Assembly (NCBI GenBank): GCA_017415945.1
Contig: JAFQDR010000108.1
Span: 1 to 64,000 of the forward strand
Length of the DNA: 64,000 bases
Source of the DNA: Oscillospiraceae bacterium
GTDB taxonomy: Bacteria > Bacillota_A > Clostridia > Oscillospirales > Oscillospiraceae
Direction of reading: 5' to 3'
The notes below the pieces were generated by a model, which had not been told where the DNA came from, searched no databases, and was given only the letters and a program-made list of their open reading frames with translations. The translations under genes and the position numbers were made by a program. Shown here one piece after another: positions 1 through 64,000 of this stretch. How positions within the stretch are numbered: the first letter of the stretch is position 1; every line of letters begins with the position of its first letter.

Positions 1-61
1 CAGCTGCTTTATTTGTACATTATCTTAATTTGATTACATTTTGCTATGCAACAGCCTGTTT

Positions 62-604
62 TTAGTTTTCCATGTGTTTGCCCAGAAACAGAGCCACCGC
101 CTGTGCCAGCTTCTGCTCCACCTCCGAGGTGAGCTTTTTCTGCGCTTCCCCCAAAAACAGCACCCCGCCGAGGATATCCCCCTCCGCCAGAATGGGTGCG
201 GCAATCTCCACCCGCAGCTCCGTGTCCGTGCCTGTGGGCATGAATCCGGGGACGTCGTGGGGCGCATAATACAGAGAGCGGGCGTTGAGGGTAGACTCCA
301 GCTCCTTGCTGATGGGCTTTTCCGCAATGGAGCGGTGTCCGTTGCCCGCTGCGGTGACGATGGCGTCGCGGTCGCAGATGGCCACGGGTACCCCCGTGGT
401 CTTGTGCAGAGCCTGACAGATTTGGGCGGCAAAGTCCGCCAGCTCACCCATGGGGGAGTATTTTTTGAAAATCACCGCGCCGTCACGGTCGGTAAAAATT
501 TCAAGCGGGTCGCTTTCCTTAATGTGCAGGGTGCGGCGGATCTCCTTGGGGATGACAATTCTGCCAAGATCATCCACACGGCGTACAATACCTGTTGCTT
601 TCAT
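62..604 (-). CDS. spoVT: Stage V sporulation protein T, AbrB/GAF regulator
   Basis: A 180-residue forespore transcription regulator. The N-terminal SpoVT/AbrB swapped-hairpin DNA-binding domain is clear (residues 1-50, with GIVRRVDDLGRIVIPKEIRR), followed by a GAF-like domain to the end. The length matches the family. I chose the ATG at 604 because GGAGAAGG lies just upstream on the minus strand; an in-frame ATG eight codons earlier lacks a ribosome site. In Bacillus, SpoVT tunes sigma-G genes and spore germination. It is the best evidence here that the host makes spores. No terminator is visible in the 61 bases left of it. Confidence 0.95.
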   Translation of the reverse strand: MKATGIVRRVDDLGRIVIPKEIRRTLHIKESDPLEIFTDRDGAVIFKKYSPMGELADFAAQICQALHKTTGVPVAICDRDAIVTAAGNGHRSIAEKPISKELESTLNARSLYYAPHDVPGFMPTGTDTELRVEIAAPILAEGDILGGVLFLGEAQKKLTSEVEQKLAQAVALFLGKHMEN

Positions 605-675
605 ATATATCCTTCTCCTTGTGTTCAAATCACGATGCTATTATCTGTCATTGGGGGTGGATTATACCGACGGAT

Positions 676-703
676 TTGCAAAGCTGGGACGATATGGTAT
701 AAT
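676..703 (+). promoter_or_regulatory. Sigma-A-type promoter
   Basis: TTGCAA, a 16-base spacer and a perfect TATAAT lie 20 bases before the membrane-protein gene, divergent from spoVT. Confidence 0.6.
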
Positions 704-723
704 TAGGAAAAGGCGGTGATGAA

Positions 724-1686
724 ATGGTAAGCGCTGTGTTTGCAAAAAAATCCATTTGGTACAAAATCACACTGTTTTGCGGCCTGTTTTTGATTGGCTT
801 TACCCTTTATGTTGCCCGCCAAGATCCGCAGGCGGAATTATTTGATACTCTGCTGCTGATTGGCGCGGGGGTGTTGATTGCCGTGGTCAGCGGAATTTTT
901 TTGATGCTCAATCATAATGCGGTTCTGACCTTTGTGGATGGAACGGTTAAGGGCAGGTATCACTGGTTCGGTAAAATTGACTGCCATATTTCCGAAGTGG
1001 AATTTGTGCAGGCGCAGATAAATACCCTGGTCATCCGAATGAAGGACGGCACGGTTCATCAGATTATGGGGGTTCTCAATCCTTGGGATTTTGTTTGCGC
1101 CATGGAGCCCCGACTGGACTTCCAAGCGAGGGAATCGGCGGAAGAACTCATGCTGCAGCTGAGTGATATAAAACATGCCCGCAAAAGGGAGATCGTCTTT
1201 GCAGTTTGTCTTTGGGTGCTGATGATGCTTTCTATCTTTGTGACGGTATTCTTGACCGATGGAAAAGAGCTGTCGGGATTTGTTCGGAGAGATTGGAACA
1301 TCTTTTGGATCATGTGCGCGGTGGGGGTTTCGGCACTTGTGGCAATGTTTTGCTTTGCGCAAAAGGCAGGGAAGAAGCTTTTTCTCATAGAGGCTTTGGC
1401 CTATCGGCTTCGCAGAACGGTGATTGAAACGACCCCGCTGCTGCCGGGCAATGCGGTCAAGGTATTTACCAACCGCGGCTTTTACGCCCGCGTGACCGTG
1501 TTTGGTTATCCCAACGATGACGGCGCGTACTATTCGGGGGAGGAACTGCATCGGGACAAAAAGTTGGTGGATGTCTATCGTTCGGAGGTTTATGAGAAAA
1601 TGGAGTGGCTGATGGACGAGCTTGATGAAATAGATGGCTTGATTGATATTACAGATAAATTTATAGAGACAAAAACAGCGCAGTGA
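724..1686 (+). CDS. Hypothetical multi-pass membrane protein
   Basis: A 320-residue protein of unknown function. Two hydrophobic segments near residues 13-30 and 40-61 are followed by a soluble stretch of about 90 residues with alternating beta-like sequence, then two more membrane segments near residues 160-178 and 195-212 and a charged C-terminal cytoplasmic domain. This resembles a PH-like or YcxB-like membrane protein, but I cannot assign a family. It has its own promoter, no operon partner, and a bidirectional terminator overlapping its last codons. Confidence 0.7.
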   Translation: MVSAVFAKKSIWYKITLFCGLFLIGFTLYVARQDPQAELFDTLLLIGAGVLIAVVSGIFLMLNHNAVLTFVDGTVKGRYHWFGKIDCHISEVEFVQAQINTLVIRMKDGTVHQIMGVLNPWDFVCAMEPRLDFQARESAEELMLQLSDIKHARKREIVFAVCLWVLMMLSIFVTVFLTDGKELSGFVRRDWNIFWIMCAVGVSALVAMFCFAQKAGKKLFLIEALAYRLRRTVIETTPLLPGNAVKVFTNRGFYARVTVFGYPNDDGAYYSGEELHRDKKLVDVYRSEVYEKMEWLMDELDEIDGLIDITDKFIETKTAQ

Positions 1687-1709
1687 AAACTCACTGCGCT
1701 GTTTGGTTT
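1674..1709. terminator. Bidirectional rho-independent terminator
   Basis: A 13-bp perfect stem (AACAGCGCAGTGA) with an AAAC loop overlaps the stop of the membrane-protein gene. T-rich tails lie on both sides, so it also serves the convergent CCA-adding enzyme gene. Confidence 0.85.
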
Positions 1710-1754
1710 TATGGGGCTTGATCTTATTTGCGTATAGTTTATCATGGTCTGATT

Positions 1755-3104
1755 TTAAAGAAAAGTCTTCCGTGCATAGCTCAGTGTCTGCCTCAGTGCA
1801 CTGTCCTTGGGGATCCCCGCCAAGCGCAGCTTGTGGGAATAGGCGAGGATGTCCGAAAAGTCCTTCCCCGGGGTCAGTCCCGCTGCGATCAAGTCCTTGC
1901 CCATAACATAGGGACGGGACATATATTCCTCGTACACCGCCACTCTGTCCATGAGAAATGCTTCCGTGGAGGGGGCGGGCTTGAGACTGATACGGCCGCG
2001 ATCGTCCGCCAGAGCGAGACAAATCAGATCTCGAGGCACAAGGGCTTCGTCAAAGAGCTTGTTGGTGGATTTGACGGATACCCCGTTGTGGGCGGCGATG
2101 TTGGGGCGCATATGGAGCCGCGTCATATTCAGCGCGTAGTCAATGACCTTGGTTTCCTTGGTGATGCGGCTGAGAAACTGCTTCACAAGGGGCAGCCCCG
2201 CGGTTTCGTGTCCGTAGGCGTGAACGGCCCCGTCCGCTGCGGCTTCGGAGCTGACAGCCTTGCCGAAATCGTGGCAAAGGGCCGAAAGCATGAAGGAATA
2301 GGGCTGCTGCACCCTGTTTCGCAGCTTGGCGGCCTCGTCCAGCACCATCATGGTGTGGCTCCAGACGTCCCCTTCTGCGTGGTAGGTGGGGTGCTGCTCC
2401 TGCCCGATGAGGGCCTTCAATTCGGGGAACCAGATGTCCAGCTGCTCCATTTCCCGCAGGACGGTGAAAAACACAGAGGGGCGCTCTGCCTTCAAAAGTG
2501 CCTTTTTCAGCTCTGCTTCGATGCGCTCGGACGGCAGGTGATGCAGGTTCATTGTCCGACATAGGCGGACAGTTTCGGGTGCGGGGGTCAAGTCAAATCG
2601 TGCGGCAAATTGGGCACCCCGCAGCACCCGCAGGGGATCCTCGGGGAAGCTCTCGTCGCAGACATGTCGCAGAATGCCCGCTGTCAGATCTGCCTTGCCT
2701 CCGTAGCAGTCGATGATCTCCCCGGTGAGCACATTCTGCATCAGGGCGTTGACGGTGAAATCTCGACGGCGGGCGGCGGCTCGGGTGCCGATGAAGGGAT
2801 CTACGAAAATATCGAAGTCCCGATGTCCCTGTCCGCGGAGGGTTTCCTTGCGGGGCATGGCGATGTCGATGTCGCAGCCCTTGAGCCCGAATACCCCGAA
2901 GCCTTCCCCGAAGGCGGTGGGCTCCCCGATGGTGTGGAGGATGTCTTCCAGCTGAGCGGGGGTGATGCCGTGGACTTCTATGTCGATGTCCTTGTTGTCT
3001 ATGCCCAGCAGTCTGTCACGGACGAAGCCTCCCACGAAATAGGCGCAGCCCCCACAGTTATGGACTGCCTCGGCCAGTGCGTATGCGGTTTCCATATCGG
3101 TCAT
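1755..3104 (-). CDS. cca: CCA tRNA nucleotidyltransferase with HD domain
   Basis: A 449-residue class II CCA-adding enzyme/poly(A)-polymerase-family protein that builds or repairs the 3' CCA end of tRNA. The N-terminal nucleotidyltransferase signature is intact (residues 24-46: VGGFVRDRLLG followed by DIDIEVHG, giving the catalytic DxD). The RNA- and nucleotide-binding neck follows, then a C-terminal HD domain near residues 240-285 (HTMMVLDEA, CHDFGKA). The ATG at 3104 has GAAAGGAGC upstream. It is a single-gene unit. Narrow CC- or A-adding specificity cannot be excluded from sequence alone. Confidence 0.92.
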   Translation of the reverse strand: MTDMETAYALAEAVHNCGGCAYFVGGFVRDRLLGIDNKDIDIEVHGITPAQLEDILHTIGEPTAFGEGFGVFGLKGCDIDIAMPRKETLRGQGHRDFDIFVDPFIGTRAAARRRDFTVNALMQNVLTGEIIDCYGGKADLTAGILRHVCDESFPEDPLRVLRGAQFAARFDLTPAPETVRLCRTMNLHHLPSERIEAELKKALLKAERPSVFFTVLREMEQLDIWFPELKALIGQEQHPTYHAEGDVWSHTMMVLDEAAKLRNRVQQPYSFMLSALCHDFGKAVSSEAAADGAVHAYGHETAGLPLVKQFLSRITKETKVIDYALNMTRLHMRPNIAAHNGVSVKSTNKLFDEALVPRDLICLALADDRGRISLKPAPSTEAFLMDRVAVYEEYMSRPYVMGKDLIAAGLTPGKDFSDILAYSHKLRLAGIPKDSALRQTLSYARKTFL

Positions 3105-3234
3105 GAGGATGCTCCTTTCTTTTTCGGCTCGTACCGCAATGATGCACGTTGTGCGCGATAACCATTTTGCGGCAATTGGGACGGAGGATTGATTACAACT
3201 ATCTTATCACTTGGCGTGCCGAGGGTCAATGTGC

Positions 3235-3263
3235 TTGTGAGCGGGAAACGCTTGTGGTATAAT
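3235..3263 (+). promoter_or_regulatory. Sigma-A-type promoter for the protease-azlCD operon
   Basis: TTGTGA, a 17-base spacer and TATAAT, 37 bases before the start codon. Confidence 0.75.
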
Positions 3264-3299
3264 GTGTCAAATACAATCGATTCCCAAGGAGTGAGCCCC

Positions 3300-5366
3300 A
3301 TGAAAAAGAAACAGCCTCAAAGTGAATACGACAAGCGCATCAGCCGTCGGGGCTGGCTGCTGGTGGGCATATCCGCGGTATTGGCCTTCGGACTGCATAT
3401 AGGTGGACAGCTTGTGGGTGAGAATGTACCCGCGCTGCCTGCCATGTGGGTGTTTACCGTTTGCCTTTGCCTGCCCCTGCTGTGGCTGCCCGTAAGCCTG
3501 CTGCTGAGCAGAATGTATCGGAATCGGATGAACGCCATGGATGTTGCCGCCCAACAGCGCAGATTGCTGGAGGGCCGTGAGCGAGCGGAGGAGGTTTCCG
3601 TGCATGGGCTGCGGAAGCTTCGCCGTCTGCGCTTCTGCAGCGACGGGATCGCTGTGGTGCTGGTGCTTTGCGGGATAGGTGCCGCGGTCAGCGGTGGTGT
3701 ACTGTACGGTGCTTCCCCCAATATCCTGCGGATGTATGGGGCCTTTTGCTGGATTTTGTGCGGCTTGACCCAAATTCGATTCCCCGCACCCAAGGAGATA
3801 TTTGCCGAGGACAGAACCTATGTGCCTCAGTCGGAGTATCCCCGCCTGTATGCCCTTGCAAAGCAGGCGGCAAAGGATCTGGACTGTGAGGGAGACATTG
3901 CTATTTCCCTGCAGGGGGACTTCAACGGCGGCATTGCCCATATTGGGGATACCTATTCCGTGCAGCTGGGCGCTGTGCTGCTGGAGCTGCTGTCCCGCGA
4001 GGAGCTGTACACGGTGCTGCTCCACGAGTTCGGGCATATGCGGGCGGAAAACGATGGAACAGATCGGGAAAGAAGCTATTTCAACTTCCTGTACAACGGG
4101 AAAACACCCCACTGGCTGAGCTGGTTTACGGAATGGCTGTTCCGCTTTACGGACACAGTGTATCTGTTTGAATACTTCCTTTATGACTATGCCTGCTCGG
4201 TGCTGAAGGAGACCGCGGCGGACCGTGCCATGGCAGAGCATGGGGATGCCCGCTGTGCCGCTTCCGCACTGCTGAAGATGCATTACTATGAGCTCTATCA
4301 ATGGGAGCAGGGCGTGGAGGATACAACACCCTTCTACGCTCAGCCGGAGGCACCCAAGCACGTGATCGAAGACACTCTGAAGCCCTTCCGTGCCGCCATG
4401 GCCAAGCGGGCAGAGGCTTGGGACAATCTGGTGGACAAGGAGATCCTCTCCCGCAGTGCTACCCACCCCACCTTGAAAATGCGTTTGGAGACCTTGGGGG
4501 TCACGGATTGGGGCATTGTCGAGTCCGTTGACAGCGAAGGCTATCGGGAGGAGTGTACCAAGGCCCGTGAATATGTGGAGGCCTTGGTCTATGAAAACGG
4601 TGCGGAATCCTACAAAAACGAACGCATTGAGGAATACTTGAAGCCCGCCGCCCGCGTGGCGGAGTGGGAGGAGCAGGGCAGACCCTTGGATGCCGTGGGC
4701 TATCCCGATACGGTGGACGACCTGCGTGCCATGGGCAGATATAAGGATGCGGAGGCTCTGTGTGACCGAGCTATTGACGAGCTGGACACTGCCGCCGCTG
4801 CTTACGGGTACTTCATGCGGGGGCTGGGGCGCCTGCACCGCTATGACCCCGCAGGTATGGACGACCTGTATATTGCCATGGCCAACAACCACAATGCCAT
4901 CGACCAGGGCCTTGCGGCCATCGGGCAGTTCTGCTGCATCACAGGCAGACAGGAGGAGCTGGACACCTACCGTGACCGTGCGGTGCGGATCGGTCAGCAT
5001 CAAAAGGATGTGTATGACCGTGTGAGTGAGCTGCGGAAGCAGGACACCCTGGTGCCCGAGCAGCTGCCCGAGGAATTGCTGGAGGGCCTGCTGGATACTG
5101 TCCGTGAGGCAGACAACGGCACCATCGAGGCGGTGTATCTGGTTCGCAAGGTCATCACCGAGGATTTCTTCGCCAGTGCGGTGGTGGTGCGCTTCCACGG
5201 CACCCCCACTGAGCAGCGCAATGAAATCATGCATAAGATCTTCCGCTATCTGGATGCCGCCGACTGGCAATTCAGTCTCTTTGATTATGAGGACGTAAAG
5301 AAGGTCAAGGTGGAGCGTATCCACAACAGCTGTATTTATCAACGAGAAAGAAACAACGAAACATGA
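3300..5366 (+). CDS. M48-family membrane zinc metalloprotease
   Basis: A 688-residue protein. Four hydrophobic segments occupy roughly the first 165 residues. The peptidase M48 zinc motif is H242-E-F-G-H246, with a likely third ligand in the KETAAD stretch some 60 residues later. A long C-terminal half has TPR-like helical repeats. The domain order resembles HtpX/BepA-type quality-control proteases, but the C-terminus is not one I recognise. The start is set by AAGGAG upstream of the ATG; longer upstream reading in the same frame has no ribosome site and runs through the promoter. It overlaps azlC by four bases (ATGA), implying translational coupling. Confidence 0.85.
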   Translation: MKKKQPQSEYDKRISRRGWLLVGISAVLAFGLHIGGQLVGENVPALPAMWVFTVCLCLPLLWLPVSLLLSRMYRNRMNAMDVAAQQRRLLEGRERAEEVSVHGLRKLRRLRFCSDGIAVVLVLCGIGAAVSGGVLYGASPNILRMYGAFCWILCGLTQIRFPAPKEIFAEDRTYVPQSEYPRLYALAKQAAKDLDCEGDIAISLQGDFNGGIAHIGDTYSVQLGAVLLELLSREELYTVLLHEFGHMRAENDGTDRERSYFNFLYNGKTPHWLSWFTEWLFRFTDTVYLFEYFLYDYACSVLKETAADRAMAEHGDARCAASALLKMHYYELYQWEQGVEDTTPFYAQPEAPKHVIEDTLKPFRAAMAKRAEAWDNLVDKEILSRSATHPTLKMRLETLGVTDWGIVESVDSEGYREECTKAREYVEALVYENGAESYKNERIEEYLKPAARVAEWEEQGRPLDAVGYPDTVDDLRAMGRYKDAEALCDRAIDELDTAAAAYGYFMRGLGRLHRYDPAGMDDLYIAMANNHNAIDQGLAAIGQFCCITGRQEELDTYRDRAVRIGQHQKDVYDRVSELRKQDTLVPEQLPEELLEGLLDTVREADNGTIEAVYLVRKVITEDFFASAVVVRFHGTPTEQRNEIMHKIFRYLDAADWQFSLFDYEDVKKVKVERIHNSCIYQRERNNET

Positions 5367-6040
5367 AGCAACTTTATAGACGAGCCTTGAAGGACACCCT
5401 TCCCGTGCTTACAGGGTATCTGGTGCTGGGCTTCGGCTTTGGCATCATTATGAAGGCAAACGGCTTCGGGATCCTGCTGACTGCCGCCATGAGCCTGCTG
5501 ATCTATGCGGGCAGTATGCAGTACGCTGTCATCGGCTTGATGACAGGGGGTGCATCCCTGCTGACCGTGGGACTGACCACCTTGATGGTCAATGCTCGTC
5601 ACCTGTTTTACGGCATTTCCATGCTGGAAAAGTATCGGGATGTGGGAAAGGCCAAGCCTTATCTGATTTTCGGGCTTACGGATGAGACCTACTCTCTGGT
5701 GTGCACCGATCCCGTAGGACTCACGGCGGAGGAACGGAAGGTCTATTACCTGCTGGTGACCCTGCTGGACCATCTGTACTGGGTGGGCGGTTCCCTGCTG
5801 GGGGCTGCGGCGGGAACGGTACTGCAATTTAACAGTGAGGGCATTGATTTCGCCTTGACCGCCCTGTTTCTGGTGGTATTCCTGGAACAGTGGCTGACCG
5901 CCGAAACCCATGGCCCCGCCCTCATTGGGGTGGGCGTGTCTGTGGTGAGCCTGCTGATCTTCGGTGCCGAAAGCTTTCTGATCCCCGCTATGGTGGGCAT
6001 CGGCATCCTGCTGATGCTGTATAAGGAGGAGACTGCATGA
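5363..6040 (+). CDS. azlC: AzlC-family branched-chain amino acid exporter, large subunit
   Basis: A 225-residue integral membrane protein matching AzlC: an N-terminal GYLVLGFGFGI stretch, several hydrophobic helices, and the conserved NARHLFYG motif near residue 75. With AzlD it forms a two-component exporter for branched-chain amino acids and analogues. Start and stop overlap both neighbours (ATGA junctions), so the protease, azlC and azlD form one operon. Substrate is inferred from the family. Confidence 0.9.
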   Translation: MKQLYRRALKDTLPVLTGYLVLGFGFGIIMKANGFGILLTAAMSLLIYAGSMQYAVIGLMTGGASLLTVGLTTLMVNARHLFYGISMLEKYRDVGKAKPYLIFGLTDETYSLVCTDPVGLTAEERKVYYLLVTLLDHLYWVGGSLLGAAAGTVLQFNSEGIDFALTALFLVVFLEQWLTAETHGPALIGVGVSVVSLLIFGAESFLIPAMVGIGILLMLYKEETA

Positions 6041-6363
6041 ACAATGTGTATTTGTGGTCTGCGGTACTGGTGGGCGCGGGGGTCACTGCCCTGATCCGCT
6101 TCCTGCCCTTCTGGGTATTTCGCGGGGGACGGCCCGTGCCGCCCATGGTGGAGAAGCTGGGGCGGGTGCTGCCCTATGCCATTATGGGGATGCTGGTGGT
6201 GTACTGCCTGAAGGGTGTCAGCTTTGCCGCCCTCGGTGGATGGCTGCCCTCGGCACTTGCCTGTCTGGTCACGGGGGTGCTGTATGTTTGGAAGCGAAAT
6301 ACCCTGTTGAGCATCCTGTGCGGCACCGTTTGCTATATGTTTTTGGTGCAGACAGTGTTTTGA
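6037..6363 (+). CDS. azlD: AzlD-family branched-chain amino acid exporter, small subunit
   Basis: A 108-residue small membrane partner of AzlC with about four hydrophobic helices and the typical N-terminal pattern ALIRFLPFWVF. It overlaps azlC by four bases. Length and position are standard for the pair. No clear terminator follows; the next gene has its own promoter. Confidence 0.9.
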   Translation: MNNVYLWSAVLVGAGVTALIRFLPFWVFRGGRPVPPMVEKLGRVLPYAIMGMLVVYCLKGVSFAALGGWLPSALACLVTGVLYVWKRNTLLSILCGTVCYMFLVQTVF

Positions 6364-6391
6364 GAGATGTGTGAATAATGTTCGTCCTTGC

Positions 6392-6419
6392 TTGACAATG
6401 TATGATTATATGATACTAT
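6392..6419 (+). promoter_or_regulatory. Sigma-A-type promoter for the YitT gene
   Basis: A consensus TTGACA, a 16-base spacer and TACTAT. Confidence 0.6.
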
Positions 6420-6459
6420 GTGCTCAAAACTGTAATAGATGTAAATTGAGGGAATGACT

Positions 6460-7338
6460 ATGAAACATCTTGGCTCCGTGAAAAGCTATGTGCTGATTCT
6501 GCTGTTTGCCCTGCTGGCGGCAACCAACTATGAAATCTTCATCCTGAACAATGCCTTCGCCCCTGCAGGGGTCAACGGGATTGCCACTATGATCCAGTAT
6601 AAGCTGGGCATCAGCGTGGGGTATTTGAATCTGGTGTTCAACCTCCCTTTGTGCATTATTGCCCTGTTTTTTGTGGACAAGGAGTTTATTGCCAAGTCTC
6701 TGACCTTTACCCTGAGCTTCTCCGTGTTCCTGATCGTGTATAAGAACCGCATCATCGATCTGAGTGCCTTTGTGTATGTGACCTCCAACGGCACCAGCAC
6801 CATTCTGGCTCCCATTGCGGCGGGTGTGCTCAACGGCATCCTGTTTGCCTCCACCGTAAAGGCGGGAGGCTCCATGGGGGGCACGGACATTGTGGCGGCC
6901 TGCATCCGTAAGGTCAGACCGGATTTGAACATGAACACGGTGATCTTTGCTCTGAACACCTCTGTGGCACTGTTGAGCTATTTCGTGTACGGCTTCAATG
7001 TGGAGCCTGTGATTCTGTGCATCATTTACTGCTATCTGTCCAGTCAGGTGAGCGAGAAGCTTATGCAGGGCGTGAAGCGCGCGGTGAAGTTCGAGATCGT
7101 GTCCAATCACTACGAGGAGATCGCCAAGGAGATCATTGAGGATCTGCACCACTCCGTCACCGTTATGCCCGCAATGGGGATGTACACCCATAAGGAGACC
7201 AAGCTCATGGTCTGCGTGGTGAATAAGCGTGAGGTGCCCGATGTGCAGAAGATCCTTGCCAAGTACCCCGGCACCTTTGCCTATACCTCCGAGGTAACGG
7301 AGACACTGGGCAACTTTATGAGAAGACGAACCATATAA
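6460..7338 (+). CDS. YitT-family membrane protein (DUF161/DUF2179)
   Basis: A 292-residue protein with five or six N-terminal hydrophobic helices (YitT_membrane domain, with the conserved GSMGGTDIVA near residue 135) and a C-terminal soluble DUF2179 domain from about residue 205. The role of the family is unsettled; members are widespread in Bacillota and often present in several copies. The ATG at 6460 was preferred over one six bases earlier because GAGGGA then has correct spacing. It has its own promoter, and a repeat element follows directly. Confidence 0.88.
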   Translation: MKHLGSVKSYVLILLFALLAATNYEIFILNNAFAPAGVNGIATMIQYKLGISVGYLNLVFNLPLCIIALFFVDKEFIAKSLTFTLSFSVFLIVYKNRIIDLSAFVYVTSNGTSTILAPIAAGVLNGILFASTVKAGGSMGGTDIVAACIRKVRPDLNMNTVIFALNTSVALLSYFVYGFNVEPVILCIIYCYLSSQVSEKLMQGVKRAVKFEIVSNHYEEIAKEIIEDLHHSVTVMPAMGMYTHKETKLMVCVVNKREVPDVQKILAKYPGTFAYTSEVTETLGNFMRRRTI

Positions 7339-7340
7339 TA

Positions 7341-7455
7341 GCCTCTCCTTTTAAGGAGAGGTGCCGAGCTTGCGAGGCGGAGAGGTTTCTGTTATATTCT
7401 ACCTCTCAGTCATCTGCTCGCAGGCTCGGCCCACCTCCCCTTACACAGGGGAGGC
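7341..7455. repeat. Double-hairpin dispersed repeat, copy 1
   Basis: It begins GCCTCTCC-TTTTAA-GGAGAGG and ends with a second CCTCCCC/GGGGAGG hairpin followed by TTTT; the middle contains CCGAGC facing GCTCGG. The same architecture recurs four more times in the window, each time directly behind a gene. It probably acts as the terminator of the YitT gene. Confidence 0.85.
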
Positions 7456-7529
7456 TTTTCTATTTGTTTACAAAATCTGACTTGTTTCCCTTTGGTCTGC
7501 ATACTATATTAGATATGAGGTGATGCATT

Positions 7530-8726
7530 GTGCGTGAGATCCATACGGTATTTGACTATGTAGACTGGCGGGGAGACTTGAGCTTTGCCCAAGACCCCTT
7601 CAATGAGGTGGACAGCGTGATTTTGTCTATGGTCTGCTTTCTGGACTTTTCGGACATCGTTCCCGCCCCTCACGAAAGCGGAAGCATTTCCCTCCGTGAT
7701 GCCATGGAGCATATGCCGCGGGAGTTTGAGGGGGAGCGGCGCTTGGGTGCCATCCTGCCCGACGATATTTTGTATATGTCCCATTTGGCGGCGGAGTCCG
7801 AGCGATACGGAGCTGCGGAGCTCTTTGCCTTTGAAAATATTATCGACGAGGAAAAGGAGATGCAGTTCTGCGCCCTGTCCTTCCGATTGTCCGACGGCAG
7901 TCTGTTTGTGGCATATCGGGGTACCGATGACACCATTGTGGGCTGGAAGGAGGACTTCAATATGACCTTCCTGTCCCATGTTCCCGCACAGGAGCGGGCG
8001 GCTGCGTACCTGAATGAGGTGGCAGCACGGCATACGGGGCCCATCCGCACAGGAGGACACTCCAAGGGGGGCAATCTGGCTATTTGGGCGGCTGTCCACT
8101 GCAATGCCGCTGTCCGTGGGCGCATCCTGCGGGCATACAGCAACGACGGCCCCGGCTTTACCAAGGAGATGCTGGAAAGCGAGGCCTACCAAACCATGCG
8201 GGACCGCTGCATCAACTATGTGCCCCAGTCCTCTCTGGTGGGGATGCTCATGGAGCATGACGACAACTATCAGATCATCTACTCCGATAAGAGCGGGCTC
8301 ATGCAGCACGACCCCTATTCCTGGGCGGTGTGGCGCAATCGCTATTTGTATCTGGACGAGCGCAGTCCCTTCGGGGAGCAGTCCGATGCGGCTATCCGTA
8401 TGTGGCTGGGCAGCATGACTGCCGAGGAAAAGCGTGAGCTGGTGGGAGATCTGTTCTATGTGCTGGAATCCACGGGAGCAAAGACCTTGACGGAGCTGAC
8501 CCGCAGCAAGAAGGATGTGGTTAAAAGCGTGGTGAAGACCCTTTCGGATATGGAGAAGCCCCGCCGCAAGCGCATGAACCGACTGCTTGCCCGCTTTCTG
8601 GCCGCGGGGGTGGAGACCGCCGCGCCCGAAACGGATCTGATGGAAAAGATGGAGAAGCTGGAAAAGCTGACCCAAAAGGGAAGACCCGATCTGAAGGCTC
8701 TGCGGAGCCTGCTGGAGCGGGAATAA
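7530..8726 (+). CDS. Mbeg1-like lipase/hydrolase (DUF2974)
   Basis: A 398-residue alpha/beta-hydrolase-fold protein of the DUF2974 family. The nucleophile elbow is G-H-S178-K-G-G-N, and the preceding FVAYRGTDD motif is the lipase class-3-like strand typical of the family. No signal peptide is present, so it should be cytoplasmic. Start is GTG with GAGGTGAT upstream. Family members are annotated as lysophospholipase- or lipase-like, with no substrate I can name. It is a single-gene unit; folT downstream has its own promoter. Confidence 0.85.
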   Translation: MREIHTVFDYVDWRGDLSFAQDPFNEVDSVILSMVCFLDFSDIVPAPHESGSISLRDAMEHMPREFEGERRLGAILPDDILYMSHLAAESERYGAAELFAFENIIDEEKEMQFCALSFRLSDGSLFVAYRGTDDTIVGWKEDFNMTFLSHVPAQERAAAYLNEVAARHTGPIRTGGHSKGGNLAIWAAVHCNAAVRGRILRAYSNDGPGFTKEMLESEAYQTMRDRCINYVPQSSLVGMLMEHDDNYQIIYSDKSGLMQHDPYSWAVWRNRYLYLDERSPFGEQSDAAIRMWLGSMTAEEKRELVGDLFYVLESTGAKTLTELTRSKKDVVKSVVKTLSDMEKPRRKRMNRLLARFLAAGVETAAPETDLMEKMEKLEKLTQKGRPDLKALRSLLERE

Positions 8727-8733
8727 AAAACAG

Positions 8734-8762
8734 TTGCAATCTGTCGAATAGCGTGATATACT
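8734..8762 (+). promoter_or_regulatory. Sigma-A-type promoter for the folT transcript
   Basis: TTGCAA, a 17-base spacer and TATACT, ending about 18 bases before the THF riboswitch aptamer. Confidence 0.7.
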
Positions 8763-8780
8763 CGATTTCGTTAATTTGAT

Positions 8781-8875
8781 GCAGAGTAGGTTCAGCGCGT
8801 TAAGTGCGGTGGGACGGGATGTTGCTCACCGACGAAGTGCCTTTGTGGCATGCGATGCTGCGCCGCGTCCGCTGC
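8781..8875 (+). ncRNA. THF (tetrahydrofolate) riboswitch aptamer
   Basis: The conserved blocks of the folT/THF aptamer occur in order: AGAGTAG, GCGCGTTAAGTG, GGGACGGGATGTTGC, ACCGACGAAG and a closing CCGCTGC that pairs with the opening GCAG. The spacing agrees with the known folT motif. It sits between a promoter and a folate-type ECF S component, which is the classic location. Confidence 0.92.
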
Positions 8876-8950
8876 CATGATGGATCACAGCCGGACCAAT
8901 GCAGACCGAATGTCGCGATCGGTTCGGACTATATTGGACTGTCTTACAAA

Positions 8951-8987
8951 CTTCTTTCGTGGCAACTGCTGCGAAAGGAGTTTTTTT
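8951..8987 (+). terminator. Riboswitch expression platform: terminator whose stem contains the Shine-Dalgarno
   Basis: A 9-bp stem (CTTCTTTCG with CGAAAGGAG, one G-U pair) is followed by seven T and then at once by the folT ATG. The right arm is the folT Shine-Dalgarno AAAGGAG, so folding would both stop transcription and hide the ribosome site. Confidence 0.8.
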
Positions 8988-9536
8988 ATGCAAACCAAAA
9001 CCAAAAGAATGGCCACCAACGCCATGCTTGCAGCCCTGTATTTTGCGCTGTCTATGCTGGCTGTTCCCGTAGGCGGCCTGAAGCTGACCTTTGAGCATCT
9101 GCCTGTGATCGTTGCCGCGCTGATGTTCGGCCCTGTGGATGCAATGATCGTCGGGGCCTTGGGAGAGCTGGCGAACCAAATGCTGACCTATGGCTTTACG
9201 GTCACCACACTTTTGTGGATGACTCCCGCTATGTTCCGCGGCCTGTCCATGGGCTTGTGCGCCAAGCTCCTGAGGGGGTATGTGGGGCTGAATGCGGTGA
9301 TTGAGAAGAAGCTGCCCATTGCATTTTGGGTGACCTGTGTCATCAGCGGGCTGATCTGCTCTCTGCTGAACACCTTTACCCTGTATGTGGATTCCAAAAT
9401 GTTCGGCTACTACACCTATGCCATGGTCTTTGGGGTGCTCTGGGTTCGACTGGCCGCAAGCGCAGTGTCCTCTGTGCTGATGGCCGCTGCCGCAAAGCCT
9501 GTGCTGGCGGCTATGCGAAAGGCTAAAATCGTTTGA
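8988..9536 (+). CDS. folT: Folate ECF transporter substrate-binding subunit FolT
   Basis: A 182-residue S component with about six hydrophobic helices. The N-terminus fits folate-family ECF S components (MATNAMLAALYFALS, LKLTFEHLPVIVAALMFGP). The THF riboswitch in its leader makes folate the almost certain substrate. It needs an energising module; ecfA1-ecfA2-ecfT lies about 47 kb away in this window, typical of group II ECF systems. The ATG at 8988 follows the sequestrable AAAGGAG, and the reading frame upstream of it is riboswitch RNA rather than protein. Confidence 0.92.
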   Translation: MQTKTKRMATNAMLAALYFALSMLAVPVGGLKLTFEHLPVIVAALMFGPVDAMIVGALGELANQMLTYGFTVTTLLWMTPAMFRGLSMGLCAKLLRGYVGLNAVIEKKLPIAFWVTCVISGLICSLLNTFTLYVDSKMFGYYTYAMVFGVLWVRLAASAVSSVLMAAAAKPVLAAMRKAKIV

Positions 9537-9541
9537 ATAAA

Positions 9542-9578
9542 AAAGAGCTGTTGCAATTTTGCAGCAGCTCTTTTTGTT
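9542..9578 (+). terminator. folT terminator
   Basis: A 13-bp near-perfect stem (AAAGAGCTGTTGC) with a 6-base loop and a trailing TTTTTG. Confidence 0.85.
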
Positions 9579-9606
9579 GCGGTGTACAGAATTTACCACG
9601 GCACCT

Positions 9607-9634
9607 GTAGGGCGGGTGCTTGCTCCCGCCGTAG
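9607..9634. repeat. Short CTAC-bordered palindrome
   Basis: TGTAGGGCGGG-TGCTTG-CTCCCGCCGTAG-type palindrome, one of a family with interchangeable stems and fixed GTAG/CTAC borders. Confidence 0.7.
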
Positions 9635-9682
9635 GTGGGCAGAAGCTTTCGACGGAGGATCTACTTCAATACACAGCAAACA

Positions 9683-9717
9683 AAAGAGCCTGACAATGCG
9701 CGTTTGTCAGGCTCTTT
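9683..9717 (-). terminator. Terminator of the ribbon-helix-helix gene
   Basis: A 13-bp perfect stem (AAAGAGCCTGACA) overlaps the stop codon; on the minus strand it ends in TTTTG. Confidence 0.8.
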
Positions 9718-9892
9718 ATTCCGGTTTGATTTCTCCGTGTTCCTTTTCGAAGCGTTCCACTTCTTTGCGGATCAGGGAGATGACTTCCTTGTTAATACTG
9801 CGGTCTTCGTACTTGGCAATATATTGTAGCTTGTACAGAAGCTTGGGCTCAATTCTTAACCCAAGGTGTCTATCTTTTTCCATTTTCACCAT
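9716..9892 (-). CDS. Arc/CopG-like ribbon-helix-helix regulator
   Basis: A 58-residue protein whose sequence (RHLGLRIEPKLLYKLQYIAK, then YEDRSINKEVISLIRKEVERF) fits a beta strand followed by two helices, the ribbon-helix-helix DNA-binding fold of Arc/MetJ-type dimeric repressors. The start used has GGTGG upstream; an ATG three codons later is also possible. It is divergent from a small gene, and the shared spacer holds two matching palindromes that look like its operators. It could be an antitoxin-like regulator or a remnant of a mobile element. Confidence 0.75.
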   Translation of the reverse strand: MVKMEKDRHLGLRIEPKLLYKLQYIAKYEDRSINKEVISLIRKEVERFEKEHGEIKPE

Positions 9893-9905
9893 AAAACCAC
9901 CAAAC

Positions 9906-9920
9906 AACTTAAAATGAGTT
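9906..9920. promoter_or_regulatory. Candidate RHH operator, proximal copy
   Basis: AACTTA-AAA-TGAGTT, a palindrome with one mismatch lying 14 bases upstream of the ribbon-helix-helix start codon. Same half-sites and 3-base spacer as the copy at 9968-9982. Confidence 0.5.
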
Positions 9921-9958
9921 CGTATGTATTTATTTTAAGTCCGTTTTGTGATAATATG

Positions 9959-9988
9959 TTGCGAGTGAACTTATTATAAGTTCATAAT
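9959..9988 (+). promoter_or_regulatory. Promoter with embedded RHH operator
   Basis: TTGCGA, an 18-base spacer and CATAAT in front of the 77-residue gene. The spacer holds the 17-bp palindrome GAACTTATTATAAGTTC (9967-9983), so a bound repressor would block polymerase. Confidence 0.5.
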
Positions 9989-10006
9989 ATTTTTGAAGGT
10001 GATTCT

Positions 10007-10240
10007 ATGAAGCAAAGCCCCAAAAGACCGCGTTACAAACAGATGTGTGTCCTGCTGTACGAATCGATAATGCTTGCGCTTCGTCATTTGGACACGGAGG
10101 ACATCAAACGTGCAAAAGACGCACTGCTTACGGGAAAATCCGCCTGTGAAATGGTTTATTTTGAATCCACCTTTTCAAGCTTCGATCCGAAAAAATACGA
10201 CTTTGACACGCTCATTTTGGAGGGCTTCGACGATTTCTAA
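10007..10240 (+). CDS. Small hypothetical protein
   Basis: A 77-residue protein I do not recognise. It has a basic N-terminus (KQSPKRPRYKQ), one predicted amphipathic helical region, and an acidic C-terminus ending FDDF. Ribosome site GAAGGTGATTCT precedes the ATG. It is divergent from the ribbon-helix-helix gene and behind a promoter carrying the palindromic operator, so it is probably that regulator's target. Confidence 0.6.
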   Translation: MKQSPKRPRYKQMCVLLYESIMLALRHLDTEDIKRAKDALLTGKSACEMVYFESTFSSFDPKKYDFDTLILEGFDDF

Positions 10241-10272
10241 CTACAGTACCTATGTGGGTGCGAGCTAAAAAA

Positions 10273-10297
10273 CGGGCGAACACAGTTCGCCCCTACA
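10273..10297. repeat. Short CTAC-bordered palindrome
   Basis: CGGGCGAAC-ACA-GTTCGCCCCTACA, of the CGAAC/GTTCG stem type. Confidence 0.7.
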
Positions 10298-10353
10298 GTG
10301 TGCGGTGGTGCGGCCGAAGCAAGCAATCCGCCATTTTGGCGTAAGACCCCTTA

Positions 10354-10563
10354 TCAATTGTTCTTTTCCTTCAGCCCAAGCAGCCAGTCGGCGGATACCT
10401 CATAAAATTTGCAAAGGGTGATCAGGTGCTCTATGGGCAAGGGACGTTTCCCCAGCTCGTATTTCCCGTAGTATTGCTGGGTGGTGTTCAAAACCTGTGC
10501 TACGGCTTCTTGGCTAAGACCGCGCTCTGTTCGCAGATCACGTAAACGCTGTTGGTATGTCAT
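10354..10563 (-). CDS. XRE-family helix-turn-helix regulator
   Basis: A 69-residue single-domain Cro/C1-type protein. The five-helix fold is recognisable: RLRDLRTERGLSQEAVAQVL, then the recognition region TTQQYYGKYELGKRPLP and the closing LCKFYEVSADWLLGL. No effector or oligomerisation domain is attached. It is divergent from the next small gene, whose promoter it may control. Confidence 0.85.
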   Translation of the reverse strand: MTYQQRLRDLRTERGLSQEAVAQVLNTTQQYYGKYELGKRPLPIEHLITLCKFYEVSADWLLGLKEKNN

Positions 10564-10616
10564 AGATGCGGCTCCTTTGTTTTTTTATTAGTTTAGCACG
10601 AAATTTTAAGTCACTA

Positions 10617-10645
10617 TTGATATTAAATCTCATGTGGTTTATACA
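10617..10645 (+). promoter_or_regulatory. Sigma-A-type promoter
   Basis: TTGATA, a 17-base spacer and TATACA, located between the XRE gene and the small helical-protein gene. Confidence 0.65.
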
Positions 10646-10682
10646 AAAACAAAGTCATATAGAGCTTAAGGAGATGGCGGAT

Positions 10683-10952
10683 ATGGATATTTTGCAATGT
10701 ATTTATAGTGAAGCTGCGGATCGTCTGCACCGCAAAAAGAACGAGTGTGAGTCGTATGCGGCACTTTTACAGGCCTACGGGGAAACCATGGAGTGCATGG
10801 AGAAAGTGCTCGGAGAAGAACGGAAGCGATTGCTTTTCGAATTGGAAGCTCGTCGAAATCTCCTTGCTGCCGAGGATGAGGAATGGGTGTTTCAATGGGG
10901 CTTCCGCATGGGCGTCAAGCTCACGACAGAGATTCTCTTGACGACCGAGTGA
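10683..10952 (+). CDS. Small helical protein, DUF6809-like
   Basis: An 89-residue, almost entirely helical protein with a heptad-like middle section and the C-terminal pattern FQWGFRMGVKLTTEIL. This pattern recalls small phage- or mobile-associated Clostridia proteins grouped as DUF6809; the match is from memory and only moderate. AAGGAG at 10668 fits the ATG at 10683 better than an ATG nine bases earlier. It lies in a patch with two DNA-binding regulators and no housekeeping gene. Confidence 0.6.
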   Translation: MDILQCIYSEAADRLHRKKNECESYAALLQAYGETMECMEKVLGEERKRLLFELEARRNLLAAEDEEWVFQWGFRMGVKLTTEILLTTE

Positions 10953-10954
10953 AA

Positions 10955-10979
10955 CGGGCAAACACAGTTCGCCCTTACA
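10955..10979. repeat. Short palindrome with decayed CTAC border
   Basis: CGGGCAAAC-ACA-GTTCGCCCTTACA. Same family as the copy at 10273 with one stem mismatch and CTTACA in place of CCTACA. Confidence 0.6.
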
Positions 10980-11019
10980 TAGGATGTATCATTTACTGCG
11001 CAGCTTGACCAAGCTTTGA

Positions 11020-11042
11020 GGCGGATGATATCCGCCCCTACA
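11020..11042. repeat. Short CTAC-bordered palindrome
   Basis: GGCGGAT-GAT-ATCCGCCCCTACA, of the GCGGAT/ATCCGC stem type. Confidence 0.7.
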
Positions 11043-11136
11043 AGGTCGTGTGGTTTCGGTGCGGAATGTGGGGATGAAAATATCGTTTTTTGACATATTG
11101 CTGTGTTTCCTGTGTTAATTCTATGTTAAAATACAA

Positions 11137-11164
11137 TTGACTTTTTCCGAGAAGCACATATAAT
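11137..11164 (+). promoter_or_regulatory. Promoter of the lysine-riboswitch transcript
   Basis: TTGACT, a 16-base spacer and a perfect TATAAT, ending 17 bases before the aptamer. Confidence 0.75.
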
Positions 11165-11181
11165 AAGGTGTATCCAATTGA

Positions 11182-11343
11182 ATATCGGAAGATAGAGGCG
11201 CGGCTGACAAGAGTAGGCACAGTGAAAGGGGAGACCCCCGTGTGCGAAAGGGGATGCCGCCGAGGGGCAGAGCTTGGGTCTATGGGCTTTGTACCCGGGC
11301 GCAGGGAGAAGATCTCTGCGACTGTCGCATTGACGACCGATAT
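11182..11343 (+). ncRNA. Lysine riboswitch (L box) aptamer
   Basis: Conserved L-box blocks appear in order: GATAGAGGCGCG, AAGAGTAGGC, GTGAAAGGGGA, GATGCCGCCGAGG and ACTGTCGCATTGA. The closing P1 helix ATATCGG (11182) pairs with CCGATAT (11337). It lies between a promoter and a NhaC-family transporter gene, a recognised lysine-regulon arrangement. Confidence 0.93.
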
Positions 11344-11542
11344 GTTCTCAACCTATTTCTGAATGCATATGCGTTGGCATTGCTTCGTTATCGTCTTTTG
11401 AAGGGCGACAGCCCATCTGCAAGACGATGCCTTGCACTGCCTTAGCATATATTCTCAGAAATCTTTGGCTCCACAGGAGCAGGTTTCGAATCATATCAGG
11501 CCGCCTAAGCGGAGGGCTGTCTGTACGGATGAGTGTGTTTGT

Positions 11543-11578
11543 CATGTATTGCAGCCTTTGCATACATGGCTTTTTTCG
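11543..11578 (+). terminator. Riboswitch-controlled terminator
   Basis: Stem CATGTAT(T)GCA with TGCATACATG, one bulge, followed by TTTTTTCG, 44 bases before the transporter start. It would act as the lysine-induced off state; alternative pairings are available in the 200-base linker. Confidence 0.75.
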
Positions 11579-11621
11579 TTTTTGTGATGCATTGTCTTCC
11601 GTGAGAAAGAGAGTAATTTTT

Positions 11622-13238
11622 ATGAGAAACAACCTTCGCAAGTCCCTGATGCTGCTGCCCATCATCGTTTTGATCGTAGCCGCATTCACCACCACCGTAT
11701 TCGCCACAGGCGGCGAGGAAGCTGTCAGCGGTTTCTACAACACCGCATGGGCACTGCTGCCTCCCATCATCGCCATTGCACTGGCATTGGCAACCAAGGA
11801 AGTATATTCCTCCCTGTTTATCGGCATCGTCACCGGCGGTCTGCTGTACGCAAACTTCAATCCGGAAGAAGCTGTGCTCCACGTATTCAACGGCGGCATC
11901 GTTTCCGTTCTGTCCGACAGCTACAACATCGGTATTCTGGTGTTCCTGGTATTGCTGGGCGCCATGGTTTCCCTGCTGAACAAGGCAGGTGCTTCCGCTG
12001 CATTCGGCCGCTGGGCAGAAACCAACATCAAGTCCCGTGTAGGCGCACAGCTGGCATCCGTGCTGCTGGGCTGCCTGATCTTCATTGATGACTACTTCAA
12101 CTGTCTGACCGTGGGCTCCGTTATGCGCCCTGTTACCGACAAGCACAAGGTCTCCCGCGCAAAGCTGGCTTACATGATCGACGCTACCGCCGCTCCCGTG
12201 TGCATCATCGCTCCCGTGTCCTCTTGGGCTGCTGCTGTTGCTTCCTTTGCGGAAGACGGCCAGGGTCTGACTCTGTTCATTCAGGCGATTCCCTTCAACT
12301 TCTACGCCATTCTCACCATCATTATGATGATCACTCTGGCTGTGATGAAGTTCGACTTCGGCCCCATGGCCATCAACGAACGCAACGCCATGGAACATGG
12401 CGACCTGTTCTCCGGCGCTAACCAGTACGCAAACGTGGTGGAAGCGGAAGACAGCGGCAAGGCTATTGTTTTGGATCTGGTTCTGCCCGTTATCATCCTG
12501 ATTGCATCCTGCGTCATCGGCATGATCTACTCCGGCGGCTTCTTTGACGGCGCATCCTTCATCGAAGCATTCTCCGGTGCTGACGCTTCCGTCGGTCTGA
12601 TGCTGGGCTCCGCATTCTCTCTGGTATTCGCATTCATTTACTTCGGCATCCGCCGCACCGTGACTCTGCGTCAGATGATGGAAACCCTGCCCGAAGGCTT
12701 CAAGGCAATGGTTCCCGCAATTCTGATCCTGACCTTCGCATGGTCCCTGAAGGCAATGACCGACTCTCTGGGCGCAAAGCTGTTTGTAGAAACCATGGTG
12801 GAAACCTATGCAAAGAGCTTCGCAATGTTCCTGCCCGCCATTGTATTCCTGATTGGCTGCTTCCTGGCTTTCGCAACCGGCACCAGCTGGGGCACCTTCG
12901 GTATGCTGATTCCCATTGTACAGGGCGTATTCCCCATGAGCGATCCTCTGGGCATCATCTGCGTGTCCGCCTGCATGGCAGGTGCTGTCTGCGGTGACCA
13001 CTGCTCTCCCATTTCCGATACTACCATTATGGCATCCGCAGGCGCACAGTGCGACCACGTTTCCCACGTATCCACTCAGCTGCCCTACGCCATCACCGTG
13101 GCTGCGGTGTCCTTTGTGTCCTACGTCATTGCAGGCTTTGTAAAGTCCGCATGGATCGCACTGCCCGTTGCCATCGTGCTCATGCTGGTGACCCTGTTCG
13201 TCATCCGTTCCCGCGTTTCCGCACAGGCAGAAGCATAA
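11622..13238 (+). CDS. NhaC-family Na+/H+ antiporter, predicted lysine transporter
   Basis: A 538-residue polytopic membrane protein with about twelve hydrophobic helices. It has NhaC-type signatures such as CLIFIDDYFNCLTVGSVMRP (near residue 150) and GTSWGTFGMLIPI (near residue 425). Comparative genomics of the lysine regulon has long predicted that NhaC-type proteins behind L boxes (called LysW) carry lysine, and this gene fits that pattern exactly. The ATG at 11622 follows AAGAGAG and starts a signal-like helix; longer reading frames upstream run through the terminator. Transport of lysine rather than another cation or amino acid is inferred from regulation. Confidence 0.88.
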   Translation: MRNNLRKSLMLLPIIVLIVAAFTTTVFATGGEEAVSGFYNTAWALLPPIIAIALALATKEVYSSLFIGIVTGGLLYANFNPEEAVLHVFNGGIVSVLSDSYNIGILVFLVLLGAMVSLLNKAGASAAFGRWAETNIKSRVGAQLASVLLGCLIFIDDYFNCLTVGSVMRPVTDKHKVSRAKLAYMIDATAAPVCIIAPVSSWAAAVASFAEDGQGLTLFIQAIPFNFYAILTIIMMITLAVMKFDFGPMAINERNAMEHGDLFSGANQYANVVEAEDSGKAIVLDLVLPVIILIASCVIGMIYSGGFFDGASFIEAFSGADASVGLMLGSAFSLVFAFIYFGIRRTVTLRQMMETLPEGFKAMVPAILILTFAWSLKAMTDSLGAKLFVETMVETYAKSFAMFLPAIVFLIGCFLAFATGTSWGTFGMLIPIVQGVFPMSDPLGIICVSACMAGAVCGDHCSPISDTTIMASAGAQCDHVSHVSTQLPYAITVAAVSFVSYVIAGFVKSAWIALPVAIVLMLVTLFVIRSRVSAQAEA

Positions 13239-13262
13239 GCACAATATATTATATGTATATGC

Positions 13263-13295
13263 AATCACCTGTCCGAAAGGACGGGTGATTTTTAA
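13263..13295 (+). terminator. Terminator of the transporter gene
   Basis: A 12-bp stem (AATCACCTGTCC, one G-U) with GAAA tetraloop and TTTTTA tail. Confidence 0.85.
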
Positions 13296-13326
13296 TATTC
13301 ATCTATCCGCCAACATTCTGCATAAA

Positions 13327-13362
13327 TGAATAAATATACAGTATATACCGAATAAATAAAAA
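13327..13362. promoter_or_regulatory. Possible ArgR-like boxes
   Basis: TGAATAAATATACA and CGAATAAATAAAAA, 22 bases apart, resemble ARG-box halves upstream of argG. They lie about 80 bases before the -35 element, and no argR is in the window, so this is tentative. Confidence 0.25.
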
Positions 13363-13442
13363 TGGCGATTTGTGCAAAGTGCCTATGAAGGGATGACAAA
13401 ATGCACGAAAGTCACAATAATTACGGAAAAATACCGTAGATG

Positions 13443-13470
13443 TTGACTTTGGAAACGGAAGTGCTATAAT
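13443..13470 (+). promoter_or_regulatory. Sigma-A-type promoter for argG
   Basis: TTGACT, a 16-base spacer and TATAAT, 54 bases before the argG start. Confidence 0.75.
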
Positions 13471-13524
13471 ACACAGCATGAATCTTTATTGAACCAAAAT
13501 CTTCTACACAGGAGCGTATATATC

Positions 13525-14745
13525 ATGGCTAACAAAGAAATCAAGAAAGTTGTTCTGGCATACTCCGGCGGTCTGGATACCTCCGTTATTATCCCTTGGC
13601 TGAAGGAAAATTACGACGGCTGCGAAGTCATTGCTGTTTCCGGCAACGTAGGTCAGGCCGACGAGCTGGAAGGTCTGGAAGAAAAGGCTCTCAAGACCGG
13701 CGCATCCAAGCTGTATGTTCTGGACCTCACCGAAGAATACGTCAACGATTACATTATGCCCTGTCTGAAGGCAGGTGCTAAGTATGAAGAATACCTGCTG
13801 GGCACCGCACACGCCCGTCCCTGCATCGCAAAGGGTCTGGTAGACATCGCCATTAAGGAAGGCGCCGACGCCATCTGCCACGGCTGCACCGGCAAGGGCA
13901 ACGACCAGGTTCGTTTCGAGCTGGCGGTCAAGCACTTTGCTCCCGATATGCCCATCATCGCGCCCTGGCGTATTTGGGATATCAAGAGCCGTGAGGAAGA
14001 AATCGAATACGCAGAGGCTCACAATGTTCCTCTGAAGATCAATCGCGAAACCAACTACTCCAAGGACAAGAACCTGTGGCACCTGAGCCATGAGGGTCTG
14101 GATCTGGAAGACACCGGCAACGAACCCCAGTACGAAAAGCCCGGCTTCCTGGAAATGAGCGTATCTCCTCTGCAGGCTCCCGATAAGCCCACCTACATCG
14201 AGCTGGACTTCGAACAGGGCATCCCCACCGCCCTCAACGGTGAAGCAATGTCCCCGAAGGAAATTATTTTGGCTCTGAACGAGATCGGCGGCGCAAACGG
14301 CATCGGTCTGCTGGACATCGTGGAAAACCGTCTGGTTGGCATCAAGTGCCGCGGCGTATACGAAACTCCCGCAGGCTCCATCCTGTATGCAGCTCATGAA
14401 TATCTGGAATCCGTCACTCTGGACAAGATGACCGCCCGCAAGAAGCAGGAGCTGGCCATCAGCTATGCGGATCTGGTGTACAACGGTCTGTGGTTCTCCC
14501 CCCTCCGTGAAGCACTGGCAGCCTTCGTTGACAAGACCCAGGAGGTCGTCAGCGGCAAGGTCAAGCTGAAGCTGTACAAGGGCAACATCATCAAGGCAGG
14601 CGTTTGGAGCCCCAACTCCCTGTACTCCGAATCCATTGCCACCTTCGGCGAATCCGACTACAACCAGAAGGACGCAGAAGGCTTCATCAACCTGTGGGGT
14701 CTGCCCACCAAGGTACAGGCTCTGGTCAAGAGCGGCAAGATCTAA
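13525..14745 (+). CDS. argG: Argininosuccinate synthase
   Basis: A 406-residue cytosolic enzyme that joins citrulline and aspartate using ATP, the seventh step of arginine biosynthesis. The N-terminal PP-loop AYSGGLDTS (residues 12-20) is intact, as are the [12 protein letters not shown] and [20 protein letters not shown] signatures of the family. Length is normal. AGGAGCG precedes the ATG. Codon choice is uniform and strongly biased (GGC, CTG, AAG), suggesting high expression. It is separated from argH by its own terminator and a 190-bp repeat. Confidence 0.97.
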
Positions 14746-14764
14746 ATAATTGCAATGATACAAC

Positions 14765-14792
14765 AAAAGGGCAACATCGTTGCCCTTTTGAA
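14765..14792 (+). terminator. argG terminator
   Basis: An 11-bp perfect stem (AAAAGGGCAAC) with a 3-base loop and TTTT at the end of the right arm. Confidence 0.85.
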
Positions 14793-14802
14793 CATCTTGA
14801 AA

Positions 14803-14992
14803 GCCTCTCCTTTTAAGGAGAGGTGCCCGAGCTTGTCGAGGGCGGAGAGGTTATCATGAAATATCTACCTCTCAGTCTCGCTTCGCTCGACAGCCTACGG
14901 CCCTGGTCGCAATCATAGATTGCTTCCCGCTTTGGCTACAAATATGCCACCGGCATATTTGTTTAACGCGTCGCGCCCCTAAAAGGGGAGCC
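14803..14992. repeat. Double-hairpin dispersed repeat, copy 2 (enlarged)
   Basis: It opens with the same GCCTCTCC-TTTTAA-GGAGAGG hairpin as the copy at 7341 and closes with CCCCTAAAAGGGGAGCC, but the middle is lengthened by extra small palindromes (for instance AAATATGCC-ACC-GGCATATTT). It sits between argG and argH. Confidence 0.8.
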
Positions 14993-15020
14993 TTATGTTA
15001 TTTGATAAAAGGAGTTATTT

Positions 15021-16409
15021 ATGAAACTTTGGTCCGGCAGATTTCAAAAGGAAACCGACGAGCTGGTAAACGACTTCAACCAGTCCATCACCTTTGACCA
15101 TAGACTGTATAAGCAGGACATCCAAGGCAGCAAGGCCCATGCGGATATGCTGGCTGCCTGCGGTATCATTTCCGAGGACGACAACCACGATATTCAGGAG
15201 GGACTTACCCAGATCCTCCATGACGTGGAGGATGGTGCCGTGGAATTCACCACCGCCAACGAGGATATCCACATGAACGTGGAGACCATCCTCACCCAAC
15301 GCATCGGGGATGCGGGGAAGCGTCTCCACACCGCCCGCAGCCGCAACGATCAGGTTGCCGTGGACTTCCGTATGTATGTTCGACAGGCCATCACCGACCT
15401 GATCCCCGAGATCCTGAACCTGCAGCAGGCACTGATCGAGCAGGCGGAGCAGCATCAAGAGACGGTCATGCCCGGGTACACCCACCTGCAGCGTGCACAG
15501 CCCATTACCTTTGCCCACCATCTGCTGGCCTACGCCAATATGCTCTGCCGCGACGTGACCCGTCTGGAGGACTGTCTGGTGCGCATGAACGAGTGCCCTC
15601 TGGGCAGCGGCGCACTGGCGGGCACCACCTATCCCATTGACCGCCACATGACCGCGGCGGCGCTGGGCTTTGCCAAGGGACCCATGATGAACAGTCTGGA
15701 CGGGGTCTCCGACCGTGACTATGCACTGGAGCTTATGAGTGACCTGTCCATTTTGATGATGCACCTGTCCCGCTTCTCCGAGGAGGTCATCCAGTGGTGC
15801 AGCTGGGAGTTCCGCTACATCGAGCTGGACGATGCCTACTCCACGGGCTCCTCCATCATGCCCCAGAAGAAGAACCCCGACGTGGCCGAACTGGTACGCG
15901 GCAAGACGGGCCGTGTATACGGTGACCTGATGAGCCTGCTGACCACCATGAAGGGTCTGCCTCTGGCATATAATAAGGATATGCAGGAGGACAAGGAGCC
16001 CGTATTCGATGCACTGGACACCGTGTCCATGTGTCTGCCTGTGTTTACGGGCATGATCTCCACTATGAAGGTGCTCACGGAAAATATGGCCTCCGCAGCC
16101 AATAAGGGCTTTATCAACGCCACAGACTGCGCCGACTATCTCACCAAGAAGGGGATGCCCTTCCGTGATGCTTACACCGTCACGGGCGCACTGGTGTACC
16201 ACTGCACACAAAGCGGCAAGACCTTGGAGGAGCTGACTCTGGCAGAGCTGCAGGAGATCTCCCCTCTGTTCGGCGCGGATGTGTACGAGGCACTGAATAT
16301 GCTCAACTGCGCGTTCCAGCGTAAGAGCTTCGGCGGCCCCGCAAAGGAAGAAACTACCAGACAGATCGAATACATCAAGGCGTTCATTGCAGAACGTACT
16401 GCAGAGTAA
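15021..16409 (+). CDS. argH: Argininosuccinate lyase
   Basis: A 462-residue fumarase/aspartase-superfamily enzyme that splits argininosuccinate into arginine and fumarate, the last step of arginine synthesis. The superfamily signature GSSIMPQKKNPD is present near residue 280, together with RSRNDQVAVDFR near residue 110 and the GYTHLQRAQP motif near residue 155. AAAGGAG precedes the ATG. No sigma-A promoter is obvious between argG and argH, so some read-through or a promoter within the repeat region is likely. Confidence 0.97.
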   Translation: MKLWSGRFQKETDELVNDFNQSITFDHRLYKQDIQGSKAHADMLAACGIISEDDNHDIQEGLTQILHDVEDGAVEFTTANEDIHMNVETILTQRIGDAGKRLHTARSRNDQVAVDFRMYVRQAITDLIPEILNLQQALIEQAEQHQETVMPGYTHLQRAQPITFAHHLLAYANMLCRDVTRLEDCLVRMNECPLGSGALAGTTYPIDRHMTAAALGFAKGPMMNSLDGVSDRDYALELMSDLSILMMHLSRFSEEVIQWCSWEFRYIELDDAYSTGSSIMPQKKNPDVAELVRGKTGRVYGDLMSLLTTMKGLPLAYNKDMQEDKEPVFDALDTVSMCLPVFTGMISTMKVLTENMASAANKGFINATDCADYLTKKGMPFRDAYTVTGALVYHCTQSGKTLEELTLAELQEISPLFGADVYEALNMLNCAFQRKSFGGPAKEETTRQIEYIKAFIAERTAE

Positions 16410-16426
16410 ACAACCCAATAAACAGC

Positions 16427-16460
16427 AAAATCCATGGACGGCAGCCCATGGATTTTTTAT
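16427..16460. terminator. Bidirectional terminator
   Basis: An 11-bp stem (AAAATCCATGG) with A and T runs on both sides, shared by argH and the convergent XRE gene. Confidence 0.85.
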
Positions 16461-16765
16461 TTGTTCATTGCTTTTACGATGGCAATTAAATGCTCAAGAT
16501 TTTCGGGGGACAGTGCCTTTGCGGCTTCAGCAAGCTCGTTGACTCTGGCAGGGGCAACGGTGTCGTCATCAAAAAAGTCCTTGGGCGTAATGCCGAAGTA
16601 CTCACAGATATAAAAGAACACCGTCATGGACGGGAGGTTTACACCGTTTTCAATGTTGTTAATGTATCCTGCGCTTTGCCCTAAGGATAGACTCATATCC
16701 CGCGCGGAAACGCCCTTGCGCAAGCGAAGCTGTGTAAGTCTGTGGATGAAGTGTTCTTTTTCCAT
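16457..16765 (-). CDS. XRE-family helix-turn-helix regulator
   Basis: A 102-residue Cro/C1-type protein. The helix-turn-helix domain spans residues 8-65 (LRLRKGVSARDMSLSLGQSAGYINNIENG, then FFYICEYFGITPKDFFD) with a short helical C-terminal extension. It is divergent from the SipW locus, separated by a 373-bp spacer, and so is the most obvious candidate local regulator of that locus, though nothing proves it. Confidence 0.85.
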   Translation of the reverse strand: MEKEHFIHRLTQLRLRKGVSARDMSLSLGQSAGYINNIENGVNLPSMTVFFYICEYFGITPKDFFDDDTVAPARVNELAEAAKALSPENLEHLIAIVKAMNK

Positions 16766-17138
16766 AATTATTGCCGCCTACTGTTTTGTATGTGCAATTA
16801 TACTATACATATTTAGGGGAAGTATTCGGTTAGAACGGCAATTTGTGTGGCGCGTAACCAAAATGAGTAGATGTTTTTGAGCAGAATGTGGAGTGCATTT
16901 AGATGGAGTGCTTATGCAAAATTGCGACGAAATGGTATATAAAATGTACAAAATCGATTAAATGCCGAATTTTGGCCATAAAAAGTGCGGAATTTACTGA
17001 TTTGTAACTGCTTGTAACAAGAATGTTGTTGAATGGTGTATGATAAAACGGTAGACTTAGCTTGAGTATCTTTGCGTATAGGGGTTTTATACCCTGTTTC
17101 TGCTGAATTTTTTTCAGGAAAGGGGTGAGACAGTAAGA
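16766..17138. other. Intergenic spacer upstream of the SipW locus
   Basis: No convincing gene is present in these 373 A+T-rich bases. The direct repeat TTGTAAC-TGC-TTGTAAC (17002-17018) lies just upstream of a TATGAT -10 (17039-17044) and covers the place of a -35 box, the arrangement of an activator-dependent promoter. A small stem, AGGG with CCCT, follows near 17080. Confidence 0.5.
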
Positions 17139-17690
17139 ATGGAGATCGCCAAAAAAATATGGGATACGGTCTGCACACTGGTCGTAGCGGCAGCGGTGCT
17201 GCTTGCGGTGGCACTGGTAGGTGTGCGGCTTGTGGGATTTCAGGTGTTTACGGTCTTGTCCGGTTCCATGGAGCCTGTGTACTCTCCCGGTGATCTGATC
17301 TACGTAAAGGAGATCGCTCCCGAGGACATTCATCCCGGCACGATTTTGACCTTCATGGTCAATGAGAACACCGTGGCGACCCACCGCGTGGTGGGGGAGG
17401 TACCCTCCGAGACCGAGCCCGATCTGGTGCGTTACCGTACCAAGGGTGATGCCAACGACATGGAAGACGGCACACTGGTCCATCCCAATAATATTATCGG
17501 CACTCCCGTGCTGTGCGTTCCCAAGTTAGGGTATGTGGCAAGCTACATATCCGCTCCCCCGGGGATGTACGTAGCCATTGCGGGTGCGGCGCTGTTTCTG
17601 GCACTGATGTTCATACCCGACCTCTTTGCGGAGGACGAGGAAGAACCTAAGCCCAAGAAGAAGCGCAAAAAAGAAGAAATGACTCCCTAA
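17139..17690 (+). CDS. sipW: SipW-like (archaeal/ER-type) signal peptidase I
   Basis: A 183-residue membrane serine protease. An N-terminal hydrophobic helix (residues 12-35) precedes the catalytic S43 in SGSMEP. The general base is H82 in ATHRVV, where the common bacterial enzyme has Lys, which defines the SipW/ER-type class. A second hydrophobic helix near residues 145-165 precedes a charged tail (PKPKKKRKKEE). Ribosome site GGGGTGAG. Its substrates should be the SipW-type signal peptides encoded directly downstream, as SipW processes TasA and TapA in Bacillus subtilis. Confidence 0.93.
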   Translation: MEIAKKIWDTVCTLVVAAAVLLAVALVGVRLVGFQVFTVLSGSMEPVYSPGDLIYVKEIAPEDIHPGTILTFMVNENTVATHRVVGEVPSETEPDLVRYRTKGDANDMEDGTLVHPNNIIGTPVLCVPKLGYVASYISAPPGMYVAIAGAALFLALMFIPDLFAEDEEEPKPKKKRKKEEMTP

Positions 17691-17746
17691 GGGAAGACAG
17701 GCACTTCCCGTAGGGGCAGTGAATGGAACAAACCCATGGGCAAAAA

Positions 17747-17797
17747 ATATCATTCATTGCAATGAATGATATCACTCCAAGCACACTCGGAGTGATA
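17747..17797. repeat. 26-bp perfect palindrome overlapping a second hairpin
   Basis: Positions 17747-17772 are a perfect 26-bp palindrome centred on TTGCAA (arm ATATCATTCATTG). Its last three bases also belong to a second hairpin, TATCACTCC with GGAGTGATA (17770-17797). No T tract follows, so it is not a standard terminator. It lies between sipW and the first substrate gene. Confidence 0.75.
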
Positions 17798-17862
17798 AGC
17801 CTTACAAACCTTTGTACTATTTTGCCGATAGGCGTTAAAAAACAAATAGGAGGAAAGTTAAA

Positions 17863-18519
17863 ATGAAGAAATTCAAGAAGGCATTGGCACTGCTGCTGTG
17901 CGCAGTTCTGCTGGTGGCAGGCTCCGTCGCCGGCACTCTGGCTTACCTACAGGCAAAGTCCGATGTTGTACAGAACACCTTCACCGTTGGTGATGTAAAG
18001 ATCAAGCTGGACGAAGCCAAGGTTGACCTGTACGGCGAGGAAGTAGCAGGCGCAGAACGAGTAATGAAAAACGATTATAAGCTGCTGCCCGGTCATACTT
18101 ATGTAAAGGACCCCACTGTTACCGTTGAAGCAAAGAGCGAAGACTGCTACGTGCGTGTATTTGTAACCGTTAGCGATATTTCTAAGCTTAAAGAAGTATT
18201 CCCCACCTTCGTTAATACAAGCGGCATGTTTATGTTGGAAAATCTGGTTAACGGTTGGGATGGTAGCAAGTGGGCATGCGTTGGCTATGAAAAAGGCAAG
18301 TATGAATTCCGCTACCATAAAGTAGTAGAGTACTCCGAAACTCCCGTTAAACTGGAACCCCTGTTCACTCATGTTGAAATTCCCGGCACTGTATCCAACA
18401 CCGATCTGGCTAAGCTGCAGAATCTGGAGATTGACGTTGTTGCAGAAGCGATTCAGGCTGATGGCTTTAGCTCTGCTGCCGATGCGTGGGCACAGTGGAA
18501 TTCCACTCAGAATCCCTAA
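17863..18519 (+). CDS. SipW-type exported protein 1 (TasA/camelysin-like)
   Basis: A 218-residue secreted protein. The N-terminus is a textbook SipW-dependent signal: basic KKFKK, a hydrophobic core, GTLAYLQAKS and then NTFTVGDVKIKL. The mature part is beta-rich with alternating residues, conserved DPTVTVEAKSEDCYVRVFV and a C-terminal VVAEAIQADGF, as in TasA/CalY fibre subunits. Strong AGGAGG ribosome site. First in a series of four closely spaced paralogue-like genes; fibre formation is inferred from the family. Confidence 0.85.
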   Translation: MKKFKKALALLLCAVLLVAGSVAGTLAYLQAKSDVVQNTFTVGDVKIKLDEAKVDLYGEEVAGAERVMKNDYKLLPGHTYVKDPTVTVEAKSEDCYVRVFVTVSDISKLKEVFPTFVNTSGMFMLENLVNGWDGSKWACVGYEKGKYEFRYHKVVEYSETPVKLEPLFTHVEIPGTVSNTDLAKLQNLEIDVVAEAIQADGFSSAADAWAQWNSTQNP

Positions 18520-18601
18520 CCCATAAACTTTGTACATAAGCGCAGGGGATTTTCTCTCGTCTGCGAAAAAATAAAACACAAGGAAAGGGGAAATACCCAA
18601 A

Positions 18602-19225
18602 ATGAAAATGAAGAAAGCAATTGCACTGGGTCTGGCAGTTCTGATGATCGTGGCAGCCAGTGTAGCAGGCACCATCGCATGGCTGCAGGACAAGACCGAG
18701 GCTGTTACCAACACTTTTACTCCCACTACTCTGGACATTTCTCTGAAGGAATCTCCTATCAACATTGATGCTGATGGCACTGTTACCTATGGTGCTCCTG
18801 CTGAGGGCCAGAATAATACCTATCCCACTATTCCCGGCACCGAGTATAAGAAGGACCCCATTGTTTCTGTTGCTGCAAATAGTGAAGAATGCTATCTGTT
18901 TGTAAAGTTTGAAGAAACCGGCTCTCCCGCAAACTACTACGAGTACACTTCCATGCTGACGGAAGAAAACGGTTGGACTTCTCTGGAAGGTGTGGAAAAT
19001 GTTTGGTATCGAACCGTGGAAGAAAAGAACACTGTACAGGAATTCCACTTGCTGGCAAACGATAAGATTACCGTGAAGACCGAAGTAACCACCGATAACA
19101 TGAGTGCAGCAGCTGCTGCAAAGTTGGAATGGACTGCATACGCAATCCAGACCGCAAATATCGAAGCAGAAGGAGCTAAGTCTGCTGAGCTGGTTGCTTG
19201 GGAATTGGCTTCCACTACCACCTAA
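18602..19225 (+). CDS. SipW-type exported protein 2 (TasA/camelysin-like)
   Basis: A 207-residue paralogue. The signal shows KKAIALGLAVLMIVAASVAGTIAWLQDK followed closely by NTFTPTTLDISL. The mature domain has KKDPIVSVAANSEECYLFVKF, equivalent to the segment in protein 1 including the single Cys, and the C-terminal WTAYAIQTANIE. An ATG two codons later is an alternative start. Spacing of 82 bases from gene 1 and 35 to gene 3, without terminators, suggests co-transcription. Confidence 0.85.
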   Translation: MKMKKAIALGLAVLMIVAASVAGTIAWLQDKTEAVTNTFTPTTLDISLKESPINIDADGTVTYGAPAEGQNNTYPTIPGTEYKKDPIVSVAANSEECYLFVKFEETGSPANYYEYTSMLTEENGWTSLEGVENVWYRTVEEKNTVQEFHLLANDKITVKTEVTTDNMSAAAAAKLEWTAYAIQTANIEAEGAKSAELVAWELASTTT

Positions 19226-19260
19226 CCCCTACCGCGCTCTATACATAAGGAGATTATTAA

Positions 19261-20064
19261 ATGAAGAATTTGAAGAAAGCTATTGCCCTGCTGCTGGCTG
19301 CTGTTCTGTTGGTAGCCGCTTCCGTAGTGGGCACCATCGCTTATCTGACCGACAGCGACGCTGACGTAAACGTTATGTCCGCAGGTAATGTTTACATTGT
19401 ACAGAACGAAACCGACCGTGACGGCAATGCCTTTGTGAACGGCCAGAAGCTGCTGCCTGCAACCAAGGGCGACGGCTATCTGTCCAAGGACGGCACCATG
19501 ACCGATACCGATGACAAGACCTCCCTGAACATCTGGGACAAGTCCATCAACAACGAAATCGACAAGTTCGTTTCCGTTACCAACGTCGGTACCGAAGCCG
19601 CTTATGTTCGTACCATTCTGCTGTTCGAAACCGTTAAGAGCTACAAAGAAGGCTCCTCTACCGAATACACCGATCTGCACGACCACTTCCTGCTGATGAA
19701 CGGCGACTATACCTATCTGAAGGATGATGCCGGCAAGTTCGTTTATGTAACCATTGATGGTACCGAATATGTTATCGCTGTTAAGACCTATGCCGATCCT
19801 CTGGAAGCAGGCGCAACTACTACTGCAAGCCTGCGTCAGTTCGCTCTGACTTGGGAGGCAGGTAATGAGTTCTATGACTTCTTTGGCCCCGAATATGACA
19901 TCGTTGTATTCTCTCAGGCTGTTCAGAAGCAGGGCTTCGAAACTGTAGGCGCAGAAGCTGCTCTGAATGAAGCGTTCGGCGAAGTTACCTCCGCTAACGT
20001 TGCAGACTGGGTTGCTACCACCGCTATCAAGACCGCAGGCCCCAACAACGTCATCAACCCCTAA
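19261..20064 (+). CDS. SipW-type exported protein 3
   Basis: A 267-residue member. Signal KKAIALLLAAVLLVAASVVGTIAYLTD, then VNVMSAGNVYIVQNE instead of the usual NTFTAG. The mature region keeps SVTNVGTEAAYVRTI and the C-terminal DIVVFSQAVQKQGF. It carries a roughly 50-residue insertion around residues 55-90 and lacks the Cys of proteins 1 and 2. Ribosome site TAAGGAG. Confidence 0.85.
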   Translation: MKNLKKAIALLLAAVLLVAASVVGTIAYLTDSDADVNVMSAGNVYIVQNETDRDGNAFVNGQKLLPATKGDGYLSKDGTMTDTDDKTSLNIWDKSINNEIDKFVSVTNVGTEAAYVRTILLFETVKSYKEGSSTEYTDLHDHFLLMNGDYTYLKDDAGKFVYVTIDGTEYVIAVKTYADPLEAGATTTASLRQFALTWEAGNEFYDFFGPEYDIVVFSQAVQKQGFETVGAEAALNEAFGEVTSANVADWVATTAIKTAGPNNVINP

Positions 20065-20101
20065 TCGTTCTCAATTGAAACTGACATAAAGGAGAATGTA
20101 C

Positions 20102-20854
20102 ATGAACAAGAAAAAGATTTTGGCTCTGTGCCTGATCGTATGCCTGCTGGCTGTTGCTGTTGTTGGCGGCACTCTGGCATACTTCACCGACACCGACGAA
20201 GCAACCAACACCTTCACCGCAGGTAATGTTGACATCGACCTGACCGAAGCAGTTGTTAAGGCTGACGAACGCGGCAACCTGATTGCTGACGGCGACAAGC
20301 GCAACGACGTAGGCGATGCAGAAGACGACATTGACGATGTTTTCGACTACGGCAAGCTGTACCCCGGTCAGTCCGTATTCAAGGATCCCACCATTAAAAA
20401 TCTGGGCTCTGAAAACGCATACGTTGCTGCTAAGATCATCGTCAAGGACGGCCCCAACAGCGATCTGAACGAAGTAATGGGTACCGGCTACAACGATCTG
20501 CTGGGTATTCAGACTCTGATTAGCGGCGGCATCGTTAAGGAAAACGACACCATGAAGGCATACAATAATCTGGCTCCCGTTTATGGTGATGACACCTACT
20601 CCGTATATCAGGTAGCTGACCGTGCAAGCGGCACCTACACCTTCTACGTATTCTTTGAAAATGCTCTGGTTACCGGCGAAGAAAAGGTTCTGTTTGACAC
20701 CATTCAGATTCCTGCAAGCTGGGACAACGAAGAGATGGCACATCTTGTTGACCTGACCATTACCGTTGAAGCATATGCGACTCAGGAATACGGCTTTGCA
20801 AACTGCTTCGAAGCAATTACCACCGCATTCCCCGATGCGTTCAAATTCAGCTAA
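20102..20854 (+). CDS. SipW-type exported protein 4 (closest to TasA/CalY consensus)
   Basis: A 250-residue protein with the cleanest signal of the set: KKKILALCLIVCLLAVAVVGGTLAYFTDTDEATNTFTAGNVDIDL. Mature features: KLYPGQSVFKDPTIKNLGSENAYVAAKI and a C-terminal ITVEAYATQEYGF, all typical of TasA/camelysin. AAAGGAG fits the ATG at 20102 better than one six bases earlier. It ends the tightly spaced block of four; a G+C-rich hairpin and a repeat zone follow. Confidence 0.87.
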   Translation: MNKKKILALCLIVCLLAVAVVGGTLAYFTDTDEATNTFTAGNVDIDLTEAVVKADERGNLIADGDKRNDVGDAEDDIDDVFDYGKLYPGQSVFKDPTIKNLGSENAYVAAKIIVKDGPNSDLNEVMGTGYNDLLGIQTLISGGIVKENDTMKAYNNLAPVYGDDTYSVYQVADRASGTYTFYVFFENALVTGEEKVLFDTIQIPASWDNEEMAHLVDLTITVEAYATQEYGFANCFEAITTAFPDAFKFS

Positions 20855-20949
20855 TTTGATTTTTGATCCCCCATCCCTCCCCCTCGGGGGAGGGAGTAGG
20901 AGAGTGTCCGAGGATATCGGGTATTGTCCTATTGTGGAAGCACCCATAT

Positions 20950-21021
20950 GTAGGGGCGAACATCGTTCGCCCGTCATTCAAAGGAAGATTCCCAAACGGG
21001 CGAGCGCTGTTCGCCCCTACA
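20950..21021. repeat. Paired CTAC-bordered palindromes (72 bp)
   Basis: GTAGGGGCGAAC-ATC-GTTCGCCCG is followed 25 bases later by CGGGCGAGCGCTGTTCGCCCCTAC. The outer borders are inverted copies, making one element like the pair at 48522. The spacer 20855-20949 before it has only the hairpin CCCTCCCCC/GGGGGAGGG and no gene. Confidence 0.75.
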
Positions 21022-21039
21022 CGATAGGGTGTATTGCCA

Positions 21040-21155
21040 GACACCCGCAAGGGGCGTCCCTACGGAGAGCGGGATGCACGAGGATATTCGCAGAAACGAT
21101 ACCGAGCATCAACGCAACAAAAAGCAAAATATAGGTACGAGCTGAATATGCTCGG
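21040..21155 (+). repeat. Structured dispersed element, copy A
   Basis: It starts with a hairpin of the GACACCCGC-AAGGGGCGTC type ending CTACGG, then CGCAGAAACGATACCGAGCAT, and exactly 45 bases after that CGC comes GGTACGAGCTG. A final stem CGAGC-TGAATAT-GCTCG closes it. The fifth SipW-type gene starts 24 bases later. Homologous copies at 21881, 48628 and 50246. Confidence 0.65.
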
Positions 21156-21178
21156 CCGAAGGAAGGAGGGGAAATGTC

Positions 21179-21790
21179 GTGAGACGCATCCGATGGACAC
21201 GAAAGAAAATCGCATCACTGGCTATGGTAGTGGCGCTGTTCGCCATTGCAGCGGCGAGCACATTGGCGTACTACACCGATGCTGTTGAAGCGCATAACAT
21301 CATCACTTCCGGCGGCGTTGACATTACCCTCAACGATATGACCGTGGAAAACGGAGTAGCGGTGGACTTCCCCGAAGGCGGCATCTCCGGTGTCATGCCC
21401 ACGGCGACTGTGTCCAAGGTGGTTTCCGTCACCAACGAGTCCGCTGAGGCTTGGGTACGCATCCGTCTGGAGGAACGCATCGAGGCTCGTAACGGCAGTG
21501 CGCTGCCCGCAGAGCTGACGGACGGCACCCCCGTATATACCCTGAATCTGGTGGATAACACTCCGTGGATCAAGGGCAGTGACGATAACTGGTATTATGA
21601 ATATCCCCTGTGGCAGTATGAGACCTCGGAAGTGCTGTTTGACAGCGTGACCTTTAGCCCCGCACTGGGCAACGAATATCAGGGTTGCACAGTGTATATC
21701 GACGTAATCGCCGAGGCGGTGCAGTGTGCCAATAACCCCCTGCCCGACAGCGGACGATACGAGGATATCCCCGGCTGGCCCGAGGAATAA
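21179..21790 (+). CDS. SipW-type exported protein 5
   Basis: A 203-residue protein starting at GTG behind GGAGGGG. Its N-terminus is more basic (RRIRWTRKKI) but keeps the SipW pattern AAASTLAYYTDAVEAHNIITSGGVDITL. The mature region has VVSVTNESAEAWVRIRLEE and a C-terminal TVYIDVIAEAVQCANN close to the other members. It is separated from gene 4 by 324 bp of repeats and preceded by structured element A, so it may be regulated apart from genes 1-4. Confidence 0.85.
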   Translation: MRRIRWTRKKIASLAMVVALFAIAAASTLAYYTDAVEAHNIITSGGVDITLNDMTVENGVAVDFPEGGISGVMPTATVSKVVSVTNESAEAWVRIRLEERIEARNGSALPAELTDGTPVYTLNLVDNTPWIKGSDDNWYYEYPLWQYETSEVLFDSVTFSPALGNEYQGCTVYIDVIAEAVQCANNPLPDSGRYEDIPGWPEE

Positions 21791-21880
21791 GGCCGCACCC
21801 ATACGCCTTCTCCCTGCAAGGTGAGACGCCAAGGGCAACGAAATGAGCGCTCATTGGGAGCGGGAAAGAGAAAAGAACAG

Positions 21881-21998
21881 GACACCCGAGAGGGATGTCC
21901 TTATGGAAAGCGGTGTACGATGATAAACGCAAAAGCGATACCGTGCATGAATATAGAGACAACAAAAATTGTGGTACGAGCTGAAAAAATGGAGTTCG
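21881..21998 (+). repeat. Structured dispersed element, copy B
   Basis: GACACCC-type hairpin ending TTATGG, then CGC-AAAA-GCG and ATACCGTGCAT; GGTACGAGCTG again starts 45 bases after the CGC. The last stem is CGAGCT with AGTTCG (one G-U), different in sequence from copy A but paired. The giant adhesin starts 28 bases later. Confidence 0.65.
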
Positions 21999-22026
21999 CG
22001 AGGCCGAAGAAGGAGGTGGCGCACAA

Positions 22027-25000
22027 GTGAATAAATTCAAGAGACTGATTGCGCTGCTTTTGGTGGTTGCGACGGTACTGTCCCTGATGGGCAGTGCAGC
22101 CCCCGCTGTGATCGAGGAGGCCGCAGTATCCGAACCCGCTGTGGAGGAGATCGTCTCCGCTGCCGGGGTGGATGTCTATGACTACTCAGCCGACGTGGGC
22201 AAGTATGTCCGATTTGATATGTCCGCTTGGCAGAGCATTTTGGCATCTGCTGACCCCTCCACCGGTGATACTGTATTTGCTTCTATCGCTGATTATGCAG
22301 CCGACTATACCATGACCATCATCGATTGGTATGTAGACGAAAGTACCACCGAAATTTGGTATAAGGTTGTGGCTGCAGAAGGTTATGAGCTGACAGAGGA
22401 TTTGGCAGCATATCCTTGGGTGCTGCAGAATATTGTTGGGGAGTCTACTGACCCCGATACATTTATCTTTGTACCCACTTGCGATATTTGCGGCAAGCCC
22501 GACTGCGACAAGACCCACGTACAGTGTCCTGTCTGCGGTGCGTACGACTGCGACAAGACCCATATTTACTGCCCCGTCTGCGGCGACGCGGACTGCAATA
22601 AGACCCACGTGTACTGCTCCATTTGCGAAAAGTACGACTGCGGCGAAGTGCATGAAGATATCTATACCCCCGATACCGCTCCCGTGATCCCCGAATACAG
22701 CCTGAAAGATGGCGAAGAGATTGCCATCGTGGACAAGGAGGGTGTCCGTGTCGATGCTGCTGACGGCTTCGTAGTGCCCGGCGGCTTCAAGACCGGCCTG
22801 AGCGTATTCTCCGAATATGATGAACATACGGACGTGTCCTACAAGTGGCAGGTTCGCTATGATGCTGCCGAGGACCTGTGGGCAGACATCCGCGGCCAGC
22901 AGGGTAAGGGCATTCTGATGTCCCCCGCAATGTTTCTGAGCCTGATCGAGGACGGCATCAACCCCGCCATCCGCTGTGTGGTGAGCTCTGACGGCACCGA
23001 GCTGGTCAGCGAAGCCATCCCCGTGACCATCGGCACCGCTGCCAACATGGCAAGCTCCACCTACGCCGATACCCCCGTCGCAATCGACCTTGCCGAAGGC
23101 GATGAGGAACCCGAACTGTCCAAGTCTTATGTCGTTGTACAGTATGTTTACAGTGACGGCAGAACCGCTGCGACTACCGACTTCGCAGAAATCATCGGCG
23201 GCAGTGCTTACAGCCACGTTTATACGTTGCCTGCGGTTACCGGTTATAAGGCAACCCTGAATACCCACGTTTTTGGCGACGACGTTACTTTGAACGGCAA
23301 CACCTTGACCATGAACTTTGATGCGGGTGAGCTGACCGACGAGTATACCATCTTCACGGTTACCTATGAACCCGACTTTGTAAATTACACGGTTATTCAC
23401 TACTGGCAGAACGTGGACAACGATAACTATACCGAGCATGAGCGTGAAACCATTGGCAATACCCATAAGACCGGCGAGCAGATCAAGGATGTAGAGAATG
23501 AATACCCCGGTTTCTACAATCTGCTGTACGAAACTCCCGCCGCAGCTGCGGACGGCAGTACCGTTATGGAGGTTTACTACGACCGTTACTACTATCTGAT
23601 GACCTTCGATTTGGATGATATGGGCTACGGCGTTGACCCCATTTATGCCCGCTACGGCGATACAGTGGAAATCGGTACCCCCACCCGCGCAGGCTATACC
23701 TTCCTGGGGTGGGATAAGGCCATCACAGACACCGATGGTGACAAAAAGTTTGACCAAGGCGATGGAACCGTTGATAGCGTCCCCGATAGAATGCCTGCAG
23801 AGAATAGCAATTACATTGCAGTATGGCGCGCAAATGATACCGCAAAGGTTTCCGTAGTCATTTGGGGCGAAAACGCCGATGACGAAGGCTACAGCTATAT
23901 CAAGACCAATGAGATTTATGTGAAGCCCGGCGAAACCATCAGCTGGGATAGTTGGTGCTTTGTCAATTGTAGCAAGAGTGCGCATACTCATAACGCCCTG
24001 TGTGGGTATAATTGTGGTATAGAAGAACACGTACATAACAGTAGTTGCTATACATTAATATGTACAACCAAAGAGCATACTACGCATACAGATAGCTGCT
24101 ACAATTGCGGAAGACAGGAACATACTGAACATACGGATGCCTGTTGCGAGTACGGCGGAACCGGTCGGGGCCATAGGAGGCACAACGATAATTGCTGTAC
24201 TGAAGGAGGCACTCATACACATTCGTCTTCCTGTGGATACAATTGTACATTACATGCCCACTCTGTTGACGATGGATGTTATACATTGTCTTGCGATAAA
24301 GACGAGCATCCCCATACCGCAGCTTGTGGATATGCCTGCGGGGTGACAGAAGAACATGTACATACTTCTGCTTGTGGTAATGATCAGTCCGGTATGAGTA
24401 CCAGTTTGTGGACTTTAGTAAAATCCGATGAGGTTAAGGTTGATGCTGCCGGCAATACTGTTCTTAATGTGTACTATGACAGAACTACGTTTACGCTGAC
24501 ATTTAGAGAGAATGGCAATACAGTGGCGACTATCGTAGAAAAATGGGGTGCAGATATTTCAGATGAGTTTATGAAGGCACCTTTTAACACGACATACAAT
24601 GGACGTGCATGGCGGTGTACGGAAGACGACAAATATGGTTATGCATTACAAACATTGGACAGAATGCCACAGTTTGATGCTACATTCAATCTCTACAATC
24701 AAAGCAGCGATACTTTGAAAACAATTTATTACTATGTAGAGAATGTTGGTGCGAATGTATCTGAAACAGAATGGCCTTCTAATGCGACTAACTTCACACT
24801 TTTGAAGACGGTTGATACATATTTTAATTACGCAACATATCAAGAAGAATACCATGAAATAGAAGGGTTCAAGCGGTATTCTGCAACTGTTGCAGGATTT
24901 TCCGGTAGTCAGAAATACTTTTCAAATAATACATTATATTTATATTATTTGAGAGAAAGTAATACCGTTGAATTTTCCGATGGGTATATGATTAAGAATT

Positions 25001-28000
25001 CGGGCTCTGTTGAGTATGGGGCTACGTTGAGCGCATATTCAGATTACATTCCCACTCTGCCTTCCGCTTACGAAGCAGGCTCTCGTGTATTTGCGGGATG
25101 GTATTTGAACCCCGAATGTACCGGTGAGCGGGTAGATTTGAACGAGTTCACAATGCCTGCGGAAAACCTGATTTTGTATGCCAAGTGGGAGCCTGTTTCC
25201 CGCAAGGTCAACTACTATATGACCAAGGAAAGCCTCGACCGTGGTGAAAATATCCCCGCGGAAATGTTGCGACTGGCAACAGCGGCAGGCAGAGAAAATG
25301 CAGAGCCTTATACTACCGTGTTTGCGGGAGCTACCGTGAAGCATGGTGCTTTCATTGAGAAACCCGATGATCCCGGTGTGTCCGAGGGCTATGCGAATAT
25401 TCACCCTCGTGCGGGCTATGACTTCGCCGGTTGGTTCTACATAGACGAAAACGGTGAAGAAAAGGCCTTTGACCCCGAAAATATGCCCGTTACACAGGAT
25501 CTGAATCTCTACGCAAAGTGGAGTGCAGATAAGCTGTGTGCATACAACATCTATTTTGCATTGGACGCCAACAACGATGGCGTTGCGGATACCGATGGCA
25601 GCGGCAATGTGATTTATATTGCCGACCCTGTTTCCGGTTCCGGTATTGCGGGACGTACTTATACGTTCTCGGCAAAGGGCGGCGAGGAACTGTATGAAGG
25701 GTACAGCGAAGGCTACTTCCCCACGGTTGGCAGCCATTCTCTGACAATCGATGTACAGGACGAATACGGCACCGGTGCAAACAGCTTTACCTTCCTGTAT
25801 CGTCAGAGGGATGCTGTGCCCTATACCGTACGATATGTGGATAAAGAAACCGGCGACTCCTTGATTCCGGATAAGGTGGTAACGGACAACAAGAACGTTG
25901 TTGTTACCGAAAATTATCAGTACATTCAGAGCTATATGCCCGATGCGTACCAGAAGACCTTGGTGATAACCGATGATGATAATGCAGCCAACGACGAAAT
26001 TATTTTCTACTACACCAAGGATAATGAGCATTCTCTGTATGTGGTGAACCACTACATTCAGGAGCTGAATGATGATTTGACTCACAAGGGCTGGACTAAG
26101 TATACCGACCTGCAAAATACCGGTGACATCGGCACGGAGTACACAGCTAATGCCATTACCATTGACGGCTTTACGCTGAGCAAGAGCTATACTGACGGAT
26201 ATAATGTTACCGATAAGAAAAACGGGATGACTGGCGATGCTCTGCCTACCACGCCTATCAGTGCACTGTCCGACGATAGCAAGCTGAGCGGCACATTGTC
26301 CGACAAGGTCATGGAGCTGAATTTCTACTACACCCGTAACCTTTACCCCTACGAGTTCCGTTTTATGCTTAACGGTACAACCACGGAACTGGCCGACCCC
26401 GAATTCGGTAAGGCCGGCTATGATACCACCGTGACCGAAGCATATAAGGAAATCGTAATGGACTTGGACGGCGACGGTGTCAACGAAGACTATCGTCTGT
26501 ATGACCCCACCGAAACCTCTAAGGATATCCATATCAAAAAGGACGGGGAACCTCTGGCTGCGAATGACACTGTCGTAAAGGGTCAGGCAAAGATTAACGT
26601 TGCTACCTTCTACTATGTGCGCTGCACCCAGACTATGACCATCACCAAGACTGTGGTGGACAACAGTGCATTCAGCGATCCCGACCTCAATCAGGACTTT
26701 GACTTTAGCCTGCTGATCCATTCCAACAGCGGCTATCACATGCAAAGCTATAACTACACCAAGTCCGATGGTACAAGCGGCACGCTGTCTCCCGTAATCA
26801 GTGCGCCCAATACCCTGCGGTTCAGCCTGAAGCATGACGAGACCATCACCATCGAAGGTCTGCCCACGGCGGAATACACCGTCAGCGAATTGAATTTGCC
26901 TACGGGTTATTATGATATCGCCGGAACCAATGTTAGAAACAAGCTGACTGTGGATGATCAATTGGATGTCACTGTTACCAACTCCTACGAACCTGCGAAG
27001 CTGAGAGTAACCAAGAGCTATGCGCATGATGCAAATCAGGAATTTGACTTCACAGTTACATTCTCTGATGGCACAATCGAAAGCTTTAAGCTGAGGCATG
27101 GCGAAACCAAGGTATTTGAAAACGCACCTCTGGGCGCATACAGCGTAACAGAGGGTGAACTGCCTTTGGGCGTATACCAGACCGGGGCCAACAATGCAAC
27201 AGGTGAACTGAAGCGCGGCGATGACATTACCGCAGCCTTTACCAACAGCTACGAACCTGCAAAGCTGGTGCTGGGTAAGGGCGTTTACGTGGTGGAAGAT
27301 AATAATATTGCGGCAGAAAGCGGCAATATGGAAATCACCGATTTCGAATTTACCATCACCTTCCCCGATGGTGTGACCCCTGCGGCAAGCTACGCCTATA
27401 CCGTTAGCAGTGTCAGCGAAGGCGTCACGGTTGAAAATCCCAATCGTACTGCCACCGTAGAAGGCAACACCATGAAGATCACCCTGCAGAAGTCTCAGCT
27501 GGCGACCTTCATCAACCTGCCCACGGGTAACTATACCATTGCGGAAACCGATTACGGTCCCAACGGCTATAATACCTATTACATTATCAATCCTGTGGGT
27601 GACCAGTTTGACTCATGGCCTGTAGGCTTGGTCTCCAATCCTCCTCTGACAAGAGGGGAGACAACAACTGTCTACTACGCAAACATGTTCCCCGTTGACG
27701 ATCTGGATATCTACAAGACCGTCAAGGAAGAATATGCAGGCGAGGTTTGGGAAGACAGAACCTTTACCTTTACCGTGGAGCGTAGCGATAAGGCTCTGAC
27801 CGCCGGTGCGGTTTATGAAGTTTTGCTGGATGGCACAGCAAGCGGCACGGCTACCGTCACGGCCGAAAAGACTCTGGAGGTGACCGTGACCTTTACCGCA
27901 GAAGAGGGTGCTGCCCTTGATGCCGCAGGTGAGTCTCTGACCAAAAAGCTGACCATCATGAATCTACCCGTGGGCAACTATACCGTAACGGAAGCTGCGA

Positions 28001-29475
28001 ATAACGAGTTTATGCAGACCGCTTCCGTGGGTCATACCCAGAACGGCAGCTATGTAAAGGACTTTGATGACTCCGATTTGGCGGCCGAGGTTGCTCTGCC
28101 TTGTACCGTTGAGGGAGCAACACCTGCTGTTGCTTTCGAAAATACGGTCAAGCGCTCCACAGGTAATCTGCAGCTGAGCAAGCAGATCATTGTGGAAGAA
28201 GGTCATCAGGCTCCCGCAGGTATAGAAAACGAGCAGTTTGAGTTCGTCATTGAGCTGACTGATGGCACTATCGGCCAGGGATACGAACTGACCGTCAAGC
28301 ACTTCGGCACCGATGAAAAAATCGATACCACCGACGATACGGTTGTCTATGCAACAAAAGACGCGGCGATAACGGAGGGTGCACTGAAGGCAAATGCTGA
28401 TGGCACTTTGACTCTGTATCTGAAGCACGGACAGTACGCAAATCTGACCAAGCTGCCGATCGGTAGCTATACTGTGACCGAAAAGGCAAAGGAAGGCTAC
28501 GGAAGCTCCTTCAATGATATTCCCGGCTCTACCGATGCAGCGCAGGATATTACTATTACCAAGCAGGTGCTTGCAGATAAATTGCAGGATCTGCCCTGTT
28601 ACAACCGCTATCCCCACTATAACGGTACCTTGGTTGTGAAGAAGTCCGTAGAAAATGCAGGCAAGCTGCCTGAGGATGTGGCTCCCGCCGATGCGGAATT
28701 TACGTATACCGTTACCTTGACTTCCGTCAACGTTAAGGAAGGCGACGTATTCAATTTCGAAAAATTGGTGGACGGTACCTCTGCTACCGGCACCTTGACG
28801 CTGGATGCCAAAAAGCAGCTGAGCTTTAGCTTGAAGCACGGTGAAGAAATCACCATCGAAAAGCTGCCCACAGGTGACTACACCGTAACCGAAACCGGCG
28901 ACCACCTGAAGCATTACACAGTGATTTCCGAAAAGCTGGGTGACGATGATGTGGTAATCGAAACCGGAAATGAAACGATTACCGGCACCATTGCGGCAGA
29001 TGACACCGACACCATCGTCTTCACGAACACCTATAAGCAGCACTTGGCAAATCTGACCATTAGCAAGACTCGCACCGGCAGCACATCCGAAGCTCAGAGC
29101 TTTGTCTTTGAAGTGAAGGGTGAAAGCAGTGCTTTGGATTGCGGTCACGATGGTGAGGTAACGGCTGTGAATATGCGTGTTGTGGTCAATGTGCCTGCAG
29201 GCAGCAGCGAAAGCAGCGTTACCGTATATGGTCTGCCTGTCGGTAACTACACCGTGACCGAGGTCTCCGATTGGAGCTGGCGCTATGTACCCAAGAATGC
29301 ATCTCAGACGATTGTTCTTTCCAATCATGGCAGTGTAAGCTTTACCAATACATTGGACAAGCTGCTCTGGCTCTCCGGTGACTGCTATGCCAATAACCAT
29401 TGGGACAATTCCGGTATCAGTGCAAGCGGACAAGTGAAAGTCGAAAATAAGCCCGACGATGCAGGAGATGCATAA
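22027..29475 (+). CDS. Giant multi-domain surface adhesin (2482 residues)
   Basis: GTG start behind AGGAGGTGG; signal peptide at residues 1-26. Order of parts: four CxxC...DCxKTH repeats (152-210); an Ig-like stretch; MucBP/InlB-type beta-grasp repeats (about 360-600, ending AGYTFLGWD); a His/Cys-rich block (645-786); more InlB-type repeats (980-1170, AGYDFAGW, LYAKW); MucBP-like repeats (1266-1440); then seven Cna-B/prealbumin-like domains (about 1537-2445), each with a motif like PTGNYTVTE. No LPXTG motif, membrane anchor or SLH domain ends the protein, so its attachment to the cell is unexplained. Isopeptide cross-links in the Cna-B domains are likely from family knowledge. The segment near 23950-25000 is notably A+T-rich. 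Confidence 0.85.
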   Translation: MNKFKRLIALLLVVATVLSLMGSAAPAVIEEAAVSEPAVEEIVSAAGVDVYDYSADVGKYVRFDMSAWQSILASADPSTGDTVFASIADYAADYTMTIIDWYVDESTTEIWYKVVAAEGYELTEDLAAYPWVLQNIVGESTDPDTFIFVPTCDICGKPDCDKTHVQCPVCGAYDCDKTHIYCPVCGDADCNKTHVYCSICEKYDCGEVHEDIYTPDTAPVIPEYSLKDGEEIAIVDKEGVRVDAADGFVVPGGFKTGLSVFSEYDEHTDVSYKWQVRYDAAEDLWADIRGQQGKGILMSPAMFLSLIEDGINPAIRCVVSSDGTELVSEAIPVTIGTAANMASSTYADTPVAIDLAEGDEEPELSKSYVVVQYVYSDGRTAATTDFAEIIGGSAYSHVYTLPAVTGYKATLNTHVFGDDVTLNGNTLTMNFDAGELTDEYTIFTVTYEPDFVNYTVIHYWQNVDNDNYTEHERETIGNTHKTGEQIKDVENEYPGFYNLLYETPAAAADGSTVMEVYYDRYYYLMTFDLDDMGYGVDPIYARYGDTVEIGTPTRAGYTFLGWDKAITDTDGDKKFDQGDGTVDSVPDRMPAENSNYIAVWRANDTAKVSVVIWGENADDEGYSYIKTNEIYVKPGETISWDSWCFVNCSKSAHTHNALCGYNCGIEEHVHNSSCYTLICTTKEHTTHTDSCYNCGRQEHTEHTDACCEYGGTGRGHRRHNDNCCTEGGTHTHSSSCGYNCTLHAHSVDDGCYTLSCDKDEHPHTAACGYACGVTEEHVHTSACGNDQSGMSTSLWTLVKSDEVKVDAAGNTVLNVYYDRTTFTLTFRENGNTVATIVEKWGADISDEFMKAPFNTTYNGRAWRCTEDDKYGYALQTLDRMPQFDATFNLYNQSSDTLKTIYYYVENVGANVSETEWPSNATNFTLLKTVDTYFNYATYQEEYHEIEGFKRYSATVAGFSGSQKYFSNNTLYLYYLRESNTVEFSDGYMIKNSGSVEYGATLSAYSDYIPTLPSAYEAGSRVFAGWYLNPECTGERVDLNEFTMPAENLILYAKWEPVSRKVNYYMTKESLDRGENIPAEMLRLATAAGRENAEPYTTVFAGATVKHGAFIEKPDDPGVSEGYANIHPRAGYDFAGWFYIDENGEEKAFDPENMPVTQDLNLYAKWSADKLCAYNIYFALDANNDGVADTDGSGNVIYIADPVSGSGIAGRTYTFSAKGGEELYEGYSEGYFPTVGSHSLTIDVQDEYGTGANSFTFLYRQRDAVPYTVRYVDKETGDSLIPDKVVTDNKNVVVTENYQYIQSYMPDAYQKTLVITDDDNAANDEIIFYYTKDNEHSLYVVNHYIQELNDDLTHKGWTKYTDLQNTGDIGTEYTANAITIDGFTLSKSYTDGYNVTDKKNGMTGDALPTTPISALSDDSKLSGTLSDKVMELNFYYTRNLYPYEFRFMLNGTTTELADPEFGKAGYDTTVTEAYKEIVMDLDGDGVNEDYRLYDPTETSKDIHIKKDGEPLAANDTVVKGQAKINVATFYYVRCTQTMTITKTVVDNSAFSDPDLNQDFDFSLLIHSNSGYHMQSYNYTKSDGTSGTLSPVISAPNTLRFSLKHDETITIEGLPTAEYTVSELNLPTGYYDIAGTNVRNKLTVDDQLDVTVTNSYEPAKLRVTKSYAHDANQEFDFTVTFSDGTIESFKLRHGETKVFENAPLGAYSVTEGELPLGVYQTGANNATGELKRGDDITAAFTNSYEPAKLVLGKGVYVVEDNNIAAESGNMEITDFEFTITFPDGVTPAASYAYTVSSVSEGVTVENPNRTATVEGNTMKITLQKSQLATFINLPTGNYTIAETDYGPNGYNTYYIINPVGDQFDSWPVGLVSNPPLTRGETTTVYYANMFPVDDLDIYKTVKEEYAGEVWEDRTFTFTVERSDKALTAGAVYEVLLDGTASGTATVTAEKTLEVTVTFTAEEGAALDAAGESLTKKLTIMNLPVGNYTVTEAANNEFMQTASVGHTQNGSYVKDFDDSDLAAEVALPCTVEGATPAVAFENTVKRSTGNLQLSKQIIVEEGHQAPAGIENEQFEFVIELTDGTIGQGYELTVKHFGTDEKIDTTDDTVVYATKDAAITEGALKANADGTLTLYLKHGQYANLTKLPIGSYTVTEKAKEGYGSSFNDIPGSTDAAQDITITKQVLADKLQDLPCYNRYPHYNGTLVVKKSVENAGKLPEDVAPADAEFTYTVTLTSVNVKEGDVFNFEKLVDGTSATGTLTLDAKKQLSFSLKHGEEITIEKLPTGDYTVTETGDHLKHYTVISEKLGDDDVVIETGNETITGTIAADDTDTIVFTNTYKQHLANLTISKTRTGSTSEAQSFVFEVKGESSALDCGHDGEVTAVNMRVVVNVPAGSSESSVTVYGLPVGNYTVTEVSDWSWRYVPKNASQTIVLSNHGSVSFTNTLDKLLWLSGDCYANNHWDNSGISASGQVKVENKPDDAGDA

Positions 29476-29508
29476 GAACAAATGATTCAAATGAAAGGAG
29501 GCAGGAAA

Positions 29509-30102
29509 ATGTATCACGGCAAACACTATGTAAAATCGAATAAAAGCTCGAAAAAGCGTGTGGCATTGATTGTCTCCTTGCTTCTTTTGGTGTGCGTTTC
29601 CGTGAGTGGCGTTATCGCATTCCTCATGGATGCCACCGACCCCTTGACCAATACATTTAAGCCCTCCAAGGTTACTACGCAAGTAGTGGAAACCTTGAAC
29701 GGCAGTAAGAAGAGTAATGTCAAGATCCGGAATACAGGGGATACCTCTGCATGGATCCGCGCTACCTATGTTGTGACATGGAAAAATAGCGACGGTAATG
29801 TATACGGAAAGGCACCTGTTGCGGGAACGGATTACGAGATTTCGCTGAATGAAACGGACTGGAAAAAGGGAAAAGACGGATTTTATTACTACAAATCCCC
29901 TGTGGTTCCCGATGGATGTACCGAAAATCTGATCAAATCCGTTCAGCCCGCCGCATCCGCAGCCGCACCCAATGGCTTTACTCTGAGTGTGGAGATCCTT
30001 GGCTCCGGTATCCAGAGCGCACCTGACGCTGCGTTTAATAATGCATGGAGAGAGAGCAGCGGATTGACCGTAGAGAACGGTGTATTAGGAGGTGACGCAT
30101 GA
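29509..30102 (+). CDS. SipW-type exported protein 6 (divergent)
   Basis: A 197-residue protein starting at the ATG after AAAGGAGGC. The N-terminus has a long basic leader ([15 protein letters not shown]) before the hydrophobic core, then [21 protein letters not shown], which is the SipW pattern. The mature domain ([34 protein letters not shown]) matches the family of small SipW-type proteins that travel with wall-anchored partners. It overlaps the next gene by four bases (ATGA). Confidence 0.82.
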
Positions 30103-32657
30103 GAAAACTCGTAAAGCTCCTCACTGTCCTCCTAACGGTTGCGGCGCTGCTGTGTGCCTGCGTGGTGCCCGCCTTCGCTTACTCCGAGGTCGTTTACTAT
30201 GGCGACGGTGCCTCTGACTACATCTCCGAACGCGGAGACTGGGGCGACGGGGATTGGCAGGGCCTTCGATACACCGAATCCGACCTCTTCGGCGGCTTCA
30301 AGGACATCATGCCCGGTGACAGCCGCTATGAAACCGTCAGCTTCCGCAATGAGGCTGAGGACAGCGACTACATCAACCTGTACATGAAATTCATCCCCCA
30401 CGATGAATCCGATAACCCTTTGACCTACGACGAAGCCGCTGAAAATGCGGGCGGTAAGGATCAAAGCAATGTGGAAGGGGAACGGGACGAGACCGTTGCG
30501 TCTATGACCGATTTCCTCAATCAGCTGACTATGCGCGTGTACAACGGCGAGGAGCTGCTGTACGAAGGTCCCGCAACCGGTTTGGGCTATCAGCAGGACT
30601 CCCCTGTTCAGCCCGAGCAGCCTCGCATGAAGATGCGTGCTATGCCTCGCGCCCTGACCGTCAGCCCTCTGGATGCCTTCATTAGTTTGGGTACCCTTTG
30701 GGTCGGTGACTCCATTGAGCTGCTGATCGAGCTGATCGTTCCCAAGGATCTGGGTAATGAGTTTGCCAACCGCGTAGGTGAAGTGGACCTCTCCTTCCTG
30801 GTGGAATCCTTCCAGACCGAACAGCTCACTGTTCGTAAGGTTTGGTCCGACGGTAATGATAACCATGCGGGTGAATCTGTTACCGTAAATCTGCTGAAGA
30901 ACGGCAGCGTACATAAAACCGCTGAGCTGAACAGCGGTAACGGCTGGGTGTTTACCTTCGATAAGCTGAAGGAAGGCCCCGTCTGGACTGTGGAAGAAAC
31001 CAATGTCCCCGATGGATATACCGTGTCTCAGTCCACCGACGGCAATGTAGTTACCTTGGTCAATACCAAGGTAGTTGTGCCTGTGACCCCTACCCCCACA
31101 ACGACCCCCACTGTGACCCCCACGGTCACTCCTACAACGACCCCTGTGGTGACGCCTACACCTACGGTAAAGCCTACACCTACACCCACGGTGAAGCCCA
31201 CTCCTACGGTGAAGCCTACGCCCACCCCTACGGTGAAGCCCACGCCTACACCTACGGTAAAGCCTACGCCCACGGTGAAGCCTACGCCTACGCCCACGGT
31301 GAAGCCTACACCTACACCCACGGTGAAGCCTACACCTACACCCACGGTGAAGCCTACACCTACACCCACGGTGAAGCCTACACCTACACCTACGGTAAAG
31401 CCTACGCCCACCCCTACGGTGAAGCCCACGCCTACACCCACGGTGAAGCCTACGCCCACACCTACAGTGAAGCCTACGCCTACACCTACGGTGAAGCCCA
31501 CGCCCACCCCCACGGTGAAGCCTACGACTACACCCACGGTGAAGCCTACGCCCACACCCACGGTGAAGCCCACGCCCACCCCCACGGTGAAGCCCACGCT
31601 TACACCTACGGTTAAGCCCACGCCCACCCCCACGGTGAAGCCCACCGTAACACCTACGGTGAAGCCTACGCCTACACCTACACCTACACCTACGGTGAAG
31701 CCTACGCCTACACCCACGGAGAAGCCTACGCCTACCCCCACGGTGAAGCCTACACCTACACCTACGGCGAAGCCTACGCCCACCCCCACGGTGAAGCCTA
31801 CACCTACACCTACGGCAAAGCCTACACCTACACCGACTGTGAAGCCTACGCCTACACCTACGGTGAAGCCTACACCTACACCTACGGTGAAGCCTACGCC
31901 TACACCTACACCTACGGTGAAGCCTACGCCCACACCGACGGTGAAGCCTACGCCCACCCCTACGGTAAAGCCCACGCCTACACCCACGGTGAAGCCTACG
32001 CCCACACCCACGGTGAAGCCTACACCTACACCTACGGTAAAGCCTACGCCTACACCTACGGCGAAGCCTACGCCCACCCCTACGGTGAAGCCTACACCTA
32101 CACCTACGGTAAAGCCTACACCCACCCCCACGGCGAAGCCCACGCCCACCCCTACGGCAAAGCCCACGCCTACACCTACTCCTACGGTTGAACCTACCCC
32201 CACACCTACCGCTACCCCAGAGGTAACACCTACACCGACTCCCACTCCCGAAGTGACTCCCACTCCTACGCCTACCCCCGATGTGGGACGTACGATCAAG
32301 GTCAACAAGGTATGGGTAGACCGTGATAACCGTGTTCCTCGTCAGGTCTATGTGACTTTGTATAACGGTGAAGCTGCGGTGGAAACCATCACCCTGAGCC
32401 CGGATAACAACTGGACCCACACTTGGGGAGGTCTTGCTGTGGACGGAAACTGGCAGGTTATGGAAACCAATGTGCCCAACGGTTATACGCCTACATACAA
32501 GGTTGATGGCAATGTTGTGACCATTACCAATACAGAGTCCCTGATCCAGACCGGCCAGCTGAATTGGCCCGTTGCGGTTATGGGCGGTGCAGGTATCCTG
32601 TTACTGCTGTGCGGTGCTGCTATGGTCATGAGAAAGAAGCGCGAAGCCGATGAATAA
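30099..32657 (+). CDS. Sortase-anchored Pro/Thr-stalk surface protein with Cna-B domains
   Basis: An 852-residue protein: signal peptide (1-28), a TasA-like or novel domain to about residue 230, a Cna-B domain (241-326, [19 protein letters not shown]), a stalk of about 400 residues built from TPTPTVKP units (328-729), a second Cna-B domain (730-813, VNKVWVDRD), then the sorting signal [10 protein letters not shown], a hydrophobic helix and the basic tail MRKKREADE. The motif is QTG-type rather than LPXTG. The stalk should be an extended rigid rod across the wall. Coupled by overlap to the SipW-type gene before and the sortase after. Confidence 0.88.
31081..32283 (+). repeat. Tandem coding repeats of the Pro/Thr stalk
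   Basis: About 1.2 kb of degenerate 24-nt units coding TPTPTVKP, mixed with shorter [13 protein letters not shown] units and occasional A, E, L or V substitutions. The DNA alternates CCTACACC and CCCACGGT-like blocks with silent changes, typical of slippage-driven copy-number change. Reading frames on the opposite strand are by-products. Confidence 0.9.
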
Positions 32658-33243
32658 GCGATTCGGTCTGCTGCTCATGCTCTTTGGGGCGCTGCTGATG
32701 ACGGCCTCCATGGTGCTGTATCTCCACAATGTCCGAGAGGATCGGGAAGCGGGGGAACGTGCCCAACAGGTGGTGGAACAGATGAAGCCAAGCCCCACGC
32801 CGATTCCGATGGTGGAGGTAAGCCCTACCCCTAAGCCGCCCAAGACAACCATGCCTGTGGTTGAAATCGACGGCAACGGATATATCGGGTATGTGGCCAT
32901 TCCGACTTTGGAGATCGAGCTGCCCGTGATGTCCGATTGGAGCTATGAGAAGCTGCATACGGCCCCTTGCCGTCATGCCGGAGCGACCTATTCCGAGGAC
33001 TTGGTCATTGCGGCTCATAACTACGATAAGCATTTTGGCGGCTTGAAGGACCTGCAGCCCGACGATTCCGTTACCTTTACGGATATGGACGGGGATGTGT
33101 ACACCTACCGTGTGGCACTGGTGGAAACTGTTGCCCCCACGGCTGTGGAGCAGGTACTGGAAAGCGACTACGCTCTGGTGCTGTACACCTGTACCTATGG
33201 CGGCAAGACCCGTGTAGCGGTGTTTTGCGAAATACTGAAATAA
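32650..33243 (+). CDS. Sortase
   Basis: A 197-residue membrane transpeptidase. N-terminal hydrophobic helix (5-24), a Pro-rich linker ([18 protein letters not shown]), then the beta-barrel domain. Catalytic residues are visible: H123 (IAAHNY), C181 (LYTCT) and R188 (KTRVAVFC). The class is not certain; it is neither a typical housekeeping SrtA nor SrtB. It overlaps the stalk-protein gene by eight bases, so that protein is its likely substrate. The terminator behind it closes the locus. Confidence 0.9.
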
Positions 33244-33246
33244 GAA

Positions 33247-33288
33247 AATCCCCGATGTAACCAATGGTGCATCGGGGATTCGGTTTTT
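33247..33288 (+). terminator. Terminator of the surface locus
   Basis: An 11-bp perfect stem (AATCCCCGATG) with a 12-base loop, then CGGTTTTTTA. Confidence 0.88.
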
Positions 33289-34451
33289 TAGTAATAAGGT
33301 CTGTCGATGGTGATGACGGCGTTGTGGTGGGGCCATGCTTCTACAAAGCTCGTGAGCTGTTCCTTCAGCCCATCGGGAGTGAGGGGCACTTCATAGGGTA
33401 GTACCGCATCAAATATCACATTGGTGTGGGTAGGGCCTTCCACAATGCGGAAGTCATGAATGGATATGCCTTCTCCCAGCTCCGAGGCAAACAGTGCGGT
33501 TTGCAGCCGCATGGATGCCACCTTTTCGTTGTCTGTGGAAATAGGGTCCATGTGGATGGTGGCTTCACAGCCCAGCTGCTCCCGCAATTCCATTTCGGCA
33601 CTGTCCACCGCATCGTGGAGGGCAAAGATATCCCCGTTGCCGGGGACCTCCGCATGGAGGGTGACCATGCATCGGCCGGGACCGTAGTCATGAACCACAA
33701 GGTCATGGATGTTGATGATCTCGTCATAGCTGAGAACGATGGTTTCGATCTGCTCTACAAATTCGGGATCGGGAGGTGTGCCCAGAAGGGGGGAGAGGGT
33801 TTCGGCGGTGGATTTGATGCCCGCATAGATGATAAAGGTGGCAACGAGCACACCGCACCAGCCGTCAATATTGATGCCGAGAAAACGGGACAGGAGCATA
33901 GAAACAAGCACCACCGCAGTGGAAATGCAGTCGCTGAGGCTGTCTGTAGCGGTAGCCAGCATGGCAGGGGCGTTGATTTTATGCCCTACAGAGCGGTTGT
34001 ATGCGAAAATATAAATCTTTACCAGAATTGAAGCCACAAGGATCCCGATGGAAAGCAGACTTGCATCCACGGGTGCAGGCTGTTTGATTTGGTTGACGGA
34101 ATCCTGCCCCAGCTCAAAGCCTACAACGATAATCATTATGCTAACTGCTACACCTGTGATGTATTCAATGCGCCCATGTCCGAAGGGGTGGTCAGGGTCG
34201 GGCTTCATCCCCGCAAGGCGCATCCCCAGCAGGGTGACGATGGAGCTCCCCGCATCCGCAAGGTTGTTGAAGGCATCCGCCATGACAGCCACGGAGCCTG
34301 CCAAAAGCCCTGCCAGATATTTGCCTCCGAACAGGAGCAGGTTCAGCAGAATGCCCATAAACCCGCACAGGCTGCCGTAGGCTTGGCGGACAGCTGCATC
34401 TGCGGTGTTTTCATGGTTGGGGATCAATTGCTTTGCAAGTAGTGTGATCAT
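33288..34451 (-). CDS. Cation diffusion facilitator family metal exporter
   Basis: A 387-residue inner-membrane transporter with six hydrophobic helices and a cytoplasmic C-terminal domain. Metal-site motifs are visible: ADAFNNLAD in helix II and ATDSLSDC in helix V, plus the loop signature DHPFGHGRIEY. The second half carries the ferredoxin-like dimer domain plus an extension of about 100 residues. Zn, Mn or Fe cannot be told apart from sequence. The ATG follows GAGGTACAT. Single-gene unit convergent with the surface locus. Confidence 0.92.
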   Translation of the reverse strand: MITLLAKQLIPNHENTADAAVRQAYGSLCGFMGILLNLLLFGGKYLAGLLAGSVAVMADAFNNLADAGSSIVTLLGMRLAGMKPDPDHPFGHGRIEYITGVAVSIMIIVVGFELGQDSVNQIKQPAPVDASLLSIGILVASILVKIYIFAYNRSVGHKINAPAMLATATDSLSDCISTAVVLVSMLLSRFLGINIDGWCGVLVATFIIYAGIKSTAETLSPLLGTPPDPEFVEQIETIVLSYDEIINIHDLVVHDYGPGRCMVTLHAEVPGNGDIFALHDAVDSAEMELREQLGCEATIHMDPISTDNEKVASMRLQTALFASELGEGISIHDFRIVEGPTHTNVIFDAVLPYEVPLTPDGLKEQLTSFVEAWPHHNAVITIDRPYY

Positions 34452-34532
34452 ATATGTACCTCAAAAGTGTAATGGACAGATTATACCATATCTTCCCATA
34501 AACGGAGCAAAATTAGGGAGTTCTAACGTGAA

Positions 34533-34562
34533 AAAATTCCCCGTATGCAATCGGGGAATTTT
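34533..34562 (-). terminator. Terminator of the DUF1653 gene
   Basis: An 11-bp perfect stem (AAAATTCCCCG) whose minus-strand reading ends in a T run. Confidence 0.8.
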
Positions 34563-34575
34563 TGGTATAAATGAC

Positions 34576-34794
34576 TTATGCTTCTTTCACGAATTTGAAA
34601 CGGGGGCCCTTGTAGCCCTCTCGCTCAACCTGCTCATTCCACATGGACAGGGGGCGTACCCACAGGCTGCAGTCGCCGTACAGAGCACGGTATACTACCA
34701 TGGGTTCCTCGGTTTCGGAATGCTTGGCCACATCCACCAGAAGATATTCATTGCCCTTAAAATGACGGTAAATACCGGGGCGGAGAGATTTCAT
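34576..34794 (-). CDS. DUF1653 domain protein
   Basis: A 72-residue single-domain protein: GIYRHFKGNEYLLVDVAKHSET, then VVYRALYGDCSLWVRPLSMW, the diagnostic pattern of DUF1653. It is beta-rich and cytoplasmic, of unknown function; members often stand alone or are fused to thioredoxin- or hydrolase-type domains. AAAGGAG fits the ATG at 34794, not the one two codons earlier. Confidence 0.88.
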   Translation of the reverse strand: MKSLRPGIYRHFKGNEYLLVDVAKHSETEEPMVVYRALYGDCSLWVRPLSMWNEQVEREGYKGPRFKFVKEA

Positions 34795-34972
34795 AATCAT
34801 GGCTCCTTTACGGAAGATTCGAATGTATTATATATCATTTCGCACAAAAATAAAAGTATAGATTTGGTTAAAAAGCTGTTGTTTTATAATTTTGGAAGAT
34901 ATGACAGGGAATGATGGATTCATAGGGAGCGAATTGGAAAAGTTTGAGAGCTGACGATATCCCACAATCCTT

Positions 34973-35000
34973 GTAGGGACCGTCGCCCTCGACGGTCCGG
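34973..35000. repeat. Short CTAC-bordered palindrome
   Basis: GTAGGGACCGTCG-CCCT-CGACGGTCCGG: same border, GACCGTCG stem type. Confidence 0.7.
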
Positions 35001-35041
35001 GTTGACGTAGAAAAAGCCGCAACTTCCAATCAAAGTGGATG

Positions 35042-35260
35042 TTACAGCTTTTGGTCATCTTCACAGGGAACATATTTCATTATCCCATCAACATCACAGT
35101 TTAGGATTCTGCATAGGTCGTTGATGGTAGTGGTGTTCAGAGGTTTGTTTTTTCGCAGCTTGTCAATAGTGGAGCTGGAGATATGGTGATTCTTGATTAA
35201 GGTATAAGTTGACTCAGATGAGGATTTCAATGTTTCCCAAAACGGCTCATAAATCAGCAT
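35042..35260 (-). CDS. Minimal XRE-type helix-turn-helix protein
   Basis: A 72-residue Cro/C1-type domain: TLIKNHHISSSTIDKLRKNKPLNTTTINDLCRILNCDVDGIMKYV. It belongs to the short YozG-like XRE group. GGAGGG fixes the start at the ATG at 35260. It is divergent from the zinc-ribbon gene with about 110 bp between, so it may control it. Base composition is A+T-richer than the surrounding genome. Confidence 0.82.
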   Translation of the reverse strand: MLIYEPFWETLKSSSESTYTLIKNHHISSSTIDKLRKNKPLNTTTINDLCRILNCDVDGIMKYVPCEDDQKL

Positions 35261-35309
35261 ACTACCCTCCAAACAATTGATATGTATATATTAGAGAATA
35301 GACGCGTAC

Positions 35310-35338
35310 TTGACTATGGTCGGGAAAAAGACTATAAT
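35310..35338 (+). promoter_or_regulatory. Sigma-A-type promoter
   Basis: TTGACT, a 17-base spacer and TATAAT, 32 bases before the zinc-ribbon gene. Confidence 0.75.
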
Positions 35339-35370
35339 AAAGATATAAAACTTTTTGGGAGGGAAAGTGC

Positions 35371-36387
35371 GTGAAAGCTATGATATGCGAAATGTGCGGA
35401 AGTTCTGAACTGGTCAAACAAAACGGGATGTTTGTTTGTCAATATTGCGGTACTAAGTATAGTGTTGAAGAAGCAAAAAAACTGTTGGGTTCGGTGAAAA
35501 TTGATAGGGCAGATGAAACAGAAAAATTGATGAAATTGGCGAGGAGAGCTCGCGAGGAAGGTAACAGTGAAAATGCAGAGAAATATTACGGAATGGTACT
35601 GCAGGAAGATCCCGATAATTGGGAGGCTGCATTCTTTCAGATATATTATGCTGCTAATCAGTGTACGATTATGAATATTGCAAATGCTGCTTATTCAGTC
35701 GCCAATTGTGTTAACGGAATTTTTCAAATGGTAAAAAAACTGGAAGACGAAACTGAACAAAATGATGCAATCGATACATTGATAATTTATATTCAGACGA
35801 TAGCATATAAGATGGGTCTAGGAGCTAAGCAACATTATGTTGAATTCGCTGGAGTCACTGGTTCTTTTGCTGAATGCAAGGAAAGAGTGGCTGCGATTGA
35901 GCAAATTTTTGCCAAAACTGAAAAGGCAGTACTATTCTATTTCCCAGATAGGAAAAGAAATGATGTATTTATCGAATTCCTTAAAATCTATAGTTCCTGT
36001 GTAATTGGATTAGGGGAGTTTTATGAGGAAGCTTATAAAAATGCATTGATTGAACGACTGACGAAACAAATAAAGGAAGTGGATGCGAGTTATGATGCAC
36101 CGACGGTGAACACCGGTGGTGGATGCTATGTTGCAACCGCGGTTTATGGTTCGTATGATTGTCCCTCTGTATGGACACTAAGAAGATTTAGAGACTATAC
36201 ATTAGCTGAAACGTGGGGCGGTAGAGCATTCATTAAGTGCTATTATGCTATTAGTCCGACTTTGGTTAGATGGTTTGGAGATACAAAAGTATTTACAAGA
36301 ATATGCAAACCATGCCTTGATAGATTGGTATATCGTTTAAATGAAAAAGGTGTTGCCGATACACCATATAATGATAGAAGCTGGTAA
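35371..36387 (+). CDS. Zinc-ribbon/TPR protein with CFI-box C-terminal domain
   Basis: A 338-residue protein. Residues 5-28 form a TFIIB-type zinc ribbon (CEMCG...CQYCG), followed by an acidic TPR-like repeat (about 45-90), a helical middle, and a C-terminal CFI-box domain (CYVATAVYGSYDCPSVWTLRRFRD...) of the kind seen in bacterial CFI-box-CTERM proteins. No signal peptide is visible. Start is GTG behind GGGAGGG. Codon use is strikingly A+T-rich (AAA, GAA, ATA, TAT), unlike both neighbours, which suggests recent acquisition. Function unknown. Confidence 0.78.
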   Translation: MKAMICEMCGSSELVKQNGMFVCQYCGTKYSVEEAKKLLGSVKIDRADETEKLMKLARRAREEGNSENAEKYYGMVLQEDPDNWEAAFFQIYYAANQCTIMNIANAAYSVANCVNGIFQMVKKLEDETEQNDAIDTLIIYIQTIAYKMGLGAKQHYVEFAGVTGSFAECKERVAAIEQIFAKTEKAVLFYFPDRKRNDVFIEFLKIYSSCVIGLGEFYEEAYKNALIERLTKQIKEVDASYDAPTVNTGGGCYVATAVYGSYDCPSVWTLRRFRDYTLAETWGGRAFIKCYYAISPTLVRWFGDTKVFTRICKPCLDRLVYRLNEKGVADTPYNDRSW

Positions 36388-36391
36388 CAAT

Positions 36392-36424
36392 AATCCCATT
36401 GTCCTTGTGACAATGGGATTTTGA
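36392..36424 (+). terminator. Terminator of the zinc-ribbon gene
   Basis: A 12-bp perfect stem (AATCCCATTGTC) with a 5-base loop and TTTTG tail. Confidence 0.85.
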
Positions 36425-36468
36425 TATATTTACACATCTTATCTGTGACGGTAAGATGAAAGTATGTT

Positions 36469-36491
36469 GTGGGAGCTTGCTCCCGCCGTAC
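36469..36491. repeat. Short palindrome, partial CTAC family
   Basis: TGGGAGC-TTGC-TCCCGCCGTACG, resembling the GGGAGCAAGCTCCC type copy at 9607. Confidence 0.5.
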
Positions 36492-36545
36492 GAACGATCT
36501 GAATGACACCCTCGGTTCAACCGAGGGTGCTTTGTCCTAAAGGTC

Positions 36546-36577
36546 AAAAAAAATCCCTCGGTCATCCGACCGAGGGA
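36546..36577 (-). terminator. rplA operon terminator
   Basis: A 10-bp perfect stem (TCCCTCGGTC) with a 4-base loop, followed on the minus strand by eight T. A second hairpin (ACCCTCGG with CCGAGGGT) lies just beyond at 36508-36528 and may be a backup. Confidence 0.88.
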
Positions 36578-36596
36578 TTTGTAGGTAATCGTTTGA

Positions 36597-37295
36597 TTAG
36601 CCGTTTACGGACTGCTTGGGAACGATCTTAACGCCGGGGCCCATGGTGGAAGCGGTTACGCAGCTCTTAACATAGGTGCCCTTTGCAGCAGCGGGCTTAG
36701 CCTTGATGATCGCATTGATCAGAGCTTCGTAGTTTTCTACCAGCTTGTCAGCGCCGAAGCTTACCTTGCCGATGGGGCAGTGGATGATGTTGGTCTTATC
36801 CAGACGGTATTCGATCTTACCTGCCTTGGATTCCTTAACAGCCTGTGCAATGTTGGGGGTAACGGTGCCTGCCTTGGGAGAGGGCATCAGACCCTTGGGG
36901 CCCAGTACCTTACCCAGACGACCGACGGTACCCATCATGTCGGGGGAAGCGATAACGCGGTCGAATTCGAACCAGTTTTCCTTCTGGATCTTTTCTACCA
37001 GGTTCATGCCGCCTGCGTAGTCAGCGCCTGCAGCCAGAGCTTCTTCAACGCGTTCGTCCTTGCAGAATACCAGAACGCGAACGGACTTACCGGTGCCGTG
37101 GGGCAGAACGATAGCGCCACGAACCTGCTGGTCAGCGTGACGGCCGTCAACGCCCAGTCTTACGTGCAGTTCAACGGTTTCGTCGAACTTTGCCTTGGAA
37201 GCGTTGCATACGATTTCGAATGCTTCCTTTGCAGGATACAGAGCCTGCTTATCAAAAAGCTTGGAGCTTTCCTTGTGATTCTTACTTCTGAACAA
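36597..37295 (-). CDS. rplA: 50S ribosomal protein L1
   Basis: A 232-residue ribosomal protein that binds 23S rRNA at the L1 stalk; in many bacteria it also represses its own operon. Signatures include [14 protein letters not shown] (near residue 67), [30 protein letters not shown] (near 113) and the C-terminal [13 protein letters not shown]. Last gene of the operon here: rplJ and rplL, which often follow, are replaced by a strong terminator. Confidence 0.98.
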
Positions 37296-37358
37296 TTTAA
37301 TTTCCTCCTAGTATTGTGGTCGTGCGGAAGTAAATCCTCCCACGTTAAGGGGTGCAGC

Positions 37359-37784
37359 TTAGTCTGCTACTACTACGCCCATGGAACGGCAGGTGCCTGC
37401 GATCATGGACATTGCTGCTTCGATGTCGGTGCAGTTCAGGTCGGGCATCTTCTGCTCAGCGATCTTGCGGACATCTTCCTTGCTGATGGTAGCAACCTTA
37501 TCCTTCTGGGGAACACCGGAACCGCTGTCGATGCCGCATGCCTTCTTGATCAGCAGTGCTGCAGGGGGGGTCTTGGTTACGAAGGAGAAGCTGCGGTCGG
37601 AATAAATGGTGATGACAACAGGGATCATCATGCCCATGTCGCCCTTAGTGCGTTCGTTAAATTCCTTGGTGAACTGGCCGATGTTGATGCCGTACTGACC
37701 AAGAGCAGGACCTACAGGGGGAGCGGGAGTTGCCTTGCCTGCGGGAACCTGGAATCTGACATATCCAACTACTTTCTGTGCCAA
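37359..37784 (-). CDS. rplK: 50S ribosomal protein L11 (TTG start)
   Basis: A 141-residue ribosomal protein of the GTPase-associated centre. [20 protein letters not shown] and the C-terminal [10 protein letters not shown] are diagnostic. The family begins M-A-x-K-V; here that requires TTG as start (TTG-GCA-CAG-AAA), six bases after AAAGAGGTG. A GTG three codons upstream is in frame but lies inside that ribosome site. No in-frame ATG is nearby. A rare start codon on a highly expressed gene could tune L11 output. Confidence 0.95.
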
Positions 37785-37803
37785 AGTGAGCACCTCTTTC
37801 TAA

Positions 37804-38328
37804 TTAGTCTTTGATGGTTTCGACCTGGTCGAGTTCCAGATCGATGGGGGTCTCTCTGCCGAACATGGATACAACCACACGAACACGGTTCTTGGTGATT
37901 TCCAGCTCGTCCACAGTGCCGTTGAAGCCTGCCAGAGGACCATCGACGACCTTTACAGTGTCGCCTACATTGTAGCCTACCTTGACCTCGCGGCGTTCTA
38001 CGCCAAGAGCATAAATCTCTTCATCGGTCAGGGGGACTGCTTTGCCGTCAGAGCCGACAAAGTGGGTGGCACCACGTACTGCGTGTACCAGATGCCAGGA
38101 GTCATCGGTCATGATCATCTTTACCAGGACATAGCCGGGGAACACCTTGCGTTCCACTTCCTTAGGTCCCTTTTCGGTGATCTCGGTGACTTTTTCCATA
38201 GGAATGCTGACCTCGTGAATCAGGTCCTGCATTCTTCTGTTTTCTGCAGCCTTCATAATAGCGGCTGCTACTGCGTTTTCATAACCGGAGTATGTGCTTA
38301 CCACATACCATTTTGCTTCTTCTGCCAT
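37804..38328 (-). CDS. nusG: Transcription termination/antitermination factor NusG
   Basis: A 174-residue two-domain factor. The NGN domain (residues 6-110) begins KWYVVSTYSGYENAVA and contains FPGYVLVKM; the C-terminal KOW domain (about 122-174) has VGDTVKVVDGPLAGFNGTV. It binds RNA polymerase and couples it to ribosomes or Rho. Position between secE and rplK is the classic order, and it starts one base from the end of secE. Confidence 0.98.
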   Translation of the reverse strand: MAEEAKWYVVSTYSGYENAVAAAIMKAAENRRMQDLIHEVSIPMEKVTEITEKGPKEVERKVFPGYVLVKMIMTDDSWHLVHAVRGATHFVGSDGKAVPLTDEEIYALGVERREVKVGYNVGDTVKVVDGPLAGFNGTVDELEITKNRVRVVVSMFGRETPIDLELDQVETIKD

Positions 38329-38329
38329 A

Positions 38330-38638
38330 TTAGCCCACCAAGTTGATGAGTGCCTTCACACCCAACTGGGCGATCTGGTCAAAACCCCAGATTGCGATAG
38401 CCGCTACAGCCATAACCGCCAGAGCCACGGAAGTGTTCTTGATAACGGTAGACTTTGTGGGCCATACGACCTTCTTGAGTTCGCCCTTCATTTCGCGGAA
38501 CCACTTCTGGACCTTACCCCAGCGGGTCAGTTCCTCGCCTTTCTTCACAGCTTCGGTAGTGGTGTGAGCGGGAGCGCCCTTCTTCACTGCTACCTTTTTC
38601 TGGGAAGGAGCACCGGCCTTCTTCTGTTCTTCAGCCAT
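38330..38638 (-). CDS. secE: Preprotein translocase subunit SecE
   Basis: A 102-residue small translocon subunit. The family core is at the C-terminal half: WFREMKGELKKVVWPTKSTVIKNT followed by one transmembrane helix. The first 40 residues are a charged, Lys/Ala/Thr-rich extension not needed by the core. Works with SecY and SecG in the membrane. Confidence 0.95.
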   Translation of the reverse strand: MAEEQKKAGAPSQKKVAVKKGAPAHTTTEAVKKGEELTRWGKVQKWFREMKGELKKVVWPTKSTVIKNTSVALAVMAVAAIAIWGFDQIAQLGVKALINLVG

Positions 38639-38661
38639 TTGTCACATTCCTTTCGAAAGAC

Positions 38662-38826
38662 TTACTTGGTTTCGTTGTGCTTGGTATGCTTGCGGCAGAA
38701 CGGACAATACTTATTCAGTTCAAGACGATCAGAAGTGTTCTTCTTGTTCTTCATGGTATCGTAGTTGCGCTGCTTGCATTCGCTGCATCTCAGAGTGATC
38801 TTAACTCTTGCGCCTGCTTTTGCCAT
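38662..38826 (-). CDS. rpmG: 50S ribosomal protein L33
   Basis: A 54-residue ribosomal protein: [17 protein letters not shown], then [28 protein letters not shown]. Both CxxC pairs are present (CSEC, CPFC), so this is the zinc-binding C+ form. AAGGAGGTG precedes the ATG. It is first in the rpmG-secE-nusG-rplK-rplA operon, the usual clostridial order, and lies directly behind the operon promoter. Confidence 0.96.
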
Positions 38827-38933
38827 AAACTCGGCACCTCCTTGTAGAATTTGCTCCTTCAGAGCATGTTGCCTCCCTGTGTACAGAAATATTTGGGCAC
38901 AAAAAATGCACCCGTCTTCTGACAGGTAAAGTT

Positions 38934-38962
38934 AGGATACCACACTCACCCCCTGCCGTCAA
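38934..38962 (-). promoter_or_regulatory. Promoter of the rpmG-rplA operon
   Basis: Read on the minus strand: TTGACG, a 17-base spacer and TATCCT, about 108 bases before rpmG, leaving a leader of roughly 100 nt. Confidence 0.75.
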
Positions 38963-38994
38963 GCATTTTTCCTTGAAAATATCACATTTTTTCA

Positions 38995-39023
38995 TTGTTT
39001 TACAGCTATGACAATGCTATAAT
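38995..39023 (+). promoter_or_regulatory. Sigma-A-type promoter for folC-ruvX
   Basis: TTGTTT, a 17-base spacer and TATAAT, 71 bases before folC and divergent from the ribosomal operon. Confidence 0.65.
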
Positions 39024-39094
39024 GTTTCGGTGGTTTTATACTTGTCATTTTGACCAAAGCCACAATTTTTTAACCGAAATTTTGGAGGTTTTCC

Positions 39095-40366
39095 ATGACA
39101 TATCAGCAGGCTCTTGACTATATTTCCGCCATCGGATCCCGTGCCGGTAAGCCCGGCTTGGGGCGCATCGAGACCTTGATGGCGGGTCTGGGCAATGTGC
39201 AGGATGGGCTGAAGTTTGTGCATCTGGCCGGCACCAACGGCAAGGGCTCCACGTCCTGTATGCTGGCCTCTGTTCTGCAGAAGGCGGGGTACAAAACAGG
39301 GCTGTTCGTCTCCCCCTACATCATCCGCTTCAACGAACGTATGCAGATCAACGGCCGGCACATCCCCGACGAAAAGCTGGCGGAGATCGTAGCCCGCATA
39401 AAGCCCATTGCCGATGCCATGGAGGGCTGCACGGAGTTTGAGCTCATTACCGCGGCGGCCTTTGTGTGGTTCGCGGAGGAAAACTGCGACATCGTGGTTT
39501 TGGAAACGGGGCTGGGGGGCAGACTGGATGCCACCAACATTATTAAATCCAACGAGTGTGCAATCATAACCAATATCGGTATCGACCACACGGACTATCT
39601 GGGCAATACCATCGAGGACATCGCTTATGAAAAAGCCTGCATCCTGAAGGACGGCTGCCCTGTGGTGGCATACGCAAGCGAGCAGGGGGCCATGGATGTA
39701 CTGACCGCCTACGCAATGGAGCACAACAATCCCATGACCGTGGCGGACTTTGATGCCATCGAGTCGGTGTCTGCCGATTTGACGGGGCAGAGCTTCCGCT
39801 ACAAGGGCAGTGGGGCATATTCCATCAATCTCCTTGGCCCTCATCAGCTGAAGAATGCCGCTGTGGTGCTGGAGACTGTGGAGACCCTCCGTAAGCGTGG
39901 CTGGCGCATTCCCCATGAAAACGTCCGTGAGGGGCTTCGGGACGCCCGCTGGCCCGCACGCTTTGAGCTGCTGCACAGCTCTCCCATTGTGTTCGTGGAC
40001 GGCGCCCACAATATGCAGGGGGTGGAAAGTCTGCGTGCTTCCGTGGAGCAGTATCTGGGGGACAAGCGCATCGTGTGTCTGACAGGGGTGCTGGCGGATA
40101 AGGACTGGCAGCGTATGATGGAGGTGCTGGAGGGCTTTGCCGACCACATCATCACTGTCACCCCCGACTCTCCCCGTGCCCTCACCGCCGAGGCTCTGGC
40201 GGGGTACTTATCACAGCGGGGCAAGTGGGCATGGGCGGCGGAGTCCGTGCAGGAGGGCATGGACATGGCCATTGCACGGGCACTGGAGACCGACAGCGTC
40301 ATCGTGGCCTGTGGCAGCCTGTATATGGCCGGTGAAATTCGTACTTACTTTGGAAGGAATGTTTGA
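39095..40366 (+). CDS. folC: Folylpolyglutamate synthase / dihydrofolate synthase
   Basis: A 423-residue Mur-ligase-superfamily enzyme that adds glutamate to folates (and may add it to dihydropteroate), trapping them in the cell. P-loop GTNGKGS is at residues 46-52; the omega-loop region with SPYIIRFNERMQI and the metal/ATP segment ETGLGGRLDATN are typical. GGAGGT precedes the ATG. With folT and the ECF module it completes a folate import-and-retain route in this window. It is followed after three bases by ruvX. Confidence 0.95.
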   Translation: MTYQQALDYISAIGSRAGKPGLGRIETLMAGLGNVQDGLKFVHLAGTNGKGSTSCMLASVLQKAGYKTGLFVSPYIIRFNERMQINGRHIPDEKLAEIVARIKPIADAMEGCTEFELITAAAFVWFAEENCDIVVLETGLGGRLDATNIIKSNECAIITNIGIDHTDYLGNTIEDIAYEKACILKDGCPVVAYASEQGAMDVLTAYAMEHNNPMTVADFDAIESVSADLTGQSFRYKGSGAYSINLLGPHQLKNAAVVLETVETLRKRGWRIPHENVREGLRDARWPARFELLHSSPIVFVDGAHNMQGVESLRASVEQYLGDKRIVCLTGVLADKDWQRMMEVLEGFADHIITVTPDSPRALTAEALAGYLSQRGKWAWAAESVQEGMDMAIARALETDSVIVACGSLYMAGEIRTYFGRNV

Positions 40367-40369
40367 GAT

Positions 40370-40777
40370 ATGAGAATTATGGCAATTGACTACGGCGATC
40401 AGCGCATTGGTCTGGCGGTGTCCGACGCACTGGGCATTCTGGTGGGGGATGCATGGACTCTGAAGGAATGGAAGCCGGAACGTGCGGCGAAGAAAATCGC
40501 CGAGGAATGCAAGACCCGCGATGTGGGCCTGCTGGTGCTGGGCCTGCCCAAGAATATGGACGGCACCGAGGGAGAACGTGCCGCTATCAGCCGCCGTTTT
40601 GCGGAGCTGCTGACGGAAGAAACAGGTCTGGAAGTGAAGTTCTGGGACGAACGACGCAGCAGTGTGGAGGCCCACGCCATTCTCCACGCCAACGGCAGAA
40701 AGCAAAAGGACCACAGAAAAAATGTGGATGCGGTTGCTGCAAGCCTGATGTTGGAAGGATATCTCAGAAGCTTGTAA
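40370..40777 (+). CDS. ruvX: Putative pre-16S rRNA nuclease / RuvX (YqgF)
   Basis: A 135-residue RNase H-fold protein. D7 in IMAIDYGDQRIGLAVSD, the E of WDERRSS and the late D in NVDAVAA supply the expected acidic site, and VLGLPKNMDG is the conserved middle motif. YqgF proteins mature the 16S rRNA 5' end; older annotation is Holliday-junction resolvase. Co-transcribed with folC. Confidence 0.93.
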   Translation: MRIMAIDYGDQRIGLAVSDALGILVGDAWTLKEWKPERAAKKIAEECKTRDVGLLVLGLPKNMDGTEGERAAISRRFAELLTEETGLEVKFWDERRSSVEAHAILHANGRKQKDHRKNVDAVAASLMLEGYLRSL

Positions 40778-40784
40778 TAAATAA

Positions 40785-40907
40785 GGCTCTCCTTTTAAGG
40801 AGAGCTGGCATTTGTGAGCTTGCGAGCAAATGACTGAGAGGTACTATTGAAAAATCGACCTCTCCGCCCTCGCAGGCTCGGGCACCTCCCCTTATCGAAG
40901 GGGAGGC
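40785..40907. repeat. Double-hairpin dispersed repeat, copy 3
   Basis: GGCTCTCC-TTTTAA-GGAGAGC at the left and CCTCCCC-TTATCGAA-GGGGAGG at the right, then TTTTTC. It directly follows ruvX and probably terminates it. Confidence 0.85.
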
Positions 40908-40917
40908 TTTTTCTTTT

Positions 40918-40932
40918 TTGAAACGTTTTCCA
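40918..40932 (+). repeat. 15-bp direct repeat, left copy
   Basis: TTGAAACGTTTTCCA, identical to 41169-41183, flanking a 236-bp block made entirely of palindromic repeats. Confidence 0.7.
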
Positions 40933-40950
40933 TGAAATTTCCCGCATCCG

Positions 40951-41094
40951 TAGGGCGGCTGCTTGCTGCCGCCGCTTGTGGGACGACACCGGCAGTAAAA
41001 TCGTTGCGGATTCGTAGGGAGCGTCGTCATCGACGCTCCGTTACCACCGAAGTTCAACATTTGCCATTCTTTTGTACAGCGGCGATTGTCCGAC
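40951..41094 (+). repeat. 144-bp direct repeat, left copy
   Basis: It starts TAGGGCGGCTGCTTGCTG, shares GGCAGTAAAATCGTTGCGGA in the middle and ends TTGTCCGAC. The colinear copy at 42392 has the same length. The two copies bracket the sigma/anti-sigma pair. Confidence 0.8.
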
Positions 41095-41129
41095 TATACC
41101 ACGGAGCGTCGGTAACGACGCTCCCTACG
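41013..41129. repeat. 117-bp MITE-like element, copy 1
   Basis: It begins CGTAGGGAGCGTCG and ends CGACGCTCCCTACG, with each end itself a hairpin (GGAGCGTCG with CGACGCTCC). Same length as the copy at 53916, with a diverged centre. Confidence 0.8.
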
Positions 41130-41168
41130 GCGGCGGTTTACGGGATAACGGAATCTTTTTTGTTTTGC

Positions 41169-41183
41169 TTGAAACGTTTTCCA
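41169..41183 (+). repeat. 15-bp direct repeat, right copy
   Basis: TTGAAACGTTTTCCA, just upstream of the sigma-factor ribosome site. The rest of 40933-41168 between the two copies is repeat DNA with no gene. Confidence 0.7.
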
Positions 41184-41218
41184 CATTTCGTTGTCATATG
41201 GGTGAAGGAGGTGAGAAG

Positions 41219-41704
41219 GTGACACCGTTTGAGGAAATTTACAAGGAGCATTTCGGCGGCGTATATAGATATGTATACAGCCTCTGCCGTAACGAGTCCG
41301 CTGCGGAGGAAATCACACAGGAGACATTCTATAAGGCCATGGAAAATCTGGATAGATTCCGTGGGGAGACCAGACTTTTTGTATGGCTGTGTCAAATCGC
41401 CAAGAATACCTATTTCACCTACGCCAAAAAGCAAAAACGCCATGTGTCCGACGAGGCCTTGGGCATCATGGCGGGGGAGGATTTGGAAGAGTCCTTTTTT
41501 GATAAGGAGACGGCGCAGCGTGCTTTGGAAATCCTCCATGAGCTCTCTGAGCCCTATAAGGAGGTATTTACCCTGCGTGTGTATGGTCAGCTAACCTTCT
41601 CACAAATCGGACAGCTGTTCGAAAAGTCCGACAGCTGGGCACGGCTGATCTATTATCGTGCCAAACAACAAATCAGGAGGGAACTGCATGAAGATGAATT
41701 GTGA
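41219..41704 (+). CDS. ECF-type RNA polymerase sigma factor
   Basis: A 161-residue sigma-70 family protein. Region 2 spans about residues 3-70 (FEEIYKEHFGGVYRYVYSLC, AEEITQETFYKAMENLDRF) and region 4 about 100-155 (SEPYKEVFTLRVYGQLTFSQIGQLFEKSDSWARLIYYRAKQQI). Start is GTG, five bases after AAGGAGGTG. It overlaps the anti-sigma gene by 17 bases. Target promoter and signal are unknown. Confidence 0.93.
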   Translation: MTPFEEIYKEHFGGVYRYVYSLCRNESAAEEITQETFYKAMENLDRFRGETRLFVWLCQIAKNTYFTYAKKQKRHVSDEALGIMAGEDLEESFFDKETAQRALEILHELSEPYKEVFTLRVYGQLTFSQIGQLFEKSDSWARLIYYRAKQQIRRELHEDEL

Positions 41705-42389
41705 TGTGATTCGTGATCTGCTGCCTCTGTATGCCGACGAGGTGTGCAGCGAGGCGAGCAAAACCATAGTGGAGGAACACTTGCACAGCTGTGAACGGTG
41801 CAAAGAGGAGCTGCGCATCATGCGCTGTGGTGAGCCGAATGCAATTGCTGAGGAAGTGAACACCGTACAGGCTGCGAAAAAGGCTTGGAAAAAGAGTAAA
41901 ATCGTTACGGCAGAGAAGGTTCTTTTGTCTGTGGTTCTGCTGTTTGTGTTGGGGGTTGTGCTGTTTTATCCCGATATGCCCATGCCTGTTTTCGAAAAGG
42001 ATGTAAGGGTAAGCAATGTCTGTCAGCTCCAAGACGGAACGGTCTATTTTGAATGGGAAATGACCGACGGAACCATTGCTGCGGGACGAGGCCGCATGAT
42101 TCGGGAAAAAGACGGTGCGTACTACTTTGTGCCTCTGCGGGCGGTGATTGAAGCGCATTTGCGGTGGAATATGGCCATCTCGCCCGATATTGCGGAAAGA
42201 CAGCGGGTGGATTTTGAGTTTGTCCACCCATACGGGAAGTGGTCGGATTATGACCAAACGGTGTTTGAGGATATGACGGCGATTTATCTTGGCTGGGGGA
42301 AGGATGCCATTCTCGTGTGGGAGGAAGGCATGGAGCTGCCTGCCGCAAGCGCGGAAATCGAAGGGGAGTACGCAAAGCTCATGGGCTGA
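41688..42389 (+). CDS. Anti-sigma factor with zinc-finger (zf-HC2) domain
   Basis: A 233-residue single-pass membrane protein. The N-terminal anti-sigma zinc motif is EEHLHSCERCKEEL (H-x3-C-x2-C near residue 30), a transmembrane helix lies near residues 85-105 (VLLSVVLLFVLGVVLFY), and the outer domain of about 125 residues is unlike families I know. AGGAGGG sets the ATG. It should hold the upstream sigma factor inactive until an envelope cue is sensed. Confidence 0.9.
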   Translation: MKMNCDVIRDLLPLYADEVCSEASKTIVEEHLHSCERCKEELRIMRCGEPNAIAEEVNTVQAAKKAWKKSKIVTAEKVLLSVVLLFVLGVVLFYPDMPMPVFEKDVRVSNVCQLQDGTVYFEWEMTDGTIAAGRGRMIREKDGAYYFVPLRAVIEAHLRWNMAISPDIAERQRVDFEFVHPYGKWSDYDQTVFEDMTAIYLGWGKDAILVWEEGMELPAASAEIEGEYAKLMG

Positions 42390-42391
42390 TG

Positions 42392-42535
42392 TAGGGCAGC
42401 TGCTTGCTGCAACCGCGTGTGAGATGACATCGGCAGTAAAATCGTTGCGGATTCGTAGGGAGCGTCGTCCTCGACGCTCCGTTACCACCGAAGTTCAACG
42501 TTTGCCATTCTGTTGTCCGTCGACACTTGTCCCAC
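42392..42535 (+). repeat. 144-bp direct repeat, right copy
   Basis: Colinear with 40951-41094 (TAGGGCAGCTGCTTGCTG, GGCAGTAAAATCGTTGCGGA, TTGTCCCAC). It starts three bases after the anti-sigma stop. Confidence 0.8.
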
Positions 42536-42573
42536 TGCGGCGCGGAACGGCGGGGGCAAGCGCCCGCCCTACG
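42454..42573. repeat. MITE-like element, copy 2 with swapped right end
   Basis: The left end is CGTAGGGAGCGTCG as in copies 1 and 3, but the right end is a different palindrome, GGGGGCAAGCGCCCGCCCTACG, showing that end modules are interchangeable. Confidence 0.7.
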
Positions 42574-42578
42574 GTTGC

Positions 42579-42629
42579 GGTAGGGCGCCGTGGGTGCGCA
42601 GCTGCGGGCGGATACTATCCGCCCCTACG
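42579..42629. repeat. Paired CTAC-bordered palindromes
   Basis: GGTAGGGCGCC at the left and GCGGAT-ACT-ATCCGCCCCTACG at the right. The remaining bases to 42713 hold the hairpin AAACCCACGAAAC/GTTTCGTGGGTTTTT, the MBL gene's terminator read on the minus strand or a plus-strand stop for the sigma operon. Confidence 0.65.
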
Positions 42630-42661
42630 GGATTGTGCCTCTGACCGGTACAAATCTATAA

Positions 42662-42697
42662 CAAAAAACCCACGAAACAAACAGTTTCGTGGGTTTT
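42662..42697. terminator. Terminator between the anti-sigma and MBL genes
   Basis: Stem AAAAACCCACGAAAC with GTTTCGTGGGTTTTT and a 6-base loop; usable in both directions. Confidence 0.85.
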
Positions 42698-42713
42698 TGC
42701 ATATCAAATTGTT

Positions 42714-43346
42714 TTAAAATTCGGTGACACCGTTGAGGGCTGCGAACAGGTAGGGGTTGTACATACGTTCGATGGCCATGGTGCTGGTTTCCATGTGACC
42801 GGGGTAGATCTCGTAGTCACCGGGGATCTCTGCCAGACGCTTCAGGCTTGCCAGAATGGTGCTGCCGTCGCCACCCGCAAGGTCTACTCTGCCGCAGCTG
42901 CCGCGGAACAGGGTATCCCCTGTGAACATGGCGTTTTCCACCATGAGGGTCACGCCGCCGGGGGTATGACCGGGGGTGTGGAGCACGTACACCTTCAGAT
43001 TGCCGACAGAGATCTCGCTGCCCTCGTCGATGTAGCGGACATCCGCCTTGGGGGAGGGGGAGTAGCGATAGTCCATGACACGGGATTTGGGAGGTGCCCA
43101 GTCCAGCTTGTGCAGGTACAGGGGGGCGCCTGTTTCCTGCAAAATATAGTCCACGCCCATGGTGTGGTCCAGATGGCCGTGGGTTAGGATCACGGCCACA
43201 CACTCCATCTTATTGCGTTCCATGTAGTCCAGGATCATGTTGGAGTCCCCGCCGGGGTCGATGACAGCGGACTTCATGGTAGTCTCATCGGTGAGGATGT
43301 AGCAGTTGGTACCGATAAAGCCAACCTGCATGGTTTTGATCAGCAT
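42714..43346 (-). CDS. MBL-fold metallohydrolase, glyoxalase II-like
   Basis: A 210-residue metallo-beta-lactamase-fold enzyme. The metal motif is THGHLDH (HxHxDH), followed by VLHTPGHTPG (third His), FTGDTLFRGSCGR (bridging Asp) and YPGHM (last His). This short type is usually annotated hydroxyacylglutathione hydrolase-like, acting on thioesters. The ATG at 43346 follows GGAGGT; the longer frame upstream runs through a repeat. Separated from dtd by a 317-bp repeat zone. Confidence 0.9.
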   Translation of the reverse strand: MLIKTMQVGFIGTNCYILTDETTMKSAVIDPGGDSNMILDYMERNKMECVAVILTHGHLDHTMGVDYILQETGAPLYLHKLDWAPPKSRVMDYRYSPSPKADVRYIDEGSEISVGNLKVYVLHTPGHTPGGVTLMVENAMFTGDTLFRGSCGRVDLAGGDGSTILASLKRLAEIPGDYEIYPGHMETSTMAIERMYNPYLFAALNGVTEF

Positions 43347-43479
43347 AGTGTTTGACCTCCATTGATTGGTATTGCCCCAACGCCGTTCCCGACGGCGATT
43401 GGCGGGGCTTTTCAGTGCGTTGAGCAACTTCATTACAGGTAAAAAATTCATGCGTTGGTACTCCTTGAAAGCATAGCTT

Positions 43480-43656
43480 GGCAGAATTTCGCATCGCAGA
43501 TGCGAAAGAAAATAGAATCAGTTTTTCGCGCCGGCATGTACGAAGCAAAAAACACTTCTCAGGCCGCAAACGTGCGAGCGCAGCGAGTGCGCTGCAGCGG
43601 ACTGTGCTTTCATCGCCTTAGGCGGGAAATATCTCGATTGAGCTCCGAAGGAGGTC
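43480..43656 (-). repeat. Composite dispersed element behind dtd
   Basis: Read on the minus strand it holds GACCTCCTTCGGAGCTC, GCGCACTCGCTGCGCTCGC and the nearly invariant CTTCGTACATGCCGGCGCGA. A same-orientation copy lies behind the methyltransferase gene at 56168. The rest of the 43347-43663 gap has only a G+C-rich hairpin near 43376-43410. Confidence 0.75.
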
Positions 43657-43663
43657 AATCGAA

Positions 43664-44107
43664 TCAAAGTTCGTTGGTGTCCAGCAGGATGGTCACGGGG
43701 CCGTCGTTCTGGGAGTAGACCAGCATATCCGCGCCGAACTCCCCTGTCTCCACCTTGAAGCCACGCTTGCGGCATTCCCCGATGACCAGCTCATACAGAG
43801 GGATGGCCTTGTCGGGACGGGCTGCCAGGCTGAACCCGGGGCGGCGGGACTTGCAGTCGGCAAACAGGGTGAACTGGCTGATGATCAGCAGCTCCGCACC
43901 CGCGTCCATGGGGTTCACGTTCATTTTGCCGTTTTCGTCCTCGAAAACCCGCAGACCGCAGATCTTGTCTGCGATTTTCAGAGCCTGTGCTTCCGTGTCC
44001 TCCTGATGGACACCCAGCAGCACCAGAAACCCTGTATTGATGGCACCGTGGGTTTCGCCGTCGATGACCACGGATGCGTTTTTCACTCTTGTGACAACAG
44101 CTCTCAT
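43664..44107 (-). CDS. dtd: D-aminoacyl-tRNA deacylase
   Basis: A 147-residue proofreading enzyme that removes D-amino acids (and glycine from tRNA-Ala). Both family motifs are intact: SQFTLFADCKSRRPGF near residue 77 and NDGPVT near residue 135. It begins at the base directly after the rsh stop codon, a very common gene pair. Confidence 0.96.
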   Translation of the reverse strand: MRAVVTRVKNASVVIDGETHGAINTGFLVLLGVHQEDTEAQALKIADKICGLRVFEDENGKMNVNPMDAGAELLIISQFTLFADCKSRRPGFSLAARPDKAIPLYELVIGECRKRGFKVETGEFGADMLVYSQNDGPVTILLDTNEL

Positions 44108-46399
44108 TTATTTTGCCTTTCCGCTTGCTCTGGAAACCTCCAGAACATCCTTGATGGAATTGAGTTTGTTCATGACCAGCTTGATCTCCGCCGCGTTCTT
44201 GACCTCCATGGACATGGTGATGGTGGCGGTATCCCCCTTGGTCACGGACTGGATGGACACCACGTTCACGTTCAGGGTGGACAGGGCCGCTGCCACGTCC
44301 ATGAGCAGACCGATACGGTCACGGACCAGCAGATTCAATGTGGTGGTGTAGCGGTCGGTGACGGTATCTGCCCAGTGCACCTTGATCCAGCGTCCCGCTT
44401 CGGCGGGGTCGCCGTTTTCCAGCTGCTTGAGATAGTTGGGGCAGTCCTTGCGGTGGACAGAGATGCCCGCGCCGCGGGTGATGAAGCCGATGATCTCGTC
44501 CCCGGGAACAGGGGTGCAGCATTTGGAGAACTTGATCAGGCAGTTGTCCAAGCCCTCCACCAAAACGCCGTTGATGGCCTTCTGGGGCTGGGCGGCACGC
44601 TTTTCCGCCTGTTCGTTGATGCGCTCCACCAGCTCCTTGTCCTTGGCGGCGGAGGTCTTTTCCGTCACTGCCTGCATGGTCTTCAGCTGCTGGAGGGTGT
44701 CCTTCACACGGTTGACCGTGCGGATGGCGGTGATGCCGCCGTAGCCGATGGAGGCATACATATCGTCTATGGTCTCGAAGGACAGGCGCTTCAAAATCTG
44801 GGGCAGAGCCTTTTCATCCAGCACGGCGGACAGGGTCAGCCCCGCGCGCTTCAGCTCCGCATCGAACATGGCGCTGCCGCGCATGATGTTTTCCTCTCGC
44901 TTTTCCTTCTTGAACCACTGCTTGATCTTGGTTCTGGCGGAGGAGCTCTTTGCCAGCGTCAGCCAGTCACGGCTGGGGCCGGGGGCGGACTTGGAGGTGC
45001 GCACCTCCACAACGTCCCCGTTTTTCAGCTTATAATCAAAGGTGACGATGCGCCCGTTGACGGAGGCACCCACCATGGCGTTGCCCACCCCGGAGTGGAT
45101 GGCGTACGCAAAGTCGATGGGGGTGGCACCTGCGGGCAGGGAGATCACGTCCCCCTTGGGGGAGAAGACGTAGACCTCGTCGTCGAACATATCCACCTTC
45201 AGGTTGTGGAAGAAGTCCTGATCGTCGGATTCCTGCTGGGTCTCCAGCAGAGAGCGTACCCAAGCAAACTTCTCCTCGTCCCCCACCTTGACACCCTTGT
45301 CGCCGCTCTTGTACTTCCAGTGGGCGGCGATGCCGTATTCGGCGATCTGGTGCATTTCGTGGGTACGGATCTGCAGCTCGAAGGGAATGCCCTCGGCACC
45401 GATAACGGTGGTGTGCAGGGATTGGTACATGTTGGGCTTGGGGGTTGCGATATAGTCCTTAAAGCGCCCGGGCAGGGGCTTGAAGATTTCGTGGATGATG
45501 CCGAGCACATGGTAGCAGTCCCCCACGGTGTCCACGATGGCACGGAAGGCGCACAGGTCGAAGATGCCTGCCAGATTGGTGTGCTGGGCGTACATTTTGC
45601 GGTAAATGCTGTAGGTATGCTTAATGCGTCCGTAAACCTGGGCCTGAATGCCCTCGGCTGCCAGACGGCTCTGGATGCGGTTCTGCATGGAGTCCATAAA
45701 GGCCTGCAGCTCATCCATACGGGCACCGATGCTGTCGTTGATCTCCTTGTAGCCAACGGGGTCCAGATACCGCAGGGACAGATCCTCCAGCTCCCACTTG
45801 ACCTTCTGCATGCCCAGACGGTGCGCGATGGGGGCATAGATCTCCATGGTCTCCAGAGACTTGCTGCGCTGCTTATCCTCACGCTGGTACTGCATGGTGC
45901 GCATATTGTGGAGGCGGTCGGCGATCTTGATGAGGATGACACGGATGTCCTTGCTCATGGCCATGAGCATTTTTCGCAGACTTTCCATCTGGGCCTCTTC
46001 CTTGCTGACCAGCTGCACACGGGTCAGCTTGGTGACACCCTCCACCAGATTCGCCACAGTCTCCCCGAAGCGCTTTGCCACCATATCATGGGAGGCGGGG
46101 GTGTCCTCGATGACGTCGTGAAGCAGAGCTGCTACGATGGAGTCCTCGTCCAGCCCCATATCCACGGAGATGTCCGCCGCGGCGATGCAGTGGGTCACAT
46201 AGGCAGACCCGTCCTTACGGCGCTGTCCCGCATGAGCACGGGCGGCATATTCGTAGGCATCACGGATGCGCTCGATATCGGGGTTGTGGTATACGGATTT
46301 GATTTTCTGCTCCAGTGCGAAATACTGGGGCGCACTCTCCCGCACGGCCTCGTCGGGGGTGATATTGATTTTTGTGGCGTTCAAACCTGCTTGGGTCAT
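44108..46399 (-). CDS. relA: Bifunctional (p)ppGpp synthetase/hydrolase (RSH)
   Basis: A 763-residue stringent-response enzyme. The HD hydrolase is near residues 45-155 (THCIAAADI, LLHDVIEDT, ADRLHNMRT), the synthetase near 235-350 (GRIKHTYSIYRKM, DLCAFRAIVDTVGDCYHVLG, NMYQSLHTTV), then TGS (about 405-465), a helical/zinc-finger part (CCTPVPGDEIIGF) and a C-terminal ACT domain. Hydrolase residues look intact, so it is probably Rel-type. It is followed without gap by dtd and preceded by recJ after 13 bases, forming a recJ-rsh-dtd operon. Confidence 0.96.
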   Translation of the reverse strand: MTQAGLNATKINITPDEAVRESAPQYFALEQKIKSVYHNPDIERIRDAYEYAARAHAGQRRKDGSAYVTHCIAAADISVDMGLDEDSIVAALLHDVIEDTPASHDMVAKRFGETVANLVEGVTKLTRVQLVSKEEAQMESLRKMLMAMSKDIRVILIKIADRLHNMRTMQYQREDKQRSKSLETMEIYAPIAHRLGMQKVKWELEDLSLRYLDPVGYKEINDSIGARMDELQAFMDSMQNRIQSRLAAEGIQAQVYGRIKHTYSIYRKMYAQHTNLAGIFDLCAFRAIVDTVGDCYHVLGIIHEIFKPLPGRFKDYIATPKPNMYQSLHTTVIGAEGIPFELQIRTHEMHQIAEYGIAAHWKYKSGDKGVKVGDEEKFAWVRSLLETQQESDDQDFFHNLKVDMFDDEVYVFSPKGDVISLPAGATPIDFAYAIHSGVGNAMVGASVNGRIVTFDYKLKNGDVVEVRTSKSAPGPSRDWLTLAKSSSARTKIKQWFKKEKREENIMRGSAMFDAELKRAGLTLSAVLDEKALPQILKRLSFETIDDMYASIGYGGITAIRTVNRVKDTLQQLKTMQAVTEKTSAAKDKELVERINEQAEKRAAQPQKAINGVLVEGLDNCLIKFSKCCTPVPGDEIIGFITRGAGISVHRKDCPNYLKQLENGDPAEAGRWIKVHWADTVTDRYTTTLNLLVRDRIGLLMDVAAALSTLNVNVVSIQSVTKGDTATITMSMEVKNAAEIKLVMNKLNSIKDVLEVSRASGKAK

Positions 46400-46412
46400 A
46401 ATAACACCTCTC

Positions 46413-48413
46413 TTAGTGGCTGCGGAGATGGCGCAGCAGGGGGGTACTGTTCAAATCGGCTTTGCCGCTGCGGGGAACAGCCGCGGCGGTATAAATATCA
46501 TTGACGAAGGAGGCCTTTGTCAGACCTGCTTCGTTGAAAATACGCATACAAGCGCAGAACTTTGCGGGGGCTGCGGGATGCAGCTTGGTGATCTCATCCA
46601 CGGAGACACAGATGCTGCCGCCCTCAGCTGTGAAGCTGCGCCACAGTGCCGCCAGCTCTCTGCGGTCGGGCACCAGATGGGCTGCCTCCAGAGGTGCGGG
46701 CATTTCGCCGCCCAGCAGTCGTCTGCACAGGGGAGCGGGGTCGTTTGCGCGGACATCGGACACCAGCAGCTGTACGGTATACTGATCCCGATAGTGGTTG
46801 ATCTGGGGGGAGAAGGCCACGTCCACAAGGTCACCCTGCTTCAATCCCAGATCCGAATAGCTGTGACCGAAGAAGATGCCGTCGAACAGACGGGAGCCCC
46901 CGCGGAACTTCAGCCGCAGATGCTTGCCGCCGCCGATGGGGGTGATCTGCTCCAGAGTCAGCCCTGTCATGCACATAAGGGGCTTGGGGTTGGAGTTGCC
47001 GTAGGGCTCCATGAACCCGATGGCCTCCACGCAGTCTAAGGTCAGCAGCTCACTGTCGCCGATGAGCAGCTCACAGTGCAGGTCGGGGACGGGGGAGGGG
47101 GGATTGTCAATATAATGCCGATGGAGCTTGGCACGGAATGCGTCCAGATCACGGCGGTGAATGGACAGCCCCGCAGCCAGTGCGTGACCGCCGAAGCTTT
47201 CCAAATGCTCGGAGCAGGCGGACAGGGCGGCGAACAGATCGAAGTTGCCGTAGCTGCGGCAGGAGCCCTTGCCGTCATCCCCGTCCAGACAGATCAGAAC
47301 CGAGGGTACGGCGTACTGTTCGCTGAGGCGGGAGGCGATGATCCCCACGATGCCCTTGTGCCAGGTCTCGCTTGCCAGCACCAAGGGGGTGTTTGTCATA
47401 TGCAGGGAGGTGACCATTTCCACCGCTTCGTTCCAGATATCCTGCTCCATCTGCTGGCGCTGCACGTTCAAATCGCACAGCTCCTGCGCCAGCTCCAGAG
47501 CCTGCTCCCGATCCTCGGACAGCAGCAGCTTTACGGCGATGGAGGTCTTGCCCAGTCGCCCTGCGGCGTTGATGCGGGGGGCAAGGGTATAGCTGATGGT
47601 GGAGGCGGAGATCTCCTTTCCCGGTGCCATGGCCTTGGCGATGAGAGCCGCCAGACCGGGGCGGGGATTCGCGGTCAGCTTTTTCAGCCCCGTTTGCACC
47701 AAATAACGGTTTTCACCCACCATGGGCATTACGTCTGCCACGGTGCCGACAGCCACCAAGTCCGCATAGCGGCGGAGCATGGCTTCGGGGTCGCCGTCCA
47801 AGGCACAGATGAGCTTAAAGGCCACACCGCAGCCCGCCAGTGCGTCAAAGCCGTATTCGCAGTCCTCCCGCTTGGGGTCGATGACCGCCACGGCCTTGGG
47901 CAGAGTGAAGCCGCGGCATTCGTGGTGGTCGGTGATGATCATATCCACCCCGCGGGAGCGGGCATATTCCGTTTCCGCAGCGGCGGTGATGCCGCAGTCC
48001 ACGGTGATGATGAGGGTCACACCACTGTTGGCAAGGTGCTCCACTGCCTCGTGATTGAGCCCGTAGCCCTCGTCGATGCGGTCGGGGATATAGGGCAGGC
48101 AGTCCACACCCTGTGCGGTGAGGTAGCTGTATACGATAGACAGGGAGGTGATGCCGTCCACGTCATAGTCCCCGTAGATGGCCACCTTTTCCTTGTTTTT
48201 GATTGCCTGACGGATACGGGCCACGGCCTGAGGCATATCCTTCATGGTCATGGCATCCCCAAGGGAACTATATGAGGGATGGAGGAACGCATCCACATCT
48301 CTGTCGGGAATTTTGCGCAGCGCAAGCACCGCCTCCAGCAAAGGCGGTCGATTGCCCCGAAAGTCATCGGCGACGATGGGGCGGGATGGAATTTCCCAAA
48401 ACTTTCCTTTCAT
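46413..48413 (-). CDS. recJ: Single-stranded-DNA-specific exonuclease RecJ
   Basis: A 666-residue 5'-3' exonuclease. The DHH catalytic domain shows AIYGDYDVDGITS (near residue 78), IITVDCGI and ITDHHEC (near 162); the DHHA1 domain has ESFGGHALAAGLS (near 420); a C-terminal OB-like domain follows. About 100 residues longer than the minimal enzyme, normal for Clostridia. First gene of the recJ-rsh-dtd operon; nothing like a strong sigma-A promoter is visible upstream on the minus strand. Confidence 0.95.
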   Translation of the reverse strand: MKGKFWEIPSRPIVADDFRGNRPPLLEAVLALRKIPDRDVDAFLHPSYSSLGDAMTMKDMPQAVARIRQAIKNKEKVAIYGDYDVDGITSLSIVYSYLTAQGVDCLPYIPDRIDEGYGLNHEAVEHLANSGVTLIITVDCGITAAAETEYARSRGVDMIITDHHECRGFTLPKAVAVIDPKREDCEYGFDALAGCGVAFKLICALDGDPEAMLRRYADLVAVGTVADVMPMVGENRYLVQTGLKKLTANPRPGLAALIAKAMAPGKEISASTISYTLAPRINAAGRLGKTSIAVKLLLSEDREQALELAQELCDLNVQRQQMEQDIWNEAVEMVTSLHMTNTPLVLASETWHKGIVGIIASRLSEQYAVPSVLICLDGDDGKGSCRSYGNFDLFAALSACSEHLESFGGHALAAGLSIHRRDLDAFRAKLHRHYIDNPPSPVPDLHCELLIGDSELLTLDCVEAIGFMEPYGNSNPKPLMCMTGLTLEQITPIGGGKHLRLKFRGGSRLFDGIFFGHSYSDLGLKQGDLVDVAFSPQINHYRDQYTVQLLVSDVRANDPAPLCRRLLGGEMPAPLEAAHLVPDRRELAALWRSFTAEGGSICVSVDEITKLHPAAPAKFCACMRIFNEAGLTKASFVNDIYTAAAVPRSGKADLNSTPLLRHLRSH

Positions 48414-48521
48414 AGCATTGTCCTTTCTTTATAACTATGTATTATATCAAAAAAAGGACTTCCGTGCAACCTGTATTCTATTAAATGTGAATGAAAGGAG
48501 CGGGGGTTAGCGGCATCATCC

Positions 48522-48598
48522 CGTAGGGGCGGCTATCAGCCGCCCGCAGCTGCGCAGTGCGAGCGACGTTAATCGGGCGGATACTATCCGCCCCTACG
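48522..48598. repeat. Paired CTAC-bordered palindromes (77 bp)
   Basis: CGTAGGGGCGGCTATCAGCCGCC at the left and GCGGAT-ACT-ATCCGCCCCTACG at the right; the outer borders are inverted copies, as at 20950. Confidence 0.75.
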
Positions 48599-48627
48599 AG
48601 GGAGGAGACTTTCGGTGCGCAGCAAAG

Positions 48628-48763
48628 GACGCCTGCAAGGGGTATCCCTACGGGTGCAGAGGTGAAACGATATGTTGGCGTGTGACGCAGGACGAGTACC
48701 GCAAAAGCGTTACCATGTGTTTATATGGACATAAGCAGAATATCCGTGCAAGTCGGAAAACGG
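48628..48763 (+). repeat. Structured dispersed element, copy D (degenerate)
   Basis: GACGCCTGCAAGGGG-type hairpin ending CTACGG, then CGC-AAAA-GCGTTACC; 45 bases after the CGC comes CGTGCAAGTCGG in place of GGTACGAGCTG, within a CCGT/ACGG hairpin. It ends 74 bases before the thioredoxin start. No gene is seen in 48414-48837. Confidence 0.5.
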
Positions 48764-48837
48764 TGATTTTATCACAGAAGATATTTCGCGGTTTTGATAT
48801 GATACAATCAGAAAAAGAAAACAAGGAGGAAAACATA

Positions 48838-49143
48838 ATGTCCGTAAAGAAGATCGATAAAAATAACTACCGTGAACTGGTACTGCAGTCCGATAAGCCT
48901 GTGCTTCTGGATTTTTGGGCATCCTGGTGCGGCCCCTGCCGTATGATTTCCCCCATCATTGATAAAATCGCAAGAGAGCATCCCGAAATTGTGGTGGGTA
49001 AGATCAATGTAGACGAACAGCCCGAGCTGGCAAGAGAATACGGTGCTATGAGCATCCCCCTGCTGGTGGTGGTCAAGGATGGCAAGGTGACCAATAGAGC
49101 CGTAGGTGCCATGCCCGAACAGAGAATTCTGAATCTGCTGTAA
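48838..49143 (+). CDS. trxA: Thioredoxin
   Basis: A 101-residue small disulfide reductase. The active site C31-G-P-C34 lies in FWASWCGPCRM, with the conserved cis-Pro in SIPLLVV. AAGGAGG precedes the ATG. It is followed by a rhodanese gene after 12 bases, so the two are surely co-transcribed. A TACAAT -10-like box is 30 bases upstream but lacks a good -35, hinting at an activator. Confidence 0.95.
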   Translation: MSVKKIDKNNYRELVLQSDKPVLLDFWASWCGPCRMISPIIDKIAREHPEIVVGKINVDEQPELAREYGAMSIPLLVVVKDGKVTNRAVGAMPEQRILNLL

Positions 49144-49155
49144 GGAGGTGTGCGT

Positions 49156-49476
49156 ATGGGTTTTCTGAACTTCTTTAAAGGTCCCGATATTAACCACGGT
49201 GTTGCGGAATTTTCCGACAATCCTCGTGGATGGCTGCTGGATGTGAGAACCGAAGGTGAGTACCGCAGCGGACACATCCCCAACAGCAAGAACGTTCCTC
49301 TCCATGGAATCGAACAGGTGGCGGCAATGATTCCCGATCGCAGCGCTCCCATTTACCTGTACTGTCAGAGCGGGGTGCGCAGCCGCCGCGGCGAATCCAG
49401 ACTGCTGGATATGGGATACCGCAATGTGAAGAATCTGGGCAGCATCTTGGATTATAAGGGTGCATTGGAATATTGA
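49156..49476 (+). CDS. Single-domain rhodanese
   Basis: A 106-residue sulfurtransferase-fold protein: WLLDVRTEGEYRSGHIPNSKNVPL and the active loop YC70QSGVRS. Sulfur-carrier or persulfide handling is likely. The ATG at 49156 follows AGGAGGTG. Pairing with thioredoxin suggests a redox or reactive-sulfur module, perhaps under the adjacent convergent Crp/Fnr-type regulator. Confidence 0.92.
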   Translation: MGFLNFFKGPDINHGVAEFSDNPRGWLLDVRTEGEYRSGHIPNSKNVPLHGIEQVAAMIPDRSAPIYLYCQSGVRSRRGESRLLDMGYRNVKNLGSILDYKGALEY

Positions 49477-49481
49477 AAAAG

Positions 49482-49517
49482 AACCCTCGACGAATCGGAA
49501 AGGATTCGTCGGGGGTT
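49482..49517 (-). terminator. Terminator shared by the Crp/Fnr and rhodanese genes
   Basis: A 15-bp stem (AACCCTCGACGAATC, one G-U) with a 6-base loop. The T run lies on the minus-strand side. Confidence 0.85.
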
Positions 49518-49523
49518 GCTGCA

Positions 49524-50180
49524 TTATGTCTCGGAAAGGGCGCGGAGTTTTCGCTTGTCGGTGATTGCGATGCTGCCGCGGGAGAGCTTTACCGTGCCCT
49601 CGTTTTGCAGATAGCGGAGCATACGGGTGACTACCTCGCGGTGGGTGCCCAAGTGGTTGGCAATGGTTTCGTGGGTGATCTGCAGGTTGTCCGATTCCTC
49701 GATGACAGATTCCTCCAGCAGGAAAGCGGCCACGCGCTTGTCCAGACTTTTCCACAGGATCTGCTCGATGAGCCACATAGCCTCGGAAAAACGACTGCCC
49801 ATGATCTCGCTTGTAAGGTTTGCCACAGGTGCGGATTCCTCCATGAGGTGTTTGAACGTATCGGGATGGATGAGCCAGAATTCCGTGTCCTTTTCTGCTG
49901 TGATGTGGATGTCGAATTGAATGCTGTTCATGATGCAGGCAGCGGAAAACAGGCATAAATCACGGGGAAACAGACGATATAAGGTGATCTCCCGTCCCCC
50001 TTCGGAAAGAATGTGGGCGCGCAGCTGACCATCACGGACCAGCACCAGACCTGTGCAGTCTGTACTGCTGTGGATGGGGGTGCCCTTGGACGCTTTGCGC
50101 AGTACAGTGTTTTCCTGCAGCAGGGTTTGCTGTTGAAGCGTCAGCTTGCTCCAAACGGGGAAATATGCAGAAAACTCCAT
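49524..50180 (-). CDS. Crp/Fnr-family transcription regulator
   Basis: A 218-residue regulator. The cyclic-nucleotide-binding-type beta roll covers residues 20-120 (LVLVRDGQLRAHILSEGGREITLYRLFPRDLCLFSAACI), then a dimer helix and a winged helix-turn-helix (about 165-205, ITHETIANHLGTHREVVTRMLRYL). No Fnr-type cluster Cys pattern is visible; the ligand is unknown. It resembles the FNR-like regulators found beside thioredoxin and rhodanese genes in Clostridia. Confidence 0.9.
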   Translation of the reverse strand: MEFSAYFPVWSKLTLQQQTLLQENTVLRKASKGTPIHSSTDCTGLVLVRDGQLRAHILSEGGREITLYRLFPRDLCLFSAACIMNSIQFDIHITAEKDTEFWLIHPDTFKHLMEESAPVANLTSEIMGSRFSEAMWLIEQILWKSLDKRVAAFLLEESVIEESDNLQITHETIANHLGTHREVVTRMLRYLQNEGTVKLSRGSIAITDKRKLRALSET

Positions 50181-50245
50181 GACGTTCCTCCTTGGTCGGT
50201 GTTGCGTTTATTGTAGCATACACAGGGGAGGCACGCAAGAAGGGG

Positions 50246-50345
50246 GGCGATGAGCGCCGCAAAAACGATCGTGCTTACGCATAACGAAAATGGGATTGTG
50301 GGTACGAGCTGTGAGACCGGGGACGGGTCTGTGTCTCACGGCTTG
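50246..50345 (+). repeat. Structured dispersed element, copy C
   Basis: CGCAAAAACGAT, then GGTACGAGCT 43 bases after the CGC, continuing as a 13-bp stem: 50305-50317 pairs with 50333-50345 with two G-U pairs. The stem base CGAGC is shared with copies A and B, but its upper part is unrelated. The 5' palindrome is missing. Confidence 0.6.
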
Positions 50346-50520
50346 GTGCGATTCGGAGGCTTAAAGTTCACTGAGACATGGACCTGTACCCTGTCTCATG
50401 GTGGAGAGAAACCTATGCTGAAAATTTGGACAGGGTACAGTTCTGTGTCTCATTTGAGAAAGGTTGACCGATAGCGACATTTTACCGTGAGACACAGAGC
50501 AGTCCCCCTGTCCCTATGTT
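50346..50520. repeat. Degenerate GTCTCA/TGAGAC repeat zone
   Basis: CTGTGTCTCA occurs near 50330 and 50445, CCTGTCTCAT near 50392 and the inverse GTGAGACACAGAG near 50489, with GGGGACGGG/CCCCCTGTCCC nearby. Together with copy C this explains most of the 50181-50594 gap; no gene is seen. Confidence 0.5.
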
Positions 50521-50543
50521 AAACAATTCTTAAAAACTTTCCG

Positions 50544-50574
50544 TCTGTTATCTTAAAGGCAAATCTGTTATGAT
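50544..50574 (+). promoter_or_regulatory. Candidate autoregulated promoter of the two-component system
   Basis: Direct repeats TCTGTTAT at 50544 and 50564, 20 bp apart, the second running into the -10-like TATGAT (50569-50574). No sigma-A -35 box is present. This pattern suits binding of an OmpR-family dimer. Confidence 0.4.
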
Positions 50575-50594
50575 AGGGTCAAGAGGTGAGACGT

Positions 50595-51287
50595 ATGTAC
50601 AACATTCTGGTTTGCGACGACGAAAAGGATATCGTTTCCGCGTTGAATATCTACCTGTCCTCCGAGGGCTACGGGGTTATTCCCGCCTACTCGGGGAAGC
50701 AGGCCTTGGAGATCATGCAGCAGCAGAGCATCGATCTGGTGCTCATGGACATTATGATGCCCGAAATGGACGGCCTGACCGCGGTGGCCAAGCTTCGGGA
50801 GTTCAGCAATGTGCCCGTGCTGTTTCTGACCGCCAAGAGCGAGGATGCGGACATGATCCTTGGTCTGAACATGGGTGCCGATGACTACATCACCAAGCCC
50901 TTTAAGCCCATGGAGGTCATCGCCCGTGCCCGCAGCCATCTGCGCCGCTATGCCATTCTGGGCGGTGCCCAAAAGCAGCAGAACCTGTTCACCGTAGGGG
51001 GCATCCGACTGGATCACGAGTCCAAATCCGTCACTCTGGACGGGGAGCCCGTGAGCCTGACCCCTCTGGAATACAGCATCCTCCACTATCTGATGCAGAA
51101 CCCCGGCAAGGTGTTCTCCTCGGAGCAGCTGTATCGTGAGGTGTGGAAGGACAGTCCCATGGGTGGGGAAAACACCGTTGCGGTACATATTCGGCATCTC
51201 CGTGAAAAATTGGAGATCGACCCCTCCAACCCCCGTTATATCAAGGTGGTCTGGGGTCACGGCTATAAAATTGAGTCACTGAAATAA
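50595..51287 (+). CDS. OmpR-family response regulator
   Basis: A 230-residue regulator. The receiver domain has the acidic pair D8-D9, phospho-acceptor D52 in LMDIMMPEMDG, T79 and K101. The winged-helix DNA-binding domain spans about 135-228 (LTPLEYSILHYLMQNPGKVFSSEQLYREVW, VAVHIRHLREKLE, KVVWGHGYKIE), close to VanR-type regulators. AGAGGTGAG fixes the ATG at 50595. The kinase gene follows after 12 bases. Confidence 0.95.
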   Translation: MYNILVCDDEKDIVSALNIYLSSEGYGVIPAYSGKQALEIMQQQSIDLVLMDIMMPEMDGLTAVAKLREFSNVPVLFLTAKSEDADMILGLNMGADDYITKPFKPMEVIARARSHLRRYAILGGAQKQQNLFTVGGIRLDHESKSVTLDGEPVSLTPLEYSILHYLMQNPGKVFSSEQLYREVWKDSPMGGENTVAVHIRHLREKLEIDPSNPRYIKVVWGHGYKIESLK

Positions 51288-51299
51288 GGAGGCGATACC

Positions 51300-53834
51300 A
51301 TGAAAACATTCCGAGGAAGTGCCATTGGCAAGCTCATCATCGGGCTGATCGTCATTGCCCTGCTGACGGGCTGCGCCTACCATGCGGTATTTGGCATTGC
51401 TTTCACCGTGGTGGATGCCCGTGACTGGGCAGGTGCGGTGCTGAACATTAACATGAACAATCAGACCCGGCAGGCAACGGACTATTTCTTCCTGCAAAAG
51501 CAGTATGCGGACGTGAAGGAAGATGACATTCCCAAGTGGGCACAGCAGGAGCTGGCAGATTACGAGGCCCTGTTCAATCCCGAAACCACCAACTTCCGCT
51601 TTGCGGTGTATGTTGGTGAGGAACAAATTTTCGGCAATTACAACGGCGAGCCCACCATTGCCACCGACTATGACTGGGAGCAGCGGTTTATCGGCACCGA
51701 GCTGGACCGTCAGCGTCTGGAAGCCATGGAGCGGGAGTGGGCATACGACTATGAAAACGACGTAGCCCTGCAGGGTGTGGGCGGCACCATCTACCCCGTG
51801 CCCGAATCCCACAAGATGCCCGAGCAGTACGCATTTTATGATGACTACGGCAACTACTACGACGAATATGGCAACGTCATTGCCTACAACGGCAAGTATT
51901 ACGATGAAAACGGCAATTTCATCCATGTGGTTACAGAGTCCGCAGAAACGGAGAATCCTTCCAATCATACCATTGTTGTGGATGGAATCACCTATTTCCC
52001 CATCGACCCCAGTGAGGGCTTCCCCGAGCCCTTTGCGTATCGGGACGAAAGCGGTTCGTTCTTTGATGAAAACCTGAACCTGATCATGACGGGGGAAGGC
52101 TACTACATGGTGGAGACTACCCCTCCCCCTCGCGTGCAGACGGATACGACGACCATCGTCTCTACCCCCAAGCCCACGCCTACGCCCGCACCTACCCCCA
52201 AGCCTCAGCTGGTGGAGGTACAGAAGCTGACGGACGAGGAGCGGGAAGCACTGTACGCTGCCTGCTATGAGGAATATGCCATCCGCGGCTACATCCTTGA
52301 GGAAATGACCGTGGCAGATGGGTACTCTGCCCTGTATGACCGTGTCATGGAATACGCATCCTACAGAGAGGACAATGTGGAGAATGCCATCGGTCTGGGC
52401 ATCGGCGGTCTGGTGCTGCTGGCCATCCTGCTGGTGCTGGCGGGCAAGCGCAATGAAGACGGCGCATACGAAGCCAACGGTACAGGTCGTCTGCCCTGGG
52501 ACGTGTGGTTCGTAGGTGTCTGCTGCTTGGCAGTGGGCGCAGGCTGTGTGGTATTTGTAGCTTCGGAAATCACTATGGAAGCCCTGTACTACAACGGACT
52601 GGAAGTCAATCTGGAGTTCTTCGAGCTTGCCATTAAGGGCTGCACCGCTGCGGCTGCCCTGTGCGTGGCACTGCTGGTGGGTGTGCTGCATTCCATTGCT
52701 GCCCGCGTGAAGGTCAAAGGCTGGTGGAAAAACTGCCTGTGTTGGAAGCTCTGCGTATGGGCATGGAAGTGGTGTGTCAAGGCGCTGAAATGGTGTTGGC
52801 GCGTCTGCAAGCGCATCTGGGGCGGTGTCCGCAAGGCCATTGTGTCCATCCCTCTGATTTGGAAGGCTGCGGTCATTCTGGGTGGCATCGGCGCGGTGGA
52901 ATTTGTGTTCTACGCCGCCAATGCCCAATATGGTGAAGGTGTATTCTTTGCCTTCCTGTGGCACATTGTCCGATTCCTCGCACTCATGATTATCTGCCTC
53001 ATGCTCAAGCGGCTGCAGGCAGGTGCCCGTACCATCGCCGACGGGGATCTGGATCACCGCATCGACACCAAGAATCTGTATCTGGACTTTAAGGAGCACG
53101 CAGAGTGCCTGAACCGCATCGGCGACGGTCTAAGCCGCAGTGTGGACGCACAGCTTCGCTCCGAGCGCATGAAGACCGAACTCATTACCAATGTGTCCCA
53201 TGACCTGAAGACCCCCCTCACCAGCATCGTCAATTACGTGGACCTGCTGAAGAAGGAGGAGCTGACGGGCAGCGCGGCGGAATATGTGGAGGTGCTGGAC
53301 AGACAGTCCGCACGGCTGAAGAAGCTGACTGAGGACCTTGTGGAAGCCTCCAAGGCATCCAGCGGTGCACTGAACGTGAAGTCCGAGCGGGTGAATCTTA
53401 CGGAGCTGCTGGAGCAGTCCCGGGCGGAATATGCGGGGCGGCTTATGGAGCATCACCTGCAGCCCATCCTCCGTCAGCCCGAGGGCGAGATGTACGTCTG
53501 GGCGGACGGGAAGTATGTGTGGCGCATTGTGGATAATCTCCTGTCCAATGTGTGCAAGTACGCCATGCCCAACACCCGCGTGTACATGGAGCTGCGCAGT
53601 GAGGGCGAGTTCACGGTATTGAGCGTGAAGAATATGTCCCGAGAGAGCCTGAATATCTCTGCCGAGGAGCTCATGGAGCGCTTCGTCCGCGGAGACAGCT
53701 CCCGCAATACCGAGGGAAGCGGCTTGGGACTGAGCATTGCCCAGAACCTTGCCAAGCTCATGGGCGGTGAAGTGCGCATCACCATCGACGGCGACCTGTT
53801 CAAGGCAGATGTGCTGCTGCCAACGGCAAAATAA
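51300..53834 (+). CDS. Sensor histidine kinase with large external domain and WKxC heptads
   Basis: An 844-residue kinase. Helix 1 (about 12-36) leads to an external domain of about 350 residues with YDDYGNYYDEYGN-type Tyr/Asp/Asn repeats (176-205) and a Pro/Thr linker (PKPTPTPAPTPKP). Five more membrane helices follow between about 385 and 575. Between two of them lies a positively charged segment (475-507) built of WKxC heptads. HisKA has H634 in VSHDLKTPLTSIVNYV; the ATPase domain has N (NLLSNVCKYA) and GxG boxes (EGSGLGLSI). Partner of the upstream regulator. The topology is far larger than usual VanS-like kinases; ligand unknown. Confidence 0.92.
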   Translation: MKTFRGSAIGKLIIGLIVIALLTGCAYHAVFGIAFTVVDARDWAGAVLNINMNNQTRQATDYFFLQKQYADVKEDDIPKWAQQELADYEALFNPETTNFRFAVYVGEEQIFGNYNGEPTIATDYDWEQRFIGTELDRQRLEAMEREWAYDYENDVALQGVGGTIYPVPESHKMPEQYAFYDDYGNYYDEYGNVIAYNGKYYDENGNFIHVVTESAETENPSNHTIVVDGITYFPIDPSEGFPEPFAYRDESGSFFDENLNLIMTGEGYYMVETTPPPRVQTDTTTIVSTPKPTPTPAPTPKPQLVEVQKLTDEEREALYAACYEEYAIRGYILEEMTVADGYSALYDRVMEYASYREDNVENAIGLGIGGLVLLAILLVLAGKRNEDGAYEANGTGRLPWDVWFVGVCCLAVGAGCVVFVASEITMEALYYNGLEVNLEFFELAIKGCTAAAALCVALLVGVLHSIAARVKVKGWWKNCLCWKLCVWAWKWCVKALKWCWRVCKRIWGGVRKAIVSIPLIWKAAVILGGIGAVEFVFYAANAQYGEGVFFAFLWHIVRFLALMIICLMLKRLQAGARTIADGDLDHRIDTKNLYLDFKEHAECLNRIGDGLSRSVDAQLRSERMKTELITNVSHDLKTPLTSIVNYVDLLKKEELTGSAAEYVEVLDRQSARLKKLTEDLVEASKASSGALNVKSERVNLTELLEQSRAEYAGRLMEHHLQPILRQPEGEMYVWADGKYVWRIVDNLLSNVCKYAMPNTRVYMELRSEGEFTVLSVKNMSRESLNISAEELMERFVRGDSSRNTEGSGLGLSIAQNLAKLMGGEVRITIDGDLFKADVLLPTAK

Positions 53835-53843
53835 TGAAATAAG

Positions 53844-53880
53844 ACAACGGGGACTCTTTATTGTCCCCGTTGTTCGTTTT
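53844..53880 (+). terminator. Terminator of the two-component operon
   Basis: An 11-bp perfect stem (ACAACGGGGAC) with an 8-base loop, then TCGTTTT. Confidence 0.85.
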
Positions 53881-53915
53881 AGGGGAATCATTGCTGCACC
53901 AACGGTTTGCTGAAT

Positions 53916-54032
53916 CGTAGGGAGCGTCGTCCCCGACGCTCCGTTTTCGCTGAAGTTGGACTCTGTACGTTTTTACGGTGATTGGCAATTGTCCCACTTC
54001 GTCACGGAGCGTCGGGGACGACGCTCCCTACG
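53916..54032. repeat. 117-bp MITE-like element, copy 3
   Basis: Begins CGTAGGGAGCGTCG and ends CGACGCTCCCTACG, same length as copy 1, sharing GAAGTT and a GATTG-type centre. A further palindrome (GGCGGCAGC/AAGCGGCCGCC) follows; no gene is seen in 53835-54188. Confidence 0.8.
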
Positions 54033-54188
54033 ACGGCAAAAGATTTTTTGCGGCGGCAGCAAGCGGCCGCCCTGCGGCTGGAAACAAAACCAAAATTTCA
54101 TCGTCCGAATTAGCAGATTCCCACTTGAAAACACCACCATTGTCATGTATGCTATGTCGGTGGAATGATAAGGATAAAGGAGCAAGCT

Positions 54189-54983
54189 ATGAGAAGAAGA
54201 CTGATTACGCTTGTTTTGGCTGTATGCATGGGGCTGACCCTGTGCGGCTGCGGCAAAACAGGCGGTGCATATAAACAAATCGCGACCCTGTCGGAAGGGA
54301 AGTACGCCATCGGCTTCCGTGCGGATGACCCCGTTGCGGACTATGTGGAGGCGGCCCTGAAGGTGCTGGCCGCCAACGGCAGAATCACGGATCTGGAGGC
54401 CCGCTGGTTCAGCGATACAGGCATCACCAATTTTGGCAAGGATGCGGAGGCACTGGCCAAGCTTGGCGATATTCCTCAGCGCAGCCTGATCATGGGGCTG
54501 GACCCCGACAACTTCCCCATGAGCTACAAGAGCAATGATGTGTACATGGGCTTTGATGTGGAGCTGTGCCGCGCGGTGTGCGACCTGCTGGGCTGGCAGC
54601 TGAAGTTCTGCGAGGTGGAGGATGAGACAAAGGCTTTTGTGCACCTGTACTCCGGCAATGCGGACGTGGTCTGGGGCGGTATGCTGCTGAACCCCAATGA
54701 GACCACCTTCTCCGTGCGCTGCCCCTATATGGACGGCGGCGTGGTGCTGGTATCTCTGGCGGGCAGCGGCATGGGCAGCATCCGCAAGCTGGCGGGAGCC
54801 ACCATCGGCATGAACGAAGCACCCAAGTACAGGGAGGCCTTCAATACCACCGAGCTGAAAACCACCGCAGGTGTGCTGGCGGTCAGTGAGGAAGGCAGCG
54901 AGGTCATCTTCGATCGACTGTACAAGGGAGAATACCACGCCATCGTGGTGGATATGGCTGCGGCCAAGTATTATATGAGGTGA
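54189..54983 (+). CDS. Substrate-binding lipoprotein (amino-acid ABC type, family 3)
   Basis: A 264-residue lipoprotein: basic N-terminus, hydrophobic core and lipobox LCGC21. The mature protein follows the bacterial extracellular solute-binding family 3 pattern, with MGLDPDNFPMSYKSNDVYMGFDVELCRAVCDLLGWQLKF and later DVVWGGMLLNPNETTFSVRCPYM. The first 90 residues differ from typical members. AAGGAG sets the ATG. No permease or ATPase gene is adjacent, so it may serve a distant transporter or act as a sensor input, for example for the preceding kinase; that link is speculation. Confidence 0.85.
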   Translation: MRRRLITLVLAVCMGLTLCGCGKTGGAYKQIATLSEGKYAIGFRADDPVADYVEAALKVLAANGRITDLEARWFSDTGITNFGKDAEALAKLGDIPQRSLIMGLDPDNFPMSYKSNDVYMGFDVELCRAVCDLLGWQLKFCEVEDETKAFVHLYSGNADVVWGGMLLNPNETTFSVRCPYMDGGVVLVSLAGSGMGSIRKLAGATIGMNEAPKYREAFNTTELKTTAGVLAVSEEGSEVIFDRLYKGEYHAIVVDMAAAKYYMR

Positions 54984-54988
54984 CAAAA

Positions 54989-55020
54989 TCCGAGAGAGCA
55001 AACGCTCTCTCGGTTTTTTG
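54989..55020 (+). terminator. Terminator of the lipoprotein gene
   Basis: A 10-bp perfect stem (CCGAGAGAGC), loop AAAC, then six T. Confidence 0.88.
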
Positions 55021-55035
55021 ATTTGCATCGCACCT

Positions 55036-55142
55036 TGTCATCCTGAGCGAAGCGAAGGATCTCAAGGGCTTTGCCATTGCAGAGTGTCCTCGCCGTTGCA
55101 CCGTCCTTAGAGTTGAGATCCCTCGCAGGCTCGGGATGACAA
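55036..55142. repeat. TGTCATCCTGAGC-type dispersed inverted repeat
   Basis: It begins TGTCATCCTGAGCGAAGCGA and ends CTCGGGATGACA, with GGATCTCAA facing TTGAGATCC inside. Elements with these ends are scattered through many bacterial genomes. The remaining bases to 55285 hold only an A+T-rich promoter-like tract (TATAAT at 55222). Confidence 0.75.
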
Positions 55143-55285
55143 ACTGCGGTGTTTCACGGACATTTCTGCAAAAATGTTTCTGCCGACTGAAAAAATCATT
55201 CCCTTTTTCTATATTTAATGATATAATATAATGTCATTATATTGGATACGTGTAACTTTCAACATATACATGAGGTGTTTAGAAT

Positions 55286-56149
55286 ATGTGGATCGCTGAA
55301 GATTGGAAGGATTTTGAAGTGCTGGACTGCTCCGACGGTGAAAAGCTGGAGCGCTGGGGCAGCTACCATCTGGTACGTCCCGACCCCCAGGCTATTTGGA
55401 GCACACCCCGCAGGAATCCCAAGTGGAAGACCCGCGATGCGTCCTATGCCCGCAGCAATACAGGCGGCGGTGCGTGGAACAAGAGCCGTCTCCCCGAGCG
55501 TTGGACCATTGATTACAAGGATTTGACCTTTAATATTAAGCCCATGAACTTTAAGCACACGGGGCTGTTCCCCGAGCAGGCTGCCAACTGGGACTATGCC
55601 ATGGATAAGATCCGCAACGCGGGCCGTCCCATTAAGGTGCTGAACCTGTTTGCCTACACAGGGGGCGCCACCGTTGCCTGCCTGAAGGCGGGTGCTCATG
55701 TCACCCACGTGGATGCGGCCAAGGGCATGGTGGCTTGGGCCAAGGAAAACGCCCAGTCCAGCGGGGTCATCGACTGTCCCGTCCGCTGGATCGTGGAGGA
55801 CTGCGCAAAGTTCGTGGAGCGTGAGATTCGCCGCGGCAACAAGTACGATGCCATCATTATGGACCCTCCCTCCTACGGCAGAGGCCCAAGCGGTGAGATC
55901 TGGAAGCTGGAGGAAAGCCTGTGGCCCTTCGTGGAGCTGGTCAGCAAGGTGCTGTCCGACGAGCCTCTGTTTGTCATCATCAGCTCCTACACCACCGGTT
56001 TGTCCCCCAGTGTGCTGACCTACATCGCCGAAAGCGTCTTCACCAAGAAGTACGGCAGAGGCCATGCGGAAAGCCGTGAGCTGGGTCTGCCCGTGAAGGA
56101 CACGGGTCTGGTGTTGCCCTGCGGCTCCGCCTGCCACTGGGAAATATAA
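55286..56149 (+). CDS. Class I SAM-dependent RNA methyltransferase, RlmI/RlmK-like
   Basis: A 287-residue methyltransferase. SAM-binding motif I is LNLFAYTGGATVACLKAG (near residue 118), the acidic loop is HVDAAKGMV, and the catalytic-type motif is MDPPSYGRGP (near residue 190). This is the pattern of 23S rRNA (cytosine/guanine) methyltransferases such as RlmI and RlmK, but the PUA domain of RlmI is missing, so the exact RNA target is open. GAGGTG precedes the ATG. Confidence 0.87.
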   Translation: MWIAEDWKDFEVLDCSDGEKLERWGSYHLVRPDPQAIWSTPRRNPKWKTRDASYARSNTGGGAWNKSRLPERWTIDYKDLTFNIKPMNFKHTGLFPEQAANWDYAMDKIRNAGRPIKVLNLFAYTGGATVACLKAGAHVTHVDAAKGMVAWAKENAQSSGVIDCPVRWIVEDCAKFVEREIRRGNKYDAIIMDPPSYGRGPSGEIWKLEESLWPFVELVSKVLSDEPLFVIISSYTTGLSPSVLTYIAESVFTKKYGRGHAESRELGLPVKDTGLVLPCGSACHWEI

Positions 56150-56167
56150 GCGCGCTGCGCTTTCGAA

Positions 56168-56347
56168 GAACCTCCTTGCGGAGCTTCTTCGAGAATGCTC
56201 CCGCCGAACGGCGATGAGCAGACAGGTTTTATGCGCGCACTCGCTATGCTCATACACTTAAAAACCTGAGAAGTATTTTTCGCTTCGTACATGCCGGCGC
56301 GAAAAATCGATTGAATTTTGTTTTGCGGCGCCGCCGAAAAATTCTGC
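56168..56347 (+). repeat. Composite dispersed element behind the methyltransferase gene
   Basis: GAACCTCCTTGCGGAGCTTC, GCGCGCACTCGCTATGCTC and CTTCGTACATGCCGGCGCGA occur in the same order as in the copy behind dtd (43480-43656). Starts 18 bases after the stop codon. Confidence 0.75.
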
Positions 56348-56355
56348 GAAGCAGG

Positions 56356-56380
56356 TGTAGGGGCGAACACTGTTCGCCCG
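56356..56380. repeat. Short CTAC-bordered palindrome
   Basis: TGTAGGGGCGAAC-ACT-GTTCGCCCG, of the CGAAC/GTTCG stem type, directly after the composite element. Confidence 0.7.
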
Positions 56381-56413
56381 CCTGTGGCATACTAAACAAA
56401 GGAAACCGTTTCT

Positions 56414-57244
56414 ATGATTCGAGTAGAACATTTGACATATCAATACCCCGATATGGACACCGCTGCCGTCAAGGATGTGTCTCTCCATATTGAGAAGGGC
56501 AGCTTTGTGGCGGTTTTGGGTCACAACGGCTCGGGGAAAAGTACCCTCGCCAAGCACTTCAACGGCATTCTGCAGCCCACCGAGGGCAAGGTGTACGTGG
56601 CGGGTATGGATACCTCCGACCCCGAGCGTATTCTGGACATCCGCCGCACCGTGGGCATGGTGTTCCAGAACCCCGATAACCAGATTGTCGCCAACATCGT
56701 AGAGGACGACGTGGCCTTCGCTCCCGAAAATCTGGGGGTTCCCTCCGAGGAGATTCGGCAGAGAGTGGATGAGGCCTTGAAGCTGGTGGAAATGTACGAC
56801 TATCGTATGCACGCCCCCCATCTGCTGTCGGGGGGACAGAAGCAGCGTGTGGCCATTGCGGGGGTCATTGCCATGCGCCCCGACTGCATCGTGCTGGACG
56901 AGGCCACCGCTATGCTGGACCCTGTGGGGCGCAGCGAGGTCATCAAGACCGTCACGAGACTGTGCCGTGAGCAGGGCATTACCGTTGTCCACATCACCCA
57001 CCATATGGAGGAGTGCGTGGATGCCGACCGTTTGATCGTTATGGATGACGGGGTCATCGTTGCCGACGGCAGCCCCAAGCAGGTATTTGCCCAAGTGGAT
57101 ATGCTCCGCAGCCACGGGCTCACCGTACCCGCCACCACCGATTTGATCCACCGCATGAATCTGGGTGGCTGCGGCCTGAACATGGAGGCCCTGTCCGTGG
57201 ACGACTGCGTGGAGGAGATCGCAAAAATATTTTGTGAGAGTTGA
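56414..57244 (+). CDS. ecfA1: ECF transporter ATPase EcfA1
   Basis: A 276-residue ABC ATPase of the energy-coupling-factor type. Walker A is GHNGSGKST, the Q-loop is FQNPDNQI (the ECF-typical PDNQ form), the signature is LSGGQKQRVAIAG and Walker B is CIVLDEATAML, where the unusual ATAML marks EcfA1. It pairs with EcfA2 and EcfT to power several S components, including the FolT encoded at the left of this window. Confidence 0.95.
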   Translation: MIRVEHLTYQYPDMDTAAVKDVSLHIEKGSFVAVLGHNGSGKSTLAKHFNGILQPTEGKVYVAGMDTSDPERILDIRRTVGMVFQNPDNQIVANIVEDDVAFAPENLGVPSEEIRQRVDEALKLVEMYDYRMHAPHLLSGGQKQRVAIAGVIAMRPDCIVLDEATAMLDPVGRSEVIKTVTRLCREQGITVVHITHHMEECVDADRLIVMDDGVIVADGSPKQVFAQVDMLRSHGLTVPATTDLIHRMNLGGCGLNMEALSVDDCVEEIAKIFCES

Positions 57245-57256
57245 AAAAAGCATAGT

Positions 57257-57400
57257 GGCTTCCCATAGAGGGGAAGCTGGCAGCCGAATGGCTGACTGAT
57301 GAGGTGGTCGCCGCAATAGGCGGCGAAATTAAAATCAACGGCGGCTTTGCCGCCTACACCTCATCCGCCCCTTCGGGGCACCTTCCCCTCCAGGGGAAGG
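57257..57400. repeat. Double-hairpin dispersed repeat, copy 4 (diverged)
   Basis: GGCTTCCC-ATAGAG-GGGAAGCTGGC at the left and CCTTCCCC-TCCA-GGGGAAGG at the right, with an inserted inner palindrome (GCCGCAATAGGCGGC and GGCGGCTTTGCCGCC). It lies inside the ecf operon between ecfA1 and ecfA2, so it cannot be a full terminator. Confidence 0.75.
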
Positions 57401-57452
57401 TACACCGAAACGACATCTCTCCGGTTCTCTTTGAGAACGGAAAGGAAATTGT

Positions 57453-58316
57453 ATGACACCGATTTTGAAAATTGAAGGGCTGACCCACCGTTACAGCGTG
57501 GGCACTCCCTTTGCACATACAGCCATAGACAATATCAACTTGGAAATTCCCCAAGGTCAGTTCGTGGGGCTCATTGGGCACACGGGCTCGGGGAAGTCTA
57601 CCTTCATCCAGCATCTCAACGGGCTGCTGCGCCCCTCCGCGGGCACCGTGTACTACGAGGGCAAGGACATCTTTGCCTCCAAACCCGCTACCCGAGATGT
57701 GCGCTTCAAGGTGGGTCTGGTGTTCCAGTACCCCGAATACCAGCTGTTTGAGGAGACCGTGTATCAGGATATTGCCTTTGGCCCCAAAAATCAAAAGCTG
57801 AAGCCCAAGGAAGTGGACGAGCGTGTCCGTGAGGCTGCTAAGTTCGTGGGCATCGGCGAGGAGCTGTTCGACAAGTCTCCTCTGGAGCTGTCGGGCGGGC
57901 AGAAGCGCCGTGTGGCCATTGCGGGGGTCATTGCCATGCGCCCCGGTGTGCTTGTGCTGGACGAGCCCACCGCAGGTCTGGACCCTCAGGCGAGAGAGAG
58001 CCTGTTCCGCAACATCGAGGACTATCGCCGCACTACGGGCTCCACTGTCATTCTGGTGACCCATTCCATGGACGATGTGGCCCGCATTGCCGACCGTCTG
58101 GTGGTGCTCAACCACGGGAAGATCGTCATGGACGGCACTCCCCAAGAGGTGTTCTCCCGTCCCGAGGAGCTGACGGCTATGGGCTTGACCGTGCCCGTGG
58201 CAACGGAGATCGCCATGAAGCTGCGCCGTCGGGGCATTGACATCCCCGAATCTGTGTACACCACATCCTATTTGAGCAAGCTACTGCTGGCGAGAAAGGG
58301 GGATGGCCTGTGCTGA
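57453..58316 (+). CDS. ecfA2: ECF transporter ATPase EcfA2
   Basis: A 287-residue ABC ATPase: Walker A GHTGSGKST, Q-loop FQYPEYQLFEETV (the YPEYQLF form is typical of EcfA2), signature LSGGQKRRVAIAG, Walker B VLVLDEPTAGLDP. It forms a heterodimer with EcfA1. It overlaps ecfT by seven bases; the GTG of ecfT lies within its last codons. Confidence 0.95.
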   Translation: MTPILKIEGLTHRYSVGTPFAHTAIDNINLEIPQGQFVGLIGHTGSGKSTFIQHLNGLLRPSAGTVYYEGKDIFASKPATRDVRFKVGLVFQYPEYQLFEETVYQDIAFGPKNQKLKPKEVDERVREAAKFVGIGEELFDKSPLELSGGQKRRVAIAGVIAMRPGVLVLDEPTAGLDPQARESLFRNIEDYRRTTGSTVILVTHSMDDVARIADRLVVLNHGKIVMDGTPQEVFSRPEELTAMGLTVPVATEIAMKLRRRGIDIPESVYTTSYLSKLLLARKGDGLC

Positions 58317-59113
58317 AGGATATTACCTTAGGGCAGTATTTCCCCGGGGACAGCTTCGTCCATCGTCTGGATCCCCGCACCAAGCTCATCATGGTGATTT
58401 TGTATATCATTGCCCTGTTTCTGGCGAGCGGCTTCGTGGGCTACGCGGTGATGATCGCTGTCACTGCAGGCTTCATTGCCTTGAGCAAGGTGCCCCCCAA
58501 GTCCATGTTCCGTGGGCTCAAGTCCGTGGTGCTCATTATCGTGCTCACGGCACTTTTGAACGTGTTCTACACCGACGGCACCGTGCTGGTGCAGGTGTGG
58601 AAGCTGAAGATCACCTATGAAGGCATTATCCGCGCGGTGTTTATGGTGCTGCGCATTGTGATGCTCATTTGCGGCACCTTCCTGCTGACCTACACCACCA
58701 CCCCTGTGGCACTGACCGACGGTATGGAGCTGCTGCTGAATCCCCTGAAGAAGCTGAAGGTGCCCGTGCACGAAATGAGCATGATGATGAGCATGGCCCT
58801 GCGCTTCATTCCCACGCTGATTGAAGAAACCGACAAGATCATGTCCGCACAAAAGGCCCGTGGTGCCGACTTCGAAACAGGCAGCCTTATGGACAGAGCC
58901 AAGGCTCTGCTGCCTATTCTGGTGCCCCTGTTCGTGTCCGCCTTCCGCCGCGCCGACGAGCTGGCCATTGCTATGGAAAGCCGCTGCTACAACGGCGGTG
59001 CGGGACGTACCCGCATGAAGCAGCTGCGGTTCAAGGGTGGCGACTATGCTGCTTTGGGCTTCGGTGTGCTGCTGATCGTACTGATGATCGGATTGCAGGT
59101 GATAGGCTTATGA
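58310..59113 (+). CDS. ecfT: ECF transporter transmembrane subunit EcfT
   Basis: A 267-residue membrane scaffold with about five helices. N-terminal GQYFPGDSFVHRLDPRTKL and the two coupling-helix Ala-Arg-Gly motifs (SAQKARGADF near residue 182, and AMESRCYNG near 222) are the EcfT hallmarks. GTG start after GAAAGGGGGAT. It overlaps truA by four bases. Confidence 0.95.
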   Translation: MLKDITLGQYFPGDSFVHRLDPRTKLIMVILYIIALFLASGFVGYAVMIAVTAGFIALSKVPPKSMFRGLKSVVLIIVLTALLNVFYTDGTVLVQVWKLKITYEGIIRAVFMVLRIVMLICGTFLLTYTTTPVALTDGMELLLNPLKKLKVPVHEMSMMMSMALRFIPTLIEETDKIMSAQKARGADFETGSLMDRAKALLPILVPLFVSAFRRADELAIAMESRCYNGGAGRTRMKQLRFKGGDYAALGFGVLLIVLMIGLQVIGL

Positions 59114-59874
59114 GAAATATCGCATTGCGCCTGACCTATGACGGGTCTGCTTACCATGGCTGGCAGGTGCAGAAGACCGAGGTCACCGTGGCGGAGACTT
59201 TGGAGAAGGCACTGACGAAAATCTGCGGGGAGCCCATCAAGGTAGTGGGCTGCGGACGTACCGATGCGGGGGTCCACGCCAACCGCTACTGCGCCAACTT
59301 CCGCACCAATTCCCGCATCCCCATTGACCGCATCCCTCTGGCAGTCAATTCCCGTCTGCCTGCGGACATTGCGGTGACAGATGCCTGCGAAGCTCCCGAG
59401 GACTTCAACGCCATCGGCTCCTGCATCAAGAAGGAGTATATTTACAAAATCAAAAATTCACGGATCCGCGATCCGTTTCTGCAAAATCGTGTGTGCTTTT
59501 ACCCCTCCAAGCTGGACTTTGACCGTATGCAGCGGGCAGCCCACGCTTTCGTAGGTACCCACGACTTCCGTGCGGTGCGCAGCGTAGGCACCGAGACCCG
59601 CACCACCGTCCGCACGGTGTACTGGTGCGAGGTGACCCAAGAGGATGACATCATCACCCTGGCGGTGTGTGCCGACGGCTTTCTGTACAATATGGTCCGC
59701 GCCATTGTGGGTACCTGTGTCTACGCATCCCACGGGAAGCTGGAGCCCGAGGAAATTCCCCATCTGCTGGAAATCGGCGACCGCCGTTTGACGGGGCCTA
59801 CCATGCCCCCGCAGGGTCTGTACATGAACAGAATCTGGTATGATGGCGAAGTGGGGGAAATGATGCTCAAATAA
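59110..59874 (+). CDS. truA: tRNA pseudouridine(38-40) synthase TruA
   Basis: A 254-residue enzyme that isomerises uridines 38-40 in the anticodon arm. Catalytic Asp lies in GRTDAGVHA (near residue 52); YDGSAYHGWQ at the N-terminus and FLYNMVRAIVGTC near residue 195 are family signatures. The ecfA1-ecfA2-ecfT-truA order is widely conserved in Bacillota. Its ATG is embedded in the ecfT stop. Confidence 0.97.
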   Translation: MRNIALRLTYDGSAYHGWQVQKTEVTVAETLEKALTKICGEPIKVVGCGRTDAGVHANRYCANFRTNSRIPIDRIPLAVNSRLPADIAVTDACEAPEDFNAIGSCIKKEYIYKIKNSRIRDPFLQNRVCFYPSKLDFDRMQRAAHAFVGTHDFRAVRSVGTETRTTVRTVYWCEVTQEDDIITLAVCADGFLYNMVRAIVGTCVYASHGKLEPEEIPHLLEIGDRRLTGPTMPPQGLYMNRIWYDGEVGEMMLK

Positions 59875-59877
59875 AAG

Positions 59878-59986
59878 GCTCCCCTTTGAAGGGGAGCTGT
59901 CAGACGCGAGGAACGAGCGGATGACTGAGAGGTAGACCTCTCCGAGCCTCGCAGGCTCGGCCCACCTCTCCTTAAAAGGAGAGGCT
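59878..59986. repeat. Double-hairpin dispersed repeat, copy 5
   Basis: GGCTCCCC-TTTGAA-GGGGAGC at the left and CCTCTCC-TTAAAA-GGAGAGGC at the right, with GAGCCTCGCAGGCTC inside. Follows truA by three bases and may terminate the operon. Confidence 0.85.
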
Positions 59987-60108
59987 AAAAAGGAAGTATA
60001 TTTTTCGATATCTTTATTTGTTCATAATTTTATGGTATATCTGTTATATGGGGCGGTTTGTCCCGAATAGAGTGCCAAGTACCTTGTAATAAGAAAGGGT
60101 TGCTACTT

Positions 60109-60828
60109 ATGATGAAGTGGATCATTGACCTGATCCTGCTGGCTGTGGTGCTGCTGAGCGCGTACAACGGCTATAAAAAAGGTCTCATCAACGAAATCGG
60201 TGCGGTGCTGTGCCTGCTGGTTTCCCTATATGCGGCTACCGTCATTGCCCATACCGTTTCCTTCGAGGTGGTTTCCGCAGTGAAGCCCTTTGCGGGGGGC
60301 TTTATCGAGACGGTGATCTCCGATGATGTGCCCCGGCGTCTGGGCTATGATGTGGATGAATACTCCATCGGCGACATTGTTGCCAACGATCCCCAAAAGG
60401 CCTTTGAGGTTGCGAAAATGACCTTTATGTGCATGGGCGTTTACGAGCCCACTGCCGAGAAGCTGGCCCGGGATGTAATGGATTACCAAGCCGCCAACAA
60501 TGTAGGGCTCCGCCTTGCCATCATTGATGTCACCTGCAATACGGTGGTGTTTGCGGGGGCTGTGGCACTGTTCTTTATGATCATTCTGATCTTCCTGACC
60601 GTGCTGGGCAACATCCCCAATATCTCCTTCCGCCTGCCCAATATGGAGGAAGTGGATGAGATCGGCGGTGCCATTGTGGGCATTATGCGGGGCGTGCTGA
60701 TGGGAATGCTTGCTGTGTGGGTGCTGAAGTTTATGGGTCTGCTGATTGGGGAAGATACCATAAGCAGTACTGTAGTAGCCCGCTTGTTCGAGAGGATCGG
60801 CGTTGTGTCCTTCTTCCTTGGTGTGTAA
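60109..60828 (+). CDS. CvpA-family membrane protein
   Basis: A 239-residue protein with four hydrophobic segments: the N-terminal pair (IIDLILLAVVLLSAYNGYKKGLINEIG, then VLCLLVSLYAATVIA) is the CvpA signature, and two more helices lie near 160-185 and 205-225. Between them is a soluble loop of about 70 residues. CvpA is linked to colicin V production and envelope stress in enterobacteria; its role here is unknown. AAAGGG spacing favours the ATG at 60109. The next gene starts 23 bases after the stop, probably the same operon. Confidence 0.87.
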   Translation: MMKWIIDLILLAVVLLSAYNGYKKGLINEIGAVLCLLVSLYAATVIAHTVSFEVVSAVKPFAGGFIETVISDDVPRRLGYDVDEYSIGDIVANDPQKAFEVAKMTFMCMGVYEPTAEKLARDVMDYQAANNVGLRLAIIDVTCNTVVFAGAVALFFMIILIFLTVLGNIPNISFRLPNMEEVDEIGGAIVGIMRGVLMGMLAVWVLKFMGLLIGEDTISSTVVARLFERIGVVSFFLGV

Positions 60829-60851
60829 TAAATAATTAGGAGATTGAATAT

Positions 60852-63173
60852 ATGCAGCCTCAACTGTGTGCTCGCTGCGGGAAGAACCCCGCGGTGGTAT
60901 TTGTAACCAAGTTCGACGGACGTGAGTCCAAGAACGAGGGCTTGTGTCTCAAGTGCGCAAAGCAGCTGGGAATCAAGCCCATTGATGATATTTTTGAAAA
61001 AATGGGAATTGCGGAGGAGGATCTGGATTCCCTGCAAAGCGAAATGACCGGTGCCCTCAGTGAGCTGGGCTCTATGTTCGGCGGCGGTCTGCCCGAGGGT
61101 ATGGGCGGCGATGACGAGGACGAGGAGGACAGCGGTAAGACCGCCACCTTCCCCTTTATGAACCGTCTGTTCGGCGGGGCAAACGGCGGCAATATGCCCG
61201 ATATGCCCAAGCCCGACCACGGCAAGGCCTCCGGAAGCGAGAAGAAGCCCAAGGGCCCCGGCAAGAAGAAGTTCCTGGACGGCTACTGCATCGATCTGAC
61301 CATGCGTGCCCGTGAAGGGAAGCTGGACAATATGATCGGCAGAAAGGAAGAGCTGGAGCGTGTCATCCAGATCCTGAACCGCCGTCAGAAAAACAACCCC
61401 TGCCTCATCGGTGAGCCCGGTGTAGGCAAGACCGCCATTGCGGAGGGTCTGGCCATGGCCATCGCCAAGGGTCAGGTGCCCTACAAGCTGCGGGAAAAGC
61501 AGGTCTATCTGGTGGATATGACCGCCCTTGTGGCAGGCACCCAGTTCCGCGGTCAGTTCGAGTCCCGCATGAAGGGCCTTATTGACGAGGTGAAGAAGCA
61601 GGGAAACGTGATTCTGGTCATCGACGAGATCCACAACATTGTGGGTGCGGGGGATGCGGAGGGCAGCATGAACGCCGCCAACATTCTGAAGCCCGCACTG
61701 AGCCGCGGTGAGATCCAGGTCATCGGTGCCACCACCTTTAAGGAATACCGCAAGTTTATTGAAAAGGACACCGCTCTGGAACGCCGCTTCCAGCCCGTGA
61801 CCGTAGCCGAGCCCTCTATCGCGGACTCCATCGAGATCCTGCTGGGCATCAAGGGCTATTACGAGGACTATCATCAGGTGGACATCTCCGACGAAATGTG
61901 CCGTCTGGCGGTGACCATGTCCGAACGCTACATCACCGACCGCTTCCTGCCCGATAAGGCAATCGACCTGATCGACGAGGCTTGCTCCGATGTGAATCTG
62001 AAGGATCGTGAGCTGACCCGCCGCATGATGGTGGAAAAGGAGCTGGCGGACTATGCCAAGGAGCAGGAGCTGCTGCTGGCAGACACCGAAGGAGAGCATT
62101 ACGCCCGTCTGGCGGAGATCCGCAGCAAGACCATGCAGCTCAACGACGAGCTGCTGCAGCTGAAGGCCAAGGGCAGACCCAAGCTCACCGCCGACAACAT
62201 TGCCCGTATCATTGAGCTGTGGACCAAGATCCCCGCAGCCAATATCAAGGAAGACGAGTTCGTTCGTCTGGCGGGCCTCAACGAACGCCTCAAGTCCCAC
62301 ATCATTGGGCAGGACGAAGCGGTGGACACCGTGTGCGCAGCCGTCAAGCGCAGCCGTGTAGGCCTGCAGGCCAAGCGCAAGCCCCTGTCCTTCATCTTCG
62401 TCGGGGGCAGCGGCGTGGGCAAGACCGAGCTGGTGAAGCGCCTGGCGGAAGACCTGTTTGATTCCCCCGAATCTCTGATTCGTCTGGATATGTCCGAATT
62501 TATGGAAAAGTTCGCGGTCAGCCGCATTGTAGGCTCTCCTCCCGGCTATGTGGGCTATGACGAGGCAGGGCAGCTCACCGAAAAGATTCGCCGCCGCCCC
62601 TACTCCGTGGTGCTGTTTGACGAAATCGAAAAGGCACACCCCGATGTGCTGAACATCCTGCTGCAGATTTTGGACGACGGTCACATTACCGACGCCCAGG
62701 GCAGAGTGGTGAACTTTGAAAATACCGTCATTGTCATGACCACCAACGCGGGCAGCAACTCCAAGAGCGGCTCTCTGGGCTTCGGGGCAAGCCTCACCGA
62801 CATGAGCCGTGAAAAGAGCATGAAGGCTCTGGGTGAATTCCTGCGGCCCGAGTTCATCAACCGTGTGGATGAGATCGTTTGCTTCAATGCCTTGAGCGAA
62901 GCAAACCTCCGTGATATTGCCGTTCTGATGCTGGGCGAGACCGCACAGGCTATGGCAGACAAGAAGATCGAATTTACCTACGACGAATCCGTTCCCGACT
63001 ATCTGGTGGAAAAGGGCTACAGCGTGGCATACGGTGCCCGTAACCTGCGCCGCCTGATCCAGCGTGAGATCGAGGATGCGGTTGCCACGGAAATGGTGGA
63101 CCGCCGCCGCGGCAACGTAAGCAAGGTGTTCGTTACCGTCATCGACGGCAAGGTAAACGTACAGTCCGAATAA
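60852..63173 (+). CDS. clpE: ClpE-like AAA+ ATPase with N-terminal zinc finger
   Basis: A 773-residue Hsp100 chaperone/unfoldase. A zinc finger (C6-x2-C9, C32-x2-C35) opens the protein, then a Gly/Asp/Lys-rich linker, AAA domain 1 (Walker A GEPGVGKT near residue 188), a UVR-like middle (about 390-440) and AAA domain 2 (Walker A GGSGVGKT near 518, with PPGYVGYDEAGQL). The zinc finger points to ClpE rather than ClpC; the typical ClpC N-domain repeats are absent. It should feed ClpP. ClpE genes are usually CtsR targets, but no clear CtsR operator was seen. Confidence 0.9.
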   Translation: MQPQLCARCGKNPAVVFVTKFDGRESKNEGLCLKCAKQLGIKPIDDIFEKMGIAEEDLDSLQSEMTGALSELGSMFGGGLPEGMGGDDEDEEDSGKTATFPFMNRLFGGANGGNMPDMPKPDHGKASGSEKKPKGPGKKKFLDGYCIDLTMRAREGKLDNMIGRKEELERVIQILNRRQKNNPCLIGEPGVGKTAIAEGLAMAIAKGQVPYKLREKQVYLVDMTALVAGTQFRGQFESRMKGLIDEVKKQGNVILVIDEIHNIVGAGDAEGSMNAANILKPALSRGEIQVIGATTFKEYRKFIEKDTALERRFQPVTVAEPSIADSIEILLGIKGYYEDYHQVDISDEMCRLAVTMSERYITDRFLPDKAIDLIDEACSDVNLKDRELTRRMMVEKELADYAKEQELLLADTEGEHYARLAEIRSKTMQLNDELLQLKAKGRPKLTADNIARIIELWTKIPAANIKEDEFVRLAGLNERLKSHIIGQDEAVDTVCAAVKRSRVGLQAKRKPLSFIFVGGSGVGKTELVKRLAEDLFDSPESLIRLDMSEFMEKFAVSRIVGSPPGYVGYDEAGQLTEKIRRRPYSVVLFDEIEKAHPDVLNILLQILDDGHITDAQGRVVNFENTVIVMTTNAGSNSKSGSLGFGASLTDMSREKSMKALGEFLRPEFINRVDEIVCFNALSEANLRDIAVLMLGETAQAMADKKIEFTYDESVPDYLVEKGYSVAYGARNLRRLIQREIEDAVATEMVDRRRGNVSKVFVTVIDGKVNVQSE

Positions 63174-63250
63174 TATAGAACCTTCCCCTTTTAGACCCTT
63201 TCTCTTGGTTTTTGGGGAAGGCACACTCTCAAACGATAGGAGAGAACGAT

Positions 63251-63889
63251 ATGAAGCTGAATCCCAATAAGACTGCTCTGCTGGTCATCGATATGCAGGA
63301 GGGATTTCTGAATCCCGAATCCCCCACCTATATCCCCACGGCACAGGATACGGTGCCCGCCTGCATCGCGGTGCAGCGGAAGGCCCGTGAACTGGGGATT
63401 CCCGTGTACTTCGTCATCCGCCGCTACGCCAAGGACGGCAGCGATGTGGAGTTCACCCGCTACTATGCGTGGAAGCAGGGGGGCAAGCCCTGCTCCGGAC
63501 CCGAAAGCCCCATTGGCTGGAATATGCCCAAGGGCTTTGAGGTGCTGCCTTGGGATACAGTGCTGTTCAAGCCTCGCTATTCCGCCTTTTTCAACACCCA
63601 TTTGGACAGCCTCCTGCGCAGACAGGGCATCGATACCGTCGTTGTCACGGGTACCACTACCCCCAACTGCATCCGCGCCACCGTGTTCGACGCCATCAGT
63701 CTGGACTACAATACCGTGGTGCTGTCCGACTGCACCTCCTCCGTCAATGAGGAAGTGCAGCGGGTGAACCTGCAGGGCATGGAGAGCATCGGTGCGGTCA
63801 TTGCCACCGCAGCCCGGTTCAAGGCGGAAACCATAGACCTTCCCGTGACCATCGGCATGGTCAGAGCGAATGTTGCAAAGGAGAGATAA
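63251..63889 (+). CDS. Isochorismatase-family cysteine hydrolase
   Basis: A 212-residue protein. The triad is D14 ([10 protein letters not shown]), K107 ([10 protein letters not shown]) and C140 ([16 protein letters not shown]). Relatives include nicotinamidases and N-carbamoyl-amide hydrolases; the missing metal-binding DxHxxH argues against true nicotinamidase. AGGAGAG precedes the ATG. A macro-domain gene starts one base after its stop, so the two are co-translated. Confidence 0.88.
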
Positions 63890-63890
63890 T

Positions 63891-64000
63891 ATGGGTATCA
63901 TCGAAATCATTCAGGGAGACATCACCAAGCAGGCTGTGGATGCCATTGTCAACGCTGCCAACTGTAAGCTGCTGGGGGGCGGCGGGGTAGACGGCGCCAT
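63891..64000 (+). CDS. Macro-domain protein (cut by window end)
   Basis: Only the first 36 residues are present: [36 protein letters not shown]. This is the ADP-ribose-binding front of a macro domain ([17 protein letters not shown]), as in O-acetyl-ADP-ribose deacetylases. AAGGAG lies before the ATG. It continues beyond the window. Confidence 0.9.

Follow-up and report, generated by a model that had tools for sequence, protein, structure and literature searches.

How cells hold TasA-type fibres is an unsettled question because TapA, which is thought to anchor TasA (PMC9674648), is not conserved even in Bacillus (PMC10151520), and the systems of Bacillus cereus and Clostridium perfringens are described as sortase-independent. 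In the window, that is, the whole stretch of 64,000 nucleotides of Oscillospiraceae DNA analysed here, a cluster of ten genes appears to build a TasA-like surface fibre and, in contrast to TasA-type fibres described so far, to have it fastened to the wall by a sortase via a TasA-shaped anchor. The genes are as follows:

17139..17690, + strand: SipW-type (archaeal/ER-type, Ser-His) signal peptidase, 183 aa (TIGR02228; S43, H82)
17863..18519, + strand: S1, SipW-dependent subunit, 218 aa (TIGR04088 22.6, over the cut-off of 19); in 9/10 loci
18602..19225, + strand: S2, SipW-dependent subunit, 207 aa (TIGR04088 14.6, below cut-off); in 10/10 loci
19261..20064, + strand: S3, SipW-dependent subunit, 267 aa (TIGR04088 19.4, over the cut-off of 19)
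20096..20854, + strand: S4, SipW-dependent camelysin-signal subunit, 252 aa (TIGR04088 44.8); in 10/10 loci
21179..21790, + strand: S5, SipW-dependent subunit, 203 aa; in 10/10 loci
22027..29475, + strand: BIG, large secreted adhesin, 2482 aa, with InlB-type repeats and seven DUF7601 stretches
29482..30102, + strand: S6, SipW-dependent subunit, 206 aa, between BIG and the anchor; in 10/10 loci
30099..32657, + strand: the anchor, 852 aa, with a TasA-like head, Cna_B, a Pro/Thr stalk and a sorting signal from residue 815
32650..33243, + strand: sortase, 197 aa (PF04203 61.3, over 26.6)

An earlier, sequence-only reading had already proposed these open reading frames, and every one was found in its place, including the 2482-residue adhesin, the Pro/Thr-stalk protein with its sorting signal and the sortase. 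Likewise, no foreign gene lies between them, and the run is broken by a dispersed palindrome and by a 72-nt repeat that precedes both 21179 and 22027. Two further features were noted:

20949..21021, no strand assigned: palindromic dispersed repeat between S4 and S5, outside the system (26-nt arms, 92% complementary)
33247..33280, + strand: intrinsic-terminator-like stem-loop 3' of the sortase gene (13-pair stem, then a T run)

The core of the palindrome has five matches in the window, against 0.04 expected. Terminator-like stems are overall no more frequent in the window than in shuffled sequence, and sigma-70 scans gave counts near the shuffle level. An invertible promoter in the window was ruled out, inverted repeats being absent upstream of its SipW gene.

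The gene order is nearly fixed in 10 other loci from 9 genomes of distant relatives, and chance is therefore untenable as the source of the cluster. Proteins at equal positions in the loci compared are 25-50% identical to those of the window. Profiles were built from the window genes together with ten seed loci (L081-L090), and the matches of these rows thus arise by construction; among all window ORFs of at least 70 aa in six frames, matches of at least 25 bits were confined to cluster genes. A search of 42 genomes, taken from the 80 best-scoring loci among 566 with a sortase, showed a close SipW homologue in 10 of them; in nine of these ten it shares contig and strand with the sortase, and in genome G012 the two lie on separate contigs.

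The peptidase is a SipW or archaeal-type signal peptidase I (S26B) with a Ser-His instead of a Ser-Lys pair. It scores 86.1 bits against TIGR02228 (NCBIfam cut-off 51.85), and S43 and H82, the residues assigned by the sequence-only reading, are invariant in 11/11 aligned SipW proteins. With the Bacillus SipW equivalog NF046067 it reaches 87.9 bits, below the curated cut-off of 190.

The six putative substrates had been recognised by the pattern GTxAYxTD..NTFTxG. Taken literally, this motif fits only 1/6 and was rejected as a membership test, although the grouping of all six stands when homology is used instead. Single phmmer queries with S1, S2, S4, S5 and S6 each matched the same-position protein in relatives (37-195 bits), and S3 matched a profile of S4 built without S3 (96 bits); on these sequence comparisons it is confirmed that S1-S6 all belong together. 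The SipW-signal model TIGR04088, which as a control had matches in only 2/14 well-known genomes, is passed by three of the six (17863, 19261 and 20096); 21179 falls narrowly below the cut-off with 18.8 bits, followed by 18602, and 29482 is unlisted. S4 also exceeds the cut-off of PF12389 (34.9 bits against 22.5). The cut-off of 60 of the BsaA family TIGR04090 is reached neither by 20096 (35.6 bits) nor by 29482 (35.5 bits), and the TasA equivalog NF046066 (cut-off 450) lists 20096 alone, with 19.5 bits over residues 3-53. S3 is a second S4-like gene, of which the 10 ordered loci show no separate counterpart; of all genes in the comparison, the one at the S4 position in L092 is closest to it (BLAST 37%). 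Profile comparison by hhalign links S1 with S2 (99.9%) and S5 with S6 (99.7%), the common signal peptide being included in these links. For S5, 2294 homologues were found among 7996 proteins scored. Inspection by eye revealed no C-terminal sorting signal on any of the six proteins.

For the predicted structure of S5 (pLDDT 87.3), the top Foldseek match is the TasA fibre 8aur, but in the VIA comparison TasA is tied with generic beta-sandwiches. Residues 29-43, just after the signal, have a pLDDT below 50 in the model, and this predicted disordered stretch is compatible with a donor strand. When the PDB was searched by sequence, the profiles for the anchor head and for S1, S4, S5 and S6 did not retrieve TasA; the TasA matches arose from fold comparison only. 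An alternative is that there is no common fibre: the S proteins would be independent secreted or surface proteins sharing one secretion route, and the cluster a group of surface proteins equipped with a signal peptidase and a sortase of its own. The limited identity of same-position proteins would fit this explanation, as would the coverage of the structure models, which comprises two domains, the anchor head and S5. However, five S positions occur in fixed order across distantly related genomes, and TasA, CalY and BsaA polymerise according to the respective reports (PMC9674648, PMC13082335, PMC7395162); we thus regard independent proteins as unlikely and retain the fibre as the preferred reading.

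If the S proteins form a fibre, the candidate for its tether is the anchor, whose N-terminal part was modelled separately:

30177..30815, + strand: TasA-like head of the anchor, residues 27-239 (predicted model, fold matches)

Here the expectation of a TasA-type beta-sandwich agrees with the model, TasA being the best fold match, and the head is thus predicted to have the TasA fold. Model confidence is moderate (pLDDT 70.4, with 65 residues below 50), and the Foldseek TM-scores against TasA are low (0.37-0.47, rmsd 6.5-7.3). At the profile level, the head matches S5 across the mature part, and S4 with 94.8% over a span of only 71 columns. TapA is absent among the 50 VIA rows listed for the head, which proves nothing with regard to a TapA-like anchor. 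The remainder of the protein comprises an ordinary-looking signal peptide (judged by eye), two Cna_B stretches (Pfam), a stalk whose gene contains a 24-nt repeat array at 31152-32179, and a C-terminal sorting signal with motif, hydrophobic stretch and basic tail, accompanied by the sortase gene. A sorting signal of the type TG-x2/3-W(P/T) is encoded just 5' of the sortase in 21/21 cluster loci and in 40/56 others.

Alternatively, and closer to the matrix comparison of the sequence-only reading, the subunits would form loose TasA-type biofilm-matrix fibres, with the sortase fixing a separate Cna-B adhesin without a structural role in the fibre. In line with this explanation, the anchor bears Cna_B domains and a stalk and is adhesin-like, and TasA-CalY polymers of B. 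cereus (PMC13082335) and BsaA polymers of C. perfringens (PMC7395162) form without a sortase according to the authors. In contrast, the part of the anchor conserved among the loci is the TasA-like head and not the Cna_B domains or the stalk; the anchor of L088 consists of little beyond head and sorting signal. Moreover, distant loci hold short head-plus-signal proteins next to SipW and/or S genes. A matrix with a separate adhesin hence appears unlikely to us, and we continue with the anchor as a structural component of the fibre.

The distant loci stem from unselected samples, in which the anchor-head profile gave 13 non-seed matches in 11 genomes, a count that leaves out L099 (G305, under the sample thresholds) and the seeds G004 and G014. 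An S-family gene adjoins the head gene in 13/13 and SipW in 10/13 cases; a sorting signal is present in 8/13. Matches to the sortase profile adjoin in four of the 13, three of them weak (L105-L107, just 33-44 bits). The signals of the short anchors read LPSTG, IPQTG or MPKTG. Among the five proteins in which a clear sorting signal is missing, three are long (L096-L098), and two of these fit S5 better than the anchor head; at L093, neither SipW nor a sortase adjoins. Two carriers, both from the search for sortase loci, have isolate-like records, namely Cuneatibacter caecimuris DSM 29486 (locus L089) and Pseudoflavonifractor sp. MSJ-30.

The sortase scores 39.6 against TIGR01076 (cut-off 39.35) and passes no NCBIfam sortase-class cut-off. 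Of 566 loci with a sortase, the 80 best were kept, and 20 of these contain the anchor head, nine being seed loci of the profiles. S6 precedes the anchor in 18/20, the remaining two being interrupted by contig ends, and in 9/11 without the seed loci. The 60 head-less loci gave zero S or SipW matches; where at least 5 kb of upstream sequence was available, 40/43 contain a second sortase, which is of class C in 4/4 tested. A sortase that is strictly dedicated to the cluster as a clade was ruled out, as 6 changes along the tree are required to explain the cluster label; yet 0/500 shuffles gave a number as low (mean 18.8), and all cluster sortases fall within one 26-row set. In this tree L005 and L051 were labelled non-cluster, but both are cut by contig ends and may be of the cluster type.

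Since the same sortase family also occurs in class C loci, a pilus with subunits joined covalently in the class C manner has to be considered. Against such a polymer, the only sortase found by profiles in the window scores 37.4 bits with the class C model, far below its cut-off of 160, the six S proteins carry no terminal sorting signal, as judged by eye, and a second sortase was not found in the SipW loci, each of the 20 anchor loci having a single one (12 with at least 5 kb upstream). We consider a sortase-polymerised pilus highly improbable; a non-covalent fibre tethered by the sortase remains our preferred reading.

The remaining component, BIG, has an ordinary-looking signal peptide by eye, and no sorting signal was seen on it. 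Pfam reports PF24547 (191 bits, 7 stretches), PF09479 (3 stretches) and PF17802 (3 stretches). Its position is occupied by a protein of 874-1875 aa in 10/10 loci, and of these large adhesins 8 of 10 were scanned: the heads vary (VWA in 5/8, InlB-type repeats in 2/8), whereas the tail is constant. Sortase pili have VWA- or Cna-type tip adhesins. The tail of BIG is a candidate docking strand:

29368..29475, + strand: conserved C-terminal tail of BIG (WLSGDCYANNHW...)

A W followed by L/I is aligned in 16/16 tails, which were hand-picked, that of L085 being hand-trimmed after the motif, and the preceding domain carries SWRY in 13/16 of this chosen set.

Taken together, the cluster probably encodes a cell-surface fibre system that is matured by SipW, anchored by the sortase via a TasA-fold protein, and carries BIG outermost. 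As the computed families and signals suggest, SipW would cleave the special signal peptides from the TasA/camelysin-related S1-S6, and the anchor and BIG would leave the cell via their ordinary-looking signal peptides. As inferred from TasA, the S subunits may polymerise by donor strands and form a non-covalent fibre outside the cell, which the anchor head could join as its base because of its predicted TasA fold. Because the anchor has a sorting signal and a sortase is encoded next to it, this enzyme would cleave the LIQTG signal and join the anchor to the wall. BIG, with its exchangeable head and conserved tail, is probably attached via its neighbour S6 as a tip or outer decoration. Such a structure would resemble a pilus and serve adhesion, with SipW and not a class C sortase behind its construction, and would be fastened by an anchoring pair that in sister loci accompanies class C sortases. 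Thus, the fibre/adhesin system proposed earlier is supported in part; in the reading preferred here, the protein with the sortase signal is itself predicted to be TasA-headed and would serve as the fibre base.

A protein of predicted TasA fold that bears a sorting signal and stays next to SipW and SipW substrates in Bacillota genomes sampled without selection represents a concrete candidate for the tether, and the cluster points to a little-studied adhesive organelle. As the same anchoring pair adjoins class C sortases in sister loci, it would moreover link two kinds of surface fibre. More tentatively, and as a possibility rather than a probability, the loci may represent a further class of Gram-positive pili: donor-strand multi-subunit fibres (base, shaft, adaptor and tip) made of or docked by TasA folds, matured by SipW and covalently fixed to peptidoglycan, with a sortase acting on a base of TasA fold. 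They would be widespread in Bacillota, have interchangeable adhesins at the tip and, in certain species, be turned on and off by a recombinase-driven invertible segment, candidates being the repeat-flanked segments of L088, L089 and L093.

The cluster resembles tapA-sipW-tasA of Bacillus subtilis, where TasA forms donor-strand fibres (PMC9674648, PMC10151520), in that a SipW-type peptidase adjoins TasA-family substrates, in the TasA fold, which is predicted with more confidence for the anchor head than for S5, and in the presence of an accessory protein, TapA being thought to nucleate or anchor. It differs by five to six subunit genes where B. subtilis has one, by an anchor with a sortase signal in place of TapA, and by the large adhesin and the sortase. 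The clostridial sipW-bsaABCRSD operon of C. perfringens, with srtB in its 5' flank (PMC7395162), likewise combines SipW with a sortase gene nearby and with a SipW-dependent protein, BsaA, that forms polymers; according to its report, the operon includes a two-component system and has a different gene order, deletion of srtB leaves BsaA polymers and pellicle unaffected, and an LPXTG-like motif is not predicted for BsaA. The cluster proteins fall below the BsaA model. The TasA-CalY-CapP system of B. cereus (PMC13082335) resembles the arrangement proposed for the cluster in that several SipW-processed proteins form mixed filaments and a helper protein is kept at the wall by its C-domain. In contrast to the cluster, that system is called sortase-independent by its authors, and a TasA-fold anchor with a sortase signal and a large adhesin are not seen in the available part of its description. 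Compared with the class C sister loci, the cluster contains neither a class C sortase nor subunit sorting signals and its subunits are of the SipW/TasA type, whereas both share a protein with a TGQLxWP-like signal adjoining a sortase of the same family.

Between 17139 and 33243 of the window, ORF reading places ten genes, all on the + strand:

from 17139, + strand, SipW-type signal peptidase
17863, + strand, S1, protein with a SipW-type signal
18602, + strand, S2, protein with a SipW-type signal
19261, + strand, S3, protein with a SipW-type signal
20096, + strand, S4, protein with a SipW-type signal
21179, + strand, S5, protein with a SipW-type signal
22027-29475, + strand, BIG, secreted adhesin of 2482 aa
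29482, + strand, S6, sixth SipW-type protein
30099, + strand, ANCHOR, protein with Pro/Thr stalk and sorting signal
32650-33243, + strand, sortase
33247-33280, terminator-like stem after the sortase

In ORF coordinates, BIG and S6, S6 and ANCHOR, and ANCHOR and the sortase are spaced by 6, -4 and -8 nt, respectively. Promoter-like and terminator-like matches across the whole region occur at about the level of shuffled sequence. Upstream, the cluster is bordered by an argininosuccinate lyase-type gene and by a gene for a small helix-turn-helix protein on the opposite strand. A 72-nt direct repeat (72% identical; 21075-21146 and 21914-21985) precedes S5 and BIG and may represent a leader or promoter region common to both. 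Dispersed palindromic repeats of the GGGCGAACNNNGTTCGCCC type were found at 10274, 10956, 20954, 20998 and 56361 (five matches versus 0.04 expected), and the window also holds two riboswitches:

8780-8876, THF riboswitch
11185-11363, lysine riboswitch, preceding a gene with a Na+/H+ antiporter-family domain

The signal peptidase scores 86.1 bits with TIGR02228 (cut-off 51.85) and falls below the cut-off of the Bacillus SipW equivalog model. Three of the six substrates exceed the cut-off of the SipW-signal model TIGR04088 and a fourth nearly does so; in a control with 14 well-known genomes, this model gave matches in just two, those of Bacillus subtilis and Haloferax volcanii. The literal SipW signal motif, which the sequence-only reading had ascribed to all six proteins, fits only one. 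The sortase lies barely above the general sortase model (39.6 versus 39.35) and below the cut-off of every listed class model. Moreover, the cluster's proteins remain below the cut-offs of both the TasA equivalog and the BsaA subfamily, and we place the cluster with the SipW/TasA fibres, outside these two groups.

A protein search with the sortase yielded 3194 relatives, and a profile built from 22 of the 120 matches listed detected 566 genome loci, of which the best 80 were kept. SipW and sortase were then searched in 42 of the genomes behind these 80 loci. A close SipW (E < 1e-50) was present in ten. Nine of these genomes, with ten loci between them, encode it on the strand of the sortase and 6.6-10.9 kb ahead of that gene; in the tenth genome (G012) the two genes are on separate contigs. 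Comparison of ORFs with the single proteins of the window revealed one order in the ten loci, SipW-S1-S2-S4-S5-BIG-S6-ANCHOR-sortase, except that L088 is devoid of S1 and L083 has an extra 218-aa ORF ahead of BIG. A separate gene for S3, which is S4-like, was seen in the window alone. By their names, the cluster genomes include Oscillospiraceae, Pseudoflavonifractor, Hungatella and Cuneatibacter, others being labelled no more closely than Clostridia or Bacillota. One cluster locus, L012, lies in a bin labelled Coriobacteriia (Actinomycetota), reflecting either transfer or a mis-binned contig. The proposed SipW-sortase locus is real and, since the cluster is conserved, the finding is stronger than could be known from the window.

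The TasA-like head of ANCHOR, whose fold is predicted, occurs in 20 of the best 80 of the 566 sortase loci. S6 is located upstream in 18 of them, and the contig ends in the other two; nine of the 20 are profile seeds, and with these excluded, 9 of the remaining 11 have S6 upstream. None of the 60 head-less loci among the 80 contains an S or SipW match. A second sortase is present in 40 of the 43 head-less loci having at least 5 kb upstream, and all four second sortases tested are class C (231-286 bits versus a cut-off of 160). Only one sortase is seen in each of the 20 anchor-head loci, of which 12 extend at least 5 kb upstream. Directly upstream of the shared sortase, a sorting signal TG-x2/3-W(P/T), typically TGQLNWP, is found in 21/21 cluster loci including the window and in 40 of 56 non-cluster loci with enough sequence; it is of the LI type in 20 of the 21 cluster loci and mostly of the LP type in the non-cluster loci. 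As signal and sortase are common to both locus types, one anchoring pair accompanies two machines, either a class C sortase or SipW with TasA-family subunits. In the sortase tree, the 21 cluster sortases fall within one supported set of 26 rows without forming a clean clade, and two of the five non-cluster rows are loci cut by a contig end.

In a class sample of 291 genomes, SipW was found in six (E 1e-30 or better), and a strong anchor head (E < 1e-40) in three, all among these six; one of the three, G004, is the centre of the sample. A phylum sample of 398 genomes added five weak anchor-head matches. Without the seed genomes G004 and G014, both samples comprise 13 matches in 11 genomes. An S-family gene adjoins all 13 and SipW ten; a clear sorting signal is present in eight (LIFTG, APDTG, LPSTG twice, IPQTG, MPKTG three times), and a sortase-profile match adjoins four, being weak in three. 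Counting against the anchor model, the SipW loci L096, L097 and L098 encode long proteins (566-641 aa) without sorting signal that match both the S5 and anchor-head profiles, two of them S5 above the anchor head; likewise, the L104 protein ends without a signal and that of L094 is degenerate. By eye, the genes downstream in L096-L098 resemble ABC-transporter parts. Short anchors of 218-278 aa, composed of a TasA-like head and an LPSTG, IPQTG or MPKTG signal, occur in distant Bacillota (L095, L103, L105, L106 and L107) adjoining SipW and/or S-like genes, three of these loci having a weak sortase-profile match. L093, in genome G322, carries a second set consisting of S1, S2, S4, S5, BIG, S6 and an anchor with an APDTG signal; neither SipW nor sortase adjoins it, and a close SipW lies on another G322 contig.

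BIG matches DUF7601 in seven stretches, SpaA (prealbumin-like) in three and Flg_new (InlB-type) in three, and by eye no sorting signal was apparent in it. Among eight large adhesins scanned, five contain a VWA domain, two contain InlB-type repeats and one combines DUF7601 with a PA14 match. They have the last domain and the tail in common: in 16 tails chosen by us, W followed by L or I aligns in 16/16 and SWRY in 13. The combination of exchangeable heads with a constant tail is consistent with an adhesin at the tip or one that decorates the fibre, and the gene neighbourhood suggests that the tail may dock on S6. BIG also has Cys/His-rich short repeats, four CxxC...DCxKTH-type units at residues 152-209 and HTxxC units at about 687-783, which are possibly metal- or disulphide-bearing.

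A tyrosine recombinase (Phage_integrase domain), presumably XerC-like, is encoded directly upstream of SipW or S1 in L088, L089 and L093. The intervening DNA contains a segment of 246-263 nt flanked by inverted repeats (21-24 nt, 92-100%), whose core is common to L089 and L093:

L088, 3191-3478, inverted-repeat-flanked segment
L089, 11809-12119, inverted-repeat-flanked segment
L093, 5011-5313, inverted-repeat-flanked segment

This segment, a candidate invertible switch, is present in three of ten upstream regions examined and absent from the window; no promoter stood out. L083 and L091 have another integrase type (Phage_int_SAM_3) upstream of the cluster, where inverted repeats were not found.

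The analysis itself establishes the genes, their order and signals and, by prediction, the fold of the ANCHOR head; beyond this we infer a scheme of polymerisation, co-assembly, base and tip roles and wall linkage. SipW would trim the S subunits, which might then polymerise outside the cell by strand exchange, as demonstrated for TasA (PMC9674648, PMC10151520). ANCHOR, which contains two Cna_B domains, would enter the fibre as its base through the TasA-like head; the sortase would attach ANCHOR to the wall, and BIG would lie either at the distal end of the fibre or along its length. The earlier proposal of co-assembling TasA-like subunits and Cna-B adhesins thus stands in outline; the role of ANCHOR had escaped it.

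In the literature searched, mostly outside subscription papers and without bioRxiv preprints, we recognised no paper on a sortase-anchored TasA-fold protein among those listed. The nearest published systems are B. subtilis tapA-sipW-tasA, B. cereus TasA-CalY-CapP, described by its authors as sortase-independent (PMC13082335), and C. perfringens sipW-bsaABCRSD. In the latter, deletion of the sortase gene srtB left BsaA polymers unaffected (PMC7395162). In that species srtB lies next to sipW, reminiscent of the window cluster, and hence adjacency of sortase and sipW alone is not new.
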